Shown here piece by piece: positions 1 to 64,000 of a stretch of 64,000 bases of DNA. The stretch spans positions 1-64,000 of the forward strand of contig NZ_CP039694.1 of the NCBI RefSeq assembly GCF_005145045.1, given 5' to 3'. The position numbers and the translations under genes are program-made. The DNA is from Agrobacterium larrymoorei (lineage in GTDB: Bacteria > Pseudomonadota > Alphaproteobacteria > Rhizobiales > Rhizobiaceae). Position 1 is the first letter of the stretch. Every line of letters starts with the position of its first letter. The notes beneath the pieces were generated by a model, which was given only the letters and a program-made list of their open reading frames with translations, made no database searches and was not told the origin of the DNA.

Positions 1-1209
1 GTGAACTTGATCGATAGGCACCTCAACAGAGCCGCTACATCTGCACATATCACGCAGCGCGCGGAAGCGCTTTCTGCGCGACTTCGTGCCGTCGGTGAGC
101 GAGCATTTCCGCCAATCGCGCAGAAGTCGCTTCGCTCATTCACTTCAGGCGAGGTCGCCGAGATTGTTGGTGTGTCAGACGGTTACCTCCGTCAGCTATC
201 ATTGGACGGCCTTGGCCCTGCACCCGATATTGGGACTGGTGGGAGGCGATCCTATACCCTTGAGCAGATCAATGGGTTGCGACAGTACCTGGCTGAAGCG
301 CGCCCTAAAGAAGCAGCGCGTTTCTGGCCCCGTCGCAAAAAGGGCGACAAACTGCAAATCATTACTGTTGCCAACTTCAAGGGAGGCTCGGCCAAAACGA
401 CTACAGCTCTGTATCTCGCGCAAGGATTGGCGCTTCATGGATATAAGGTTCTAGCGATCGATCTCGATCCACAGGCCTCGTTGTCTGCAATGTTTGGCTA
501 TCAGCCAGAATTTGACGTTGCCGAGAATACCACCATCTACGGCGCTATTAGATACGATGAACAGCGCGTGTCGATGAGCGAGGTAATCCGCCCTACCTAC
601 TTCACGGGTATCAGCATCGTTCCCGGCAATCTCGAGCTAATGGAATTCGAACATCAGACGCCACGCTTTATGCTACAGAACCGTGGTCGTCCAGAAGATC
701 TTTTTTTCAGGCGTGTTGCAAGCGCAATTCAGCAGGTCGAAAGCGAGTACGACATCGTCGTCGTCGACTGCCCGCCTCAGTTGGGCTTCCTGACAATGGG
801 CGCTCTGAACGCCGCGACAGGGATGATCGTCACAGTCCACCCGCAGATGGTGGACGTGGCGTCGATGAGCCAGTTTCTCCTCATGACGTCGGATCTTGTT
901 TCTGTCATCGAGGAAGCAGGCGGGCAGCTCGATTATGACTTCCTGAGATTTCTCGTCACCCGCCACGATCCACGAGATGTTCCCGAACAGGAGATCGTTG
1001 GCTTGCTGCGCGATGTCTTTGGCACCGATGTCATGGCAGCGGCGGCTTGGAAATCAACAGCGATCGCGAACGCTGGATTGACGAAGCAATCGCTCTACGA
1101 GTTGTCGCGAGGAGCGGTTGGCAGAACAACATACGATCGTGCCATGGAATCCATCAACGCCGTGAACCATGAAGCAGTCGGCTTAATCAATGAAGTGTGG
1201 GGCAGATGA
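1..1209 (+). CDS. repA: RepA, ParA-type plasmid partition ATPase
   Basis: First gene of a repABC cassette. RepA is a ParA-family ATPase that segregates the plasmid with RepB and autorepresses the operon. The 402-residue protein has a MerR-like DNA-binding region at about residues 48-97 and a deviant Walker A motif (KGGSAKTT, residues 127-134). A second motif, VVVDCPPQ, follows near residue 255, as expected for this family. The start is the GTG at base 1, giving the normal family length, so the window appears to be numbered from repA. The operon promoter and any upstream operator would lie before the window. repB follows on the same strand after 103 bases. Confidence 0.97.
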   Translation: MNLIDRHLNRAATSAHITQRAEALSARLRAVGERAFPPIAQKSLRSFTSGEVAEIVGVSDGYLRQLSLDGLGPAPDIGTGGRRSYTLEQINGLRQYLAEARPKEAARFWPRRKKGDKLQIITVANFKGGSAKTTTALYLAQGLALHGYKVLAIDLDPQASLSAMFGYQPEFDVAENTTIYGAIRYDEQRVSMSEVIRPTYFTGISIVPGNLELMEFEHQTPRFMLQNRGRPEDLFFRRVASAIQQVESEYDIVVVDCPPQLGFLTMGALNAATGMIVTVHPQMVDVASMSQFLLMTSDLVSVIEEAGGQLDYDFLRFLVTRHDPRDVPEQEIVGLLRDVFGTDVMAAAAWKSTAIANAGLTKQSLYELSRGAVGRTTYDRAMESINAVNHEAVGLINEVWGR

Positions 1210-1280
1210 TCATGCTTCATTCTTTAAGGAATCAATCGTTTAGCTTGTTGTCAACTGACGACGTGTCGGCACACTTTCGA

Positions 1281-1296
1281 GATAACGATTGTTATT
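1281..1296. promoter_or_regulatory. Candidate parS-like centromere site between repA and repB
   Basis: The repA-repB gap contains the dyad ATAAC-GATT-GTTAT (1282-1295), a perfect 5-bp inverted repeat with a 4-bp centre, about 20 bases before repB. In several repABC plasmids the RepB-binding parS palindrome sits in this gap. The sequence does not match the common GC-centred parS consensus, so the assignment rests on position and symmetry only. Confidence 0.35.
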
Positions 1297-1312
1297 ATTG
1301 GGGAGATGTTAG

Positions 1313-2311
1313 ATGAGCAAGCGAACGCAATCCGTGCGAAATCTTTTCGCTGCGGGCCCGGATGTAGCTCTGACTGCAGAGACGCGCCAACCAATGCAGC
1401 GCGTTGCCTCGGGTGCGGTACGGTCACTTAAGGACACCTTTTCGGAGGTCGAACGAGACTACGAAGAACTCAAACAAAGAGTTGCCGACGGGGCTCTACC
1501 GCTAGACCTCGATCCCACACTCGTAGACCCCTCCCCTTTTGCTGATCGTTTCGCCGATCAGGATATGTCGGCTGTTGAGGCATTAAAGACCTCTTTCCTG
1601 GAGCACGGCCAGGAGATCCCGATCCTGGTGCGCGTACATCCATCCGAGGCAGGTCGATACCAAATCGCTTACGGGCACCGCCGATTAAGAGCTGCGAAAG
1701 AGCTTGCCATCCCGGTGAAGGCCTATGTGCGAGATCTCAGCGACGATCGCCTGGTCGTTGCACAGGGTATTGAAAATTCTGCGCGAGAAGATCTCACGTT
1801 CATCGAACGCGCGGTGTTCTCCCTTAAGCTTGAAGAGGGTGGCTTTCAACGGTCGCTTATTCAAACCGCTCTCAGTGTCGATCGGCAAGAAGCCTCAAAG
1901 CTCATCATCGTAGCGCGTGCGATACCCAGCTGGCTGGTTGGTGTCATCGGTCGCGCGCCGAAAATCGGCCGGCCGCGGTGGCAGGAACTTGCCGACCTGT
2001 TAAAAAATGAGGGCTCGGAAAGCATAGCGCGCAAGACGTGCGATGATAAGTCATTTGGTCACAAGTCGTCAGATGACAGATTCCTTGCAATCGTCAGAGC
2101 CATCAAGTCCTTCGATAGGCCGGCCCAGGCGACAGCAGATACACTGGTCGCGAAGTCCGTTGATGGTGCCGAGATTGCCAAGATGGCGATCTCTGGAAAG
2201 GTCTGCAAAATTCAGATTAACAGAGATCGTGACGAGGCATTTGCCAAATTCGTGATGGACCAGATTCCTAGTCTTTACGCGAACTTCCGGAACACCGAAA
2301 TAGAAAACTAG
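1313..2311 (+). CDS. repB: RepB, ParB-type centromere-binding protein
   Basis: Second gene of the repABC cassette; RepB binds parS and loads RepA for plasmid segregation. The 332-residue product has a ParB/Srx-type N-terminal domain at about residues 60-165, including the signature YGHRRLRAAKEL. A helical DNA-binding region follows (SLIQTALSVDRQEASKL). Length is normal for RepB. The ATG at 1313 is preceded by GGGGAG at suitable spacing. A candidate parS lies just upstream and the repB-repC gap holds the antisense RNA locus. Confidence 0.96.
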   Translation: MSKRTQSVRNLFAAGPDVALTAETRQPMQRVASGAVRSLKDTFSEVERDYEELKQRVADGALPLDLDPTLVDPSPFADRFADQDMSAVEALKTSFLEHGQEIPILVRVHPSEAGRYQIAYGHRRLRAAKELAIPVKAYVRDLSDDRLVVAQGIENSAREDLTFIERAVFSLKLEEGGFQRSLIQTALSVDRQEASKLIIVARAIPSWLVGVIGRAPKIGRPRWQELADLLKNEGSESIARKTCDDKSFGHKSSDDRFLAIVRAIKSFDRPAQATADTLVAKSVDGAEIAKMAISGKVCKIQINRDRDEAFAKFVMDQIPSLYANFRNTEIEN

Positions 2312-2324
2312 AAAAGGACGTAAC

Positions 2325-2385
2325 AGCAAAAGAAAAAGGCCCCCAAACGACGCTGTCGTGGAAGCCTCTCTCATTGGTCTCAGCA
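2325..2385 (-). ncRNA. Counter-transcribed antisense RNA (ctRNA) controlling repC
   Basis: The repB-repC gap in repABC plasmids encodes a small antisense RNA that limits RepC synthesis and sets incompatibility. Here the minus strand has a promoter (TTGACT, 17-base spacer, GATTCT), then about 60 bases, then a GC-rich hairpin followed by a U-rich tail. Transcript ends are inferred from these signals, not measured. Confidence 0.75.
2333..2368 (-). terminator. Intrinsic terminator of the antisense RNA
   Basis: Read on the minus strand, AGGCTTCCACGAC pairs across the loop AGC with GTCGTTTGGGGGCCT, with small internal mismatches, and is followed by TTTTTCTTTT. This is the 3' hairpin of the ctRNA and ends its transcription just downstream of the repB stop codon. 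Confidence 0.7.
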
Positions 2386-2390
2386 ACCTG

Positions 2391-2419
2391 AGAATCGCAT
2401 TTCCACGAATTCTAGTCAA
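2391..2419 (-). promoter_or_regulatory. Promoter of the repC antisense RNA
   Basis: On the minus strand a -35 box TTGACT (2414-2419) and a -10 box GATTCT (2391-2396) are separated by exactly 17 bases. They point towards the antisense RNA and away from repC, the usual arrangement in this family. Confidence 0.65.
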
Positions 2420-2480
2420 GAGTCTTTGGCACCGTTTTTGGTGAGCGGATTTCTTTTGCCGATCGAAAGGTGAGAGAAAA

Positions 2481-3692
2481 ATGCAAAGTGGAAGTGTAAC
2501 GACGCCATTTGGGCGGCGGCCAATGACGCTTGCGTTGGTCAAGGCCCAACTCGAGGTCGCAGACATCCATAAAGGAAAAGCTGTCGACAAATGGAAGGTT
2601 TACCGTGATGCGTGTGACGCGCGTTCGCTTCTTGGGTTACGTGATCGTGCACTTGCCGTTCTAAATGCGCTTCTGTCGTTTTATCCAGAGACTGAACTCA
2701 GCGAAGATAAGAACCTTATTGTCTTTCCGTCAAACGCTCAACTGATTGCCCGTGCAAACGGAATTGCAGGAACAACCCTGCGAGAAAACCTGGCTGTGTT
2801 GGTGGAGGCGGGGCTCATCAACCGCAACGACAGCCCCAACGGCAAGCGGTACGTAAGGCGCACCAAAGATGGCGCCGTGGAAACCGCATATGGCTTTGAT
2901 CTTGCTCCTTTGCTTGCGAAATCAGCCGAGCTCGCTCACATGGCACAACAGGTCACCGAGGATGCTAGGCGACTTAAGGTGCTCAAGGAACGGATGACGA
3001 TCGCTCGCAGGGACGTCCGCAAGCTCATCACAGCCGCCATCGAAGACGACACTCCTGGTGATTGGTTAAAGATGGAGGCGATGTACGTAGCCGCTGTGGC
3101 GAAGCTCCGACACGCGAAATCGATTACTGATTTCGAGGGCATCCTCGATGAGGTAATGATTTTGCGCGAGCACGTGGTCAATACATTGAAAGACCAGCTT
3201 TTTTCTACAAAATCCGACGGCAATGATAACGTCATCCGTCAGCACAAACAGAATTCAAATACCGATTATAAAAATGAACTTGAACCTTGCTCTGAAACGG
3301 AGCGGGGCGATATGGCGGCGCAAAATCTCAGTCGGAAACCCGAGACGCTAAAAGCTTTTCCAATTGGGCTAGTTATGCGTGCATGCCCGGAGATAGCTTC
3401 CTACGGCCCCGGAGGTGAGGTTCGTAGTTGGCGGGACCTCATGTCGGCCGCGGTGGTCGTCCGCTCGACTTTGGGCGTGAGCGCGTCGGCCTATCAGGAT
3501 GCATGCGAGGCGATGGGGGCCGAGAACGCCGCGGTTGCCATGGCAGCAATACTCGAGCGAGCGGGACACATTAATTCGGCTGGGGGATACCTCCGCGATC
3601 TTACGTCAAGGACACGGCGCGGAGAGTTTTCGCTCGGACCGATGCTGATGGCGCTTTTGAAGGCAAACTCCGGGGGTCGGAACTGGGCGTGA
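2481..3692 (+). CDS. repC: RepC, plasmid replication initiator
   Basis: Third repABC gene; RepC initiates plasmid replication, and the origin is normally inside its coding sequence. The 403-residue product begins MQSGSVTTPFGRRPMTLALV, typical of RepC N-termini. It contains the winged-helix region around residues 70-120 (AQLIARANGIAGTTLRENLAVLVEAG) and the conserved C-terminal block ending in SLGPMLMALL. The ATG at 2481 follows GGTGAG. Expression is probably limited by the antisense RNA encoded just upstream. The gene is intact, so the replicon should be autonomous. Confidence 0.96.
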   Translation: MQSGSVTTPFGRRPMTLALVKAQLEVADIHKGKAVDKWKVYRDACDARSLLGLRDRALAVLNALLSFYPETELSEDKNLIVFPSNAQLIARANGIAGTTLRENLAVLVEAGLINRNDSPNGKRYVRRTKDGAVETAYGFDLAPLLAKSAELAHMAQQVTEDARRLKVLKERMTIARRDVRKLITAAIEDDTPGDWLKMEAMYVAAVAKLRHAKSITDFEGILDEVMILREHVVNTLKDQLFSTKSDGNDNVIRQHKQNSNTDYKNELEPCSETERGDMAAQNLSRKPETLKAFPIGLVMRACPEIASYGPGGEVRSWRDLMSAAVVVRSTLGVSASAYQDACEAMGAENAAVAMAAILERAGHINSAGGYLRDLTSRTRRGEFSLGPMLMALLKANSGGRNWA

Positions 3693-4260
3693 CCTGAAGC
3701 AGATCGTCAGGTTGGCGGAAGGTCGGCAGAGAGGTTGATGTCGTCAGCTGACTACAAACTAACAATCGGATTTCTGTACTCTTTGGCGGGTTGGAAGGGG
3801 CGGACGTAGCTATCGCCTAATTCAAAGGAGAGAGGGTCTAAGATTGAACGGCTGACGTGCGGAGTAAAGACACGAACAAGAGAGCTATTCTGACATATCG
3901 ATAATTGACCTGAATTGGTTCTCCACGCTCAGTTCATCGCCGACATCGATTTCGCGCCGTTGAGCCCTTGCCGACTTTGCTGACTCTGCCGCGCAGTTTT
4001 GAAACAGTTGCGACATCAAGCTGGCACCGACTGTAGAAGCAATTTCGAACCTCGCATTTGAAAGGCTGAGGTTCAGCAGTCCAACTTCCGCCGTTCGTTA
4101 TCTTCGCGGTGGTCTGAGCGAAGCCGATGTGAAATTTCTGTCGTTTAAGGTATTGCTCCATTGTGAACGCAGAGGCTAAATATCCCCATACATTTTATGG
4201 GCCAAGCGTTACACGAGGCTGGAATAGCATCAAATTCAATATTGGTTTGGGAGAAGATAT
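3693..4260. other. Intergenic stretch after repC, no convincing gene
   Basis: This 568-base stretch holds no protein I can defend. A 75-codon minus-strand frame at 3934-4161 has no good ribosome site and an amino-acid mix typical of chance reading. The only clear signal is at the right end: GGGAGA at 4250-4255, the ribosome site of the next gene. Confidence 0.5.
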
Positions 4261-5379
4261 TTGAATGAGACGCCTTACCTCAGCAGTCAGGAAATTCGCG
4301 ATATTGTGACGGCTATTATCTCAGTGTTGGGGTATAACGATCTGGTACAGAGATCTTTGATGGCCAACCTGGACGATCAATACGTTTCTTCCATCACCCC
4401 GACGGCGATGGGATCGCACATGGCGACGTTGATCTATATTCTTGATCGGATGAACAAGACGCCGCGTCTGATTGACGGAACGGTCCCGATCCAGCGGTTT
4501 CTCGAGAATGCGGCATTTCTCTCCGGTCTGGATTCACGAGCGTCCCCGATCCGAGATGGGCTCGCAAATGTAACCAGCCGTACTGCAGGCTTTGTCTACC
4601 CCGCAGAGGATCGGTTCACATCATTCGATGAGAAGATTCTTTTCCAGAATGACATGGTTCCTATGGAATTCATGTCGAAGGGCCTTGCGGCATCAAATGC
4701 TGTTGCCAAGCTGACAGTGACAAGAGTGGAGGACGGAAGGCCCGCTTTTTCTAGCGCAGGCGTTTTAATGCGTTACGTTGGTACAGGATGGCTGCTTTCG
4801 CCGACGTTACTTATGACCAACTATCATGTTATCGCTGCCCGCAATTCAGGTGAAACTCCGCCTAACGCGACGGACTTGAACGCGCAAGCGATGTCAGTCG
4901 AGGCCGAGTTTGACTTCAACACAGATTCGATCAACCTCGCTAGCGTGGTCAAGACCGTTAAACTGGTGATCTCGGACAAGCATCTTGACTACGCCGTACT
5001 TCGCTTGGAGGAGACCGGGCGCCCAGGTCTTGTGGTCAGTTCGGATGTTCGCAACCTTCGTCCAGGATCGCCCGTAAATATCATACAGCATCCGAGGGGT
5101 AATCATAAGCACTACGCCATTCGGAACAACCTTGTTGAGTCTGTTACTGACACCCAGCTACGGTATTTTACTGACACGATGCCAGGTTCATCGGGTTCAC
5201 CTGTCTGTGATGATGAATGGAGGGTTCAAGCGCTCCATCGTGGCTCAAGGTCCGTCACAAACGCCAAACTTCACGGCAGAGTGACTAACTATATCAACTA
5301 CGGCTCACTGATGTACGCGGTGCTGCAGCATCTGAGCTCTAATGATCCTATCACTCTAGGCGAAATCACGACGGGGTAG
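4261..5379 (+). CDS. EAD-type domain fused to a trypsin-like serine protease
   Basis: A 372-residue two-domain protein. Residues about 8-100 are a helical domain resembling the effector-associated (EAD1-like) death-fold adaptors. Residues about 135-355 are a trypsin-like protease: His189 in TNYHV, Asp243 in LDYAVLRL and Ser311 in PGSSGSPV form the triad. There is no signal peptide, so it probably acts in the cytoplasm. In other bacteria such adaptors link a protease to sensors or partner effectors in conflict systems. The start is TTG at 4261, seven bases after GGGAGA. The next gene starts 10 bases after the stop and carries a similar N-terminal domain, so they are likely co-transcribed and may bind through these domains. 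Catalytic residues are seen; the defence role is inference. Confidence 0.8.
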   Translation: MNETPYLSSQEIRDIVTAIISVLGYNDLVQRSLMANLDDQYVSSITPTAMGSHMATLIYILDRMNKTPRLIDGTVPIQRFLENAAFLSGLDSRASPIRDGLANVTSRTAGFVYPAEDRFTSFDEKILFQNDMVPMEFMSKGLAASNAVAKLTVTRVEDGRPAFSSAGVLMRYVGTGWLLSPTLLMTNYHVIAARNSGETPPNATDLNAQAMSVEAEFDFNTDSINLASVVKTVKLVISDKHLDYAVLRLEETGRPGLVVSSDVRNLRPGSPVNIIQHPRGNHKHYAIRNNLVESVTDTQLRYFTDTMPGSSGSPVCDDEWRVQALHRGSRSVTNAKLHGRVTNYINYGSLMYAVLQHLSSNDPITLGEITTG

Positions 5380-5389
5380 GAAGCGAGCG

Positions 5390-6541
5390 ATGGACGATTT
5401 CGATGGCTACTTCGATCCAGAGGAGCGAAAGAAAATCCTGGCAATCGCGCGCAAACTGCGATTTCCGACGAAGAGGTTCGTGTTGATCTCTTGCCTCCCA
5501 GAAGCATACGCGCAATCGCTACACAACCTGCCCGACGATGATGCCCAGCTGATCGCAGATATCGATCTGCTGCTTCGACCGTTGTATTTATTGGACGACA
5601 GTAACCGAACGATAGTACCGATTGTGGAGTGGCTGGAGCGCGCTGCGTTGACATTCCCCAACTTCCCCGAGGCGGCTGAACTAAAAATGTTCGCCGAGAA
5701 GGCAAAAGCGAGAAGCGCTACGCTGATCCCGTTGGCCGAAGATGCTTTGAAACGGCGCCTTGGAGACTCACTTAAGAAGAGCCTTAGGCTCTTCTACATG
5801 CCGTTCCTGACTGATCATCTCATCTCAGAGAATGCTCAAATCAATGTTCTGGCGCATGCCCTTGAAGATGCTATCAAAAGTCACTTCAAATATGAGAAAA
5901 ACGTGTTTGTTCGCGAACTTTCCCGAAAGATAAAAATCGAATGGGATGATGAAGCTCGAACAAGAATCAAGGTGAGTGACCACTCAGTTTTTGAATTCGT
6001 TCCTTTTAACTATGAGGACATCACCTGGAAAACCGAGCGCTACGCGACGGGTGAGCTTTCTACCTGCGATTATGAAATCCGGCGAGATGACGTCTGGTTA
6101 TCAGGACGGATGCTTGAGGCCGAGGTTTCCGTCAACTACGAGAAACAGCTTATGACATCAACATATGGTATTGATGTGAAAGATCCCGGGCCGTTTAAAA
6201 TCAAGGCTGTTAAAGAAACCTGCTGGTTCCTCGATTCGGATCCGGTTTTCGAGCAAACTTCGCCCTACGTTGTTCAAGGCTGCAAGCTCGAAATCCAAAA
6301 TAGTGCGCCCGGTCTTCGGGTGGTTTTCCACGACGTGGGTGGTGCTAAGTTGTTTTCACCTGATCCGGAATTTTCTGGTAGCCACAAGTGGGATGTGATA
6401 TCCTTTGGCTCTAGCAGGTCGTTAGACTCAGTACCCGTTCTGCTTCCCGAGCAGGGTTACATACTGGTAATGTCTCGCACGCTGGCGGGCCTTGACGACA
6501 GCGCCGAGAAGGGCCATGTTAGTCCAACTGATAACGCATGA
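5390..6541 (+). CDS. EAD-type N-terminal domain protein, partner of the upstream protease
   Basis: A 383-residue protein. Residues about 10-105 form a helical domain with the pattern of EAD1-like adaptors (LISCLPEAYAQSLHNL, then LLRPLYLLDDSNRTIVPIVE), matching the N-terminus of the protease encoded 10 bases upstream. The rest is less familiar. Residues about 190-360 are rich in beta-strand-like stretches and contain no enzyme motif I recognise. No signal peptide or membrane segment is visible. The pairing suggests a two-component complex in which this protein is the sensor, scaffold or protease substrate. The function of the C-terminal half is unknown. AGCGAG before the ATG is a modest ribosome site. 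Confidence 0.72.
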   Translation: MDDFDGYFDPEERKKILAIARKLRFPTKRFVLISCLPEAYAQSLHNLPDDDAQLIADIDLLLRPLYLLDDSNRTIVPIVEWLERAALTFPNFPEAAELKMFAEKAKARSATLIPLAEDALKRRLGDSLKKSLRLFYMPFLTDHLISENAQINVLAHALEDAIKSHFKYEKNVFVRELSRKIKIEWDDEARTRIKVSDHSVFEFVPFNYEDITWKTERYATGELSTCDYEIRRDDVWLSGRMLEAEVSVNYEKQLMTSTYGIDVKDPGPFKIKAVKETCWFLDSDPVFEQTSPYVVQGCKLEIQNSAPGLRVVFHDVGGAKLFSPDPEFSGSHKWDVISFGSSRSLDSVPVLLPEQGYILVMSRTLAGLDDSAEKGHVSPTDNA

Positions 6542-7502
6542 TTGGATAAGCGAATGTGCAGGATCAAAGAAACAATCGTCTGAAGCCGTTGGTTTCAAGA
6601 GATACATCTTGTGTCCTGGCAATGATGTTGCCGGGATATTGTCATTTGTGGGAAAAGCGAAGTTCGGTTGATGAAATCCGCCTCCAAGTTTCGCATTGTC
6701 TCTTGGAACAAGGCTCCTGAGTGCGCAGGGCTAAATTTTTGTTGCGCCGATATACCAGCTCTATTGGCACCTGCGAACCACGGCGGGACTGCTCCATGGC
6801 AGCAGCTCCAACAGAGACCTGCGTGGTTGAGCGTGGAAACCCGCACGTCGTTTGCTCTGCCACTGAACTAGCCGGACCTAGCTACTCTCCTCTCCGGGTA
6901 TTGATCGCAGCTTGAGGGTCTAAACCGGATCGTCCTGCTAGGGTTGTCCATTTAGTCCGAGACGGTCTGCGGTAGAGGTAAGGGGAATAAACGAACGAAG
7001 TTCGTTGAATGCACAAGATTACAGGCACGGATCCATCCGTACATCGCTGTGCTGGGCTTAATACTTCCCTATGGTCAACGGCCGTCACTCATGAATAGCC
7101 CGGCACCGCTGGCCAACCCTCCACCGGTATGGCTATCCCTAGCCATACCGGCCATTGGCGACCTCGCCTCTCTCAAGAGGGTTCAAAACCGTCCGCTCTC
7201 TTTCTCCGCTCGAAGAGGTTTCGGCAGTTCGCAGAAAGACGTTGCATCGAAGAATTAGAAGAGCTCTGTTATAAGAAGTTGCACGCAAAAATATGTTAAA
7301 GGGTCAACACAACCGTATTGTAGTGCGGTCATTTTCGTGATTAGCTGTTCAATACTGTAGGGGGAAAGCAGCTTTGCTGCTTAATTTATTATATCGTTGT
7401 CCAATAGCTAAATTTACAGATCGTGCTGTGCTTTTCGGAGCGGAGCTCAAATCTATTCACGTTTAACGGACCTTGCTGATGATCAGTTTTGCTTCGAGTA
7501 AC
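6542..7502. other. Long gene-free stretch with strong dyads
   Basis: About 960 bases with only short chance reading frames. It holds a 7-bp inverted repeat (AACGAAC...GTTCGTT, 6990-7006) and a much stronger hairpin at 7112-7159, listed separately. At 6860-6885 the minus strand resembles a tRNA D-arm, but no full cloverleaf can be drawn. An AT-rich segment at about 7380-7480 may carry the promoter of the lipoprotein gene. Confidence 0.4.
7112..7159. repeat. Strong imperfect hairpin with perfect 12-bp core
   Basis: CCGGTATGGCTA (7124-7135) and TAGCCATACCGG (7140-7151) are perfect inverted repeats around TCCC. An outer stem GCCAA/TTGGC (7112-7116, 7155-7159) extends it. No T-run follows on either strand, so it does not look like an intrinsic terminator. 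It could be a protein-binding dyad, a recombination site or part of an RNA. It sits alone in a gene-free stretch. Confidence 0.7.
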
Positions 7503-8373
7503 ATGAAGTTTCCAAGCAACCTCTTTCGTGTTTCTTTCTTGCCCATTCTGTTGCTAGCAAGTTGCGCCAGCCGGCCAAAAACCGATGACGTCGCGCAATT
7601 CGGAACGGCCACAATGAACGCGGTGGCTGTGATCAGGGAGCCGGGCCAACTGGAGAGCGATTTGGCTATTGCCTATTCCACTGAGACCAATCTCTGTCGA
7701 TACGTGAGCTTATCCATACCGGCTTGCGGCACCTCGTTCGCAAAATCCTGTCGAGCGTCTTGAAGATCGAGCAGCCTTCCTCGATGCTCTTAGTGACTAC
7801 GCGCAAGCACTCGCCAAAGCAACTGATCCTGAAGCAATTTCGAAGCTAAAAGCTGCAGCGACCACATTAGCAGGCAGCGCTGCGAAACTATCGACAGCAG
7901 CATCTGCAGGATCTCCGGGTTCAGCGGTAATCGGCCCAGTCGTTAAATTCACAATCCACGGTGCCGTATATCTTTCGGAACGAGACCGCATGCGGGAGAT
8001 CCGCGAAATTGCGGTGGCTGTACAGCCGCTCCTTTTGGACGCAACGTTCCTGATCCTCAACGAAGATACAGACGACCTCCAGCTAATCGACGACAGGCTG
8101 AAAGCTTGGGAGAGTGGGGCGCGGTGTAGTCTGGACCAGGCTAGGAAGCGGGGAGGGGCCTATGAGCAATACATCTCCATTGACAAAGCAAAGCGCGATT
8201 TCCTGACGCGCCGTCAAATTGTCACCAAGAGCGTCGCTGCGATCAACAAGGTGCAGGAGGCGCATCGGAAACTCGCCGATGGCTCGCCTGACCTATCCAG
8301 CTCCGTCGAGGACATCAACACGTTCCTGGATGATATCGCCGAACTGAAAAAGGCGATCGAGAGTAAGGAGTAA
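7503..8373 (+). pseudogene. Lipoprotein gene with a single-base frameshift
   Basis: The frame from ATG 7503 encodes a lipoprotein signal peptide with lipobox LLASC, then about 75 residues, and stops at 7763. The next frame encodes a coherent continuation (VERLEDRAAFLDAL...) running to 8373. Removing one A from the AAAA run at 7742-7745 joins them: ...TSFA then NPVERLED. The restored product is about 289 residues: a periplasmic or outer-membrane-anchored protein with an alanine-rich helical middle and a charged, coiled-coil-like C-terminus. The family is not recognised. The next gene starts four bases later. The shift could be a true mutation or a homopolymer sequencing error. A translation start at 7479 is also possible but spoils the signal peptide. 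Confidence 0.75.
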
Positions 8374-8377
8374 GATC

Positions 8378-8701
8378 TTGAGTGTCTCAAACACCGATGC
8401 CGGCGACACAATAAACGACGCGATTACAAAGCTCTTGAACGCTTATGTATCGGCTTCGGCTACTGATAAGGCACGCTTAAAATATGCGGCAAATCGTTTG
8501 AAGGAAGAATACGATGCCATAAGGGGACGATCCCCATCCGCTAGCTATCGCGAGATCACCGGCGGGATTTCGCAAGCCGCCGGTCGACTTAAAACGATCG
8601 CCAAAGACCGCGAGAGGTTGGCAACGAATATGGCGACGGCCGCATCCATCCTCAACACGATTACAAAAGTCCTGGGCCTTGTTGGAATGAAGGTTTCTTG
8701 A
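8378..8701 (+). CDS. Small helical protein, partner of the lipoprotein
   Basis: A 107-residue, mostly helical and soluble protein with no recognised family. It starts at TTG 8378, seven bases after AAGGAG and four bases after the stop of the frameshifted lipoprotein gene, so the two are almost certainly one operon. No signal peptide or cysteine motif is present. The C-terminal third (LATNMATAASILNTITKVLGLVGM) is amphipathic to hydrophobic and could contact a membrane or form a helical bundle. Its start and spacing support a real gene; its role is unknown. Confidence 0.65.
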   Translation: MSVSNTDAGDTINDAITKLLNAYVSASATDKARLKYAANRLKEEYDAIRGRSPSASYREITGGISQAAGRLKTIAKDRERLATNMATAASILNTITKVLGLVGMKVS

Positions 8702-8938
8702 TTGGCCGACCCCAGCGGACCGGAAAGGCGCGCGACGCATTGGGAAACGTTACCAACCCAAATTGCGTCGCGACCATAAATGAGGAGCCGCCACTGCCCA
8801 CGCTATGACACGTTTTTCCAGCCGACCACGTATGAAGTTTCGAGCTCCAGCACCCGTCTCTTTTGGGGGACACCCCGAAAATAGCCGGTTAGGCCGCCTG
8901 GCAGCCTTCAACGAGGCGATGCCCGGAAGCACTCGCCC

Positions 8939-9835
8939 TCAGGGGCCGCTCGGCTCACCTGGTTTGTCTTCATTGTCATCGGTTGCAGGTTCGTCGATGT
9001 CGGGTCCGTAGGATGCAAAGAAATGCTTAACTGCGGCCTCATATTTGAAATCCGCCTTAGAGTCCCCTGTAGCGACGATAAGCTTCGAGAGTTGACCTGG
9101 ATGCGCCTTTGAATATATCATCGACAACGCTTCCTCTATCGACGTCGCTCGCGCAGCAAACGTGTCATCCGTGGAGGCCCGATAAAGATAAGACGCGAAG
9201 TCGATCGTTCCTTGAAAAACATTTGTCTGGCGTTCGTCTCCAACATTCTCGATGGGTTTTACAAGAACCGGAAGCGGGGCTGCGATCGCCACGTCACCAT
9301 TCTCGTAGAAAATGTAGGCTGAAGCGCAATCGTTTTGGCCCAATTTCTTCTTCTGGGAGCCGCGAACCTTGTGGGTCTGCGAGACGTTGGCCAATGGTCT
9401 CACATATCGCTTGCCTTGAAAAATAATCGGTACGATTCGGGGTTCGCTGCGGCACGTTTCCGGTTGGAACGTCCTCCCGTCAAAATCAAGGATGAGCGCG
9501 AAATCGCCGCCGGTCGCTTGCTCTCCGCCCAATCGTTCCAAGTCGATCTGATGAAATGCGAACGACGCGCCGCGCCGCTTCAGCAAGGGAGCGAGCAGAC
9601 CAGCCCAATGTCGACCAGCATGCTTCAATTCCGTCGTAAACTCTCCGGAAAGACGCATCTCGGTTTTCGGCGGTGCTGATTGGCTTGTTTGGAACTCGAA
9701 AGATGCGTTCAACGCGCCAAACAACAGCCACCAATCGGCGATATCGGCGTGCGTTGGCGGAACGGCCATGACTTCCTGAAGAAGTGTCATCCAACGCTTC
9801 CCCGACGGCGCTTTTCCTTGCTCCGTCAACCTGAA
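8939..9835 (-). pseudogene. 3' portion of a gene split by IS21 insertion
   Basis: Carries the C-terminal about 296 codons of a protein whose first 78 codons lie at 12462-12696. Removing the IS (9836-12461) and one copy of the target duplication restores one 375-codon frame reading ...GNTGKALFRLTEQGKAPSGK... across the junction. The product is a soluble 374-residue protein of no recognised family with an acidic C-terminal tail (DIDEPATDDNEDKPGE). It lies downstream, on the same strand, of the nuclease-STAND gene at 12844-15711 and is probably its operon partner. The interrupted locus cannot make the full protein. A reading frame entering from the IS end could express only the C-terminal part. 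Confidence 0.85.
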
Positions 9836-9965
9836 TGCGGATTTCAGATTAACGGGACATCGATTCCGGTAAATCCCGGACAGTCGTTTCACTAAATCGC
9901 GGACAGTCCCGCGGGATTGACTTTCGTTCGCCTGGTTGATGTCATTGGTTATTGATTTCGGCGTT

Positions 9966-10718
9966 TTACGCTTCGGTCAAGAGCGGTCTTGGTTTTTGCT
10001 TCCTCATGCTGTCTCCCTCGAGCGCAATTCGATGGGCGTTATGGACGATACGATCGAGGATGGCGTCAGCGATCGTTGGTTCGCCGATCATCTCGTGCCA
10101 CTGCGCGACGGGAAGCTGGGCGGTGATCAGAGTGGATTTCCGGCGGTAGCGCTCTTCGAAGATTTCCAGGAGATCGAGCCGCTGCTGATCGCTGAGCGCG
10201 TGGGTTCCCCAGTCATCAAGGATGAGTAATTGAACACGCGCGAGCTTGTCGACCAATCGGGGAAACCGCCCGTCGAGGCGCGCTAGCGCCAAATCCTCGA
10301 AGAGACGGGGCATGCGGACATAGAGAACGGAATAATCGAGGCGGGCCGCTTGCCGTCCGATGGCGCAGGCGAGCCATGTTTTGCCCGTTCCCGTTTGTCC
10401 GGTCAGGATCAAGTGCTCATGGGCCTTGAGCCATTCGCCTTGGGCAAGCGAGAGGAGCTGTCGGCGGTCGAGGCCGCGAGGGGCGGCGAAGTCGATGTTC
10501 TCGATGCAAGCATCGGGGAAACGCAGTTTGGCGATTGCAAGCCGGTTGGTCAGTCGCTTGTCGCCGCGCACGGCCATCTCCCGATCAAGCATCAGGCCGA
10601 GCCATTCATCGCGGTTGAGATCGCTGCCCTCAGGTTGATTGGCCAGGTCGCGATATGCTGCCGCCATGCCGGATAGGCCGAGCGCATGCATCTGGTCGAG
10701 GGTTGGATGTGTGAGCAT
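9966..10718 (-). CDS. istB: IstB, IS21 transposition helper ATPase
   Basis: A 250-residue AAA+ ATPase of the IstB/DnaC type. It has Walker [14 protein letters not shown] near residues 103-115 and Walker B LLILDDWG. IstB assembles on target DNA and activates the IstA transposase. Length and start (ATG at 10718, 18 bases after the istA stop) are typical. No lesion is visible in this gene, unlike its istA partner. It lies wholly within the IS inserted between the two halves of the 374-residue gene. Confidence 0.93.
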
Positions 10719-10736
10719 GTGAGTATCTTCCTTTCT

Positions 10737-12290
10737 TCACTGGTAATAGGAGCTGCCGCGGATGTTGCCATGCACCGGGGTGGGCTTGACTGGCTCAGCA
10801 CCAGGCGGGGCCTGATCGAGACCGGATTTGAGGATGGTGCTGACGGAGGAATAGCTGAGCGCATTGATCGTCAGTGCCCGATCGCACGCCGCTTCCAGAC
10901 GCTCGGGGCCGTACCGGCGCGCGAGCGATAGAACGCCTTGAGCGGCGCGGTATCCCTGCTGAGGATGAGGTCTATCGCGCATCAGCCGCTCGATCAGGAT
11001 TGCAGCGTTGCGGCCAATCTTTGCAGCTTGCTTGATGAGGCTCGCAGGCGTCGTGTTGGCATAATGCTGATGTGTCTTCGGCATATGCTCGTTGACGGTG
11101 ACATGACCGCCCCGCTGCGACGTCCGGCGGTGGCTGGCGACACGTTGGTGATCATGGAGGATCTCGACGATCCGGCTTGTAAGCCGGACATCGACCTGGC
11201 GGCCGATCAGGCGGTGCGGCACGGAATAGAAGGCCTTGTCGACCTCGACATGGTAGTCGGGATGAACCTTTGCCGACTTCCATTCGGAATATTCGAATGG
11301 CGTTGCCGGCAAGGGCGCAAGCGCGTCTTGCTCGATCTCCTCGAAGAGCTGCCGGCGGGATTTGCCAACCCGGCGCATCGGCCGGCTATTGAGATCGTCG
11401 AGAAGCTGGCTGATCCGCACGTTGAGATCGACAAGGCTGAAGAAACGGTCGTTTCTCAGCCGCGCCAGGATCCAGCGCTCGACGATGAGAACGCTGCCTT
11501 CGACCTTGGCCTTGTCCTTCGGCCGTTTCGGACGGGTCGGCAGGATCGTCGTGTCGTAATGCTCGGCGAATGCCGCAAAAGTGGCGTTGATGGTCGGCTC
11601 GAACCACAAGGGCTTGGCAACGCCGGCCTTGAGGTTGTCGCAGACGATGGCTTTCGTCACGCCACCGAAGAAACCCAGCGCCAGCTGCTGACCCTCGATC
11701 CAGTCGGGCAACCGTTGAGTGAAGCTTGCATAGGCGAAGGTGTACAAGGAGGCTGGCAGAACCGCGACGAAAATCTGCGCCAGCCGGATTTCGCCCGTCA
11801 CCGGATCGATCACCGGGACGGTTTGGCCGGCGTAGTCGGTCTGCATCGCCGCGCCGGCAGTGTGGCGATTGCGGAAGGTGGCGCTGGCGCGCTGCTCGAA
11901 AGCGGCAAACCGCTCGCAGAACCACGTGTATCCCTAACCGTTGGGGTGCCGTTCGCGATATTCCTGCCACAACAGCGTCAGTGTCACGCCCTTCCGCTTC
12001 AATTCACTGGCGATCTTGCCCCAGTCGGGTTCGTGCATGTCCTGGGGCGGACGGCCGCGACGATGGAACAGGCGGCGCTGCAGAATGCCATCATCGTCCA
12101 GCCCAGGCGGTAACGGCCAGCCCGTCAGCCCGGCCTCACGCGCCCGCAGCAGGTAGGTCGAAATGGTCGTTTTGCTGATCTTCAGCCGTTCCGATATCGC
12201 ACGAACCGAAAGCCCCTGTTCGTGCGTCAGTCGCAATATCGATCGAATGTCCTTCACGTCAGTAAGTCTCACCTGCTTCCGTCTCGCCAT
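10737..12290 (-). pseudogene. istA: IstA transposase of IS21 family, interrupted by an amber codon
   Basis: The minus-strand frame 12290 to 10737 would encode a 517-residue IstA: an N-terminal helix-turn-helix (LSVRAISERLKISKTTISTY) and a DDE integrase core (MQTDYAGQTVPV, later KDKAKVEGSV). The frame is broken once, by TAG at 11934-11936, within HPNG-stop-GYTWFCERF. Relatives have HP(D/N)GYGY(S/T)WFCERY here, so one tyrosine codon became a stop. There is no frameshift: (12290-11846) is a multiple of three and reading continues in phase. Unless the stop is read through or a full IstA acts in trans, the element is inactive. Confidence 0.9.
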
Positions 12291-12461
12291 TCATCAGCCC
12301 CTCGTTCAAATCGAGGTCCAGAATGGCAAAACGGCGCGTGCGAAAGTCGATCTTTATGCCGAAAGACTGTCCGGGATTCACCGGAATCGCTGTCCGGGAA
12401 TTAGCGGAAATGCTGTCCGGGATTTAATGGAATCCCTGTCCGCGAATTACCGAAACCCGCA

Positions 12462-12696
12462 ACCTGAACAGGGCTTTACCGGTATTGCCAAAGCTTCCAT
12501 CAAAGGAGCGAGCAATGAGCGCGTTGTAGAAGGAATCCGTTGAGCCTGGTGTCTCAACTTCCACCAGCCTCAGCGCCGCTTGGAATTCCTTATTCTGAAG
12601 CAGTGTCAACGCGGCGTCATGGCCGTCCATTACCTCGTTCGGACGCAGACCTGATGCTGCCTCGAAATCGCCGATCTCTACCCGTTCGCCACCCAT
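12462..12696 (-). pseudogene. 5' portion of the gene split by IS21
   Basis: Encodes the first 78 residues, starting MGGERVEIGDFEAAS, of the protein continued at 8939-9828. The start at 12696 is chosen because AGGGAAAG lies just upstream. A longer frame to 12738 lacks such a site. The last sense codons before the insertion read GNTGKALFR, and the distal part resumes with LTEQGKAP. Only this N-terminal fragment plus IS-derived residues can be made now. It lies 148 bases downstream of the stop of the STAND NTPase gene, consistent with co-transcription before the insertion. Confidence 0.82.
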
Positions 12697-12843
12697 CTGC
12701 TTTCCCTCATTGCCTTGTCCTGTCTCGGAACATCGCAATAGCAGGGAGGAATTAAAGACCTACTGCCTTTTAAGGTGAATCCGGCGCTAACGCTCGCTGT
12801 GGTTTAAAAGCCGCCACCATTGTCACTAGGAGACTAACGCGAA

Positions 12844-15711
12844 CTACGCAGCGCCGTGACACTTTTTGTATTTTTTGCCCGAACCGCAGGGGCAGGGGTC
12901 ATTTCGGCCCACCTTCTTCGGCAAGGATAAACTGGGCTCAGGACGTAATCGCTGGCGCGATGATGCGCGAACTCGCATCTCAGAAATGCGGCGCCGGTGA
13001 TACTCGACATCGCGTAGAACGTCTGCTTCCAGACCAGCCTCGTACGGCGCGAGCTTCGCCATCTCACGATCAGCTGCGAATAAGTCCCCACATAACGCCA
13101 GCACTTCGGCATATTGCGCACGCACGGGCACGAGTTTAGACGCCATCTTCAAATGAATGACGTTTGGTAGCAGGCTGGTTTCGATCAACGAGCGGGCCGT
13201 ATCATACTCATGTCGTTTGATACACTCATCAACAAAGTCTTGGCCGAGCCGGATCAGGGAATCGGGGGCTTGCGCGAGTTCGTAGAGCTTCATTGCATTC
13301 AACCGCGCTCTGCCGGCATCACGGCCAATCGCATTTATGGCCTTTGCATGGAGGTCGAGAGTATCGGCCAGGTGTTTAAGGTCGTCGACAAGCGTTTCGG
13401 ACTTCACCAACAAAGGCCAGATTTTATCACGATTGCGGAAATCGAGGTCGGTAGCTCGGATCCCCAGAAGTCCGAAATATTCGCTGGCAAGCTCCTCAGT
13501 CTCGGAGATCGTGGCATCGTAAGCCTGCAGGAAATATAGTGCATTCGCGGCATTGTATCGGAAAATACGCCGATGAGCTGAACTGTCGGGTAATGAATCG
13601 TCGATTGACGCGATAAGCTTAATAACGGCGGCTGAATCCCTTTCGGCAGCAGCGATGTTCATCCGCTTCATCGCCTCGGCCAGACGCTCCTCCTCGCCAA
13701 AAGTATAAACATCAATAAGTTGGCTCATTCCATCGACGTAACGCCTTGCCGAAGCGTAGTCACTGCGTTTCATTGCACCGAAGACCAGCCCATCAAACGC
13801 CCAGAAGCGGTCTTCAGGAGCCGTCTCTTCTGATGATGCAGCATGAACCAGGAACGGATGGACGTCAGACCAAACGCCAATCTCATGGAAAAGCTCATCT
13901 GTCGCTAGCTCGACTAGTGGCTTGATATCACCAACGGCGGCAAGAGTTCGCAGATAGAGCCCGAAACGCTGCAAGTCAAACTGGTCGTTGATCGTGTCGA
14001 ACAGGACGTCTTTCAGGGCTGTTCGTGCCGACAGGAGCTTGTCCTCGCCAGTGTCGGTGAGATACGACAGGCCGACAAGACGCAGGGCATCATGGACTTT
14101 GAGACGATCGCCCGCATAGATCTCGAGCGACCCCGATGTGCGAAGCTGCCGCAATGCCTGTGTGGCACCTACGGCATCTATTCCCGTTGCGCTCGCAAGC
14201 AAGCTTGTAACCTCCAATCGCGTTAGAGGAATGTCGGATAAGCTAAGAACTGACAACACCTCTCTGTTTTTTGCAGAAAGCGCCAGCAATACTCGCTTGA
14301 GGATCAATTCCTGAGCGGTCTCGACCAGATGCGTCTGTGATTCAAGACTGTCACAAAGCTCCCTAATCGAGCCAGCATATTCCTGTGCCGCGATGGAGAC
14401 GGCGTTCAAGACGTAAAGGGGGAAACCGCCCGTTAATCTCAGAAGCCTTTGGCACGCTGCGACATCGGCAACGCATCCACCAGCATTCGATGCGGCGGCG
14501 ACTGTGTCGATGCCCCAGCCTCGCAACGGCTCGGCAGCGCCCCCCACGAGGGCTTCCAGTTCGGCAACCTGTGGCCCCGGATGGCTGAGAAGAACGAATT
14601 TGATCGCCGTCAAGGGCTTTACGACGGCGTGGATATCCGATGGTTCGAGCCGGTGTGCATTATCGAGCACGAGCGTGATATCCATCCCGTCCCTTGCGAG
14701 GCGTTCGCTAATACGACGGAGAATTTCGATGCCAGACGCACCTGGCATCAGAACATCGCCTAACCCACCTCGTTGATTGCCAAACAGAGTCGCCGCGAGT
14801 TCCCGCGCCAGAGAGGATGCAAGGGACTGGCCGGGTGTGTCGCTAACATCATAATAGACTGCCGGACTTGTCGAATGAAGGGCGGCCTGAGCAACCCATG
14901 CAGTTTTTCCCGCACCAGAATACCCGATGACGATCCGAACCTGCGCAGTGCTTGAGAGAGGTGGTTCGTTTTCCTGTGCCCAATAGGTGCGCGGCGGGGC
15001 AGGGAAGTCCTGAAGTTGAACAGCGAGCTGGTCGAAAAGCTGCGGTAACTCGGTGCGCCTGAAGATGTGGTCCGCGCGAGGCGGGTATCCTGCTGAGGCT
15101 AGCGCAACAGCGCCTGCGAGTTTCCAGACGAGAATTTCAGGCGTCAACTGACCAAAGGGCAGATCGCCGGCAAGTGTCGCACACTGCTGGATGGCGCCAG
15201 ATATGTCTTCAGCCGGCCTGGGGAGTGCGGCGTCAACCGAGCCCTGCATTTCCGGCCAGTGCAGCTCGACATCGGCCGGCCAGTTTGGTGCCCTAAGGCG
15301 TGCCAGCAAGGCCTTGTCTGGCGCGGTGTTCGCCGCCACCACGAAGGCGGCTGACCCTGTCCTATCCCCGCGGGCATGCGCAGCGCGCAGGTCGTCAAAC
15401 CTGCCAAGGGCAGACTTGATATCGGCGAAGGTCAGAAGGCCTTTTCGTGTCTTGACCTGGATATATAGTCGGCGTGCACCGATCACGACCTCGATATCTT
15501 CGTCACGTTCAACGCAGATCAGTTCTACGGCAGCCGCCGCCGCCAATAGTAGACAGTTGGCGGCGTAAAGATGTTGGTAAAGGAATCCGCGGTGTAACGC
15601 TTCGATCCTGATCAACTGTTGTGGATCGAGGACCGGCGGTATCTCTATCGGGTGCATCGGCAATCTCTGGTCTCTTCTGCAATATGTTGTCCGCCTTCGC
15701 TCTGTCTGCAA
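12844..15711 (-). CDS. Nuclease-like domain, STAND NTPase and SEC-C zinc motif protein
   Basis: A 955-residue multidomain protein. Residues about 35-160 look like a Cap4/Mrr-type PD-(D/E)xK nuclease fold (EDIEV at 71-75, IQVKTRKG at 84-91). Residues 260-560 are a STAND-type NTPase with Walker A GYSGAGKT (263-270) and Walker [10 protein letters not shown] (345-353), then winged-helix-like sequence. Residues about 580-900 are helical repeats. The end (935-955) is a classic SEC-C zinc motif, [19 protein letters not shown]. Nuclease-STAND-repeat architectures are known from Avs-type antiphage sensors, but a SEC-C tail is unusual there. An internal ATG at 15657 (MHPIEIPP) may be the true start. 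The IS-split gene lies downstream. Domains are seen; the defence role is inference. Confidence 0.85.
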
Positions 15712-16027
15712 GAATTATCGGCGGTAGGTGCATCGATCTCTTAAGCGAGATTCGTACAAAAATTGAAAATATCGATGACAGATCGGCTGCAATCGCATCG
15801 TGGGCTTCAGTCACCTTGGGTATGCTATGCCTTTTAGGACATTCGAGCGGCTCGCCCACTCCTCATGATCCTAGTACATAGTCGCCAGGCTGGAGCCTGC
15901 ATGGAATTCTTTTTGCTGGGCGTCACTGGACGACATTGCTTTGAATGTGGCGTTCAAGTTGATCTTTCGACGTAACGAACACGTGTGATGGTAGAAATGC
16001 TAAGCCAATTATCCAATACGTTTGACG
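15712..16027. other. Intergenic stretch between the STAND gene and the vapBC operator
   Basis: Divergent intergenic DNA that should hold the STAND-gene promoter on the minus strand. I see only chance reading frames and no strong hairpin before the dyads at 16028. Confidence 0.4.
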
Positions 16028-16059
16028 GCCATCAAGATGGCGTATGCCATCTTGATGGC
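16028..16059. promoter_or_regulatory. Tandem palindromes, likely VapBC operator
   Basis: GCCATCAAGATGGC (16028-16041) and GCCATCTTGATGGC (16046-16059) are separated by GTAT. Each is itself a dyad GCCATC-NN-GATGGC, and together they form a perfect 14-bp inverted repeat. The site ends 44 bases before the vapB ATG. Type II antitoxins autoregulate through such paired palindromes, so binding by the VapBC complex is the natural reading. Confidence 0.75.
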
Positions 16060-16103
16060 TCTCCCTATTTCCATTAGATTGGATTCGGACGAAGGAGCAT
16101 TCA

Positions 16104-16352
16104 ATGGTAACCCCGCAACTATCTGTTCGCAGTTCCAAAGCACGCGATCTTGCCCACAAGCTTGCTCGACGAGAAAATCGCACGATCGCTGATATCGTCG
16201 AGCGCGCGCTCGAAACCTACGAGGCTCGTGAGGCGGGACGTGAACCGGCTGCGAAATTCTATAGCCGTCTGTCATCGCAGTCGGGTACGGATATCGATTT
16301 CGGTAGTATCATCGATGAAAACAGACGCGCTCACAAAGGCGTCGAGCTTTGA
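16104..16352 (+). CDS. vapB: VapB-type antitoxin
   Basis: An 82-residue type II antitoxin of the PSK/VapB transcription-factor type. The N-terminal ribbon-helix-helix-like part (LSVRSSKARDLAHKLARRENRTIADIVERAL) binds DNA; the C-terminal tail should wrap and inhibit the PIN-domain toxin. The ATG at 16104 follows GAAGGAG at good spacing. The stop overlaps the toxin start (TTGA at 16349-16352), giving translational coupling. Tandem palindromes 44 bases upstream are the probable autoregulatory operator. Confidence 0.88.
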   Translation: MVTPQLSVRSSKARDLAHKLARRENRTIADIVERALETYEAREAGREPAAKFYSRLSSQSGTDIDFGSIIDENRRAHKGVEL

Positions 16353-16762
16353 TTTTTCTCGACACGAATGTGATGTCGGAGACCTTGAAGAAAGCTCCCG
16401 ATTCTGCGGTTATAGCATGGCTGGTTCGTCACGACGCCGAATTAGCATTGCCGACGGTTGCAGTTGCTGAGATCGCTTTTGGCATTCAAAAGATCAGGCC
16501 GGATCAGCGCGCAGATCGCCTGGAAGAGGGACTTGTGAGCTGGCGCCGCCGGTTCTCCGACAAGATGTTCGCCTTCACGGAAGAAGCAGCGTTGGCCTAC
16601 GGCGATATCATGGGAGAGGCTGCGCGGCAGGGGAAAGGAATGTCGGCTCCGGACGGCATGATTGCGGCGATAGCGCGGATTAATGGTGGCCGGTTGGCAA
16701 CCCGAAACCTCAAAGATTTCGAGACAACAGGGCTCGAATTGATCTCGCCCTGGAAATTCTGA
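16349..16762 (+). CDS. vapC: VapC-type PIN-domain RNase toxin
   Basis: A 137-residue PIN-domain ribonuclease toxin. The acidic catalytic set is visible: Asp5 in FLDTNVMSE, Glu41 in VAVAEIAFG, Asp102 in APDGMIAA and Asp123 in LATRNLKDF. VapC toxins cleave tRNA or rRNA when the antitoxin is lost, stabilising the plasmid. It starts at TTG 16349 inside the vapB stop region, so translation is coupled. The overlap and intact residues suggest a working module. Confidence 0.92.
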   Translation: MIFLDTNVMSETLKKAPDSAVIAWLVRHDAELALPTVAVAEIAFGIQKIRPDQRADRLEEGLVSWRRRFSDKMFAFTEEAALAYGDIMGEAARQGKGMSAPDGMIAAIARINGGRLATRNLKDFETTGLELISPWKF

Positions 16763-16777
16763 TAGTGAGAACCTGTC

Positions 16778-17450
16778 CTACAACAATCGGAGCCGCTCGC
16801 CCGCTTCTGCGTGTAACACTGTTATAATAGCTGGATGCTTGCTGGACGGATCGGTGGCGTGATTGCTCCATCGCCTCAGGGAGAGGGATGCCTCGGTTGG
16901 CCGCTTCGGTTAGATAGCCTGACCGCATATGCGCCGAAAACTCCCCACTGGCAGCCCAGCAATCTCTGCCCTCTGCTTCTGGATTGCATTGATACTGCCG
17001 ATCGAGCGCCCGCCGCGACACCGTCCCCCAACGCCCGATTCCCTGAAACACACTGCCCTTGTCGATCTTAACGGCCGCCACCCAGGCGTTGAGCGCCTCG
17101 ACGGGCCGACCGGTCAGATAGACGATGTCGTCCTGCTCGCCGGTCGTTTTTTGGTGCGGCCGAGATGAGTGGCCAAAGAGGGGAGGGGAGGGATGTCTTC
17201 GGTCTCAATCGGAGCTTCCACGGTCAGTTGTTCCAGGCGGAGGCCTGCGATCTCGCTGCGCCGGCCGCTGCCGGGGGGAAAGGCGCCCTTCAGGATCGCC
17301 CGGTCACTGACGTCGCGTAGGCTGCCAGCAGCTTGGCTAGCACGTCGCCGGTCACCGCTTTCGCGCTCTTGCGACGACGCTGTCTCAGGACGGCCCGCAC
17401 GGCGAGGCGAATGGCGGACTTGAGGGAAGCGGGACTGACCGCGCCCTCTA
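16778..17450 (-). pseudogene. Decayed tyrosine recombinase
   Basis: Reading the minus strand piecewise gives most of a phage-type integrase. A SAM-like segment (SAIRLAVRAVLRQRRRKSAKAVTGDVLAKLLAAY) is followed by the first catalytic Arg block (GRRSEIAGLRLEQL). A middle segment is GRPVEALNAWVAAVKIDKGSVF, and the C-terminal block is FSAHMRSGYLTEAANRG then SRHRSVQQASSYYN with the catalytic Tyr. Several frameshifts separate the blocks, and the HxLR motif has lost a codon (HMRSG instead of HGLRSG). A segment near 16960-17000 is shifted and then restored by a second shift. It cannot make an active enzyme. Confidence 0.8.
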
Positions 17451-17454
17451 TACC

Positions 17455-17737
17455 CGGAGCCATGATTTTCGCTTTGATGTTCGGCTTGGGCAACGTCCCG
17501 CTGAGCATTGTCAGCGGCACCCTGCCGCTGGCGCTGTTTGGCAGCGAAGGTTGCGGCAAGCTGCAGGGGAAGGTGATGGCCGCTCGACTGATCGTTTCGG
17601 CTTCAGCCCCCTTCGTCACGGTATTGGCAATGGAAGGGCTGGGGTTCTCGTTGTCCCTAGCAGGGATCGTCGGCCTCGGCCTGCTGGCCCTGCCCTGTTC
17701 GTCCTGCTTGGGAGCTTTCGCCGCCAAGGCATGGTAG
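17455..17737 (+). pseudogene. 3' remnant of an MFS transporter gene
   Basis: A plus-strand frame encodes MIFALMFGLGNVPLSIVSGT, PLALFG and further hydrophobic helices, then stops at 17737. This matches the last part of a major facilitator superfamily transporter, with about three membrane segments. The N-terminal two thirds are missing; the integrase remnant abuts on the left. A hydrophobic short frame starting at 17747 is cut by the IS21 end at 17795. Confidence 0.55.
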
Positions 17738-17851
17738 GCTGATCGCATGTTGCATATCCTCTTTGCCCTCTCGCTGGCGATCGTCGCTCTGCTCTGTCAA
17801 TCAGCACCGAACATTCACCCCTTTTACTTATCCAATTTTGACCCCCCTGTA

Positions 17852-18014
17852 TGCGATCAGCGCTTGGCCTGCCCGGCGCTGGCCGGGGTTGCAGAGGGTA
17901 GGCCAAGTGCGGGTGATGGGTATCTTCGGCTTTAGATCCCATGAGGAGTGAACAGCGGCCGCCGCTCTGGCAGAGTGAGGTTGCATCAAAACACTCGCTC
18001 AGGAGGAGCAGTTT
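17852..18014 (+). ncRNA. Candidate IS110 bridge-RNA region (left-end non-coding part)
   Basis: The segment between the IS21 terminal block and the IS110 transposase has a strong stem: CTTGGCCTGCCC (17863-17874) pairs with GGGTAGGCCAAG (17896-17907) with one G-U pair. An alternative inner hairpin is CCCGGC/GCCGGG (17872-17877, 17882-17887). IS110-group elements encode a structured bridge RNA in this position that guides target choice. Position and structure fit; transcript ends and guide loops were not determined. Confidence 0.4.
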
Positions 18015-19181
18015 ATGGAACCTGTATCCATTCATCCGACCGCTGTCCGCATTGATCTTGGCGCAATTTTTGTATCATTGGAACTGAGCCGATCGACCTG
18101 GTTGATCACTTCGTTGTCGCCGGGCAGTGGCGAGAAGATGTCGAAGCACGTAGTGGCCGGTGGCAATATAGCCGAGCTACTGGATCGATTTGAGCAGCTA
18201 CAACAAAAGGCGCGGTTGAGAACAGGGAAGTTATTTCCCATCGTGACGATCCAAGAGGCAGGATTGGACGGCTTCTGGATACACCGCGTGCTGGAGAGTT
18301 ACGGCATCGAGAGTTACGTCGTCGACGCAGCTTCGATCGCGACTTCCCGTCGACGTCGGCGTGCCAAGACCGACAAGATCGATGGAGAGGCTCTGACGCG
18401 CACATTGCTTGCGTTCAAGCGCGGCGAGCCTCGCGTCTGTGCGATGGTCAGAGCGCCAGATCCGAGGGACGAAGATCGGCGTCGGATTTGCAGGGAACGT
18501 AAAGTTTTGATTGCTGAGCGGGTCAGGCATGTCAATCGCGTGAAGGGGCTACTCTTCGCTCAAGGCGTCAGCGGCTATCAACCGCTCCGTAAGGATCGCC
18601 GTCAGCGGCTAGAGGAACTCCAGACCGGAGATGGGCGCGAGTTACCGAAACACCTGAAGGCTCAAATCAATCGCGAACTCGACCGTCTCGAGTTGCTGCT
18701 AGAGCAGATCGCTGCAGTGGAGAGCGAGCGTAATGCTCTCCTATCGATGGACGAGCAGCCAGCGGTTGAGGCAACCTCGCCCGCAGCGATGCTGCTGTCC
18801 TTGAAGGGCGTTGGCGCTGAATTTGCCGCCGTTCTTTGGACCGAAGCCCTGTCCCGGCATTTTGATAATCGGCGGCAGATTGCCGCCTATGCAGGTTTGA
18901 CACCAACCCCATGGATGAGCGGGACCATCGACCACGAACAGGGTGTCTCAAAGGCAGGAAACCCTCGGCTGCGCACCACGATGATCCAACTGTCTTGGTT
19001 GTGGCTACGCAATCAGCCAGCATCAGCGCTTAGCCGTTGGTTTGTGGATCGGGTTCAGTCGAATGGTGGACGCTTAAAGAAAGCCGCGATAGTGGCCCTG
19101 GCGCGCAAACTCCTTATCGCGCTGTGGAAGTTTGTCACTGCGGGTGTTGTCATCGAGGGGGCTGTCATGAAGACCGCCTGA
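18015..19181 (+). CDS. IS110-family transposase (DEDD recombinase)
   Basis: A 388-residue IS110-type recombinase. The N-terminal RuvC-like DEDD domain includes RIDLGAIFVSLEL and RRAKTDKIDGEALTRTLL. The C-terminal Tnp20 domain contains LLSLKGVGAEFAAVLWTEAL, the RQIAAYAGLTPTP block and the conserved Ser region SKAGNPRLRTTMIQLSW. These enzymes insert by RNA-guided recombination without terminal inverted repeats. The ATG at 18015 follows AGGAGGAGCA, an excellent ribosome site. The gene is full length with no visible lesion. It lies within an IS21 element, and the non-coding leader may encode its bridge RNA. Confidence 0.92.
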   Translation: MEPVSIHPTAVRIDLGAIFVSLELSRSTWLITSLSPGSGEKMSKHVVAGGNIAELLDRFEQLQQKARLRTGKLFPIVTIQEAGLDGFWIHRVLESYGIESYVVDAASIATSRRRRRAKTDKIDGEALTRTLLAFKRGEPRVCAMVRAPDPRDEDRRRICRERKVLIAERVRHVNRVKGLLFAQGVSGYQPLRKDRRQRLEELQTGDGRELPKHLKAQINRELDRLELLLEQIAAVESERNALLSMDEQPAVEATSPAAMLLSLKGVGAEFAAVLWTEALSRHFDNRRQIAAYAGLTPTPWMSGTIDHEQGVSKAGNPRLRTTMIQLSWLWLRNQPASALSRWFVDRVQSNGGRLKKAAIVALARKLLIALWKFVTAGVVIEGAVMKTA

Positions 19182-19316
19182 CGACCCCAAAAGATTGCCG
19201 AATACACAAATCTTCCAGGACTGATCACTCCTGGCGGATCCAGGTGAGCGAACCGCCTCAAAGTCGGGCTTTAAATGCCGCGCTTTAGATTGGTCCCGTT
19301 CTCCTGAGCCTTGCCG

Positions 19317-20225
19317 CTACGCAAGCGGGATAATGGTGCTGCCGGGCAAAACGGCGACCGTATGTGAGTTTGAACCGGTAACGGCAACGTGCCGCGTCAT
19401 GCAAGGTGGCTCAGACCATGGGTTCGATACAAAATCGAAGGGGCAAGCTATGAAACTATGATTGAACTTGACGGCGAAATCCTCATGTGAGCTTTGAGAG
19501 CGGTTTTTGAAGCGCCAAGATTCGTTTCCGGTTTCCACGATTTCGCAGTGATGGGTGAGACGGTCGAGGAGTGCGGTTGTCATCTTCGCATCACCAAACA
19601 CCGACGGCCATTCACCGAAAGCCAGGTTTGTCGTGACGATGATAGAGGTGCGCTCGTAGAGCCTGCTGATCAGGTGGAACAGGAGCTGACCTCCGGCCTG
19701 CGCGAACGGCAGATAGCCGAGTTCATCGAGGATGATGAAGTCGAGGCGCGTAAGGTAATCGGCCATCCGACCTTGCTTGCCGTTGCGTGTCTCTGTTTCT
19801 AGCCGGTTAACCAGGTCAACGACATTGTAGAAGCGTCCACGTGTGCCGTTACGGATGAGCGCGCGGGCAATTGCAATGGCGAGATGGCTCTTGCCCGTTC
19901 CTGTACCGCCGACAAGGACGACATTGCGCTGGTCGGCGACAAAGGTGCCGGTGGCCAGCTCCCGCACCAGGGATTCATTGATGGGCGTATCTGCAAAATC
20001 AAAGTCATCGATGTCTTTCGCCAGCGGCAGCTTGGCGATAGTGAGCTGGTAACGAATGGAGCGTGCCTGCTTCTCAGCGATTTCCGACTGCAGGAGGTCA
20101 CCGACAATGCGTGGTGGTTCGTACTGCCGCTTGATACCGTTGCCCATGACCTCATCATAAGCGCTGCGCATTCCATAAAGCTTCAATGTGCTCATCAGTT
20201 CAAGAACCTGTGTGCGTTCCATCAA
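19317..20225 (-). CDS. istB: IstB-type ATPase of IS21 copy 2, extended C-terminus
   Basis: A 302-residue IstB/DnaC-type AAA+ ATPase with Walker [13 protein letters not shown] and Walker [13 protein letters not shown]; it is the helper of the adjacent istA. Similarity to IstB ends near FKNRS at about residue 243. The last 60 residues (ending GSTIIPLA) are unlike typical IstB and may be read from sequence brought in or displaced by the IS110 insertion. The start overlaps the istA stop by four bases, the usual coupling in IS21. Confidence 0.88.
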
Positions 20226-21733
20226 CTAGCCCTCCTGAGCCTGTCGTAACGGGCGCAGTCGGCGACCGGCTCATGGGCAAGCCGAAGCGCATCCGGGATT
20301 TGAAGTGTTGCCGACGGAGCCGGATCGCGGCTTCGCGCCAGAATGTTGATGATCACCGAGGCCGAGCAGACGCCGTGATCAAGCGCTTCCTGGCAGGCAG
20401 CTTCGACGGCGGTAAGACCATCAGCAGGAACGCATCCGAGTATGGTGACCATCTGTCGATCACCGTCATCGGCGCTCTTCAATCGCTTGCGGACCTTCTC
20501 CATCGCGGTTGGCAAGACCCATTCGCGGAACGGAGCGCCGTTACGCAAAGCACCGGGTTTGCGAGCAAGAACAGGAACATAGTGCCAAGGGTCGTAGATG
20601 GTGTCGCCACGACCAAAGCTGCGCTGGTGTTCAGCGACCGTCACTCCATCCTGCTTTATGACGACCCGATCAGCGTAAGCGTGAACCTCGACAGGGCGGC
20701 CGACAGCTGTCGACAGGACGGAATATTTGTTGTTGTCGAAGCGGACGGTACAGGTCTTCGACACCGAGGCTGGGACGCTGTGGAACCCGTCGAATGGACC
20801 GACGTAGCGCACAAGGCTGCCACGCTCGGCCTCGAACATCTGCCAGATCGTCTGCACCGTCTGTTCGGGATGACTATGGGCCTTGGCATAGCCAACGCAT
20901 TTATCGAGGAGCCAAGCATTCAATTCCTCCAGGCTTTTGACTCTGAGACGCGGCGTGAAGAAGCGCTCGCGCACAAGGCCGACCTGGTTCTCGACCTGAC
21001 CCTTCTCCCATCCCGATGCAGGGGTGCAGGCGACCGGTTGAACGAGATAATGGCTGCACATTTGCAGGAAGCGGCGATTGTACAGCCGCTCCTTGCCGAT
21101 AAAGACCGCCTCGACCGCCGTCTTCATATTGTCGTAGATGCCGCGCGTGCAGGTGCCACGGAAGAAGTCGAAGGCCTTGTCGTGGGCGTCGAAGACCATC
21201 TCCTGGCTCTCACGCATATAGGCTCGGGCAAACATCATCCGGCTGTGGCAGAGGCGGACATGAGCGACCTTCACCGTGGTCGTCACACCGTTGATCAGAA
21301 CGATCTCATGGCTCCAGTCAAACTGATAGGCTTCACCGGGCGCGTAGTAGAGCGGCACATAAGCTTCGGCCGTCACGGCACCTCGATCCTTCGACCATCC
21401 TTTCGCGTAGCGTCGGATAGCATCGTAGCTGCCGTCATAACCCAGCGCCCGAAGCTCCTCGTAAATCCGGATCAGCGTAAGGCGTTCACGAGAGGGCTTG
21501 CCTTCATTCGAAGCGAGGAAACGCTCGATCTCGGCCTTCCACCGACCCGTCTTCGGTAACGGTTGTCGCTCTCTTTCGTAAGAAAAGTCCGTCTCATCGG
21601 TCCGTAATATCTTGCGAACCGTATTGCGGGAGACATGCAGTTCCCGGACTATCCTCTTTACCGACCAGCCTTGAACATGAAAGGCTCGACGAACACGTGC
21701 AATCGTATCCACTCGCTTCAACTCCCCCTCCAT
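20222..21733 (-). CDS. istA: IstA transposase of IS21 copy 2
   Basis: A 503-residue intact IstA. It has an N-terminal helix-turn-helix ([20 protein letters not shown]), a DDE core starting [14 protein letters not shown] with a later [10 protein letters not shown] block, and a C-terminal Mu-type beta-barrel region. It differs from the copy-1 IstA in length and sequence, so the two IS21 elements belong to different lineages. It starts with ATG at 21733 on the minus strand about 100 bases inside the right end. No lesion is visible. Confidence 0.93.
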
Positions 21734-21832
21734 TCGCCTTCAAGAGACGAACGGACAGATGAAACAGGAGGGGGGTCAAAATTGGACGCCGATCACCCCG
21801 CCAGAGGGGTCAATATTCCATGCCGAAACACA

Positions 21833-22374
21833 ACGAAGTTGCTCGAACAGATTATTCGCCAATAGTCATCGTCATTTCAGTCCTCTGTCCGAAGACCTGA
21901 GACAGACTCAAATCTAAGGCCGATTACTACACGGCTTTAGTTCATCTGTATATGAGAATGTTCGTATGGATCTGCTGCGGTTTGAAACTTCGATTGTGCC
22001 CTGCTCGGTACAGCTGATGAGCTTCGATTCGGTTTTAGGGTCTTTCAGGCCGATTGCGCTGCCAGCGTCATAAGGATCATCGAGGAAATCCTGCAATGGG
22101 GCTTGGTCATCGAAACTCATACGCCCGAAATAATGCACGACCGAAGCTTGCCCAATTGGTGCGGGACCAATTCGACCACTATCGTTGTTACCTCAACAGT
22201 GCGGCTTGCCGACGCCGAGGCCTCAAACGCAGACGTTCTTTTTTATTTGGGCCGCTGAACGCATCGTGTCGTGGCCGTGATACGGGCGCTTGTGGCGGGT
22301 CGGGGCCAGTTGCTGCAGGTCCAGTCGCACCCTCTTTATTGGCGACCTCTCAGCACCGTTCCGTATCCCCGCCT
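21833..22374. other. Gene-free stretch right of IS21 copy 2
   Basis: No protein with a good start was found. A 74-codon minus-strand frame (21914-22138, MHYFGRMSFDDQAPLQDFLD...) reads like protein but has no ribosome site and no recognised family. It may be a fragment of a gene cut by the element. Confidence 0.35.
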
Positions 22375-22692
22375 TTATCGATCTCCATCGCCTGGAGATG
22401 GTTCGACTGCTTCAGCGCCAGCGGTTGATCGTGAAGGCTTACGCCTTGCTTTTTCACCGCCTTCGGAACTGCCAGGAACAGCCGCTCGCGCTAAATCCCG
22501 CTCTATAAGACCTGGAGATCCCTCAGCTGGGTCTTGGTCCGGACGGCGGTTCGAACGCTTTGATCGATCGCCTCTCATCGCATTTTCGATACCCTTTTCA
22601 GCATGTGTTTTTAGATCTTCGCGAGCACGGTCGGCATTATCCGGGTCGCTCCTCGACGCATCGCTTCCCTGATCTTTTCTATCATACGTCAT
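22375..22692 (-). CDS. Small highly charged hydrophilic protein
   Basis: A 105-residue, lysine/arginine/aspartate-rich protein beginning MTYDRKDQGSDASRSDPDNADRAREDL in outline, with no hydrophobic core and probably disordered. The start at 22692 is strongly supported by AGGAGG eight bases upstream. Composition resembles stress-related, intrinsically disordered rhizobial proteins, but no family is recognised. It stands alone between mobile-element debris on both sides. Confidence 0.6.
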   Translation of the reverse strand: MTYDRKDQGSDASRSDPDNADRAREDLKTHAEKGIENAMRGDRSKRSNRRPDQDPAEGSPGLIERDLARAAVPGSSEGGEKARRKPSRSTAGAEAVEPSPGDGDR

Positions 22693-23926
22693 TGAATACC
22701 TCCTGTTGAGTTCGTCGCTCAGTAATGGATGGCTAGTGAAGGGCCACTACTTGCCGCTTTGCGTGATCCATTGGTTCGACGTGCGTTTTCCAAAATGCCT
22801 CGGCCCCGGCCGAGGCGTCTTCCTGGCCCACGCACTGATTGTATCATCGTCAACCTTCGCACGACGACGACCACCCAGCCGCAAATATTCCATCGCGGTC
22901 TTGTGCGATGGGTGTCTGTCGCATCTGGCTAAAGTGCGATTGTCCAAGAACCTGAAGGAGCGGCATGCTCTGGTTTACCGACGCTTCGTTCCAGGAACAG
23001 AGTGAAAGGCGTCCTGGTTTTATGCTTACCCGATGTCTCGTTGCTCGTGCTTATGACAACAGTCTCTCATCTGCGGTACAATGACTATTGATTGGCGTTG
23101 GCGCTGCTCGGGAATTGCTTGGTTTCACTCATTATGGTTGCCTCCGTTGGAGCTGAATGAGCCGTTTTCGGAGGCATTGCAGTCAGCGCGATCGTCCCAG
23201 AGGGGTAACGTTGATCAAGGCCTCGGTCCGCGTGATTGCTGTTCGGTCGGCTTGAGTGATCAACCTGTGCTTGCCCAACCCCCTCTCGGGCAATTGGTTC
23301 CTACCTTTTCAACGGGTGCGGACGAAGCAAACGTCCCTCGTTAGAACATCAGGCTGGGAGTAGAGCCGGAGTTTGACCCCTTTCGGCGTGGGGCGGTCCA
23401 AAAGTTGGTGCCCGAGATCTGACTCGCAGCAAGACGCAGCGGCCCCTTAATAACCGAGCGGCGGTGGTCAGCGCCGTGCAGCTACTCATCTCCGCACACT
23501 CCGAACATTAAGGCGTTCGCGAGCGGACATGGAAATCTCGCACCTGTTGAGATGAGTATGGCGCAGTACTCATCAGCCAGGGACTGGTCGCCGCATTGCG
23601 ATCGATACCTTCAAGTAGCAGTCGCAAGCACTATTTGCAGCATGTCGAAAACGCTTCGCCATTCTGCTAGTTGCGAGACGATGTTACGGCCTTCATCTCT
23701 GGGACGTCGGCGGTCGAATGGCCGGAGAAGAAGAAAAAGGGAACACTCCTTTCCTCAAGAACGGCTGCCAGGCCAAATGTGGTCTCACCGTCAAGCTGGA
23801 CGTCGAGGATATCGGATGTGCCGTTTGCAGGGGCCGTCTTACGCGAACTTCTGCTTTCGCCCTGTCGTTTGAACTAAGCGTCCTTTTCCAAATCCTCCAT
23901 ATCATTTGAAAATCTATTCCTGTCCA
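22693..23926. other. Mostly decayed DNA before the sulfur cluster
   Basis: About 1.2 kb with no intact gene. Several short frames (for example minus 22747-22947 and plus 23552-23872) lack ribosome sites or family resemblance. The only recognisable item is a response-regulator fragment at 23668-23875, listed separately. The last 50 bases are AT-rich and hold the likely promoter of the sulfur cluster. Confidence 0.45.
23668..23875 (-). pseudogene. Fragment of a response-regulator receiver domain
   Basis: A minus-strand frame reads SDILDVQLDGETTFGLAAVL then ERSVPFFFFSGHSTADVPE and stops at 23668. This is the central part of a REC domain: the phospho-acceptor Asp in ILDVQL, then the VPF-FFSG beta-strand block. 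The N-terminal strand and the C-terminal Lys block are absent and no start codon is present, so it is a relic. Confidence 0.55.
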
Positions 23927-23943
23927 AAATTCAAATTGAATTT
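23927..23943. promoter_or_regulatory. Perfect dyad upstream of the sulfur cluster
   Basis: AAATTCAA-A-TTGAATTT is an 8-bp perfect inverted repeat with a one-base centre, 35 bases before the first gene of the sulfur cluster. Its position in an AT-rich promoter region suggests a regulator binding site. The regulator is not identified; LysR-type CysB/Cbl-like control is one possibility known for such genes. Confidence 0.45.
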
Positions 23944-23978
23944 AGTCTATAAATAATATGGAGAATAAGGAGTTTCAG

Positions 23979-24566
23979 ATGACTGGACCAACCATCCTCG
24001 GCCTATCGGGGAACGTCAAACGCCCGTCACGTACCGCCTCGCTCGTTGATGCTGTCGTCTCTTTGGCTGCGAAGCGTTTGAGCGGGAACGCTCGGCTGAT
24101 AGAGTTGGTCGACGCTGCTCCTATCCTTTTCAAAGCGTTGCGCACCGACCAGCTCGATGCAGAGGGCCGTGCGATCATTGAGGCCGTCGAGGCGGCCGAC
24201 GTTCTCGTTGTCGGATCGCCCGTTTACCGCGCGTCTTACACCGGCGCGCTGAAGCATCTCTTCGACCTTGTCGATTACCGGGCGCTAACCGGAAAGCGCA
24301 TCATCCTCGTGGCGACAGGCGGAACACCGCTGCATGGTTTGATGACCGAGCATCAACTTCGGCCGCTTTTCGGCTTTTTCAACGCACTCACTTTGCCCAC
24401 CGCGATATACGCTACAGAGGCCGACTTTACCGCCTACAACATCAGCAACTCTGCAGTGCACGGACGCATTGAACGCGCGGTATCTGAGCTGGTGCAGATT
24501 CTGCCCGCCGCCCGTCAGGTCGCTTCCGTAGGCCATCGCCCAGCGCTCGTCGTGGCCTCGGCCTGA
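23979..24566 (+). CDS. msuE: NAD(P)H-dependent FMN reductase (MsuE/SsuE type)
   Basis: A 195-residue flavodoxin-fold FMN reductase that supplies reduced FMN to the monooxygenase encoded 23 bases downstream. Seen: a phosphate-binding start GLSGNVKRPSRTASLV, the VVGSPVYRASYTGALKHLFD block near residue 75, and the ILVATGGTPLHGL block near 110. These are hallmarks of the SsuE/MsuE group. The start at 23979 is chosen over 23958 because AAGGAG lies six bases before it. First gene of a same-strand cluster to 32229, so it is probably induced by sulfate limitation. Confidence 0.92.
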   Translation: MTGPTILGLSGNVKRPSRTASLVDAVVSLAAKRLSGNARLIELVDAAPILFKALRTDQLDAEGRAIIEAVEAADVLVVGSPVYRASYTGALKHLFDLVDYRALTGKRIILVATGGTPLHGLMTEHQLRPLFGFFNALTLPTAIYATEADFTAYNISNSAVHGRIERAVSELVQILPAARQVASVGHRPALVVASA

Positions 24567-24589
24567 GAATTTCGAAGAGGGAGAATATC

Positions 24590-25690
24590 ATGTCTCATGC
24601 GAGCAGAGAGCCGGTCAAATTTGCCTACTGGGTTCCCAATGTCTCAGGCGGGCTGGTCATTTCGAACATCGAACAGCGCACAAGCTGGACGATAGAATAC
24701 AACAGGAAGCTGGCGCAGATCGCTGAAGCTAGCGGATTTGATTATGCCCTGAGCCAGATTCGCTTCACGGCAGGCTATGGCGCAGAGTACCAGCATGAAT
24801 CCGTATCCTTCAGCCATACGTTGCTGGAATCGACGACGACGCTCAAGGTCATCGCCGCTATTCTCCCTGGTCCGTGGAATCCAACCCTGGCCGCAAAGCA
24901 AATCGCCACGATCAATCACCTGACCAATGGACGCGTAGCCGTTAATGTCGTCAGTGGCTGGTTCCGCGGCGAGTTTCATGCGATCGGCGAGCACTGGCTG
25001 GATCACGACGAGCGATATCGTCGCTCGGAAGAATTCATCCGCGCGTTGCGGGGCATCTGGACGGAAGACAACTTCACCTTCCATGGCGACTTCTATCGCT
25101 TCAACAACTATTCACTAAAGCCCAAGCCGCTGGATCCGCAGCCGGAAATCTTCCAGGGCGGCTCCTCGCGCGCGGCCCGCGACATGGCTTCGAGAGTCTC
25201 TGACTGGTACTTCACCAACGGCAATACGCCGGAAGAAATCCGGAAGCAGGTGGACGATATACAAGGTAAGGCAAAGGCTAATGGCCATTCCGTCAAGGTC
25301 GGCGTCAATGCCTTCGCAATAGTGCGTGAAACCGAAGAGGAAGCGCGCGCCGTTCTTGCCGAGATCATTGACAAGGCCAATCCAGAAGCGGTCAACGCCT
25401 TCGGTCATGAAGTGAAAAATGCCGGAAAATCATCGCCGGAAGGCGAGGGGAATTGGGCAAAATCGTCGTTCGAGGATCTGGTCCAGTACAATGACGGCTT
25501 CCGTTCCAACCTGATCGGTACGCCGCTTCAGGTGGCCGAGCGCGTCGTCGACCTGAAGCGCGCTGGTGCCGATCTCATTCTTCTCGGCTTCCTGCACTTT
25601 CAGGAAGAGGTGGAATATTTCGGCAAGCACGTCATCCCGCTGATCCGGGAGCTTGAGGCGGTAAGAGAAACGGCTGTCGCAGCCGAGTAA
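24590..25690 (+). CDS. sfnG: FMNH2-dependent dimethylsulfone monooxygenase (SfnG type)
   Basis: A 366-residue luciferase-like (LLM) TIM-barrel monooxygenase. The N-terminus VKFAYWVPNVSGGLVISNIE and the stretch VIAAILPGPWNPTLAAKQIA match SfnG, which converts dimethyl sulfone to methanesulfinate using FMNH2 and O2. The related SsuD/MsuD enzymes act on alkanesulfonates, so the exact substrate is inferred. AGGGAG precedes the ATG. The upstream FMN reductase is the expected partner and the downstream ABC importer and SfnB-like protein fit sulfur scavenging. Confidence 0.9.
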   Translation: MSHASREPVKFAYWVPNVSGGLVISNIEQRTSWTIEYNRKLAQIAEASGFDYALSQIRFTAGYGAEYQHESVSFSHTLLESTTTLKVIAAILPGPWNPTLAAKQIATINHLTNGRVAVNVVSGWFRGEFHAIGEHWLDHDERYRRSEEFIRALRGIWTEDNFTFHGDFYRFNNYSLKPKPLDPQPEIFQGGSSRAARDMASRVSDWYFTNGNTPEEIRKQVDDIQGKAKANGHSVKVGVNAFAIVRETEEEARAVLAEIIDKANPEAVNAFGHEVKNAGKSSPEGEGNWAKSSFEDLVQYNDGFRSNLIGTPLQVAERVVDLKRAGADLILLGFLHFQEEVEYFGKHVIPLIRELEAVRETAVAAE

Positions 25691-25826
25691 TTGCCCATGA
25701 GCATTGTCGGTCGGTAGATCCGGCCGCTGGTAATAACAGAACGCGATCCGGTCCGCGGTTCGTGGCGAGGAAAGTGTGCGCCCATCAGACCGGAAGGCCT
25801 GGTGGTACGCGACGGAGAACAGGGGC

Positions 25827-26741
25827 ATGCGCGTAATGACATTTGCCTATAGAGGTCTGGGATCAGCGCCGTTTCCGTCCGACGTTCAGGAACATCTGGC
25901 AGCGCTCGAAGGGCCCGAGGTCAGGGCATCTCAGGATGCCGCGGGAATGGACAGGAACGTTCTCCAACTGTCCGGTGTCAGCCTGTCCTTCGGCGGTGTC
26001 GTCGCCTTGAAGGACATCGATTTGTCCGTCGGACGCGGCGAAATCCTCGCGATCATCGGACCGAATGGCGCGGGCAAAAGTTCCATCCTCAATGTGATTA
26101 GCGGTGTCTACAGGCCGGATCGCGGCCGCATCAAATTGGCCGGGCGCGACTATGCCCAAGTTCCGACGCAGGCACTCGCCCGCCACGGCGTTGCGCGCAC
26201 TTTCCAGAACCTGGCCTTGTTCAACGGGCTGAGTGCCCTTGACAACATCCTGTCGGGCCGCGCCTACGAGACCCGCTCCAGCTTCGTCGAGCAGATCGTC
26301 GGCATCGGCCGGGCAAGGACCGAACAGTTGGACGCGCGCCGCCGCGCCAAGGATGTACTCGACTTCCTGCATCTCTCGCATGTCGGCGACAGGCTGGCCG
26401 GCACGCTGCCCTATGGTCTGCAGAAGCGGGTTGAGCTTGCGCGTGCGCTGGTTGCCGAGCCAAATATCCTGCTTCTGGACGAGCCGATGGCGGGCATGAC
26501 GGCGACGGAGAAGAACGAAATGGTCGGTTTCGTGCGTGCTGCGCGGGACACGCTTGGAACGACGGTTGTCCTGATCGAGCACGATATCGGCGTCGTCATG
26601 GGACTGTCCGACCGGGTCGTCGTCCTTGATTACGGGCGCAAAATTGCCGATGGCACGCCCGACGAGGTGCAGGTCGACCGGCGGGTGGTCGACGCCTATC
26701 TAGGCGTGGCGCCCGAGAATGAGGACGGGGAGGATATCTGA
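25827..26741 (+). CDS. LivG-type ABC transporter ATPase
   Basis: A 304-residue ATPase of the branched-chain amino acid (HAAT) ABC class. Walker A is IGPNGAGKSS at about residues 82-91, a degenerate signature (YGLQKRVELARAL) follows, then Walker B ILLLDEPMAGM and the switch IEHDIGVV. The first 45 residues precede the ABC fold and are unusual. ATG 25827 (GGAG upstream) is preferred to the longer frame at 25776. Its stop overlaps the permease start in TGATG. Within a sulfur cluster the solute is probably an organosulfur compound, not an amino acid; that is inference. Confidence 0.9.
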   Translation: MRVMTFAYRGLGSAPFPSDVQEHLAALEGPEVRASQDAAGMDRNVLQLSGVSLSFGGVVALKDIDLSVGRGEILAIIGPNGAGKSSILNVISGVYRPDRGRIKLAGRDYAQVPTQALARHGVARTFQNLALFNGLSALDNILSGRAYETRSSFVEQIVGIGRARTEQLDARRRAKDVLDFLHLSHVGDRLAGTLPYGLQKRVELARALVAEPNILLLDEPMAGMTATEKNEMVGFVRAARDTLGTTVVLIEHDIGVVMGLSDRVVVLDYGRKIADGTPDEVQVDRRVVDAYLGVAPENEDGEDI

Positions 26742-27637
26742 TGGCCGATTTCGACTGGCTGTTCTTCACTGAAGTTCTCGTTGGCGGTCTTCTCTCTGGC
26801 GTCATGTATTCGCTGGTCGCAATCGGCTTCGTGCTGATCTACAAAACCTCCGGCGTGCTCAATTTCGCCCAAGGTGCCATGCTGCTGTTTGCCGCGCTGA
26901 CCTTCGTCAGCCTTACAGAGCGGGGCATTTCCTTCCCGCTCGCCTTTGCCATCACCTTCGCGATCATGGTGGTCATCGGCGTGGCCATCGAGCGCACAGT
27001 GCTGCGACCGCTGACCAACAAACCACCTATTACGCTGTTCATGGCGACTCTCGGTCTCTCCTACATCATCGAAGGGGCGGCGCAGCTGATCTGGGGAACG
27101 CAGGTGCACGGGCTGGATCTAGGCATCGAGGATGTGCCTTTCGATGTCGGCGGCATCTATATCAGCCAGTTCGATATTTTTGCAGCTGTCGTTGCAGCTG
27201 GCATGGTGGTCCTGCTTTCTGTCTTCTTCCGTTACACCCGCATCGGTCTCGGCTTCAGGGCCGTGGCGGACGATCAGTTCGCCGCACTTGCCGTTGGACT
27301 CAGGTTGTCGTGGATCTGGGCTGCGGTCTGGGCCGCCGCCGGCCTTGTGGCTCTGGTCGCAGGTCTCCTTTGGGGAGCGCGGGTCGGCGTGCAGTTTTCT
27401 CTGTCGCTGATCGTCCTCAAGGCGCTGCCGGTTCTCGTTCTCGGCGGGTTCGATTCGATCCTCGGCGCGATTGTCGGCGGATTGGTGATTGGGGCATCCG
27501 AGAAGCTCGCCGAGGTCTATATCGGCGAATATTTCGGTGGCGGAATAGAAGGCTGGTTTGCCTATGTGATCGCGCTCGCTTTCTTGCTGGTGCGTCCCGC
27601 CGGACTGTTCGGTCAGAAGCTCGTGGAAAGGGTCTGA
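26741..27637 (+). CDS. LivH-type ABC transporter permease
   Basis: A 298-residue integral membrane permease with about eight hydrophobic segments, typical of LivH. It has the conserved GGLLSGVMYSLVAIGFVLIYKT start and a GFRAVADDQFAALAVGL loop that contacts the ATPase. Translationally coupled to the preceding ATPase by a one-base overlap and followed after three bases by the second permease. Forms the membrane channel with LivM. Confidence 0.92.
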   Translation: MADFDWLFFTEVLVGGLLSGVMYSLVAIGFVLIYKTSGVLNFAQGAMLLFAALTFVSLTERGISFPLAFAITFAIMVVIGVAIERTVLRPLTNKPPITLFMATLGLSYIIEGAAQLIWGTQVHGLDLGIEDVPFDVGGIYISQFDIFAAVVAAGMVVLLSVFFRYTRIGLGFRAVADDQFAALAVGLRLSWIWAAVWAAAGLVALVAGLLWGARVGVQFSLSLIVLKALPVLVLGGFDSILGAIVGGLVIGASEKLAEVYIGEYFGGGIEGWFAYVIALAFLLVRPAGLFGQKLVERV

Positions 27638-27640
27638 GAC

Positions 27641-28681
27641 ATGTGCGTAATCGCGTCTGGTCTGCCGCATGAGCATTTCTCCGCACGCTGGGCCGTACCG
27701 CTGGCCTTGCTGGCAGCCGCCTATGCCGGTGTTCCGCTTGTTGCCTCCAGCTATCTGTTCGAGGCTATCCTTCTGCCTTTCCTGGCGCTCAGCCTTGCCG
27801 GCGTCGGGCTTAACATCCTCACCGGCTATGCCGGCCAGGTGTCGCTGGGAAGCGCCGCCTTCATGGCGGTCGGGGCCTTTGCCGCCTATAATGTCAATTT
27901 CAGGGTCGATGGATTGCCGCTGATTGGCAGCATCGTGCTGGCGGGATTTGCGGCCGCCGCCATCGGCCTGGTGTTTGGCCTCCCAAGCCTCCGCCTCAAG
28001 GGTTTTTATCTCGCGGTATCAACCCTTGCGGCGCAGTTTTTCGTGCAATGGGCGCTGACCAAGTTCAGCTGGTTTTCCAATGACTCCGCCTCCGGCGTCA
28101 TCGATGCTCCGGCGCTCTCGGTCGGCGGCTTCGTCTTCGAAAGCCCCGTCGGACGTTACTATTTTGCGTTGAGCGTCGTCGTGGTGCTGACTGTGCTCGC
28201 CTACCGGCTGGTCAATTCCCCGACGGGACGCAACTTCATCGCCGTGCGCGACAACGAGACGGCTGCCCGGATCATCGGGGTGCCAGTGCTCAAGACCAAA
28301 CTGCTAGCGTTCGCCGTTTCTTCCTTCATCATCGGCGTCGCCGGTGTTCTGTGGGCTTTCGCTTACCTTCGCACGGTGGAACCGGCCGGTTTCAATCTCG
28401 ATCGTTCCTTCCAGATTCTGTTCATCGTCATTATCGGCGGGCTCGCCTCGATCCGCGGCGCGTTCTTTGGTGCCGCCCTGATCGTGGTGTTTCCGTTGCT
28501 GCTCTCGCGGCTCGGGTCCTTCCTGCTCGGTAATGTCTTCGATTCCGGTGTGCTCGAGATGAGCCAGCGCATCATGCTCGGCGTGCTGATCATCCTGTTT
28601 CTGATCCTCGAACCGGATGGCCTTGTCGCCTTATGGGACCGGGTCCTAAGACGCATCGGTTCCGCTGTCAGGCGGACCTGA
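27641..28681 (+). CDS. LivM-type ABC transporter permease
   Basis: A 346-residue permease with about nine membrane segments. Diagnostic LivM blocks are GYAGQVSLGSAAFMAVGAFAA in outline, LRLKGFYLAVSTLA, and the ATPase-contact loop FIAVRDNETAARIIGVPV. Starts three bases after livH. Pairs with the LivH-type subunit to form the translocation path of the importer. Confidence 0.92.
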   Translation: MCVIASGLPHEHFSARWAVPLALLAAAYAGVPLVASSYLFEAILLPFLALSLAGVGLNILTGYAGQVSLGSAAFMAVGAFAAYNVNFRVDGLPLIGSIVLAGFAAAAIGLVFGLPSLRLKGFYLAVSTLAAQFFVQWALTKFSWFSNDSASGVIDAPALSVGGFVFESPVGRYYFALSVVVVLTVLAYRLVNSPTGRNFIAVRDNETAARIIGVPVLKTKLLAFAVSSFIIGVAGVLWAFAYLRTVEPAGFNLDRSFQILFIVIIGGLASIRGAFFGAALIVVFPLLLSRLGSFLLGNVFDSGVLEMSQRIMLGVLIILFLILEPDGLVALWDRVLRRIGSAVRRT

Positions 28682-28778
28682 GCCCACCAGAGCCTCGTCG
28701 CTCTTCATCCCGCAGTCATCCTTTATCGATTAACCCAGAACCGGTGCCTTGCCCGGTCGATACCCGGAGTGTGTCCAA

Positions 28779-30113
28779 ATGACGTTCCTCAGCAAATTCA
28801 AGATCGCGTCGCTTGCCGCAGGTGTTGCCTTCACCATAGCCCTGCCAGCTGCCTACGCCGACGAGCAATACTTCCCGCTCCAGAGCTACCGCGTCGGTCC
28901 CTATTCCGCCGGCGGCACGGGCTTCTTCGGAGGCTTCATCGACTATCTGAACCTGATCAACACCCGCGACGGCGGCGTCAACGGTGTCAAGCTGACCTGG
29001 TCAGAGGCCGAAACCCAATATGAAGTCGAGCGTGGCGTCGAGGCCTATGAGCGGTTGAAGAGCAATCCTGATGTCGCTGCCTGGAACCCGCTCTCTGTCG
29101 GCATCGCCTATGCCATGATCGACCGGATCACGCAGGACAAGGTTCCGCTGATCACCATCAACCATGGTCGCACGGATTCGACCGATGGCCGCGTCTTCCC
29201 TTACGTCTTCCCGCTGCTGCTCAACCCCTACAGCGAGACCTCCGGCATCGTGAACTATATCGCCTCGAAGGAGGGCGGGCTTGAAAGCCTCAAGGGCAAG
29301 AAGATCGTCGTGCTTTATCATGGCTCGCCCTATGGCAAGGAAACCATTCCGATCTACGAACTGCTGGCGAAGAAATACGGTTTCGAACTGCAGCAGATCG
29401 AAGTTCCGCATCCGGGCAACGAGCAGCAGTCGCAATGGCTTACAATCCGCCGCGCCAAGCCGGACTACGTTGTCTTGCGCGGCTGGGGTGTCATGAACCC
29501 TGTCGCCCTGAAGACGGCAGCCAAGACCGGCTTCCCGGTCGATCACATCATCGGCAATGTCTGGTCGAACTCGGAAGAGGACGCCATTCCTGCCGGAGAA
29601 GCCGCCAAGGGTTATACCGCGATCACCACGCAGGCATCGGGTGCCGAATATCCGGTGGTTCAGGAAATCGTCAAGACGCTCTACGACGCCGGCAAGGGCA
29701 ATCTGGAAGACAAGAAACGTATCGGTTCTGTCTACCACAATCTCGGCATCGTCAACGGCATACTCAATGTCGAGGCGATCCGTATAGCGCAGGAAAAATT
29801 CGGCAAGCGCACGCTGACCGGCGATGAAGTCCGTTGGGGCTTCGAGCACCTGCAGCTTGATCCGGCCCGCGTCGAAGCGCTTGGCGCCAAGGATCTGTTC
29901 CACTCGATCAACGTCACCTGGGACAACCACGAAGGCAGTGGCTATGTGACCTTCCAGAAGTGGGACGGCGCCAAATGGAACGTCGTCTCCGACTGGATCG
30001 CGCCCGACTGGGCCTTGCTGCGGCCGATCATCGAAAAGTCGTCCGAGGCTTATGCCGCCGAAAAGGGCATCAAGCTGCGCACGGCGGAAGATGCCGCGAC
30101 AGCGACCAACTGA
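28779..30113 (+). CDS. Periplasmic substrate-binding protein of the HAAT-type importer
   Basis: A 444-residue type I periplasmic binding protein. The signal peptide is residues 1-24 (KIASLAAGVAFTIALPAAYA, cleavage before DEQYF). The mature part has the two-lobed Leu/Ile/Val-binding fold, with YHGSPYGKE and VEVPHPG-like segments. The start at 28779 gives a normal signal peptide; a frame ten codons longer is unlikely. It lies between the permease and second ATPase genes and so defines the transported solute, probably a sulfone or sulfonate given the neighbours. Confidence 0.9.
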   Translation: MTFLSKFKIASLAAGVAFTIALPAAYADEQYFPLQSYRVGPYSAGGTGFFGGFIDYLNLINTRDGGVNGVKLTWSEAETQYEVERGVEAYERLKSNPDVAAWNPLSVGIAYAMIDRITQDKVPLITINHGRTDSTDGRVFPYVFPLLLNPYSETSGIVNYIASKEGGLESLKGKKIVVLYHGSPYGKETIPIYELLAKKYGFELQQIEVPHPGNEQQSQWLTIRRAKPDYVVLRGWGVMNPVALKTAAKTGFPVDHIIGNVWSNSEEDAIPAGEAAKGYTAITTQASGAEYPVVQEIVKTLYDAGKGNLEDKKRIGSVYHNLGIVNGILNVEAIRIAQEKFGKRTLTGDEVRWGFEHLQLDPARVEALGAKDLFHSINVTWDNHEGSGYVTFQKWDGAKWNVVSDWIAPDWALLRPIIEKSSEAYAAEKGIKLRTAEDAATATN

Positions 30114-30175
30114 TCCCTCCGGGCCGCGCGCGCCCCTCTTCATGCGGCCTTTTGCACGCAGACAGGAAGATGATC

Positions 30176-30958
30176 ATGGCTCAAGAGCACATCCTACTGA
30201 CAGTTGCCGATGTGAGGGCGACCTACAACCACGCGATCACCGCACTCCACCGCGTCAGCTTCAGCCTGGCGCGCGGCGAGATGTTGGCCTTGCTGGGGGC
30301 CAATGGTGCCGGCAAGACGACGGCGCTCAAAGCAGTCTCCAATCTCCTGCCTGCCGAACGCGGGCAGATCGTTTCCGGCAGCATCCGATTCGACGGGCTT
30401 GACGTTATCACGACAAGCCCCGCCAATCTGGTGCGCGCAGGGCTTATTCAGGTTCTTGAGGGCCGCCATTGTTTCCGCAGCCTGACGGTCGAGGAAAATC
30501 TTGTGTCCGGAGGGCTTGGCCGCAGCAGTAGCCGTGCCGAGATCACCGACGATCTGGAGAAGGTCTACACACACTTCCCCAGGTTGAAGGAAAAGCGGCG
30601 GGCCCTGTCCGGCCTGACATCCGGCGGCGAGCAGCAAATGACGGCGATTGCCAGGGCGCTCATGTCGCGCCCACGTCTCCTCGTACTCGATGAGCCATCC
30701 ATGGGGCTGGCGCCGATCGTCGTCCAGGACATTTTCCGCACATTGCGCCGGCTCAACCGGGAGGAAGGGCTGTCCATTCTGGTTGCAGAGCAGAACTCCG
30801 CCGTCGCGCTGAACTATGCCGATCGCGCCACGATCCTGGAAAACGGCGTTGCCGTGCTTTCCGGCAAAGCTAGCGATCTGCGCAAACGTGACGACATCAA
30901 GTCCTTTTATCTCGGCAAGACGGCCGCCGCCCCAAACGTTCCGGCGCTCGCCAGCTAA
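30176..30958 (+). CDS. LivF-type ABC transporter ATPase
   Basis: A 260-residue ATPase, second nucleotide-binding subunit of the importer. Walker A LLGANGAGKTTALK, signature LTSGGEQQMTAIARAL, Walker B LLVLDEPSMGLAP and the switch AEQNSAVAL are all intact. The start MAQEHILL at 30176 is chosen because AGGAAG is well placed. The open frame runs much further upstream but overlaps the binding-protein gene. The next gene starts 23 bases later. Confidence 0.92.
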   Translation: MAQEHILLTVADVRATYNHAITALHRVSFSLARGEMLALLGANGAGKTTALKAVSNLLPAERGQIVSGSIRFDGLDVITTSPANLVRAGLIQVLEGRHCFRSLTVEENLVSGGLGRSSSRAEITDDLEKVYTHFPRLKEKRRALSGLTSGGEQQMTAIARALMSRPRLLVLDEPSMGLAPIVVQDIFRTLRRLNREEGLSILVAEQNSAVALNYADRATILENGVAVLSGKASDLRKRDDIKSFYLGKTAAAPNVPALAS

Positions 30959-30981
30959 CCCCAATCCAAGAGGAGAAGTCT

Positions 30982-32229
30982 ATGACCCTATCAAACGTCA
31001 ATACAGAGAATGCCGCGAAGGCAGTGCCGCCGGTGCCTCGTTCCGCCGAGCCCGCCCATGTCATCAAGACCGATACCGAGGCGATCGCCGTCGCAAAGAC
31101 ACTTGCAGCCGAGTTTATCAAGGGCTCGGCGATAAGAGACCGCGATCGGATCTGGCCGGTCGAGGAACTCGACGCCTTCTCGCAGAGCGGACTGTGGTCG
31201 ATCAATGTGCCGAAGGCGTTCGGCGGACCGCAAGTCTCCTACGCGACCCTTGCCAAAGTCATCGAGATCATTTCGGCGGCCGATAGCTCGATCGGACAGG
31301 TTGCGCAAAACCATCTCGGCGTCGTTGCTGCTATTCGTACCGTTTCGGATGAGCACCAGCAAAAGCTGCTGTTCTCAGAAGTGCTGAAAGGCACGCGCTT
31401 CGGTAACGCCTTCTCGGAGTTCGGCTCCAAGCGGGCAGTGGATTTCGAAACGAAATTCGTCGATGCCGGAGATCATGTCATCGTCAACGGAAAGAAGTTC
31501 TATTCTTCAGGCGCGCTGCTGGCACATCTGGTGCCGATCGTTGCGCTGGATGACGAGGGCAGGGCGTGGTACGCGATCGCCGATCGCGGCGCCGAGGGAC
31601 TGACGGTAATCGACGACTGGTCGTCGTTTGGGCAGCGCACGACACTTTCTGGAACCGTATTGCTTAACAACGTCAAAGTTCCAAAGACGCATCTCGTGCC
31701 TGGCTATAAGGGCTATGAGGTTCCGACAGCCGATGGTGCGATCTTCCAGATCATCCAGGTTGCAGTCGATACCGGCATTGCGCAAGCGGCTATCGATGAA
31801 ACGGTGAATTTTGTGCGGACCAAAAGCCGCGCCTGGGTGGATTCAGGCGTCGACAATGCCTGGGACGACCCCTACACGATCCAGGCGGTCGGCGATCTCA
31901 CTTTGCGCCTGCACGCGGCGCAAGCCTTGCTGGAAAAGGCCGGGTACGCCATCGACCGGGCAATAGCCGATCCGAATGCGGAAACTGTCGCTGAAGCGCA
32001 GATCGTTACGGCAGAGTCTAAGATACTCTCGACGGAAATCGCCATTCTTGCCACCAACAAACTGTTCGAACTGGCCGGTACGCGATCGACCCTCGCCGAA
32101 CACGGCCTAGACCGTCATTGGCGCAACGCCCGAACACACACGTTGCACGACCCGGTTCGCTGGAAATACGCCATCTTGGGCAAATATTTTCTGAATGGCG
32201 AGAAACCGCCCCTGCACGCATGGAGCTGA
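30982..32229 (+). CDS. sfnB: SfnB-type sulfur acquisition flavoprotein (acyl-CoA dehydrogenase fold)
   Basis: A 415-residue flavoprotein of the acyl-CoA dehydrogenase superfamily, in the SfnB/DszC-like branch that uses reduced flavin on sulfur compounds. Seen: helical N-terminal domain, the AFSEFGSKR flavin-contact block near residue 140, a beta-domain with GKKFYSSGALLAHLV, and the C-terminal block HGLDRHWRNARTHTLHDPVRWK. The last is characteristic of the DszC/SfnB group. Preceded by GAGGAG. Last gene of the cluster begun at 23979; it probably shares FMNH2 from the MsuE-type reductase. Confidence 0.88.
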   Translation: MTLSNVNTENAAKAVPPVPRSAEPAHVIKTDTEAIAVAKTLAAEFIKGSAIRDRDRIWPVEELDAFSQSGLWSINVPKAFGGPQVSYATLAKVIEIISAADSSIGQVAQNHLGVVAAIRTVSDEHQQKLLFSEVLKGTRFGNAFSEFGSKRAVDFETKFVDAGDHVIVNGKKFYSSGALLAHLVPIVALDDEGRAWYAIADRGAEGLTVIDDWSSFGQRTTLSGTVLLNNVKVPKTHLVPGYKGYEVPTADGAIFQIIQVAVDTGIAQAAIDETVNFVRTKSRAWVDSGVDNAWDDPYTIQAVGDLTLRLHAAQALLEKAGYAIDRAIADPNAETVAEAQIVTAESKILSTEIAILATNKLFELAGTRSTLAEHGLDRHWRNARTHTLHDPVRWKYAILGKYFLNGEKPPLHAWS

Positions 32230-32667
32230 TAATAAACGGACTGGCAGCTTCTGCTCTGGCCCGGCCTACTTCCCTTTTCGCTAGCATTGATGCAGCACTG
32301 CTCTGCAAACTGAGCCTGTTCCACTGCACAGACCGAATCGAAAGTCCGCCATTGAGCGGAAGATGATTGATTCGCGATAGGTGCCGCCCCTACCGCACGC
32401 CCCGATTTCTCATAAGCTATTTCTAATTAACAGCTCGCCGAAAGAAATGTGGTTGTCAAAGGTTCGAATCGCTTCAAGGCGTGGCTACGGCAGTTTTAAG
32501 CCAATAAGGACATTCAACTTCGCGTAACACTGACGTTGTCGATTTCCAGACACGATCTGTGATTCGACAGCGGCAGCCATGCATGTTAGCGTTCTTCATC
32601 GTCTGCAGATTAAGAAGGGCGCTGACGGCTGAGAGTCTATTTGCTCTTGCCCCAATGGGAGAGAGCT
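32230..32667. other. Intergenic stretch before the Crp/Fnr gene
   Basis: No gene or strong hairpin seen. The final bases contain GGGAGAGAG, the ribosome site of the regulator. Confidence 0.4.
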
Positions 32668-33435
32668 ATGACCAGGACCCCTTATTCCCATTCGCAGAAC
32701 CAGCTACTCACGATGTTGCCCGCCCCATCACGGCGACAGCTTTTTTCGAAGCTTGAGCTCGTGCCGCTGGTGCAAAACTACCGCATTGCGTCTAAAGGCG
32801 AGATCATCAAATACGTCTACTTCATGAATTCCGGGGTTGGATCAGTCATCGCCTCGTCAAGCAAGGGGCGCATTTCGGAAACCGGCATCATTGGGAACGA
32901 TGGTTTTGCTCCCTTGGCGTTGAGCTTTGGAATTGATCGGAGCCCGTTCGACATTATTGTCCAATGCGAAGGCGATGGGTTCCGGATGAAGGCGGACGCG
33001 TTTCAAGAAATCGCGTCATGCGATCCAGTCGTTGCGCAGATGGCTCTTCGTTACGCTCATATTTTCTTGATCCAGGCAGCTTGTACGGCCCATTCCAACG
33101 CTCTCGACAGGGTCGAGGTCCGTTTAGCTCGTTGGTTATTGATGTGCCATGATAGGATTTGGGGGAACAAAATCGCACTTACCCATGAGTATCTTGCACT
33201 TATGCTCGCCGTTCGCCGTCCAAGCGTTACGACGGCGTTGCACGTGTTGGAGGGAAACGGCTACATTCGTTCAACGCGAGGCGAGATATTCATCCGGGAT
33301 AGGAAAGCTTTGGAGCAGTTCGTTGGCAGCTCATATGGCCATCCCGAACAGGAATATGCCGATTTTGTTCATTGGATGGAAAGCGAGCGCCACACTTGGA
33401 ACGTCGATTGTCACTCCAGATTTGCGCCGCAATAG
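32668..33435 (+). CDS. Crp/Fnr-family transcriptional regulator
   Basis: A 255-residue regulator. Residues about 15-135 form a cyclic-nucleotide-binding-like beta-roll. Residues about 150-225 carry the winged helix-turn-helix (LARWLLMCHDRI... then LTHEYLALMLAVRRPSVTTAL). No FNR-type N-terminal cysteine cluster is visible, so oxygen sensing by Fe-S is not supported. The ATG at 32668 is preferred because GGGAGAGAG lies just before it. Gene targets are unknown; neighbours are the sulfur cluster upstream and the dnd genes downstream. Confidence 0.88.
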   Translation: MTRTPYSHSQNQLLTMLPAPSRRQLFSKLELVPLVQNYRIASKGEIIKYVYFMNSGVGSVIASSSKGRISETGIIGNDGFAPLALSFGIDRSPFDIIVQCEGDGFRMKADAFQEIASCDPVVAQMALRYAHIFLIQAACTAHSNALDRVEVRLARWLLMCHDRIWGNKIALTHEYLALMLAVRRPSVTTALHVLEGNGYIRSTRGEIFIRDRKALEQFVGSSYGHPEQEYADFVHWMESERHTWNVDCHSRFAPQ

Positions 33436-33655
33436 CTCCCTCAAACATCGAGCGTCTATCAAACCACCATCCTATCTTCGGTCGCGTAGAAAATTCAGCG
33501 AAACCGGAAAATTCTACCATACCGAAGATGCGGACCGTAACGCTTGGCAGCTATTTCCGCGTCTGTTCAACACATTACTTATACATTGAATTTTAAATAC
33601 CAGTCCTGCATAAAATCGTCCTCAGGTAAGTGGTAGCTGAGTGCTACGAATGCTT

Positions 33656-34834
33656 TCAAAAGCGTAGATCCTCAAGACGTGCGGCGAGCAGATGCCAATC
33701 AATCGGATCGGCATCATGCGTCCAAGAAATTCGAACGGTTCCTGCGATAATGTCCTCCGGTAGGCTCATTGCCTCCAGGACATGGCTCGGCTCATAGCGC
33801 GCTGAGGTACATGCTGAGCCGTTGGAGATTGCGACAATATCTTTGGCCGCAACCATAACAGCCTCCGAGTCGATCCCCGGAATTGCAAAGCTCAAGATGT
33901 TCGAGACCACCCCTTTCTCGATCCCACCGTGTACTGTAAAGCCGTCCATCACAGCGAAAGCCGAAATCGCTTCGCGCCGGATCCTTTCGCAGGCCTGGCG
34001 ACGCGCGTCTCTTTCTTTCTCGGCGAGTTCGCATGCGAGGCCGAAGCCTGCAATCAACGGAGTCGCCAAGGTGCCAGGCCGCAACCCCCGCTCTTGTCCG
34101 CCACCGAACATCAGCGGCGAAAGGGGAGGGCGACGATCATCGCGACGGCGCGCAACCAAGGCGCCAATACCTTTGGGACCCATGATTTTGTGCCCGCTCA
34201 CCGATATCAAGTCGATGCGAGAGTTACGAAGCTCTTCGGTCTCCTTGCCAAATGACTGAGCAGCGTCCACATGGAAAAGAATTTCACTCCCTCGTAAACG
34301 AGAAGCGATATCGGTGATGGGTTGGAGAGCGCCAGTCTCGTTGTTGGCGTGCATCACAGAACATAGCAAGGTGTCCGGGCGCAAGGCAGCGACCACTTCG
34401 GCGGCGTCAATGTGCCCGTTAATGTCAGGCTTGACCAGAGTGATTTCGAACCCGTTTTCCCGAAGATGCTCGACGGGTTCCAGAACCGCCTTATGCTCTA
34501 TCGCAGTCGTAACTATGTGCCGGCGACCGGTTCTTTCCCCGTACGGCGCAAGTCCAAGTATCGCTATGTTGTTCGACTCGGTTGCCCCTGACGTGAAAAA
34601 TACTTCTTCCTCAGAAGCGTCGAGGGTTGCGGCAACCTGGCGCCGGGCGCGTAAAACAGCATTGGATGCCGTAGCCCCATAGACATGGGTGCGGCTGCCG
34701 GCATTGCCGTATTCTTCCACCATCATTTTTAAAACAAGCGCGGCCACTCGCTTGTCCGTCGGTGTAGTGGCAGCGGCGTCAAGGTAAACGGGTGTTTTGT
34801 ACGTTTCCAAAGAAACAAACTGCGTCTTGTTCAT
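33656..34834 (-). CDS. dndA: DndA/IscS-type cysteine desulfurase
   Basis: A 392-residue PLP-dependent cysteine desulfurase. Schiff-base Lys216 (SVSGHKIMGPKG), PLP-contact HVDAAQSFGK and catalytic Cys342 (SNGSACTSARYEP) are present. DndA supplies sulfur to DndC for DNA phosphorothioation. It is divergent from dndB with a 69-base gap, the standard dnd arrangement, so the promoters are back to back. Sequence alone cannot separate DndA from a general IscS-like enzyme; context decides. Confidence 0.93.
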   Translation of the reverse strand: MNKTQFVSLETYKTPVYLDAAATTPTDKRVAALVLKMMVEEYGNAGSRTHVYGATASNAVLRARRQVAATLDASEEEVFFTSGATESNNIAILGLAPYGERTGRRHIVTTAIEHKAVLEPVEHLRENGFEITLVKPDINGHIDAAEVVAALRPDTLLCSVMHANNETGALQPITDIASRLRGSEILFHVDAAQSFGKETEELRNSRIDLISVSGHKIMGPKGIGALVARRRDDRRPPLSPLMFGGGQERGLRPGTLATPLIAGFGLACELAEKERDARRQACERIRREAISAFAVMDGFTVHGGIEKGVVSNILSFAIPGIDSEAVMVAAKDIVAISNGSACTSARYEPSHVLEAMSLPEDIIAGTVRISWTHDADPIDWHLLAARLEDLRF

Positions 34835-34903
34835 TGACGTTGTCCGTTAATATTTGTTATTGAATACCATGTCTCAACGAACGATGAAACAGGGTAGATT
34901 CGA

Positions 34904-35995
34904 ATGAGAGGAACCCTCGAATTTCCTGCCGTCCGTGGTATTCAAGCAGGGAGAGAATACTACGTTTCAATGTGCCCTTTGGGGTTCGTCCACAAGATTT
35001 TCATCTTTAATGAAAAGAACGAGAAGGCGCTTACGCCGGAGATGCGCGTTCAGCGTCATCTAAATCGAAGCCGGGTTCCCGAGATCGCACGATACCTTGT
35101 TAGTAATCCCTCCAGCTATGTGTTTTCGGCCATAACGGCGTCGATCGATGGTGAAGCGGTATTTCGCCCCTTTGATCAAGACGTGTCGGGGCGTCACGGC
35201 ACCCTCGAAGTCCCCATGTCGTCAAAGATCATTTTGAACGATGGGCAACATCGCCAGGCAGCCATCGCCCAAGCGCTGCTACAGTCGCCGGAGCTTGCTG
35301 ACGAAACGATCGCCGTCGTCCTGTTTCACGATCGCGGATTGGCCCGCTGCCAGCAGATGTTCTCTGATCTGAATCGCTACGCAGTTCGCCCACCACGGTC
35401 GCTCAATGTTCTTTATGACCATCGTGACGATCGAGCACTGGTGGCTAAACACATTCTAAAAGGAATTCCAGATTTCGCCGATCTCGTCGAGCTGGAAAGG
35501 TCAAGTCTATCGGCGAGAGCCAAGCAGCTGTTCACGCTCAGCGCGCTCTACACAGCGACCGCGGCACTGTTTGTTGGCCACGATTTTCCCAATCAAGACG
35601 CTCGTGGGGAGATCGCCCTTGATTTCTGGCGACAGGTCAGCGCGGTTATGCCGCATTGGGGCGAAGTGCGCTCAGGTCAAACGTCGTCGGGTGCGTTACG
35701 GGACGAATATATTCATTCCCATGGGGTTACGCTACATGCGCTTGGACGCGTGGGAAACACTCTTCTGAAAGCAGGAATGGACTTGAGCGGAGCTCTTCCA
35801 GCCCTTGGCCAGATCGATTGGCGCCGGTCATCTCATCTTTGGAAGGGCCGGGCCGTCGTAGCTGGAAGGATGTCAAAATCCCACCAAGCCGTGATCCTAA
35901 CCGGCAACCAGATTAAAATGGCCCTGAAACTTCCGCTCAGTGCTGAGGAACGGATCCTGGAAGACAATTTTATGAGGCAAGATCATGTCGCCTGA
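34904..35995 (+). CDS. dndB: DndB, DNA sulfur modification regulator
   Basis: A 363-residue DGQHR-domain protein, the DndB family. DGQHRQAA lies at residues 113-120, and the N-terminus contains the usual LEFPAVRGIQAGREYYVSMC. DndB is a repressor of dnd transcription in characterised systems and is not needed for modification itself. First gene of dndBCDE; it overlaps dndC by 11 bases. The 69-base gap to dndA holds the probable operator. Length is normal for the family. Confidence 0.93.
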   Translation: MRGTLEFPAVRGIQAGREYYVSMCPLGFVHKIFIFNEKNEKALTPEMRVQRHLNRSRVPEIARYLVSNPSSYVFSAITASIDGEAVFRPFDQDVSGRHGTLEVPMSSKIILNDGQHRQAAIAQALLQSPELADETIAVVLFHDRGLARCQQMFSDLNRYAVRPPRSLNVLYDHRDDRALVAKHILKGIPDFADLVELERSSLSARAKQLFTLSALYTATAALFVGHDFPNQDARGEIALDFWRQVSAVMPHWGEVRSGQTSSGALRDEYIHSHGVTLHALGRVGNTLLKAGMDLSGALPALGQIDWRRSSHLWKGRAVVAGRMSKSHQAVILTGNQIKMALKLPLSAEERILEDNFMRQDHVA

Positions 35996-37520
35996 CCCTA
36001 GCAGCAGAAATTCTGGGCGGGTGTCCGCTTTTCAAGAAGGGTTCAAAAAGACCATCACGGCTCTGCTTGAAGAGATCGTTGCGCTGTACAAAGCAGACCG
36101 CACACCATGGGTCGTGGGTTATTCTGGCGGAAAAGACTCGACCGCAACCTTGCAGCTCGTATGGATGGCACTTTCACGGATCGAGGCGGCTGAGCGACTA
36201 AAACCGGTCTATGTCATCAGTACGGATACGCTGGTGGAGAACCCCATTGTTGCCCTTTGGGTTGGGAAGTCACTCGATAAGATGGGGGAAGCTGCCGCAA
36301 ACAACGGTCTGCCCTTAACGTCACATCGTCTCACCCCCGATCCGACTGAAAGTTTTTGGACCTCGCTTATCGGTCGCGGCTATCCCGCACCTCGTCCAAA
36401 GTTTCGGTGGTGTACCGACCGTTTGAAGATCAATCCTTCCAATCGCTTCATTTCGCGCGTCGTCAAGGCGAGTGGCGAAGCTATCGTTGTCTTGGGCACG
36501 CGAAAGGCTGAAAGCCGGGCCCGCGCGCGATCCATGGAGCGGTTCGAAGGAAAGCGAGTACGTGACAAGTTGAGCCCAAACGGCAAGCTTCCAAATTCAT
36601 TCGTTTATTCGCCAATCGAAGATTGGTCTAACGATGATGTCTGGACCTTCCTGATGCAGGTGAAGAACCCCTGGGGGTTCGATAACCGCGATCTTCTCAC
36701 CATGTACCAAGGGGCTTCGGCTGACGGCGAGTGCCCTCTCGTCATCGATGCGTCGACGCCAAGCTGCGGGGATAGCCGGTTTGGTTGCTGGGTCTGCACG
36801 ATGGTAGACCAAGACAAGTCGATGACGGCGATGATCCGCAACGACGTTGATAAGGAGTGGATGCTGCCGCTTCTTACCCTTCGCAATGAGCTTGACGTTC
36901 GCAATGAGCAGGGCAAGAGGGACGATCGGCACCTGCGAGATTTTCGTAGGATGAACGGATCGATGCAATTGCACAATGGGCGAGTTGTTCCCGGACCTTA
37001 CGTTCAGAGTGCAAGAGAGACTTGGCTTCGAAAAGTCTTGGAAGCTCAGGAGCATCTGCGTGCCAACGGTCCCGACGATGTCCGCGAAATTGAACTTATT
37101 TCGCTCGCAGAGCTTCGCGAGATAAGGCGCATATGGGTAACCGAGAAGCACGAAATCGAAGACAGCTTACCGGAGATCTACCAGGAGGTGACTGGTAATG
37201 CGTTTCCAGACGGACAACTCGACGAGACGACCCCGTTTGGACGCGATGAAATCGATATTCTCAGGGAAATTTGCGGTGAGGATGTCCTCCATTTCCAGCT
37301 GACACGGGAGCTGCTCGACGTCGAGCGTCAGCATCGCTCCATGGCGCGCCGGGCTGGTCTTTTCAAGGCGCTTGAAAATTCGCTCCGCCGCGGAGCTTAC
37401 GGGAGTGCGGCCGAGGCCGAGGAGACGGCTATTTCCCGACAGGACATTATCGACGATCTGCGGGATGAGGAGGAGCTCAGTCTTTTCGAATACCAACCGC
37501 TTGGAGCTCCCGCCCCATGA
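35985..37520 (+). CDS. dndC: DndC, phosphorothioation ATP-pyrophosphatase
   Basis: A 511-residue PAPS-reductase-like protein. The ATP pyrophosphatase PP-loop SGGKDS is at residues 47-52, and a cysteine cluster (STPSCGDSRFGCWVCTMVDQ) is the Fe-S ligand set. DndC activates the DNA backbone and transfers sulfur from DndA. Its start overlaps dndB and its stop overlaps the dndD start by four bases (ATGA), so the four genes are translationally coupled. Confidence 0.95.
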   Translation: MSPDPSSRNSGRVSAFQEGFKKTITALLEEIVALYKADRTPWVVGYSGGKDSTATLQLVWMALSRIEAAERLKPVYVISTDTLVENPIVALWVGKSLDKMGEAAANNGLPLTSHRLTPDPTESFWTSLIGRGYPAPRPKFRWCTDRLKINPSNRFISRVVKASGEAIVVLGTRKAESRARARSMERFEGKRVRDKLSPNGKLPNSFVYSPIEDWSNDDVWTFLMQVKNPWGFDNRDLLTMYQGASADGECPLVIDASTPSCGDSRFGCWVCTMVDQDKSMTAMIRNDVDKEWMLPLLTLRNELDVRNEQGKRDDRHLRDFRRMNGSMQLHNGRVVPGPYVQSARETWLRKVLEAQEHLRANGPDDVREIELISLAELREIRRIWVTEKHEIEDSLPEIYQEVTGNAFPDGQLDETTPFGRDEIDILREICGEDVLHFQLTRELLDVERQHRSMARRAGLFKALENSLRRGAYGSAAEAEETAISRQDIIDDLRDEEELSLFEYQPLGAPAP

Positions 37521-39511
37521 TACTCGACGAAATTGTCCTTCATGACTTCGGCGTTTACGGTGGTCATCAGAGCATCAATCTCGCGCCTGTCAGCAAGACG
37601 CAACCGATTATCCTCTTCGGTGGATTGAACGGCGGCGGCAAGACCACACTCCTCGATGCATTGCAGCTCTGCCTGTTTGGCAACATGGCAAAATGCGCGG
37701 GTCGCGGCCAGTTGAATTATGACGAGTATCTACGCAGGTCGATCCATAACCAGGCAATCGCGCCGGAAGCGGCGGTTGAGCTAGCTTTCAGACACAAAGT
37801 GGACGGCGAAATGCAAAATCTTCGCCTGACGAGGTCATGGTCAGTCGGTGAGACAGTGCGCGAGCGCTTCTCGGTCACACGCAATGGTGTTGTAGACAAA
37901 GCCGCGAGCGACCATTGGGGCGTTCAAGTCGAAGACTTTATTCCAGCCAGAATTGCTGATCTCTTTCTGTTCGACGGAGAAAAGGTCGAAGGATATGCGG
38001 ATCTCGATCAGGCCCCTGGGTTGATCAAGAGCGCAGTCCAAAATCTGCTAGGGCTTGACGTTGTCGAGCGACTTGGGTCCGACCTCAATTCTATTGAGCG
38101 GCGAAAAAAGGCGGATTTGAAAACGCCAGAAGAAACGGAAGCGCTTGGGAGGTTGCGGGATGAAATCCAAAAGCTTGCCACCGAACGAGGCCGGCTTGTG
38201 GTGGAACGAGCAGCCGCTACAGTCGAAATTGATCGCTTGCGCAGACGTTTTGAAGACCTCGATGCCCAATACGATAAAGAGGGCGGTAGCATTTTTGAGG
38301 ACCGGGGTCGGCTTGAAGCAGAGCTCGCCGTTGCAGAGCGCGGCCTCGACGCGATGGAACGCTCAATGCGCGAACTGGCCTCGGGCGCAGCACCCCTACG
38401 ACTTGTTTCGAATCTCTTGGAGGGAGTGCATCAGCGCGCGATTGTCGAAGACCGTGCTCGTCGCAGCTTGCAGACAGCTGAAGTCGTTGCCGAAGAGCAT
38501 GATGCGCTCCTTGGCCATCCCGCGCTCAGGGAACTTTCGAAAGATGTCCTCACAGATTTGAAAGCGCATGCCTCCGAGCGTTTGTCAGTCCTACGTGCTG
38601 CGGCGTCCGAGCCCATCCTGCTTAATCTCGAGGCCGGGGCGTCAACGGCAATTTCTGACTTGATTAGAACTGAACTCGTCGATATCGGGTCAGCCAGCGG
38701 TGACCTCTTAAAAGAAGAGGCCCTGATCAAAGAGCAGATAAGAGCCTGCAAAAGTCTGCTTGCTGCGGTGCCGAATCAATCTGCGATCGCCGAACTTCAG
38801 GTTCAAAGAGAAGCAGCCCGCGACAGCCTCAAGATCGCCGAGTACGAGCAGTCGCGGCGCGAAACTGACATCGGGCGTTTCGATCGAGATATCGCTGCCA
38901 AGCGCGAGAGGGAAACCAAACTCCTGGAGTCCTCCGCGCGAGAGCAATTCGAGCAGGATGATGTAAGGCGAGTTCTGATCCATTCCTCGCGTGTCCGCGA
39001 CACACTCGAACTTTTCCGCGAAGCGGTGGTCAAAAGACACGTCTCACGTATAGAAGGCTTTGTTCTAGAGAGCTTCCAACACCTTATTCGCAAGCCCACA
39101 TTGGTTTCCGGCCTGAAAATTGATCCTCACGACTTTACGATCGAGCTATCCGGGTCGTCGGGTCAGAAACTGACATCTGACAGACTGTCCGCTGGTGAGC
39201 GTCAGCTGCTTGCGATTGCTCTTCTTTGGGGACTTGCAAAAACCTCAGGTCGGCCATTGCCGACAGTAATTGACACGCCACTTGGAAGGCTCGACTCAGA
39301 ACATCGAACCCGCCTTGTAAAGCGCTACTTTCCGTTCGCAAGCCATCAAGTCTTGCTGCTGTCGACCGATGAAGAGATCACCCGCGGTTACTATGATGCG
39401 CTCAAACCAATGATTGGTCGCTCATACCGACTCCATTACGACCAAGGACAGTCGCGCACCATTGTCGAGGATGGCTATTTCGAGGGTGAGGAGGGCCAGC
39501 AGTGGCAATAG
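37517..39511 (+). CDS. dndD: DndD, SMC-like ATPase of the phosphorothioation complex
   Basis: A 664-residue SMC/Rad50-like ATPase. Walker A GGLNGGGKTT is at residues 35-44. A long coiled coil covers about residues 190-480. The ABC signature LSAGERQLLAIALLWGL and Walker B PTVIDTPLGRLD are near the C-terminus. DndD couples ATP hydrolysis to DNA nicking or structural change during modification. It overlaps dndC by four bases and dndE by ten. Confidence 0.95.
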   Translation: MILDEIVLHDFGVYGGHQSINLAPVSKTQPIILFGGLNGGGKTTLLDALQLCLFGNMAKCAGRGQLNYDEYLRRSIHNQAIAPEAAVELAFRHKVDGEMQNLRLTRSWSVGETVRERFSVTRNGVVDKAASDHWGVQVEDFIPARIADLFLFDGEKVEGYADLDQAPGLIKSAVQNLLGLDVVERLGSDLNSIERRKKADLKTPEETEALGRLRDEIQKLATERGRLVVERAAATVEIDRLRRRFEDLDAQYDKEGGSIFEDRGRLEAELAVAERGLDAMERSMRELASGAAPLRLVSNLLEGVHQRAIVEDRARRSLQTAEVVAEEHDALLGHPALRELSKDVLTDLKAHASERLSVLRAAASEPILLNLEAGASTAISDLIRTELVDIGSASGDLLKEEALIKEQIRACKSLLAAVPNQSAIAELQVQREAARDSLKIAEYEQSRRETDIGRFDRDIAAKRERETKLLESSAREQFEQDDVRRVLIHSSRVRDTLELFREAVVKRHVSRIEGFVLESFQHLIRKPTLVSGLKIDPHDFTIELSGSSGQKLTSDRLSAGERQLLAIALLWGLAKTSGRPLPTVIDTPLGRLDSEHRTRLVKRYFPFASHQVLLLSTDEEITRGYYDALKPMIGRSYRLHYDQGQSRTIVEDGYFEGEEGQQWQ

Positions 39512-39876
39512 AACATATCCGACTATCGATGCAGGCCCGCGAGCAACTCATACGCCTGAAGCGACATACTGGGATTGAACATTGGAATGTCCTCTGCCGC
39601 TGGGCGTTTTGCCGTTCTCTCGCCGAGGAGACAGTGCCGCCGGCCTCTAAAATTCCGGCCGATAGCAACGTCGAAATGTCATGGAAGGTGTTTGGCGGCC
39701 GTCACTCAGAACTTTACATGGCGCTTCTAAAGGAGCGGTGCCTGCGCGATGGGCTGGGCATCGATGACGAGACGCTCGCAATGCAGTTTAGACTTCACCT
39801 CCACCGCGGCATTGCATATCTCGCCAATGATCGAGACATGCGCGACATCGCCTCCATGTTGGCTTTGGCTTCCTGA
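39502..39876 (+). CDS. dndE: DndE, DNA-binding subunit of the phosphorothioation complex
   Basis: A 124-residue DndE. It begins at GTG 39502 inside dndD and keeps the family pattern IRLSMQAREQLIRLKRHTGIEHWNVLCRWAF in outline. DndE binds nicked double-stranded DNA. Last gene of dndBCDE; a hairpin straddling its stop separates it from the convergent ParB-like gene. Length is typical. Confidence 0.94.
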   Translation: MAIEHIRLSMQAREQLIRLKRHTGIEHWNVLCRWAFCRSLAEETVPPASKIPADSNVEMSWKVFGGRHSELYMALLKERCLRDGLGIDDETLAMQFRLHLHRGIAYLANDRDMRDIASMLALAS

Positions 39877-39899
39877 GCCAAAGCAAATCGCTTCGGCTC
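39875..39899. terminator. Bidirectional terminator between dndE and the ParB-like gene
   Basis: GAGCCAAAGC (39875-39884) and GCTTCGGCTC (39890-39899) form a 10-bp stem with one mismatch and loop AAATC. ATTTTC follows on the plus strand. It lies exactly where the two convergent operons meet. Confidence 0.65.
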
Positions 39900-39912
39900 C
39901 ATTTTCCGTCTG

Positions 39913-41184
39913 TTAACGATCTGATTCGATCATGCGCAGATAGGTTTCAGAGGTGACTCGAATTTCGTCCAAGACCGGCTTTAGCATCGTCGATTGCTGA
40001 TGTAGCGCATCCGCTTTCATGTCTTTTAAAGCCTGCAGAAGGGCGTTAAGATTTTGAACAGGGCTGAAACGTGCCTTGTGCTGGTCCTTTTGGAGTTTGA
40101 TCTCCTTCAACGTCGGTGAATTCGCAGGATTCAAAACATCTAGTTCGATTGCGAAATTTGTCGAATTCTTGTTGTCATAACGTGAAAGCGCATTCCATTC
40201 TCGCATGTCCTCGGCTTTTCGCATGACGTTGGGGTTCAGGTTATCGTCGTCGTCCTCATCGCCGGCTCGAGGTTTGGAAAAGACCCACTGGAACAGTGCT
40301 TCTGACGCTTCCTCGGAAAGCTGCAGATCGTCAGCACCGAATTTCAGCTTTTCGCGGGGGTAAGGGTTCCTGAGGATCTGATCAAAATAGTAATTGTCTC
40401 GATCCTTGAACTCGTTACCCGCTGCTTCGACGCGCTCCGCAAACTCTGCTTTAAAGTGATCGAAAGCGCTGGCGGTCTGAATTCTCAATCGCGCATCCTT
40501 AGCCGTCATCGAAAATATCTCTGCAACTTCGGAGACAAGATCCTTTTCCAGCTTTAGCTCGCGTCCATCGATGTAACGCTTGCGAAACAGATCTTCATAA
40601 AGGAGGGTGATGTAGCGGTTCGTGGCATAGGGTCCCCAGTTCTTGGTGCCTGTGACGTGTCGGACACCGAGCAGTTTTGGCAACGTCGCATCTAGTTCAT
40701 TTGCATCTCTTGCTTGGACAAACTGCACCTGAATTTGTGCCGTCGCATCCACCAATGCCTGTAGCTGGCGAAGATCCCGCTGCTGGTCGCGTGCGACGTC
40801 TTGAATGATACGACCACCAGATCGCGCCTTCCCAAGACGGGCTTGGGCGGCCGCCAGTCGAAGGCGCGCCCGCCTCAGAATTGCCGTCCGGGTGTTTCCC
40901 TCAACAACGACATAAGCATCTTCGCGGTCGGGGTGTTTCCAAACGATGATCGGGTCAATCGGGGTCCATCCCAGCCGCGTGATCGCCTGCTCTAGATCTT
41001 CGGCCTGATAAGCTTCAAAAACCTTCTGAGGAAGATCACGCTGGACGACTGGATCAAAAAGCTTGGTCGCATCGTCATAACCTGGGGCCGGATCTGGAGC
41101 GATGCGGGGATTGTTAGGGTCCAAGTAGAGCCTCTCGAAAGGCACAGTTTCCGGCAGGCTAAGATGCGGGATGGTCATAGTCAT
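39913..41184 (-). CDS. ParB/Srx-like domain protein of the dnd-associated module
   Basis: A 423-residue protein with an N-terminal ParB/Srx-like fold (PFERLYLDPNNPRI, then VVVEGNTRTAILRR at residues 92-105). A charged middle contains a DDDDNLNPN stretch and the C-terminus is helical. In phosphorothioate systems ParB-like folds occur as DNA-binding or nickase-type accessory domains, and this one carries the EGNTR nucleotide-site signature. It starts 11 bases after the helicase stop, so the two form an operon convergent with dndE. No DndF, DndG or DndH is recognisable nearby. A role in phosphorothioate-dependent restriction is inference. Confidence 0.75.
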   Translation of the reverse strand: MTMTIPHLSLPETVPFERLYLDPNNPRIAPDPAPGYDDATKLFDPVVQRDLPQKVFEAYQAEDLEQAITRLGWTPIDPIIVWKHPDREDAYVVVEGNTRTAILRRARLRLAAAQARLGKARSGGRIIQDVARDQQRDLRQLQALVDATAQIQVQFVQARDANELDATLPKLLGVRHVTGTKNWGPYATNRYITLLYEDLFRKRYIDGRELKLEKDLVSEVAEIFSMTAKDARLRIQTASAFDHFKAEFAERVEAAGNEFKDRDNYYFDQILRNPYPREKLKFGADDLQLSEEASEALFQWVFSKPRAGDEDDDDNLNPNVMRKAEDMREWNALSRYDNKNSTNFAIELDVLNPANSPTLKEIKLQKDQHKARFSPVQNLNALLQALKDMKADALHQQSTMLKPVLDEIRVTSETYLRMIESDR

Positions 41185-41195
41185 GATCGTATCTC

Positions 41196-43562
41196 CTAAA
41201 GAGCGAGAAGTCGCTGTCGGCCCGCGTTATCGAGAAACGCATCAAGGCGATTGATGAAATGAAAGGGGATCGGCAACGGTGCGCTCGTCGCGGTCAGCTT
41301 CGCAAACTCTGCGAAGCGGCTCTCTAGCGGGACGCCCGCTAGATTCGACGCAAGGCCCCTCAGATATGCTTCAATAAGCTGGAAATCATGCTTTTCTAGA
41401 AGCAAAGCCTCGTCGAACTCCGCGCCGGGTATCGGCAGTTTGAGAGCTCCGCCGAAGCGCTCCGGGTCAAGTAGGTAGTCTGCTTCTATGGCGCGATCGT
41501 TGTGGCAAGATGCGAGGAACGCCTGCAAAGCCGCAGGGATCGTCGGTTCGAAGCCAACCGTTGCATATGTTAGCCAGGTTGTTGGATCACCTTTCTTACG
41601 CGGAGGTCGGTTCCCTTGTATCGCAAAGGAGCGGTTTGGAACGATTTCCTGTCGGGCGCAGTGTGCGGATCCCAAAAGATCTATGAGCCGCCGCCACGTG
41701 CTTCCTCTCGTCATATCGCGGCGCAGGCCGAAAGAGTGGCCGACCTGTTCTAGAAATTCCGAGGGGTCTGACTGCAGTGCGCCACTCTCACAATAACCGT
41801 TGAAGCAGGCCATGAAGAGCGGGCGGTTATCCGGCGTCTCAAGAAAAACATCCCATTCGGCGCGAGTGTCGAAATCTTCAGTCGCGCCAAAATAGGGCTG
41901 ACCATAAAATAACAATTTCAGGGGCTCAACCAGATCAAGCTGTGTGACCATGTCCAGGACTTCCTTCTTCCTAGCATCGGAAATCCGGTGTTGGGCAAGG
42001 AGCTCGGTCACTGCCGTAACTCGGTCAGCCGGCGCCGAGAACGACCGATCGATCAAACGGGGCAAGAGAAAATCACTGATCTCTTGATGTAGCCATCGGT
42101 GGTCGAAACGATAAGCAACGCCGGGATCGTCCACCTGCACGACAAAGGCGTTAGTTTTCTCTCCATCATATCTGACACAACGACCAGCCGCCTGCATCAG
42201 ACGAATGATGCTCGAGGTTTGGTAGGTCAGTATGACGGTGTCGATCGACGGGTCGTCGTAGCCTTCTAGCAGAACCTGCGCCGAAATAAGGATTGCGCGC
42301 CGCTTCTCCGAAAAGCGCTCAAGGAAATCTTCGTCCTCGATGTCCAGCGAGTTGGCCGACCCATGAATGTAGCCTACATCATCACTTCTAAGTGGATGAT
42401 CAACTTCTCCAAGCAGACGTGATGTCAGCCTGTCGTAGAGCAACTCGATTTCGCTGACTTGCGTCACCAAGATCAAGACCTTGCGGAACCGGCCCGATGT
42501 TTCGTCGATGATGTTATCTACAAAGTCATTGAGCTTTCCCTCGTTCGTCCAGTCGAGGTCCTTGCAAGCAAAAGGAATGAATTCGGGAATAATGATGCAA
42601 TGACGATCGGCCAGTTCCCTATATGTTATCGTGTAAGCTATCTCATCGATACCAATCGGCAGGTTATCGGGACGGTTCGGTGTTGCGGTGAGGATCAAGA
42701 ATGGTGCGCTCACCTCCGGGCGTAAGAGTGTCCCATAAGAGGGCGCCGCCGCGTGGTGACCCTCATCGAGAATAACCAGGCACGGCTTGCCGTTATTGGC
42801 CAGGTAAGCCTCTGCCTGGCTCAACATCATAAATGTTATGCGATTCGCAAGTTCTGCGGCATTGCGAGGCAATCCACTCGGCGCTTGCAATAGCTTGCGA
42901 AGCTGCTTTTCTGCTTGACGACGTAGGGTCTTTCGATGCGTCACCCAGATGATCTTAGCCGGCGCAGGGAATTCGCTGAGCCTCTCGAGGGCGACCCGCA
43001 ACGCCACCCTCGTTTTTCCCGCTCCGGTCGGAAGGACCAACCCGATACGACCATTCGGACGTCTTGCGAAGGCGTCGAGCGCGCGCCGCACTGCCGTGTC
43101 TTGATACGACCAGTCTGGAAGACCGCCATTTTGGATTTTTACAGGTGTAGGCCGCAGTCCGAACGAGCCGGATGCAAACAATGCGGTCCGGATCACAGCT
43201 CGGGGAAGTGAAAGTGTCGCTGCGATTTCCTCAATTTCCCCACCGCGTTCTCGCATTGCGACCGCGCGTTTGCGAACGTCCGCGAGCATAGCGTCTCCAC
43301 GAACGCGTACAGCCTGATCGACACCTTCAAGCCCGCTACGAGTAAGCTCCAGCGTGCTTTCGTTGACGCCGCGGCCCACGTCGTCGGACAGAAGCGAATG
43401 AAGGCGGTTGGGGTGCAGCTCTCGCGATTCCCCAGTGCGCGCCAATCCTTCATTCAGCGTCCGGCAGAGGCTCGCTACGCTTCCTGTTGCCAGATAGAGC
43501 GCGGCCAACGGGAACACGACTGACTGCACCTCTTCCATTTGAACGCTTAGCCGCGCCATCAC
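41196..43562 (-). CDS. Superfamily 2 DEAD/DEAH-type helicase of the dnd-associated module
   Basis: A 788-residue SF2 helicase. An N-terminal region of about 135 residues includes helix-turn-helix-like IEEIAATLSLPRAVIRTALF. The RecA-like motor follows: Q-like WSYQDTAVRRAL, motif I LPTGAGKT (177-184), motif II DEGH (266-269), motif III TATPNRPDN, and motif VI QAAGRCVRY. The C-terminal 250 residues are not recognised. It resembles restriction-type (ResIII-like) translocases. It is the first gene of the minus-strand pair with the ParB-like gene. A divergent DUF2958 gene lies 212 bases away. Confidence 0.85.
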   Translation of the reverse strand: MMARLSVQMEEVQSVVFPLAALYLATGSVASLCRTLNEGLARTGESRELHPNRLHSLLSDDVGRGVNESTLELTRSGLEGVDQAVRVRGDAMLADVRKRAVAMRERGGEIEEIAATLSLPRAVIRTALFASGSFGLRPTPVKIQNGGLPDWSYQDTAVRRALDAFARRPNGRIGLVLPTGAGKTRVALRVALERLSEFPAPAKIIWVTHRKTLRRQAEKQLRKLLQAPSGLPRNAAELANRITFMMLSQAEAYLANNGKPCLVILDEGHHAAAPSYGTLLRPEVSAPFLILTATPNRPDNLPIGIDEIAYTITYRELADRHCIIIPEFIPFACKDLDWTNEGKLNDFVDNIIDETSGRFRKVLILVTQVSEIELLYDRLTSRLLGEVDHPLRSDDVGYIHGSANSLDIEDEDFLERFSEKRRAILISAQVLLEGYDDPSIDTVILTYQTSSIIRLMQAAGRCVRYDGEKTNAFVVQVDDPGVAYRFDHRWLHQEISDFLLPRLIDRSFSAPADRVTAVTELLAQHRISDARKKEVLDMVTQLDLVEPLKLLFYGQPYFGATEDFDTRAEWDVFLETPDNRPLFMACFNGYCESGALQSDPSEFLEQVGHSFGLRRDMTRGSTWRRLIDLLGSAHCARQEIVPNRSFAIQGNRPPRKKGDPTTWLTYATVGFEPTIPAALQAFLASCHNDRAIEADYLLDPERFGGALKLPIPGAEFDEALLLEKHDFQLIEAYLRGLASNLAGVPLESRFAEFAKLTATSAPLPIPFHFINRLDAFLDNAGRQRLLAL

Positions 43563-43773
43563 CGCTCTCCACTTGGTTTACAAAAGAATTAAAATGGAAT
43601 TAAAAAAAGGTCAATCCAAAATAATGGAATTCATCTCCGTCGTCGGTTTGACGTGCATGTCTGCCAGAGGCAGCCCGCGCGTCAATCCGCTGCCCGCACC
43701 GGCCGCGTTGCGGATGACACGTGGCTTCCGCCTCAGGCTCTCCACGCCAGCCAAACCGACGATGGAGACGAAA

Positions 43774-44121
43774 ATGACAGAGTTGATAAGCAAAACGGAA
43801 AGAGAAGAGTTGATCGAAAATGGACGGAAGTCCTACCTTACCGGCGACGATGATTTCATGCCGGTTGTCAAACTCTTTCTGCCAGATGGAGCAGCGACGT
43901 GGCTGCTTACGGAAATCAGTGATGAAGACGGCGATCTCGCCTACGGGTTATGCGACTTGGGTCTAGGCTCGCCAGAAATAGGTCAGGTTTCACTGTCTGA
44001 AATCGATGCGATACGAAGCCCGAACGGGCTACGCGTGGAAAAGGATAAGAGCTTCCGTGCGAAGCGCTCTTTGCTGGAATATGCGAGGCTGGCCCGATCT
44101 GAGGGGATGATCATCGACTGA
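43774..44121 (+). CDS. DUF2958 family protein
   Basis: A 115-residue DUF2958 protein. The family pattern VKLFLPDGAATWLLTEI, then GLCDLGLGSPEIGQVSLSEI, is complete. The family is common on plasmids and near conjugation or defence genes, and its function is unknown. The start is placed at 43774 (MTELISK), six bases after GGAG; a longer frame from 43573 would add an implausible basic leader. It lies alone on the plus strand between two minus-strand dnd-associated operons. Confidence 0.85.
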   Translation: MTELISKTEREELIENGRKSYLTGDDDFMPVVKLFLPDGAATWLLTEISDEDGDLAYGLCDLGLGSPEIGQVSLSEIDAIRSPNGLRVEKDKSFRAKRSLLEYARLARSEGMIID

Positions 44122-44153
44122 TATCGGATGATCCGACGGCTCACCGTGTCGGA

Positions 44154-45125
44154 TCACCTTCGCTCTTCCCATATCTTCTTGACCTCGGCTATTGGTTGAT
44201 GTCGGTCAAGTCGGATCGGATCATGGAGTTTGCAAAAAACGGCGAGATTAGTAGGATTAGGGGAACCCTTCCAATCCTTCAGCGCTATCACCATTTCGGA
44301 CGTCTGGGCCGTGTGGGTACATCCATCCTTGTGCTGGCATCGCTTCTTGAACGCAAGAAGTCTGATGGTCCAGAACGGATGGGGTAGCTCGTGAAGATGA
44401 TGGACGCCCACCGAGAAGCGGCTGACCTGCGGAGGGACAAAAGTCGCCTCATAAAGTGACAGGCGCGAGCTTTTGTACCGGTTGCACCACCCGCAGGAGA
44501 GACGGAGATTGGCTTGTCCGTGCCCGCCAGACGCCACCGGGACAACATGTTCGATTTCGATGCCTACATCCCTGCCGATAAGTCCCCTCGGTTGGAGCAC
44601 GTCTACCATTGCGGGGAGTTTGACGGAAGAACGTCCCTTTACCCTCAAAAGAGCGTCGATCGCCTCGTTCGAGAACTCATAGCCACAGATGTAGCATCTC
44701 GGTAGCGAGGTCGACGCCAGCAGCGCTTTTTTTGTCGCGATGCTCGCGGTGTCGCGGACTTTCGTCAGCCTCAGCCGTTCCACCTCACTCCACAGATGTT
44801 CGGTGATGTTATCGACGAGCGGCTTCAGGCTGTGCGGATCGGTATCCGCATGCAGCAATTTTATTCGGTCCGCGATCAGCTGATAAACGTCAAGACGGTC
44901 CAATGGTGGATTGAGGCCGGCTATCCGTTGGGGACTGATGAGACCTTCGAGATACCATCGAAGCCACAGACGGTGCTGATCACCGCGCAGCAGCGACTCC
45001 TTGTCACCGAGCATCTCGGACGGGAAAGGCGAAGTCGCAAGTTCGAGGATTGTCTTCTCGTCCCAGGCACTTGCTGGATCGTAAGAAACCCTACCGATGA
45101 AAGACGCCAGGATGTCGACTGCCAC
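44154..45125 (-). CDS. HNH endonuclease of the dnd-associated module
   Basis: A 323-residue HNH nuclease. The zinc ribbon CYIC (144-147) and CGWC (211-214) brackets the active-site EH (192-193) and Asn206. The helical N-terminus (residues 1-135) has no recognised family. It starts 12 bases after the stop of the DGQHR gene, so they are co-transcribed. In SspE and GmrSD-type restriction factors a DGQQR/DUF262 NTPase is fused or paired with an HNH nuclease. Here the parts would be separate proteins. Cutting of DNA according to phosphorothioate status is inference. Confidence 0.85.
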   Translation of the reverse strand: MAVDILASFIGRVSYDPASAWDEKTILELATSPFPSEMLGDKESLLRGDQHRLWLRWYLEGLISPQRIAGLNPPLDRLDVYQLIADRIKLLHADTDPHSLKPLVDNITEHLWSEVERLRLTKVRDTASIATKKALLASTSLPRCYICGYEFSNEAIDALLRVKGRSSVKLPAMVDVLQPRGLIGRDVGIEIEHVVPVASGGHGQANLRLSCGWCNRYKSSRLSLYEATFVPPQVSRFSVGVHHLHELPHPFWTIRLLAFKKRCQHKDGCTHTAQTSEMVIALKDWKGSPNPTNLAVFCKLHDPIRLDRHQPIAEVKKIWEERR

Positions 45126-45137
45126 AGTGCGATTTCC

Positions 45138-46838
45138 TCACACGCTTTTGAACGGCTTGGAAAACTCTTCTGGCGCTGGCAATTTCTCGCCATTCTGGCG
45201 ATGATTAACCCACAGTTTTGACCATTGCTTGCGAGTGCCGACCGCGTCCTTCTTCACGCCCTCAAGCTTCCAGTTTCGAGCAAAGTAGTTCTTTTTAACA
45301 TAAGCCAGCCACTCATCAACGATTAGACCGATCTGATCGGCGGACTCGATTTTATAGCGTCGCTCTTTTAGATAGGCGAAGAAATCGGCAGACAAGATGT
45401 GGAGACTAGGCTTGTTAAATATGTTCGAAGTGCGCGTTCTGCCCCAATAATTTGGAGCAGCTTCATTCTCTGTGTCAGCCAAGCTGTCGCGCGTCTTAGC
45501 CCAGAACGCCTTGAAAATCTGCATCCAAGGACCGTTGATGTCTTGCCAGTATTCATAGGGAGAGGAGAATTCTCGTGCCTGCCAATCCTGGACGATAGGG
45601 GAATCCGCCAGATGATGCGACCGCCAGGTTTTGGCATGGTCGACACTGTCATGATAATAGCGACCTCCAACGAGGTATCGGAACATATCTGCAAGCGAGC
45701 CGAGCACGCTCCATTGGAGTTTGTCGATACCCTCCTGATCGAGCCCTTTCGCAACCAGATTTTTGAAGGGGCTATCGTCCGCGCGAGACAGGATGGAGAT
45801 GATCCGCGATCCCTGCAGTTGGATGTCGGCATCTTCAAGCCGGTCAGCGATGGTTTTCAGCTCGTTGGCGGCAAGGCTTGTAGAAATGATAGTGCCAAGA
45901 AGGGCCCGTGGTACCGGCGTAGCCTTCTGGTTGACCAAAACATATTGGAAAACATGCTCAGCCGGTGAAGAATCCATCAAAAGTGATATAGGCAATTTTC
46001 TTGCCCGTTCGCGCATGAGCTTTTGTTTCGCCTCCCTGGCCGATTCGCCTTCGAGGATCATCGTCTCTGCTTCGTCGCTGGTATTTACCTCGTCTTGCAC
46101 GGCAAGGACTGCGCCACGTAGTCTGTGTTGGCCATCTACAAGAATGACCGGTCTCAAATAGGATTCCAAGACCTCTCTAGAAAAGCCAAGAATCGCGTCG
46201 TTTGGGACGTTGGCAACAAACTTTGACAATATCTCCTCGCGAGCGCGCAGTTGGTCCCAGAAGTCAGTAATCTGGGATTCGTCGAACAACGCTTCCTCTG
46301 CAGGTTCTGTGGACAGCTCTACCTCATATGCCGCGTCTTCGGTCAGGTCCTCCACTTCCTCTTCTGTCGCCGACAATGAAGATAGGTCGGGCATCTGTTG
46401 TTGCAGCGTATCGACCAGATCAACAGGAGCCGGTCGATCTTTAAGGAATGGTGCTCGTTCTTCAACGTACTCGCGCGCTTCTTTCAAAAGATCCAACAGT
46501 GACTTCTGCTGGTAATCCGGAAAGGTGATTGTCACATATCCTAGTCCTGAGTCGCCTTCAGGTTCGAAGCTGACAGCAACGCCAGGGTCTTGACGAATGG
46601 CGCAAAGCAACGGGTTCTGGATGACATTTGCAGGCTCGGAGAAGAACTTCCGGAGAGCGGCTTCTCGTCGAGGAGACACAGTGCGCTGGAAACCAGCCGT
46701 CTCGCTACCTTTGAGGTCAAGTCTCTGTGGGATCCCAACCCAGGCGTCTATTTCGATAGCAGACGCCGAGAACATCAGAAGCTCTTTGGAGCCACCGTCT
46801 TGTATGACCTGGACGCACGGATAACGGTGACTGCTCAT
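45138..46838 (-). CDS. DGQHR-domain protein of the dnd-associated module
   Basis: A 566-residue protein with the DGQHR signature at residues 235-239 (ILVDGQHRLRGAVLA), as in DndB and relatives, but much longer than DndB. An acidic stretch (residues about 155-180) precedes the core. The start is taken at 46838 (MSSHRY) because GGGAAGAGG lies just upstream; a frame to 46997 exists without one. The HNH nuclease gene follows after 12 bases. It is a second DGQHR protein within one dnd island, and so a candidate sensor of sulfur-modified DNA; this is inference. Confidence 0.8.
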   Translation of the reverse strand: MSSHRYPCVQVIQDGGSKELLMFSASAIEIDAWVGIPQRLDLKGSETAGFQRTVSPRREAALRKFFSEPANVIQNPLLCAIRQDPGVAVSFEPEGDSGLGYVTITFPDYQQKSLLDLLKEAREYVEERAPFLKDRPAPVDLVDTLQQQMPDLSSLSATEEEVEDLTEDAAYEVELSTEPAEEALFDESQITDFWDQLRAREEILSKFVANVPNDAILGFSREVLESYLRPVILVDGQHRLRGAVLAVQDEVNTSDEAETMILEGESAREAKQKLMRERARKLPISLLMDSSPAEHVFQYVLVNQKATPVPRALLGTIISTSLAANELKTIADRLEDADIQLQGSRIISILSRADDSPFKNLVAKGLDQEGIDKLQWSVLGSLADMFRYLVGGRYYHDSVDHAKTWRSHHLADSPIVQDWQAREFSSPYEYWQDINGPWMQIFKAFWAKTRDSLADTENEAAPNYWGRTRTSNIFNKPSLHILSADFFAYLKERRYKIESADQIGLIVDEWLAYVKKNYFARNWKLEGVKKDAVGTRKQWSKLWVNHRQNGEKLPAPEEFSKPFKSV

Positions 46839-47274
46839 TGCTACCTCTTCCCATAAATGCCATGACTTTAGATCGCAATTCAGCGCGACGTATACTCTGG
46901 ATCCGAAGTAAACTTTAAGGTTGATTCGTACCAGCCCTTTATGCAATCGCGTAGCGTCGTTGAATGAGCCCAATGCGGTGTTATTTGGCATTTGCATGTT
47001 CTTTGTCGAAGCAACTCCGCGCGCGAATCGACGCTCGACGAGCTAACCTTGAATGAGCCTAACGAGACGAGGATGCTCTCTCAGGCCGGAGTCCATACAT
47101 GTTGGAAAAGGCCGCAGCGGTATCCTTTCGGAAGCTTGTTTCCAGCCCTCAACCTTCAATTATGATTGTACGTCTTTCCGGTCCGGTAGGCGCATCAACA
47201 AATGCGGCACGTAGCCATTCGGGCTGGGGGCGGTCATGATGTCAGCCGTGCGTCACAACGCACGGCGGTTGCAT
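46839..47274. other. Intergenic stretch with one hairpin
   Basis: No gene seen. The hairpin GCCGTGCGT/ACGCACGGC (47245-47253, 47258-47266, loop CACA) lies just past the stop of the minus-strand gene at 47275 and may end its transcript, although no T-run follows. Confidence 0.45.
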
Positions 47275-47715
47275 TCATTCGAGATCGGCATCCCCAAATT
47301 TTGCCCGATTTGGGCCGACTTCTGCAATTGCTAAATAGTCGAAGGGGGCCACGGGTCCTTTGAGCAGGTCCAGAATTTTCTCCGCGCTTTCAATGTGAAG
47401 CGAAATGATCCACGTTGACGTCGATGTATGCTTTTCCGCCGGCTTGAGAGACTCTAAGAGGGCAATCAACGCTGACCGGCGTTGCTCAGCCTTTCCCCTT
47501 TTTTTCGACGTAGAGTTCTTGATCCGATAATTGACCTGAAACGAGCGAGATTTTGTATTTGCCTTCACAGCCGCTACTTCAGCCGCAGCAAGTGCGGCGA
47601 TCCATTGGTCAATTTCACGCTTGCGGGCGGCGGCTTCGGTCCTTGATGCCTCTTCCAACGCGGAAAGCGCTTTAGTGATGGCGGTCGCCCTGTTGCTTTT
47701 GCCTGTGTCCATCAT
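47275..47715 (-). CDS. Hypothetical helical basic protein
   Basis: A 146-residue protein of no recognised family. The N-terminal half is an alanine-rich, probably coiled-coil helix (residues 8-55), followed by a lysine-rich segment (SKKRGKAEQRR) and a C-terminal half with STSTWIISLHIESAEKIL. No signal peptide. The ATG at 47715 has AGGGAA upstream. It shares strand and neighbourhood with the dnd-associated operons, 80 bases downstream of another hypothetical gene. A role in the island cannot be shown. Confidence 0.6.
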   Translation of the reverse strand: MMDTGKSNRATAITKALSALEEASRTEAAARKREIDQWIAALAAAEVAAVKANTKSRSFQVNYRIKNSTSKKRGKAEQRRSALIALLESLKPAEKHTSTSTWIISLHIESAEKILDLLKGPVAPFDYLAIAEVGPNRAKFGDADLE

Positions 47716-47795
47716 AAAAAATTCCCTTAGTTTCGTGTCGCGATTGCTTGCAAAATTTGCATTGATGAAACGAGCCTCCTCCCCGCAATATCGCG

Positions 47796-48260
47796 TCAGC
47801 CGCGGATCGTGATCTCAATAGCGGCCTCGGGCACGTTGAATGTGACCGCCAATCCTGCCTTGGCTTCTGCGATCGTCAACCCCAGTGGCTTAGACGCAGC
47901 GATGGCTTGATAAGCCAGCCCACTGAAATCGATATCCGGGAAATCCCGCTCGCTCCAATAGGAAACAGGATTTCGCCCGGACCACTGGTCCGGGACGTTG
48001 GTTAGCGCGTACTCTCTTATCAGTATCAGCCAGCGATTGGGTGTTTCCGTCGAGGCGACAACATCTTTGACTTTGCCGACCATAAATGCGGTTCCGTGTG
48101 CCTCCGAGCCTCGCATCTCGCGAGCCTTGGCGTTTCGGCACATGACGACATAGTCGCATCGGGCAGCTCGGTTCCTGTCTAACGCCCAAGATTGGGTCCC
48201 GCCATCAGATAAAATCGTCTCGACGGACTTGCTAGTCATCACAGATATCACTTCGCTCAT
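47796..48260 (-). CDS. Hypothetical soluble protein
   Basis: A 154-residue soluble protein without a recognised family. It contains RCDYVVMCRNAKAREMRGSE and a run of alternating strands (GTAFMVGKVKDVV, NRWLILIREYAL), which suggests a small alpha/beta or beta-barrel fold. It begins at ATG 48260, seven bases after GGTATT, a weak ribosome site. Followed on the same strand by the gene at 47275-47715, probably in one transcript. Confidence 0.6.
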   Translation of the reverse strand: MSEVISVMTSKSVETILSDGGTQSWALDRNRAARCDYVVMCRNAKAREMRGSEAHGTAFMVGKVKDVVASTETPNRWLILIREYALTNVPDQWSGRNPVSYWSERDFPDIDFSGLAYQAIAASKPLGLTIAEAKAGLAVTFNVPEAAIEITIRG

Positions 48261-48524
48261 AGGAAATACCCCGATTCACCGAAGGAATTAATAGGTTACT
48301 TTCGCCAAAGTATCAATGCAGGTAATTTTCAATCTTGAGGCAAAATAGACTGTGAGACGCGGTGTCGCGAGTGACCTCAGGGCAGAGACCGCTAACCTGC
48401 CAAGTTGACTTTCGGTTGTTCGAAATCAGTATTCGATCTGCCGCGATTTTTGTTCCCGTAGAGATCCGGGCTGGATTGCCCTCGATAGTTCCACTATATT
48501 TGCTCCATGGCACAGGAAACGAAA

Positions 48525-48869
48525 ATGAAGCGGAAGTCCTCTGACTCACCAACGAAACGCAAGTTTGGCGTGTCGGTAAGTCCACGTGAGTTGAAGTCAA
48601 AGAGTTATGTCACGGTCACCTTCGGTGACGTAACCATTGCAGGAAATAGGCCGAGCGCCGAAAGCATCAAAGCACACGTTGACCGAAGCACGGATGCGCT
48701 CGCGCGTGTTGGCAAAAAGCTCACTAAGCCAGGCGTAACCCTGTCCAAGAAGAAGGGGATCCCGCGGTTTTCTGTCGATGAGAACGACCCGACGATCTTT
48801 GTGAGGGTCTTGGACGGGCAGGTCGATCGCGGTAGGATGGTCAACGGCGAGTTCGAGCCTGTCGGATGA
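48525..48869 (+). CDS. Probable antitoxin preceding a zeta-type toxin
   Basis: A 114-residue basic protein (N-terminus KRKSSDSPTKRKFGVSV; later lysine-rich KKLTKPGVTLSKKKGIPRF). It overlaps the zeta-like toxin gene by four bases (ATGA at 48866-48869), the normal antitoxin-toxin order. It does not look like the short helical epsilon antitoxin of Gram-positive epsilon-zeta. The start at 48525 has AGGAAACG in place; 48507 does not. Antitoxin function is inferred from position. Confidence 0.65.
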   Translation: MKRKSSDSPTKRKFGVSVSPRELKSKSYVTVTFGDVTIAGNRPSAESIKAHVDRSTDALARVGKKLTKPGVTLSKKKGIPRFSVDENDPTIFVRVLDGQVDRGRMVNGEFEPVG

Positions 48870-49609
48870 ACAATCTCGCCAGCGCTGTAACGAGTATCGT
48901 AGATACTCAGCGCGAGACTAAGAAGCCGCTAGCAATCATTCTCGCTGGACACAATGGTTCCGGAAAATCAACGATGTGGCGAAAGATGCTCGCCGGTCAA
49001 CTCCAGATCCCGCTTATAAATGCCGACCGGATGATGCTGTCAATCCTGCCTGAGCCTAACAGTGAAGGTGCTTTAGCTGACTGGGCGCTCGATCTTCGTG
49101 ACAACGACCAAAACTGGATGCTCGTGGCTCAACGAGGGGTCCGAGCGTTTGTCGGTCACGCCATGCGGGCTCAAGTTCCTTTTGCAATGGAAACGGTCTT
49201 CTCCCATTGGAAAGACAAAGGAGATGGATCGTTTGAATCAAAAGTTGATATGATCCGTGACATTCAAGCTGCTGGCTATTTTGTTCTTTTGTTCTTTGTC
49301 GGGCTGACCGACACAGATCTCTCCATCCTGCGTGTCCGCACCCGCGTCGCCGAACACGGTCACGCAGTAGACGAGACAAAGCTCAGAGAGAGATTCCCTA
49401 GAACACAGGTGGCTATTCGACACGCTCTCGATGTCGCCGACGCATCGGTACTTGTCGACAATAGCCGAGATGAAAAACGTGCGTTTTCCGTATGTGTTGT
49501 AAGGCGACAAGGGGAGACGCTGTATGATATCCGAAACAGTGAACAAGCTGTGCCCTCAGGGATAGCGAAATGGCTGGACATCGTCTGCCCGAAAGAACAG
49601 CCGCTCTAG
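48866..49609 (+). CDS. Zeta-type toxin (P-loop kinase family)
   Basis: A 247-residue zeta-toxin-like kinase. Walker A GHNGSGKST is at residues 28-36, followed by INADRM and the ETVFSHW block that forms the substrate region in zeta toxins. Zeta toxins phosphorylate UDP-N-acetylglucosamine and block cell-wall synthesis. It has a normal length and no lesion. Coupled to the upstream antitoxin by a four-base overlap; likely a plasmid or island maintenance module beside the dnd genes. Confidence 0.85.
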   Translation: MNNLASAVTSIVDTQRETKKPLAIILAGHNGSGKSTMWRKMLAGQLQIPLINADRMMLSILPEPNSEGALADWALDLRDNDQNWMLVAQRGVRAFVGHAMRAQVPFAMETVFSHWKDKGDGSFESKVDMIRDIQAAGYFVLLFFVGLTDTDLSILRVRTRVAEHGHAVDETKLRERFPRTQVAIRHALDVADASVLVDNSRDEKRAFSVCVVRRQGETLYDIRNSEQAVPSGIAKWLDIVCPKEQPL

Positions 49610-50064
49610 GTCCTGTTGACAAAGTACAAAAACTGCCGAGTGATCGACCAAACGCCTCCTGATAAGTCCCCCTTTTGCGCCCGAAGCCTGCGAAAGGCCC
49701 CGAACGGTGGTGTCGATCACGTGCTACCGGTCATCGGTCATCGGTCAACGCAACTCAAGAACCGGTTCGAGAAGAACGTCCCAGACACTTTGTTCGGCCA
49801 TCGACGGAACCGGACATAAATCGAGTTTCACTTAGCACAACGCTCATGCATATCGCACCGGGGGCATCCGACGCGTAGGACATGCAGCATCCCCTTTAGA
49901 AAACACCGATTATCGTGAGCAGGGCGCGACTTACGCCCGCGTTCTTTTGGTAAGAATGGCTCGATGATATGCCATTCCTCTTCGCTCAAATCGCCTCGCG
50001 CCGACGCTACCTCCTGAAAGGCAGCTTTGGACCATATTCTCACCAATTTGAGAAACCCTGTGCA
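49610..50064 (-). pseudogene. Decayed IS5-family transposase fragment
   Basis: The minus strand encodes DLSEEEWHIIEPFLPKERGRKSR, NRCFLKGMLHVLRVG and, after shifts, NSIYVRFRRW and then HVIDTTVRG-SQASGAKGG. This is the N-terminal half of an IS5-type DDE transposase with the first catalytic Asp in IDTT. Stops and frameshifts interrupt it, and the C-terminal half is absent. It abuts and truncates the flavin monooxygenase gene at 50040-50414. Confidence 0.75.
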
Positions 50065-50414
50065 CTTCGATCAAGTAGGGCACTAATCAACGTTTTGTGT
50101 TGCGGCCCACCTTCCATGTCGCGGTGTATGACATACGCCATGACAGGAACGACGAGCAGTGGGTCGTTGACCGGAGTTTGCGCGCCGGTGGAGATGGCCG
50201 TCGCCGGCCCGCCCTTGTAGACGTCGTAGACGCCGACGATGTCGGCGAGGAAGATACCGTCGAGCTTGCCCCGCTCGGCGGTGCGCGCGAGGTTCGCCCA
50301 GTATTCCAGGCTGGTATAGGACGTCGACTGATCCCGTGGGTGGGTCCACAGTCCATGATTGATGTGGCTGACACAGTTCATGTCGAACGCGTAGATGTGA
50401 ATTTTCTTCGTCAT
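50040..50414 (-). pseudogene. 5' fragment of an LLM flavin-dependent monooxygenase gene
   Basis: Encodes the first about 110 residues of an NtaA/SnaA/DszA-type luciferase-like monooxygenase: MTKKIHIYAFDMNCVSHINH, then YWANLARTAERGKLDGIFLAD and PLLVVPVMAYV. A full protein of this group has about 450 residues, so three quarters are missing. It ends where the IS5 remnant begins. It is divergent from the homocysteine S-methyltransferase gene. Such enzymes act on organosulfur or aminocarboxylate compounds, matching the neighbouring importer. Confidence 0.8.
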
Positions 50415-50655
50415 ACGACCCGCTGTTTCGCTGTGCTGCCGATGGGGCTCTTCATTCGGGCCACATCCACTTCGGGCGATTAGATAACGGTTTTGCGCAG
50501 GTTGCACCGGGCATAAATTTCTTTTGTCTATTAAATATATAGTTTTTATGTTCTTGAGGAAAATCCGGAGGACGCCCTATATCTCGTCACCCGCTGCTCC
50601 GGCCATGCGTCGAAACAAGCGTCTGAAAATATACAGTAATTTCGCAGGAGGACGC

Positions 50656-51600
50656 ATGTCCGAGAAAATCACGGTGCTGGACGGCGGCATGGGTCGTGAA
50701 CTTCTGAAAAGCGGCGCCCCGTTCAAGCAACCCGAATGGTCCGCCCTCGCGCTGATCGAAGCACCCGAATATGTCGAGAAAGCGCACGACGCGTTCATAA
50801 CCGCCGGTGCTGATGTTATCACCACAAACAGCTATGCGGTGGTTCCGTTCCACATCGGGGAAGAGCGCTTTGCAGATCTTGGGTTAGAGCTGGTTGATCT
50901 GTCCGGCAAGCTGGCGCGTTCCGCAGCACAAAAAACCGGTGGAAGGGTTCGGGTTGCAGGTTCGCTGCCGCCGGTTTTTGGCTCCTATCGGCCCGATCTC
51001 TTCGATGCAGAACGGGCGCCGGAAATTCTATCCGTTCTGGTTCAGGGCCTGTCTCCTTATGTCGATTTCTGGCTGGCAGAGACGCAGGGCTCCTTGACCG
51101 AGGTCGAGGCTATCCGCCGTGCTTTGGGTGACGATCCGAGGCCACTCTGGCTGTCCTTTACCCTTGACGACAGAAACGGCGTCAGGGACGTGATCGCAGG
51201 AAAATGGCCACCGCGCCTGCGCTCAGGGGAGACGGTTGCCGAGGCTGCGGCCAAGGCGGTCGAGCTTGGTGCGTCCGCGCTGCTTTTCAACTGCAGCCAG
51301 GCTGAAATCATGGAGGCTGCGATCAAAGCGGCGCGGCAGTCCCTGCAGGACAGCTCCCTTCACGCCGCTATTGGCGTCTATGCCAATGCTTTCGTCCCCC
51401 GGCCGGAAAGCCAGGAAGAAATCAAGGCCAATTCAGGACTCGGTGATCTTCGCGAGGATCTCGATCCGCCGGGTTATCTGACCTTTGCAAGCCGATGGGT
51501 GGATGCAGGCGCGACAATCGTCGGCGGCTGCTGCGGCATCGGCCCGGAGCATATTTTCGAAATCAAGACAACATTCAAACCGGAACCTGTCGCTGCCTGA
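50656..51600 (+). CDS. Homocysteine S-methyltransferase family protein
   Basis: A 314-residue zinc-dependent methyltransferase of the MmuM/YitJ type. It has the start LDGGMGRELLKSGAPF, TTNSYAVVPFH, first zinc ligand in LLFNCSQ and the paired cysteines in VGGCCGIGPEH. These enzymes methylate homocysteine from S-methylmethionine or similar donors. The start 50656 is fixed by AGGAGG six bases before it. It is first of an operon with a peptide-type ABC importer, so the methyl donor or a precursor may be imported; inference. Confidence 0.9.
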   Translation: MSEKITVLDGGMGRELLKSGAPFKQPEWSALALIEAPEYVEKAHDAFITAGADVITTNSYAVVPFHIGEERFADLGLELVDLSGKLARSAAQKTGGRVRVAGSLPPVFGSYRPDLFDAERAPEILSVLVQGLSPYVDFWLAETQGSLTEVEAIRRALGDDPRPLWLSFTLDDRNGVRDVIAGKWPPRLRSGETVAEAAAKAVELGASALLFNCSQAEIMEAAIKAARQSLQDSSLHAAIGVYANAFVPRPESQEEIKANSGLGDLREDLDPPGYLTFASRWVDAGATIVGGCCGIGPEHIFEIKTTFKPEPVAA

Positions 51601-51627
51601 ACCAGCACGCAACCTCGGATCAAGACC

Positions 51628-53181
51628 ATGACATTTCAAAACAATAAAAACGTCGGCGGGATCGATCGCCGTACGCTGCTGAAGGCAGCCAGCGCGTTGG
51701 CGGCCGGCTCGCTCATCCTGCCCGGCTTCGCCCGCGCCCAGCAGCCGCAAAAAGGCGGTCATCTCATTCTGGGTATCGACAATGCGTCCAGCACCGATCG
51801 CCTCGATCCGGCTTTTTACTTCGAGGCTTACGCCTACAATATCGGTTTGCAGCTTTTTAACACGCTGACGGACCTTAACGACGACGGCAGCCTGCGCGCC
51901 GGCTTGGCTGAATCCTGGGAACCTGCCGCCGGTGGCAGCAAGTGGATTTTCAAGCTGCGCAAGGGCGTGCAGTTTCACAACGGCAAGGAATTGACCCCGG
52001 AAGACGTCATCTATTCCCTCAACCACCATCGCGGCGAAAAGTCGGAATCGGCGGGCAAGGGTTATCTTCTCAGCGTGACCGACATTGTGAAGTCCGCCGA
52101 TCACGAGGTCACGTTCAATCTTTCCGGACCAAACGCCGACTTCCCGTATCTTCTCGGTGACGTGCATTTCGGCATCACGCCGGATGGCGTCAACTTCGAT
52201 GACGGTATCGGCACCGGAGCCTTCATCCTTGAGGATTTCCAGCCGGGCGTTCGAACCCTGGCCAAGCGCAATCCGAACTATTGGGACCCCGAGCGCGGCC
52301 ATGTGGATTCGGTCGAAACCGTTGCCTACAACGACAAATCCGCGCGTGTCGCCGCACTGATCAGCAATTCCGTGCATTTCATCAATAATGTCGAGCCGCG
52401 TGTTGCGCAGAGACTTACGGCCAATCAGGCGCTTGCGCTTCATCGCGAAGACGATAGCTCGATCGTGCTGTTTGCCGGTCGCGCCGATCGTGCGCCATTC
52501 GACAATCTCGATGTGCGCCTTGCTCTCAAATATGCGATCGACCGGGAGCAGATCGTCACCTCCATTCTCAGCGGCGCCGGCACGGTGTCGAACGACAATC
52601 CGATCTTTCCGTCGAACCGGTATTTTGCCTCCGATGTGCCGACGCGTGCCCACGATCCGGACAAGGCAGCGTTCCACTGGAAGAAGTCCGGCTACGACGG
52701 CAATATCGTGCTGTCGGCATCGGATGGCGCCAGTTTCTCCGGCGCGCTCGATGCGGCACAGCTCTACCAGCAGTCGGCAACGGCGGCGGGCATCCCCTTC
52801 GAGGTCAACCGCGTGCCGGCCGACGGATACTGGAGCGATGTGTGGCTGAAGCATCCTTTCGTCGCGTCTGGCTGGGGCGCACGCCCGACGGCCGATGCCA
52901 TGCTTTCCCTGATCTACCTGTCGGAAGCGCCGTGGAACGAGTCCGGCTGGAGAAACAAGAAATTCGACGAACTCGTGTTGGCCGCTCGCGGAGAACTCGA
53001 TGAGACGAAACGCAAGCAACTGTATCATGATGCGCAGGTGCTGATCATCGAGGAAAACAGCTCGGTTATTCCGGCCTACTCGGCACAGATCAGCGCGTCG
53101 AGCAGCAAGCTCAAAGGCTACAAAGCCATCCCCGGCCAAAACGGACCGAGGACAGCCGAAAAAGTCTGGCTGGAAAGCTAG
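51628..53181 (+). CDS. Periplasmic substrate-binding protein of a peptide-type ABC importer
   Basis: A 517-residue SBP family 5 (DppA/OppA-like) protein. The N-terminus carries a twin-arginine signal (DRRTLLKAASALAAG... ending ARAQ). The mature part has the family blocks LAESWEPAAGGSKWIFKLRKG in outline, GTGAFILEDFQPG and RRYFASDVP-like regions. It defines the solute of the following permease/ATPase genes. It starts 27 bases after the methyltransferase stop. Substrate may be a peptide or an organosulfur compound; undetermined. Confidence 0.9.
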   Translation: MTFQNNKNVGGIDRRTLLKAASALAAGSLILPGFARAQQPQKGGHLILGIDNASSTDRLDPAFYFEAYAYNIGLQLFNTLTDLNDDGSLRAGLAESWEPAAGGSKWIFKLRKGVQFHNGKELTPEDVIYSLNHHRGEKSESAGKGYLLSVTDIVKSADHEVTFNLSGPNADFPYLLGDVHFGITPDGVNFDDGIGTGAFILEDFQPGVRTLAKRNPNYWDPERGHVDSVETVAYNDKSARVAALISNSVHFINNVEPRVAQRLTANQALALHREDDSSIVLFAGRADRAPFDNLDVRLALKYAIDREQIVTSILSGAGTVSNDNPIFPSNRYFASDVPTRAHDPDKAAFHWKKSGYDGNIVLSASDGASFSGALDAAQLYQQSATAAGIPFEVNRVPADGYWSDVWLKHPFVASGWGARPTADAMLSLIYLSEAPWNESGWRNKKFDELVLAARGELDETKRKQLYHDAQVLIIEENSSVIPAYSAQISASSSKLKGYKAIPGQNGPRTAEKVWLES

Positions 53182-53245
53182 GATCGCAACAGTCACGATC
53201 CGGCGGGCACTGCCGGGTCGTGACATATGGTCTTATGAGGTCGCT

Positions 53246-54250
53246 ATGGCTGTTGTAGAAACGATCGAACTGAGCGTGCGGCCCCGATATCGGGATCACC
53301 ACATCGCTCGCCTGACCGCCCGGCGGCTGCTGATCGGCCTGCTTTTACTGTTCGTGATTTCGACGCTGATCTTCATCGGCACGGAAATTCTGCCGGGAGA
53401 CGCAGCAACGGCGCTTCTTGGACGTTCAGCGACGCCGGCGGCCCTCGCGGAATTGCGCCTTCAACTGGGTCTCGATCGGCCGCTTGTCGAGCGATATCTG
53501 CTGTGGCTCGTGAACGCGCTGCAAGGTGATTTCGGCGTCAGCCTCATCAATGGCCGCAGCGTTACCACCAGCCTCGGTCTTCGCCTGGGCAACACACTTG
53601 TTCTTGCGGCGGCGGCTGCGGTGGTGTCCGTGCCGCTCTCCGTGTTTCTCGGTATCCTGTCTGTTCGCTATCGCGGCACCCTTCTTGATCGCTCTGTCTC
53701 GGCCCTGACCCGCGGCATCGTTGCCTTGCCGGAGTTCTTCGTCGGTTACCTATTGATCTTCGTCTTCTCGATTACGCTCGGATGGCTTGCAAGCAGCGCC
53801 ACAGTGTTCGAGACGATGAGCTTCAGTGACAGGCTTCTGGCGATGATCCTGCCCTGCCTGACTCTCACCCTCGCCGTCACCGGTCACATCACCACCATGA
53901 CCCGGGCCGCGCTCCTCAACGTTCTCGCCTCGCCCTATATCGAAATGGCCGTCCTAAAGGGTGCATCGCACTCGTGCATCATCTGGCGCCACGCCTTGCC
54001 AAATGCGCTGGCTGCCATCGTGAACGTGGTCATTCTCAACCTCGCCTATCTCGTTGCAGGGGTCGTGGTCGTCGAGGTCATTTTTGTCTACCCCGGCATG
54101 GGGCAGTTCATGGTGGATAGCGTGGTCAACCGCGATATTCCGGTGGTCCAAGCGTGCTGCCTGCTGTTTGCCGCCGTCTATATCGGTCTTAACCTGCTTG
54201 CGGATGTGGTCTCGACACTGGCCAATCCGCGGCTGAGATATCCAAAATAA
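53246..54250 (+). CDS. DppB-type ABC permease
   Basis: A 334-residue integral membrane permease. It has a cytoplasmic N-terminus, a TM segment (RLLIGLLLLFVISTLIFIG), the conserved GDFGVSL and ITTMTRAALLNVL, and the EAA loop KGASHSCIIWRHALPNAL. These define the DppB/OppB group. The second permease starts immediately after its stop. Confidence 0.92.
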   Translation: MAVVETIELSVRPRYRDHHIARLTARRLLIGLLLLFVISTLIFIGTEILPGDAATALLGRSATPAALAELRLQLGLDRPLVERYLLWLVNALQGDFGVSLINGRSVTTSLGLRLGNTLVLAAAAAVVSVPLSVFLGILSVRYRGTLLDRSVSALTRGIVALPEFFVGYLLIFVFSITLGWLASSATVFETMSFSDRLLAMILPCLTLTLAVTGHITTMTRAALLNVLASPYIEMAVLKGASHSCIIWRHALPNALAAIVNVVILNLAYLVAGVVVVEVIFVYPGMGQFMVDSVVNRDIPVVQACCLLFAAVYIGLNLLADVVSTLANPRLRYPK

Positions 54251-55063
54251 ATGTTCAGACACCTCACCTTTTCGGCCTGCATCGGCCTCGTTTTCGTCGC
54301 GGCGTTTCTGCTTGTTGCATTGTTTGCGCCGTTCATCGCGCCTCACGGCGTCAACGATATTGTCGGCGCAAGCTGGGATTATCCGTCGTTGACCGCACCA
54401 CTCGGCACCGACATGATCGGACGGGACCTCTTGTCGCGCTTCATCTGGGGCGCGCGAGTCACGATTTTTACGGCGGCCGCTGCCACCGGCATAGCCTATG
54501 CCGTGGGAACAAGCCTTGGCCTGCTGGCGGGGCTGCGCAACGACTGGCTGGATACTATCCTGTCGCGTATCGTCGATCTGCTGATGGCGATCCCGACGCT
54601 TATTTTCGCGCTCGTGTTGCTGACGATCCTGCCGCGATCGATCGTCGTTATCGTCGCCATCATGGCGCTTCTGGAGAGCACCCGCTTTTTCCGGCTTGCC
54701 CGTTCCGTCGCCGCCGATATCGCGGCGCGCGATTATATCGAGACGGCGATCCTGCGGGGGGAGACGCGGCTATGGATCGTCTACCGCGAAATCCTTCCCA
54801 ACGCCCTCGCACCGCTGATTGCGGAAACAGGCCTGCGCTTCATCTTCGCTGTGCTGTTCCTATCGACGCTCTCGTTTCTCGGCCTTGGAATACAGCCGCC
54901 CATCACCGACTGGGGTAGCCTGATCAAGGAGAACAAGGACGGCCTTCTGTTCGGGGTAGGGGCTGCGCTGATACCCGGAGCAGCGATCGCGCTGCTCGCC
55001 ATCTCGGTGAACATGGTCGTCGATTGGATACTTGATGCCGACGCGCGGCTGGAGCAGCATTGA
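54251..55063 (+). CDS. DppC-type ABC permease
   Basis: A 270-residue permease with about six membrane segments. The conserved PLGTDMIGRDLLSRFIWGAR block and the EAA loop GETRLWIVYREILPNALAPL mark the DppC/OppC group. It follows dppB without a gap and precedes the ATPase by four bases, so the importer is translationally compact. Confidence 0.92.
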   Translation: MFRHLTFSACIGLVFVAAFLLVALFAPFIAPHGVNDIVGASWDYPSLTAPLGTDMIGRDLLSRFIWGARVTIFTAAAATGIAYAVGTSLGLLAGLRNDWLDTILSRIVDLLMAIPTLIFALVLLTILPRSIVVIVAIMALLESTRFFRLARSVAADIAARDYIETAILRGETRLWIVYREILPNALAPLIAETGLRFIFAVLFLSTLSFLGLGIQPPITDWGSLIKENKDGLLFGVGAALIPGAAIALLAISVNMVVDWILDADARLEQH

Positions 55064-55067
55064 TCCC

Positions 55068-56675
55068 ATGACGACTCCACTTCTGGACATTCAGAACCTT
55101 CATATCGGACGAGCGAACCGCTCGGAAACGTCGACAATTGTCGATGATATCTCGTTCTCGCTGCAAAAGGGCAGGGTACTCGGCCTCATCGGTGAGTCCG
55201 GCGCCGGGAAATCGACGATCGGGCTCGCTGCCCTTGGCTTTGTCCGGCCCGGTCTGGCGTTCGAATCGGGAGCAATTCTGTTCGATGGCGTGGATCTCGT
55301 TTCGATCAGTGAGGACGCGCGCAGGCAGTTGCGCGGGAACCGCATCGCCTATGTTGCCCAATCGGCGGGCGCGGCGTTCAATCCCGCCCATCGCCTGCGG
55401 GATCAGATCACCGAATCGTCAATCCGGTCCGGGCTCGTCAGCCGTGTTCGCGCGAATGCCCGTGCCAATGATCTGCTTCGCCTTCTCGGCCTGCCGGATC
55501 CGGTACGCTTCGGTGACAAGTTTCCCCATCAGGTCTCCGGTGGCCAGCTACAACGCGCAATGACAGCCATGGCCCTGTGTTCGAACCCCGATCTTGTCAT
55601 CTTCGACGAGCCGACAACCGCACTTGACGTGACGACCCAGATCGAAGTTCTCAAAGCCATTCGCGATGCCATCGACTACGCCGGGGCTGCCGCCCTCTAT
55701 ATCAGTCATGATCTGGCGGTTGTCACGCAGATTGCAGACGACGTCATGGTGCTGCGGCACGGCAAGACTGTCGAATACGGGCCGGTCGCTCGCATTGTCG
55801 AACAGCCGGTGCATACTTACACCCGCATGCTTGTCACGGCCAGCCAACTGGAGCGGCAGTCTCAGCCGGTCCGCGAAACCTGCGTGCTCACGGTTTCCGG
55901 CATATCGGCGGCTTATACTGATGGATCGCCGGTTTTGTCGGATGTGTCGCTTGAAATCCGGGCCGGAGAAACTGCCGCCCTAGTCGGCGAATCCGGTTCG
56001 GGAAAATCGACCCTCGGGCGCGTGATCAACGGTCTATTACAGCCGTTGAAGGGTACCGTTCATTTCAGCGGCGAACATCTTGACGCACAGACTTCCAAGC
56101 GATCGTTCGAGCAGCGCCGGTTGCTGCAAACGATCCACCAGATGCCGGATACCGCCCTCAATCCTCGTCATACAGTAGAAGAAATCGTCGGGCGGCCGGT
56201 CACTCTCTATGAGGGATTGCGGGGCGCAGCCCGGCGGGAGCGCGTCAGGGAGTTGCTTACCCAGGTGGAGCTTGATCCGTCGCTGGCCAGTCGGAACCCG
56301 CGTTCGCTGTCGGGAGGCCAAAAGCAGCGGGTTTGCATCGCCCGGGCCCTTGCCGCTCGCCCACAGCTGATCATCTGCGACGAACCAACTTCGGCCTTGG
56401 ATCCGCTAGTCGCCAAGGACGTCCTGGCCTTGCTTCTTCGCCTTCAGCGCGAAAGCGGAATCGCATATCTGTTCATCACGCACGATCTCAACATCGTCCG
56501 CGCGATCGCCGCGCATGTCAGCATCCTGCATCTCGGCAAGATCGTGCGCCGTGGCGAGACGGAAGACGTGCTGTCGCCGCCATTTGACACCTATACGGAG
56601 CGGCTCGTTAATGCTGTCCCAAAGATCGAGATTGGTTGGATGGACCGACACTTCTCCATGGCACTGAAGCAATGA
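55068..56675 (+). CDS. Fused dual-domain ABC ATPase (DppDF type)
   Basis: A 535-residue protein with two complete ABC ATPase domains. The first has Walker A GESGAGKST (about 44), signature VSGGQLQRAMTAMAL and Walker B LVIFDEPTTALD. The second has GESGSGKST near residue 310, signature LSGGQKQRVCIARAL and LIICDEPTSALD. It thus does the work of separate DppD and DppF. The start is placed at 55068, four bases after dppC. No lesion is visible. Last gene of the operon begun at 50656. Confidence 0.92.
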   Translation: MTTPLLDIQNLHIGRANRSETSTIVDDISFSLQKGRVLGLIGESGAGKSTIGLAALGFVRPGLAFESGAILFDGVDLVSISEDARRQLRGNRIAYVAQSAGAAFNPAHRLRDQITESSIRSGLVSRVRANARANDLLRLLGLPDPVRFGDKFPHQVSGGQLQRAMTAMALCSNPDLVIFDEPTTALDVTTQIEVLKAIRDAIDYAGAAALYISHDLAVVTQIADDVMVLRHGKTVEYGPVARIVEQPVHTYTRMLVTASQLERQSQPVRETCVLTVSGISAAYTDGSPVLSDVSLEIRAGETAALVGESGSGKSTLGRVINGLLQPLKGTVHFSGEHLDAQTSKRSFEQRRLLQTIHQMPDTALNPRHTVEEIVGRPVTLYEGLRGAARRERVRELLTQVELDPSLASRNPRSLSGGQKQRVCIARALAARPQLIICDEPTSALDPLVAKDVLALLLRLQRESGIAYLFITHDLNIVRAIAAHVSILHLGKIVRRGETEDVLSPPFDTYTERLVNAVPKIEIGWMDRHFSMALKQ

Positions 56676-57385
56676 CGAAGCTCTTGGTCTGTTTTGAAAT
56701 GATAGGGTTCTGCTTCGTCCCGGACTGGGTTCCCGGTTCATCCCCTCAATCCTCTAAGCCGCAGGGCTTACAAAAGCCGCATCGGCTATTACCGCGCGCA
56801 AGCCATTGATCGTGAATGGCTTCGATAACTCGCGAGCATCTGCAATACATACACGGAAGACGACAGTCTTTGGCAGAAAGCCGGTTTCGACGGAGGCGAG
56901 GCAAGGCTGACGAGGTCGTCCATCGCTGTATCGTACTTCCTCGACTACCCCAGCGCACCCGGGCCGGGCGAGTTTTACGCGGTTGTGGTGGGGCAGTTTG
57001 CTTTCCTAGGTCGGCATCGCGAATTGATCGTTGAAGGTCTACGAAATGACGATGCCAAAGTGCGCAGAAAATTCGTTTGCTGGCTAATTACCATAACCGT
57101 TTCGTAGCGAGTTTGCAGGCAAGCTGTGACCTTACGGGTTCCAATGGTGCATTTGAGGCGGAGCTTGGAATATCTACACAGGCAATGTTCGACTCTTTAC
57201 CGATCGAACCCACTTGGGACCGCCACCCGGACCGCATCCACGCTCTTGCTGAGTCCGTGGCGGTCGATTGGTAGGCGGGTTTGGGTCGGACGAGGGCAGG
57301 CCTAACCTAGCGCACGTCTGAAAGCTCGCAGGTTCAGGGTGCTTTTGAGGATAAACGTGCATAACCTATTTCCCGTGAGTCTCCA
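56676..57385. other. Gene-poor stretch with a probable decayed coding remnant
   Basis: A plus-strand frame from about 56830 to 57108 without a start reads KAGFDGGEARLTRSS, FLDYPSAPGPGEFYAVV, FLGRHRELIVEGL, and looks protein-like. A second frame (57077-57274) follows after a shift. Neither has a ribosome site or a recognised family, so a broken gene is the best guess. Confidence 0.35.
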
Positions 57386-58210
57386 TCATATGCTTTGCCC
57401 GCTGGCAACGACGTTCTTAGTGGGTTGAGGAAACGGATGGGTTGGTGGTAGCAGCGATGCGAGGCGCAACTCCGTCTCAGGCGTGACGTGACGACAAAGA
57501 CCAGAAACCGGCCCAATGCCATAGCGTGCGAAATATGGTTTTATAAGGTCGTACCCACGTTGATCACCCGTCTGATAGTGACGGAAGATCCAGTAGGCGA
57601 TCAGGTCCGCCATTTGAATCAGGCGAGATGCTTTGGAATCCAGAAAAAGCGGGACTTCAGCAAAGTTCCGAAGTTGCCCGGTTGCATGCCCAACGTGCTT
57701 GAACACATGAGACAGCGTCTGGATTTTTTCCTCGTAGTTGCTCTTATCGAGGATGACCAAGCCGCGTTGCGGGTTCTTCTTCTTGTATAGCGTTTTCAGA
57801 TATCCATCGAAACACGAAGCCACTTCTTCGAAACTACGAGCAAGAATATCGTTAGGGCTGAGGAGCTTCTTCTCGATGACGCAGGCGTAGACTTTCAGCT
57901 GCAGCTGCTTGTCGGCTAGTAGAGACAAGATATCGACGACGGCTTGAACCCTGTCATTTGGAGCCACGCCTTTCCAAGGTCCGCTGCCCGACCGCATCGG
58001 GTTTCCATGAAACTCAATGTCACGAGGATTGGCTGGGCTGAAGCGCGCTGCGACTGGATCTATCTGGCTTTCCAGCCAATGCGTCTGGCGCTCGAATATG
58101 CTGAACCCGGCGAGGACAAAGAAGTCGGAGCTTGGATCATGTGAGTGACCGGACTCGTCAAGATACAGTAGATGCAACAAATCCCCCTGAAACGAAAAAG
58201 CGGACCGCAT
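57386..58210 (-). CDS. DUF3800 family protein
   Basis: A protein of about 274 residues with the DUF3800 pattern: N-terminal LLYLDESGHSHDPSSDFFVLAG, a middle with NPRDIEFHGNPM, and the C-terminal LFLDSKASRLIQMADLIAYW. The fold is RNase H-like with acidic residues (D of YLDESG, D of QMADL), and members often lie near phage or defence genes; activity is unproven. The start is uncertain. The ATG at 58210 lies inside a 22-bp palindrome, a TTG at 58246 extends it, and a TTG at 58177 after AGGGGG would give the usual family start. Confidence 0.82.
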   Translation of the reverse strand: MRSAFSFQGDLLHLLYLDESGHSHDPSSDFFVLAGFSIFERQTHWLESQIDPVAARFSPANPRDIEFHGNPMRSGSGPWKGVAPNDRVQAVVDILSLLADKQLQLKVYACVIEKKLLSPNDILARSFEEVASCFDGYLKTLYKKKNPQRGLVILDKSNYEEKIQTLSHVFKHVGHATGQLRNFAEVPLFLDSKASRLIQMADLIAYWIFRHYQTGDQRGYDLIKPYFARYGIGPVSGLCRHVTPETELRLASLLPPTHPFPQPTKNVVASGQSI

Positions 58211-58220
58211 GCGGTCCGCT
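58199..58220. repeat. Perfect 22-bp palindrome followed by a T-run on the minus strand
   Basis: AGCGGACCGCA/TGCGGTCCGCT is a perfect palindrome. On the minus strand it is followed by TTTTCG, resembling an intrinsic terminator, yet it overlaps the 5' end of the DUF3800 gene. It may be an attenuator or operator, or may end transcripts entering from the right. Confidence 0.65.
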
Positions 58221-58944
58221 CGAATTCGGTAAGCCGAGTGAAACAATCGTTCAACGCACCGACGGATCAGTGCTCTCGACTATGACCAACATATATCTGT
58301 TAGGTGTTCGCTTTTCAAGAGGGCGGCTCCGCACTGGTGCGCGCCTCACAATGGATCGCTCATCGCGTCTCGTCATTCCGTCACCTCTACACAAAAAAAT
58401 AGGGCCACCGGAATACCGAGGCCCTTTAATTGTGAAGGTCAAAAACCTCCAGAGGGGAACAGCTGATACGATGGACCTGGGAGGACGCCATCGCGTGCAT
58501 CAGCTATAGGCATACTGCCTACATATTATGCGGTGCGCAAACAAGAATTGTGCAACGCACCTATGCAAAAGGGGACGGTCTACCTAACACCCCCGAATTT
58601 GCGGTTGCTTGCCGCGTGCCGCTCCTTCTCAACCGTACGCCAGCATTGGCGGCGAGCTACTCCCAGACCGGTGTGGACGGACGACTAGAGTGTGGTGTGC
58701 GGTGACGTGTCCCGGACCAGCAAGATCTTTGAAACTCGAGGCCGGGCTCATGGAGGCGTTCCATTCCCGCTCTTAATGTATGGCTTCCTGGTCCAGCCCC
58801 GGATCTCCGTCGATCAACCCGCTGCGGGGTCCGCTACGCAAGCGTGCGGCCACTCGGCTTTGCCTTCGCGGTGATCGCGACCGGTTCCGGACACTGACGG
58901 GAGCCATCGAGCGGGAACGGCCCGCTCCAAGATGGAGCCCTTCG
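58211..58944. other. Gene-free stretch between DUF3800 and the plasmid maintenance genes
   Basis: No convincing gene. It contains a terminator-like hairpin at 58401-58425 and GGAG just before 58945. A 125-codon plus frame (58132-58509) overlaps both hairpins and lacks a family; it was not accepted. Confidence 0.4.
58393..58425 (-). terminator. Terminator-like hairpin, minus strand
   Basis: AGGGCC (58401-58406) pairs with GGCCCT (58420-58425). Read on the minus strand the stem is followed by ATTTTTTT, an intrinsic terminator. No minus-strand gene is seen to its right, so it may end a small RNA. Confidence 0.5.
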
Positions 58945-59127
58945 ATGAACACAGATCTCACCGTCGCACAGAACCACGCCTTCCAGCTTTCCCGCACCCT
59001 TATGGTCCCCGTCACGCTTTTCCGCTCTGGCGACGAGTTCGGCGTCCTTCCGAGCGACGAACTCGATGACGGCGAGGTCGAGACCATCGCTGAGTTCGAT
59101 CCCTTCGCGTACGGGCCGGCTCATTGA
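58945..59127 (+). CDS. Small conserved-type plasmid protein
   Basis: A 60-residue acidic protein (MNTDLTVAQNHAFQLSRTLM... ending DPFAYGPAH). GGAGCCC lies nine bases before the ATG. It sits at the head of the TOPRIM/DUF1419/DUF3085 gene group, whose members recur together on rhizobial plasmids. No domain is recognised. Confidence 0.6.
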   Translation: MNTDLTVAQNHAFQLSRTLMVPVTLFRSGDEFGVLPSDELDDGEVETIAEFDPFAYGPAH

Positions 59128-59337
59128 GCCGGCATTCCTTGCCGCTTGCGAGCTGCAGGCGGCAAGGGAAGCTTCGCCGCGGCTGGTGCGGCCCCTCGGT
59201 TGCCATGGTGCAGATCTGCAGGTTGCCAGCCGCGCCCTTGCCTCCTTTGCTCTTCGCGGACCGTCGGAAACGGTCCCGCAAATTTTGGGAGAAATGAATC
59301 GGACAAGAAGGGCGGCGCCAAGAGCGCCGGCAAAGGG

Positions 59338-60300
59338 ATGGAAAAACAGAAACTGGAAGACCTACGGGATCGTGTGCCTTGCGCCGTCGTGCTGGAGCAG
59401 GCAAGGTTCGCGGTCGATCTGAAGGAATGCACACGGCGGGCAATCAAATACCGGCGCGGCCGGGAGATTGTCATCGTCATACACGGCGGCAGGGGATGGT
59501 TCGACCCGCTCTCCGAGGCCAAGGGCGATGTCTTCAGCCTCGTTCAGCATATGGAGGGCTTTTCCTTTGTTGATGCTCTCAATCGTGTCGCGTCGCTGGT
59601 TGGGGTCGACTTGCAGGAGCCAGAGTGGCGACGCTCGGTGCGCGATGCGGCTCCTGTAGCATCCATCTTGGAGCGATGGGACGGTCGGCGAAAGCCATGG
59701 CGCGGGTCAATGACATGGCGCTACCTTTCAACCGATCGATACCTACCGAACAGGATCATCCGGGCCGCTGTTGAGACCAACGTCCTGCGGGAAGGGCCTT
59801 ACGGCAGCATGTGGGCGGCCCATGTCGATGACGCTGGTGCCGTGACCGGCTGGGAAGAGCGCGGCCCGGACTGGCGGGGATTTTCGACTGGCGGATCGAA
59901 AGTGCTGTTCCGGCTCGGTGCCAAAGACGCGCTGCGCTTATGCGTCACCGAAGCAGCGATCGACGCCATGAGCCTGGTCGCTTTCGAAGGGCTGCGCGAC
60001 GGAAGCCTCTATCTCAGTACCGGCGGAGGCTGGTCGCCGACGACGGAGGTGGCCCTGCGCAAGCTGGCCGCGCGTCCCGGTGCTGTTCTGGTCGCGGCCA
60101 CCGACGCCAACAGCCAGGGTGAAAGTTTTGCCGGCCGCCTTCGCGACATTGCCGATGAGACGGGCTGCGACTGGTTACGGCTGAAGCCGCCGGCCGAGGA
60201 CTGGAATGATGCGCTACGCGCTCGCGAGCAAGGAAGGAGCGGAAGAAGAATGGAAAGAGATCGAGGGCTGCCGCATGCCCGCCGGCCGCGTCAAGGGTAA
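59338..60300 (+). CDS. DUF3991/TOPRIM domain protein
   Basis: A 320-residue primase-like protein. Residues about 1-85 are the DUF3991-type N-terminal part (LEDLRDRVPCAVVLEQARFA, then GGRGWFDPLSEAKGDVFSLV). Residues about 195-290 are a TOPRIM domain (LRLCVTEAAIDAMSLVAFE with the catalytic Glu, then VLVAATDANSQGESFA with the Asp pair). Such proteins are found on large rhizobial plasmids near transfer or maintenance genes and may assist plasmid DNA synthesis. The start at 59338 is the first in-frame ATG that fits the family; the longer frame from 59146 is unlikely. Confidence 0.82.
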   Translation: MEKQKLEDLRDRVPCAVVLEQARFAVDLKECTRRAIKYRRGREIVIVIHGGRGWFDPLSEAKGDVFSLVQHMEGFSFVDALNRVASLVGVDLQEPEWRRSVRDAAPVASILERWDGRRKPWRGSMTWRYLSTDRYLPNRIIRAAVETNVLREGPYGSMWAAHVDDAGAVTGWEERGPDWRGFSTGGSKVLFRLGAKDALRLCVTEAAIDAMSLVAFEGLRDGSLYLSTGGGWSPTTEVALRKLAARPGAVLVAATDANSQGESFAGRLRDIADETGCDWLRLKPPAEDWNDALRAREQGRSGRRMERDRGLPHARRPRQG

Positions 60301-60442
60301 AGCTTCGCCCGGCCACGCCGGCCCTTGACCCGCCCGGACGGAGAGGCGGCTTGAGGGGAGGGGTCAGGAAGGGCTGAAGAGAAGATGGCGACCATGAGGA
60401 TCCGCCGCACTCCCGCCCGGACGAGGCTGAAGGAGCCCGCTC

Positions 60443-61042
60443 ATGACCTTCTCTCCTATCCGCAAAGTTTATCAGGGTGTCGCCGATCGCCGGCAGATGT
60501 TCCGCATGTTCGATCGACACGCGCAGCGCCCGAACCGTTGGGAGGGCGACGATGGTGCCCTCTACACCGGAGAGTGGTTCGAGCTCGGTGAGCGCGAGCA
60601 CGATTACATGTTCGAGATCCTGCCCCCACTTTGGATGCGTGGCGATATGTTTGCCATGCGGGAATTTTTGACGGGCTCGGTCACTTCCGTCTTCTTCACC
60701 CTGAGGATTGACGGTCAAATCCGCTATTTTCATGGCTATTGCGACCTTGCTGATACGTCGTCGCTCCAGCAGATGCGCACCACGATTATCGAGCGGGAAA
60801 CACGCCCCGTCCGGGCAATGACCCGTGAGGAAAGGCTGGAGCACATCTGGTCGAGCACCGCTGATGACTATCGCGGTTATGCTGATTTCCAGTTTTTTGG
60901 CTCCAAGCGTGGCAGGCGAAAGATCCGCATGTTTGGAACCGCTACGGTCAACGTCAAGCTCCTGGAGGATCTGACCGACGCGGAGATTTCAGCGAAGCTG
61001 CCAGTCCATCTGCGATATCTGCCCGACGCGGTTGCTGCATAA
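60443..61042 (+). CDS. DUF1419 family protein
   Basis: A 199-residue protein matching DUF1419 of rhizobial plasmids: GVADRRQMFRMFDRHAQRPNRW near the start, then GEWFELGEREHDYMFEILPP, and MREFLTGSVTSVFFTLRIDG. No catalytic motif or membrane segment is visible and the function is unknown. It is followed after 12 bases by a DUF3085-type gene in the same orientation, so the two are probably co-transcribed. Confidence 0.8.
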   Translation: MTFSPIRKVYQGVADRRQMFRMFDRHAQRPNRWEGDDGALYTGEWFELGEREHDYMFEILPPLWMRGDMFAMREFLTGSVTSVFFTLRIDGQIRYFHGYCDLADTSSLQQMRTTIIERETRPVRAMTREERLEHIWSSTADDYRGYADFQFFGSKRGRRKIRMFGTATVNVKLLEDLTDAEISAKLPVHLRYLPDAVAA

Positions 61043-61054
61043 GGGAGGTGGGTC

Positions 61055-61456
61055 ATGCTTTCCTTTCCGATCGAATCCGTACGAGCGGTCGTGGCCCGCG
61101 GTCGCACCGACGCAGAAGCTAACGGCGGTTTCCGCAGCCCTCATTACGGTCTTTCTCCCGGTCGGGATGAACAGCCGGGTGTCTGGCTCGTGGGTGATCA
61201 CGGTGTCTACCTGTGCTCGAACGGCAAATTGCCGGACGGCGAAACGCCGTTCATCGCCTATGCCCTCGAATGCGATCCCCGCACGAACGACGACTGGTTC
61301 GAGGTCAAGCGGAGGACGTTCGTCGGAGATGACGGCGTCGAATTCATCGACGCGACGCAGCTGGAGGCCATGATCTCTGCCTGCCCAAACGCCCGGCATC
61401 TTGGCATCAGCTTTCAGGCAGACTCGATGGAACTCTTCATCATCGAGTGGTCATAA
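61055..61456 (+). CDS. DUF3085-type protein
   Basis: A 133-residue protein of the DUF3085 type: LSFPIESVRAVVARGRTDAE, then PGVWLVGDHGVYLCSNGKLP, the signature block. GGGAGGTGGG lies just before the ATG, an excellent ribosome site. Function is unknown. The group is common beside the giant methylase/helicase gene that follows here. Confidence 0.75.
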   Translation: MLSFPIESVRAVVARGRTDAEANGGFRSPHYGLSPGRDEQPGVWLVGDHGVYLCSNGKLPDGETPFIAYALECDPRTNDDWFEVKRRTFVGDDGVEFIDATQLEAMISACPNARHLGISFQADSMELFIIEWS

Positions 61457-61552
61457 CGTCCCGCCGCAGCGGGATCCCAACATCAATGGAGGTTTTGTCG
61501 CCCATCCCCTGTGGTGGGCCGATGAGGCATGCTTTCACAAGGAGATTTCATC

Positions 61553-64000
61553 ATGAGCAACGATCCCTTCACGGTCGATATGTTCGGCAACACCGCTCTT
61601 TCCTCCGGCCTTGGCCTCGGTGTAACAGCCTTCGGGGGTTTCGCACCCGAGGCTGCCAACGACGACGATCCCGATCCAACACCGCCAACTCCGGCTCCGT
61701 CGATGCGGCTTGCCAGCATCCCGGCAGCTGGTCGTCGTGAACAATGCGACCGGTCGAACTTCTATTTCGAGGAGGGAGAAGATCGCGGTCTGGCCGCGTC
61801 GTGGAAAGAGCGGGCACGATTGAATGTCGCCGCGATCCTGTCGGCAAACGAACTCGAAAAGCTCTCCATTTCCGCGACACGCGAACAGCAGAGGCGATTG
61901 ATCCGCTTTACCGGGTCGTGAAGTGGGCATACTGGGTGCAGCGCGACAGGCTGGAATAGTCACTCTCGGATACGGCGGTCTCGAGCGATGAACCGAGGTC
62001 GTCCCAGCCATCTCGGAAATCCGCCTCGCCCGGACGGCGGAAGATGCCGTTGGCGAGCTCGCCAGCGCCGATCATTATCCGGGCGATCTGGGCAGGATTG
62101 CAGCGCATGGGTTGCGCGGTGGCCGGGTGCTGGAACCGGGCATCGGCACGGGCCTGTTTCCGGCATTGATGCCTGAAGAATATCGTGGCTCCTCCTATGT
62201 CACCGGTATCGAGCTTGATCCTGTCATGACACGGATTGTCCGGCTTCTCCAGCCGAAGGCCCGGATCATCGAGGGCGATTTTGCCCGCACCGACCTTTCG
62301 CATATCTATGACCTTGCCATCGGGAACCCGCCCTTTTCCGATCGTACTGTCCCTCCGACCGGCAATACCGCGCGCTTGGTCTGCGGCTGCATGACTATTT
62401 CATTGCCCGGTCGATCGACCTGCTGAAGCCCGGTGCGTTCGCGGCCTTCGTGACCAGTTCCGGCACGATGGATAAGGCCGATATCACCGCCCGCGAGCAC
62501 ATCGCCAAATCCGCCGACCTGATTGCGGCAATCCGTCTGCCTGAGGGCAGTTTCCGCCAGGATGCCGGCACGGATGTCGTGGTCGATATCCTGTTCTTCC
62601 GCAAGCGCAAGGCGGGCGAGTCGGAGGGCGACCAGACCTGGCTCGACGTGGACGAGGTCCGTCCGGTCACTGAGGATGAGGGCGCGCTCCGTATCAATCG
62701 CTGGTTCGTCCGTCATCCGGATCTCGTGCTCGGCGATCATGCCCTGATTTCCGGTCCCTTCGGCGAGACCTATACATGCCGGCCGCGTCCCGGCGTCGAT
62801 CTCGAAATCGCATTGAACGGCGCGATCTCCCTTCTTCCGGAAGATCTTTATGACGGTGAATCGACCGTAATAGACATCGATCTGGAGGACGAACTCGGCG
62901 ATATCGTTGACCTGCGTTCGACAGGGTCGAAGGTTCGCGAAGGCAGCTTCTTCATCGATAAAGTCCGCGGACTGATGCAGATGATAGACGGTGCCCCCGT
63001 GGCGATCACCGTGCGGAGGGGCCGCTCAGCCGACGGTGTGTCGGAAAAACATATCCGGATTGTTACCAAGCTAATTCCAATCCGCGATGCGGTGCGGGAG
63101 GTGCTGAAGGCTCAGGAGCAGGATCGGCCGTGGCGTGATCTGCAGGTGCGGCTGCGCATCGCCTGGTCGTCGTTCGTTCGCGACTTCGGTCCGATCAACC
63201 ATACGACCGTCTCGATTTCGGAAGACGCTGAGACTGGGGAGGTCAGGGAGACGCATCGCCGGCCGAACCTTCAGCCCTTTCTTGACGACCCCGATTGCTG
63301 GCTGGTTGCCTCGATCGAGGATTACGATCTCGAAGCAGATACTGCTCGTCCTGGTCCGATCTTCTCCGAACGGGTGATTGCGCCACCCGCACCGCCTGTT
63401 ATCGCCAGTCCGGCCGATGCGCTGGCCGTTGTTCTCAACGAGCGCGGCCACGTCGATGTCGACCACATTGCCGAACTGCTGCATCGGGATCCGGATGCAG
63501 TGATTGCCGATCTGGGCGATGCGATTTTCCGGAACCCGGCCGATGGCGCCTGGCAGACGTCGGACGCCTATCTCTCCGGACCGGTGCGCACGAAGCTTAC
63601 CGCGGCCATCGCAGCCGCCGACCTCGATCCGGCGTTCAAGCGCAATGTCAGCGCGTTGCAACAGGTGCAGCCCGCTGATCTTCGGCCGTCCGATATCACT
63701 GCCCGCCTCGGTGCGCCATGGATCCCGGCCTCGGATGTGGTCGCCTTCGTCAAGGAGACGATGAGCGCCGAGATCAAAATCCACCACATGGCGGAAATCG
63801 GATCGTGGACCGTGGAAGCCCGCCAGCTCGGCTATATCGCCGCCGGCACGTCGGAATGGGGAACGGATCGACGCCACGCTGGCGAGTTACTTGCTGACGC
63901 TTTGAACTCGCGCGTGCCGCAGATCTACGACACCTTCAAGGATACCGACGGCGAGCGCCGGGTGTTGAACGTGGTCGACACCGAAGCGGCCCGCGACATT
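61553..64000 (+). pseudogene. Giant DNA methylase/helicase-type gene, broken; runs off the window
   Basis: The start (MSNDPFTVDMFGNTALSSGL) and an N6-adenine methylase domain mark the very large plasmid methylase/helicase family: motif I VLEPGIGTGLFP, motif IV GNPPFSDRTV. The gene is damaged in three places. After RFTG (61912) about 155 bases are inverted, so the block ANGIFRRPGEADFRDGWDD... reads only on the minus strand. One G is missing near 62114 (GLQRMG-then-RGGRVLEPG). One base is missing near 62351 (SDRTV... then LGLRLHDYFIARSIDLL). From there one frame is open to base 64000. The downstream helicase part would lie beyond the window. Confidence 0.85.
61916..62070 (-). other. Micro-inversion inside the methylase gene
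   Basis: On the minus strand this segment reads GAGELANGIFRRPGEADF, then DGWDDLGSSLETAV and SLSRCTQYAHFT. In the family this follows RFTGF and precedes PEFIIRAIW. The plus-strand flanks are exactly these: RFTG on the left and IIRAIWAGLQRMG on the right. So the block is inverted in place, with about nine bases (the PEF codons) lost at the right junction. Confidence 0.82.

Follow-up and report, generated by a model that had tools for sequence, protein, structure and literature searches.

A DGQHR-HNH gene pair as candidate effector of a phosphorothioation island on the Agrobacterium larrymoorei plasmid pTiAF3.44

The DndA-E families insert sulfur into host DNA, and in many dnd loci the restriction module is DndFGH (DptFGH). 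Several other described systems, given here as parts of the cited papers present them, join a ParB-like fold to an HNH nuclease. In SspABCD-SspE, SspE couples a phosphorothioate (PT)-stimulated NTPase, ParB-like (DUF262) in fold, to an HNH nickase (PMC13251355). DndI, of the IscS-DndBCDE-DndI system of Salmonella Cerro 87, is a single polypeptide with a ParB-fold NTPase (DGQQR motif) and HNH, encoded alongside dndBCDE; it can act without dndFGH and spares PT DNA (PMC11662687). The type IV enzyme GmrSD has ParB/Srx-fold (DUF262) and HNH subunits, in one or two proteins, with a QR pair and a D-G-Q-x-R motif, and cuts modified DNA (PMC4619093). Bacterial ParB-CTPase folds fused to HNH are also described (PMC12704722). 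Near dnd genes, PbeABCD contributes an SF2 helicase module, the TIGR04095 SF2-HKD nuclease, and phylogenetic profiling has tied to dnd a DGQHR protein, TIGR04172, "DNA phosphorothioation-associated DGQHR protein 1" (PMC3226654).

The window, a stretch of 64,000 nucleotides, is part of plasmid pTiAF3.44 of Agrobacterium larrymoorei, and its genes match RefSeq. All genes of the island at 33656..46838 were verified where a first-pass annotation of the sequence had placed them. The minus-strand dndA (cysteine desulfurase, 33656..34834) narrowly clears its cut-off (TIGR03235, 492.9 of 480 bits), with PADLOC ranking an SspA model slightly higher than DndA for its product. On the plus strand lie dndB (34904..35995; TIGR03233, 453.4 bits against a cut-off of 328), the sulfurtransferase gene dndC (35985..37520; TIGR03183, 665.4 against 290.4), the ABC ATPase gene dndD (37517..39511; TIGR03185, 570.8 against 245.85) and dndE (39529..39876 from the RefSeq start, the longest reading frame beginning at 39502; TIGR03184, 128.4 against 71.85). 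The dndC product is the sole TIGR03183 match in the whole genome. For the dndD product PADLOC gave 731.9 bits with the PbeC model and 694.3 with DndD. All five proteins pass curated NCBIfam equivalog cut-offs, which agrees with the annotation's description of dndA and dndBCDE as intact and canonical.

Four further genes, labelled in RefSeq as "hypothetical protein" or "DEAD/DEAH box helicase family protein", form two minus-strand operons. One consists of an SF2 helicase gene (41196..43562; ResIII 9.5e-17, Helicase_C 1.6e-08) followed by a gene for a ParB-like protein of 423 aa (39913..41184), convergent with dndE. The other consists of a gene for a DGQHR-domain (ParB/DndB-type) subunit of 566 aa (45138..46838), ending 12 bases ahead of a gene for an HNH nuclease subunit of 323 aa (44154..45125). 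The DGQHR start was set by 566-aa homologs and RefSeq. The annotation had recognised both operons but had not listed the plus-strand gene that separates them, which encodes a DUF2958 protein (43774..44121 from the RefSeq start; PF11171, 1.5e-38). Relatives of this protein adjoin dndA in two other loci (L072 and L094).

The known restriction partners were searched for throughout the 5.26-Mb genome. DptH (TIGR03237) had no match there, while two control plasmids matched; DptF (TIGR03238) had none either, its controls likewise giving no match. The domain of SspE, DndI and GmrSD (GmrSD_N/DUF262, PF03235) was matched by no protein of the genome, those of the island included, while 8 of 14 control genomes matched. 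The annotation's view of a dnd island without DndF or DndH holds at genome scale, and one of its refuting outcomes, a DndFGH set elsewhere on the replicon, was not borne out for DptF and DptH. A Pbe module in the window was considered and rejected. The SF2 protein has no PLD/HKD match and reaches 21.2 of 600 bits with TIGR04095, and the reading frames listed for the region include one DndD/DndE pair, whereas PbeABCD has an SF2-HKD fusion, PbeC and a second DndE.

The DGQHR-HNH pair resembles SspE, DndI and the ParB-CTPase fusions in combining a putative ParB-type fold with HNH, resembles GmrSD also in its QR pair and D-G-Q-x-R motif, and can be likened to DndFGH as a candidate restriction module, but it belongs to none of these. 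DndI and SspE are single chains with a DUF262 NTPase, whereas the window has two separate genes and the motif DGQHR. GmrSD has a DUF262 subunit with DGQQR and acts on modified DNA, while this pair matches no PF03235 and lives alongside modification. The ParB-CTPase proteins are fusions, for which the part of the source at hand describes no dnd tie (PMC12704722), while here separate genes lie in a dnd island. TIGR04172 is a different, smaller family (381 positions) that the DGQHR protein does not match at E <= 0.1; one homolog (L070) reaches 276 of its 450 bits. No HNH partner of TIGR04172 is mentioned in the part of its description consulted (PMC3226654). The comparison with Pbe and Ssp modules that the annotation had proposed therefore places the locus in neither Pbe nor DndI/SspE, but leaves it a putative ParB-fold NTPase and HNH design in common with SspE. 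The annotation's phrase "new system" is too strong, because SspE, DndI and GmrSD are built on this plan; Dnd loci without DndFGH and with other nucleases are, moreover, already described in the consulted part of PMC10853773. We found no description of the pair itself in the open-access texts consulted, though the supplementary data of that paper may list it.

Both proteins of the pair are strongly conserved. When the best 120 of 758 DGQHR homologs were aligned, the pentapeptide was present in 120/120 and the QR pair in all 117 ungapped sequences. The match to TIGR03187 (E 3.1e-10) stays below the curated cut-off (40.2 of 58.85 bits). The HNH protein passes the Pfam gathering score (PF01844, 22.9 of 21.4 bits) and carries C144, C147, H193, N206, C211, C214 and K218, present in 100/100 homologs found (own copy included); we take these residues to have catalytic and zinc-binding roles. 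Its single-chain AF2 model has a pLDDT of 92.6. The DGQHR profile had no match among PDB sequences, and Foldseek returned nothing at E <= 0.001.

We also considered F50, in the GFQR motif of the DGQHR protein, as a PT-sensing residue by analogy to the tyrosine with this role in SspE and DndI (PMC13251355 and PMC11662687, consulted in part). It is invariant in the 117/117 aligned homologs, but a phenylalanine is also found in a Bradyrhizobium version from a 7-deazaguanine (Dpd) island and an isoleucine in a compact version from Pseudomonas aeruginosa. We rejected it as a PT-specific signature.

The pair was next located in other genomes. Among 34 loci (37 found, minus L035-L037, which match the HNH core only), DGQHR and HNH are paired in 33, the exception being L024, which lacks DGQHR and whose HNH is truncated; the DGQHR frame of L018 is split. 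Judging from the organisms in the record titles, we take these genomes to span Pseudomonadota to Actinomycetota and Cyanobacteria. All 32 searchable genomes with the HNH family (the 34 loci minus L007 and L022) contain dndC, and none contains DptH. This supports the annotation's claim that the extra genes associate with dnd, and speaks against the objection it had raised itself, that they might occur mostly away from it. In L003 and L008, where dndC is on another contig, a contig end lies about 0.3 and 1.2 kb from the pair; L016 is an exception to adjacency, its pair lying mid-contig and its dndC on a different contig. Viral contigs contain two DGQHR relatives, one of them (L090) with dndC-E, and phage records gave two weak matches covering 5% of the dnd stretch. 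Among 72,556 plasmid records, HNH matches the window's own plasmid only, and DGQHR this plasmid and Bradyrhizobium pB41S5.

Distances between DGQHR and HNH proteins covary as tightly (r 0.93) as those of DndC and DndD (r 0.91). This bears on the idea that the DGQHR protein acts as another regulator like DndB, controlling either PT level or dnd transcription, next to an HNH with a repair or housekeeping role. DndB shares the DGQHR superfamily (TIGR03187) and is described as a regulator in the consulted part of PMC10853773. However, the window already has a DndB, as do at least 31 of 36 islands profiled, and DGQHR covaries less with DndB (0.65) than with HNH. We regard this reading as highly improbable.

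The position of the pair raises another reading, which we hold to be unlikely, that of a back-up suicide effector: an HNH kept inactive by the DGQHR protein would be freed when Dnd is inhibited and would cut any DNA, without discriminating the mark. Such a role has been proposed for standalone nucleases encoded at Dnd locus boundaries, in some cases on the other strand (PMC10853773, the part at hand). The window's pair does lie at the edge, opposite to dndBCDE, as the pair does in many loci, and it shares many islands with other effectors, the TIGR04095-type SF2-HKD nuclease among them. However, at least 5 of the 34 loci (L002, L005, L007, L018 and L027) show no other profiled effector, with limited flanks, unlabelled reading frames remaining, and module counts per island being lower bounds. 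L009 and L012 have the pair in line with dndC, and the intact NTPase-type motif of DGQHR exceeds what a plain inhibitor would need.

The SF2-ParB pair is far less common. Its helicase carries GAGKT (180), DEGHH (266), TATPN (292) and QAAGR (457), which we read as SF2 motifs, Walker A among them. The ParB-like protein has weak N-terminal ParB-type matches only and chance matches among PDB sequences, though its D-P-N-N-P-R and E-G-N-x-R columns are kept in the 120 listed of 244 homologs. The pair was found in five loci, all dnd islands, three of which had been found via HNH. Overlapping samples of 396, 347, 297, 250 and 180 genomes added one independent genome with the ParB-like gene (G199, locus L072), leaving out three weaker matches (frames of about 730 aa) in the largest sample. 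Viral contigs had no ParB-like match. In the plasmid records the ParB-like protein matches its own plasmid only; SF2 matches 64, only its own over most of the length.

The annotation had proposed that all four genes form one effector. A complex with an SF2 motor, a ParB-like clamp, a DGQHR sensor and an HNH nuclease would fit their proximity in the window and their joint presence in L004, L006 and L029. In addition, a Mrr-type nuclease gene follows SF2-ParB in L006 and L072 and is missing from the window, where HNH could replace it. Yet 31 of the 34 HNH loci have no ParB in the island, 29 of the 32 HNH genomes have no ParB match, L072 alone has SF2-ParB without DGQHR-HNH, and in the window the DUF2958 gene stands between separate operons. 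We consider a single complex very unlikely and, by these locus counts, not supported. The genes do travel with dnd, but they are two separable modules, DGQHR-HNH widespread and SF2-ParB rarer, because the former occurs without ParB in those 31 loci and L072 is the reverse case.

The island is probably a PT restriction-modification locus, with DGQHR-HNH as its main effector: a two-subunit, NTP-gated nuclease that spares PT DNA. DndA-E would put sulfur into host DNA, and the DGQHR protein, a putative ParB-fold NTPase and DNA sensor, would keep HNH off PT-marked self DNA and license it to nick or cut unmarked DNA, much as SspE or DndI but split over two subunits. Foreign DNA without the mark may be cut by the pair. 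SF2-ParB would be an add-on of its own, probably a helper that translocates DNA and in other loci feeds a Mrr-type nuclease. We infer that the DGQHR-HNH pair hydrolyses NTP, forms a complex, cleaves DNA and discriminates in this direction, and that SF2-ParB is such a helper.

Related pairs also occur in Dpd islands of plasmids. Of 18 matching plasmid records, we took 12 with 20-kb flanks and Agrobacterium vitis with 8-kb flanks, leaving out the two weakest matches and three Variovorax records that are nearly identical. dpdA is present in 10 of the 13 examined, which are the Dpd islands counted, and two of these ten (Bradyrhizobium pB41S5 and A. vitis) have related DGQHR-HNH pairs; the design may therefore extend beyond sulfur marks. 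In the pB41S5 island the reference DpdD-H, J and K proteins were not recognised within 20 kb. The compact version lies on P. aeruginosa plasmid ppae01. Tentatively, DGQHR-HNH could be a portable effector for chemically unrelated marks, PT (including the compact version) and Dpd, with the "self" reading of the ParB-fold subunit re-aimable; we think this possible rather than likely.

In the part of the survey consulted, 3416 taxa combine a Dnd modification module with one or more nucleases, and only 806 of them have DndFGH (PMC10853773). A dnd-tied pair of a putative NTPase and a nuclease, found in genomes of several phyla and with its active-site residues fully conserved, is a concrete candidate for enforcing the sulfur mark in the others. 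It is little studied, present in many distant bacteria and, at two genes, small enough for a test in Escherichia coli. If it serves Dpd islands as well, it would show one effector design fitted to different DNA marks.

The genome is 5.26 Mb long in four contigs, and the window (C4:1-64000) matches plasmid pTiAF3.44 of A. larrymoorei AF3.44 (NZ_CP072169.1), where subtracting 352217 from the record position, with wrap-around at the end of the record, gives the window position. In its dnd island (33656..46838), dndBCDE and dndA are divergently oriented, and all five DndA-E proteins pass the NCBIfam equivalog cut-offs, DndA by a narrow margin. On the opposite strand, 36 bases beyond dndE, begins an operon for an SF2 helicase (41196..43562, minus) and a ParB-like protein (39913..41184, minus). 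It is followed by a plus-strand DUF2958 gene (43774..44121), and then by a second minus-strand operon, for a DGQHR protein (45138..46838) and an HNH nuclease (44154..45125). The intergenic gaps within the two pairs are 11 and 12 bases.

As for the surroundings, a sulfur-acquisition operon (msuE, sfnG, ABC transporter, SfnB family; 23979-32229) ends about 1.4 kb before dndA and could be a source of sulfur for the DNA mark. Among the matches listed, 19 other plasmids share the last part of this operon with the window, and the match ends before the island. A Crp/Fnr-family regulator gene (32668-33435) adjoins the dndA 3' end. Two small minus-strand genes lie upstream of the DGQHR gene (47275-48260), one matching the phage family phrog_37247 (1.2e-31). 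Outside the island, a small gene and a zeta-toxin-family gene (48507-49609) are likely a toxin-antitoxin pair.

In terms of known phosphorothioation effectors, whole-genome searches gave no match for DptF (TIGR03238), for which no positive control gave signal either, nor for DptH (TIGR03237), with two control plasmids positive. SspE and related proteins carry the GmrSD_N/DUF262 domain (PF03235), which was also unmatched in the genome and positive in 8 of 14 control genomes. The SF2 helicase was rejected as PbeA, having no PLD match and a TIGR04095 score of 21.2 of 600 bits.

The HNH profile, built from 27 sequences and scanned over 84,980 species genomes, found 37 loci, 34 of them matching beyond the HNH core. 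Judged by organism name, the phyla represented include Pseudomonadota, Actinomycetota, Cyanobacteria, Acidobacteriota and Myxococcota. In 33 of the 34, the HNH gene is immediately preceded by the DGQHR gene on the same strand, and 27 have a dnd gene within the examined flanks. Among the rest, dndC lies 12.6-20.5 kb off on the same contig in four (L014, L019, L026, L034), the contig terminates at the pair in two (L003, L008), and dndC is on a different contig in one (L016). All 32 searchable genomes with the HNH family carry dndC. In a sample of 398 genomes from the phylum of the window, its own genome included, 13 carry dndC over the same cut-off; this comparison mixes phyla and serves as a guide rather than a test. 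DptH was found in none of these 32.

DGQHR and HNH co-vary in their pairwise distances with r 0.93 (n=34), next to 0.91 for DndC and DndD. Every protein pair tested beat all shuffles, so shared ancestry contributes to these correlations, and TIGR04096 against DndD also reached 0.92. The telling feature is the contrast between 0.93 inside the pair and 0.54-0.72 for DGQHR and HNH with DndA-E. The pair behaves as a single unit swapped between dnd islands.

We profiled 36 islands (the 34 HNH loci, the window's plasmid and L072, a further dnd island), with module counts as lower bounds. The TIGR04096 methyltransferase-like protein was present in at least 23, PbeC in 13, PbeA in 12, a GHKL ATPase in 7 and an Mrr REase in 6; DptF, DptG and DptH were absent from the examined sequence of all 36. 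At least five loci (L002, L005, L007, L018, L027) had no other profiled effector within the sequence examined. In actinobacterial dnd islands, a sigma-70 region 4 protein adjoins PbeA or PbeB genes (L013:981-3194, 738 aa; also L014, L019, L026, L031 and L096-L098); MzaA is related to this protein only weakly (41 of 800 bits).

The SF2-ParB pair was found at five loci, each a dnd island: the window, L004/L094, L006/L095, L029/L093 and L072, the last from the same order as the window. Since three of the five were reached through HNH, L072 is the only independent one. ParB searches gave two strong matches (window and L072) and three weak ones in 396 genomes of the phylum, the window and L072 again in 347 of the order, and the window only in 297 of the family; for two other orders, sampled with 250 and 180 genomes, the sole matches were the respective centre genomes G006 and G004. 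In L006 and L072, the gene after SF2-ParB belongs to an Mrr_cat restriction nuclease family; the window has no such gene. DUF2958 genes (window 43774-44121, L072:6009-6374, L094 near 14900) occur in 3 of 5 islands with SF2-ParB and 0 of 31 other profiled islands, a weak link given unequal flank lengths. The dnd island of L072, which bears SF2-ParB, Mrr and GHKL genes, is adjoined at L072:3212-4876 by a protein whose PQFQR..YSW stretch resembles DUF262 by eye.

Related pairs occur elsewhere. On P. aeruginosa plasmid ppae01 (L069:18830-20741), a compact pair (DGQHR 363 aa, HNH 272 aa) follows dndBCDE in opposite orientation, and profile comparison aligns parts of both proteins to the window families, with a probability of 96.8% over 66 columns and of 94.6% over 99. 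Two of 10 examined dpdA-bearing plasmid islands, the Dpd systems of 7-deazaguanine marking, also carry related pairs. In Bradyrhizobium pB41S5, DGQHR and a 280-aa HNH protein adjoin dpdB, dpdA and queEDC; other nuclease genes are nearby, and a search out to 20 kb with the Enterobacter DpdD-H, J and K references gave no relative. The A. vitis CG957 island also has dpdJ, dpdK and dpdD, with an IS5 transposase gene separating HNH from DGQHR. Beside Dpd synthesis genes of Bradyrhizobium/Rhizobium plasmids, a UvrD-type helicase and PD-(D/E)XK nuclease pair (L121:12802-16399, L112:12304-16066) is a possible further Dpd effector.

One study reports that the Dnd modification module is often decoupled from DndFGH, that its neighbourhoods contain HNH, HKD, REase and other nucleases, and that HNH can be fused to wHTH and SRA domains (PMC10853773); by Pfam search, the window HNH is not such a fusion. 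TIGR04172, TIGR04062 and TIGR04095 are described as dnd-dependent families in another study (PMC3226654), and a third reports ParB folds fused to HNH (PMC12704722). No description of the DGQHR-HNH or SF2-ParB pair was found in searches of main-text passages in an open-access library.

DndA-E mark host DNA. Published accounts describe a 'recognize-hydrolyze-activate' logic for SspE (PMC13251355) and phosphorothioate sensing by DndI (PMC11662687), and GmrS and GmrD can be two separate proteins (PMC4619093). The logic we propose for DGQHR-HNH would be that of SspE and DndI, divided between two proteins like GmrS/GmrD. The DGQHR subunit would most likely bind NTP and DNA and gate the HNH subunit. 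Because the pair co-resides with dndA-E, its direction would be to spare the mark, and DGQHR-HNH would thus most likely leave marked DNA intact, while unmarked DNA would be nicked or cut.
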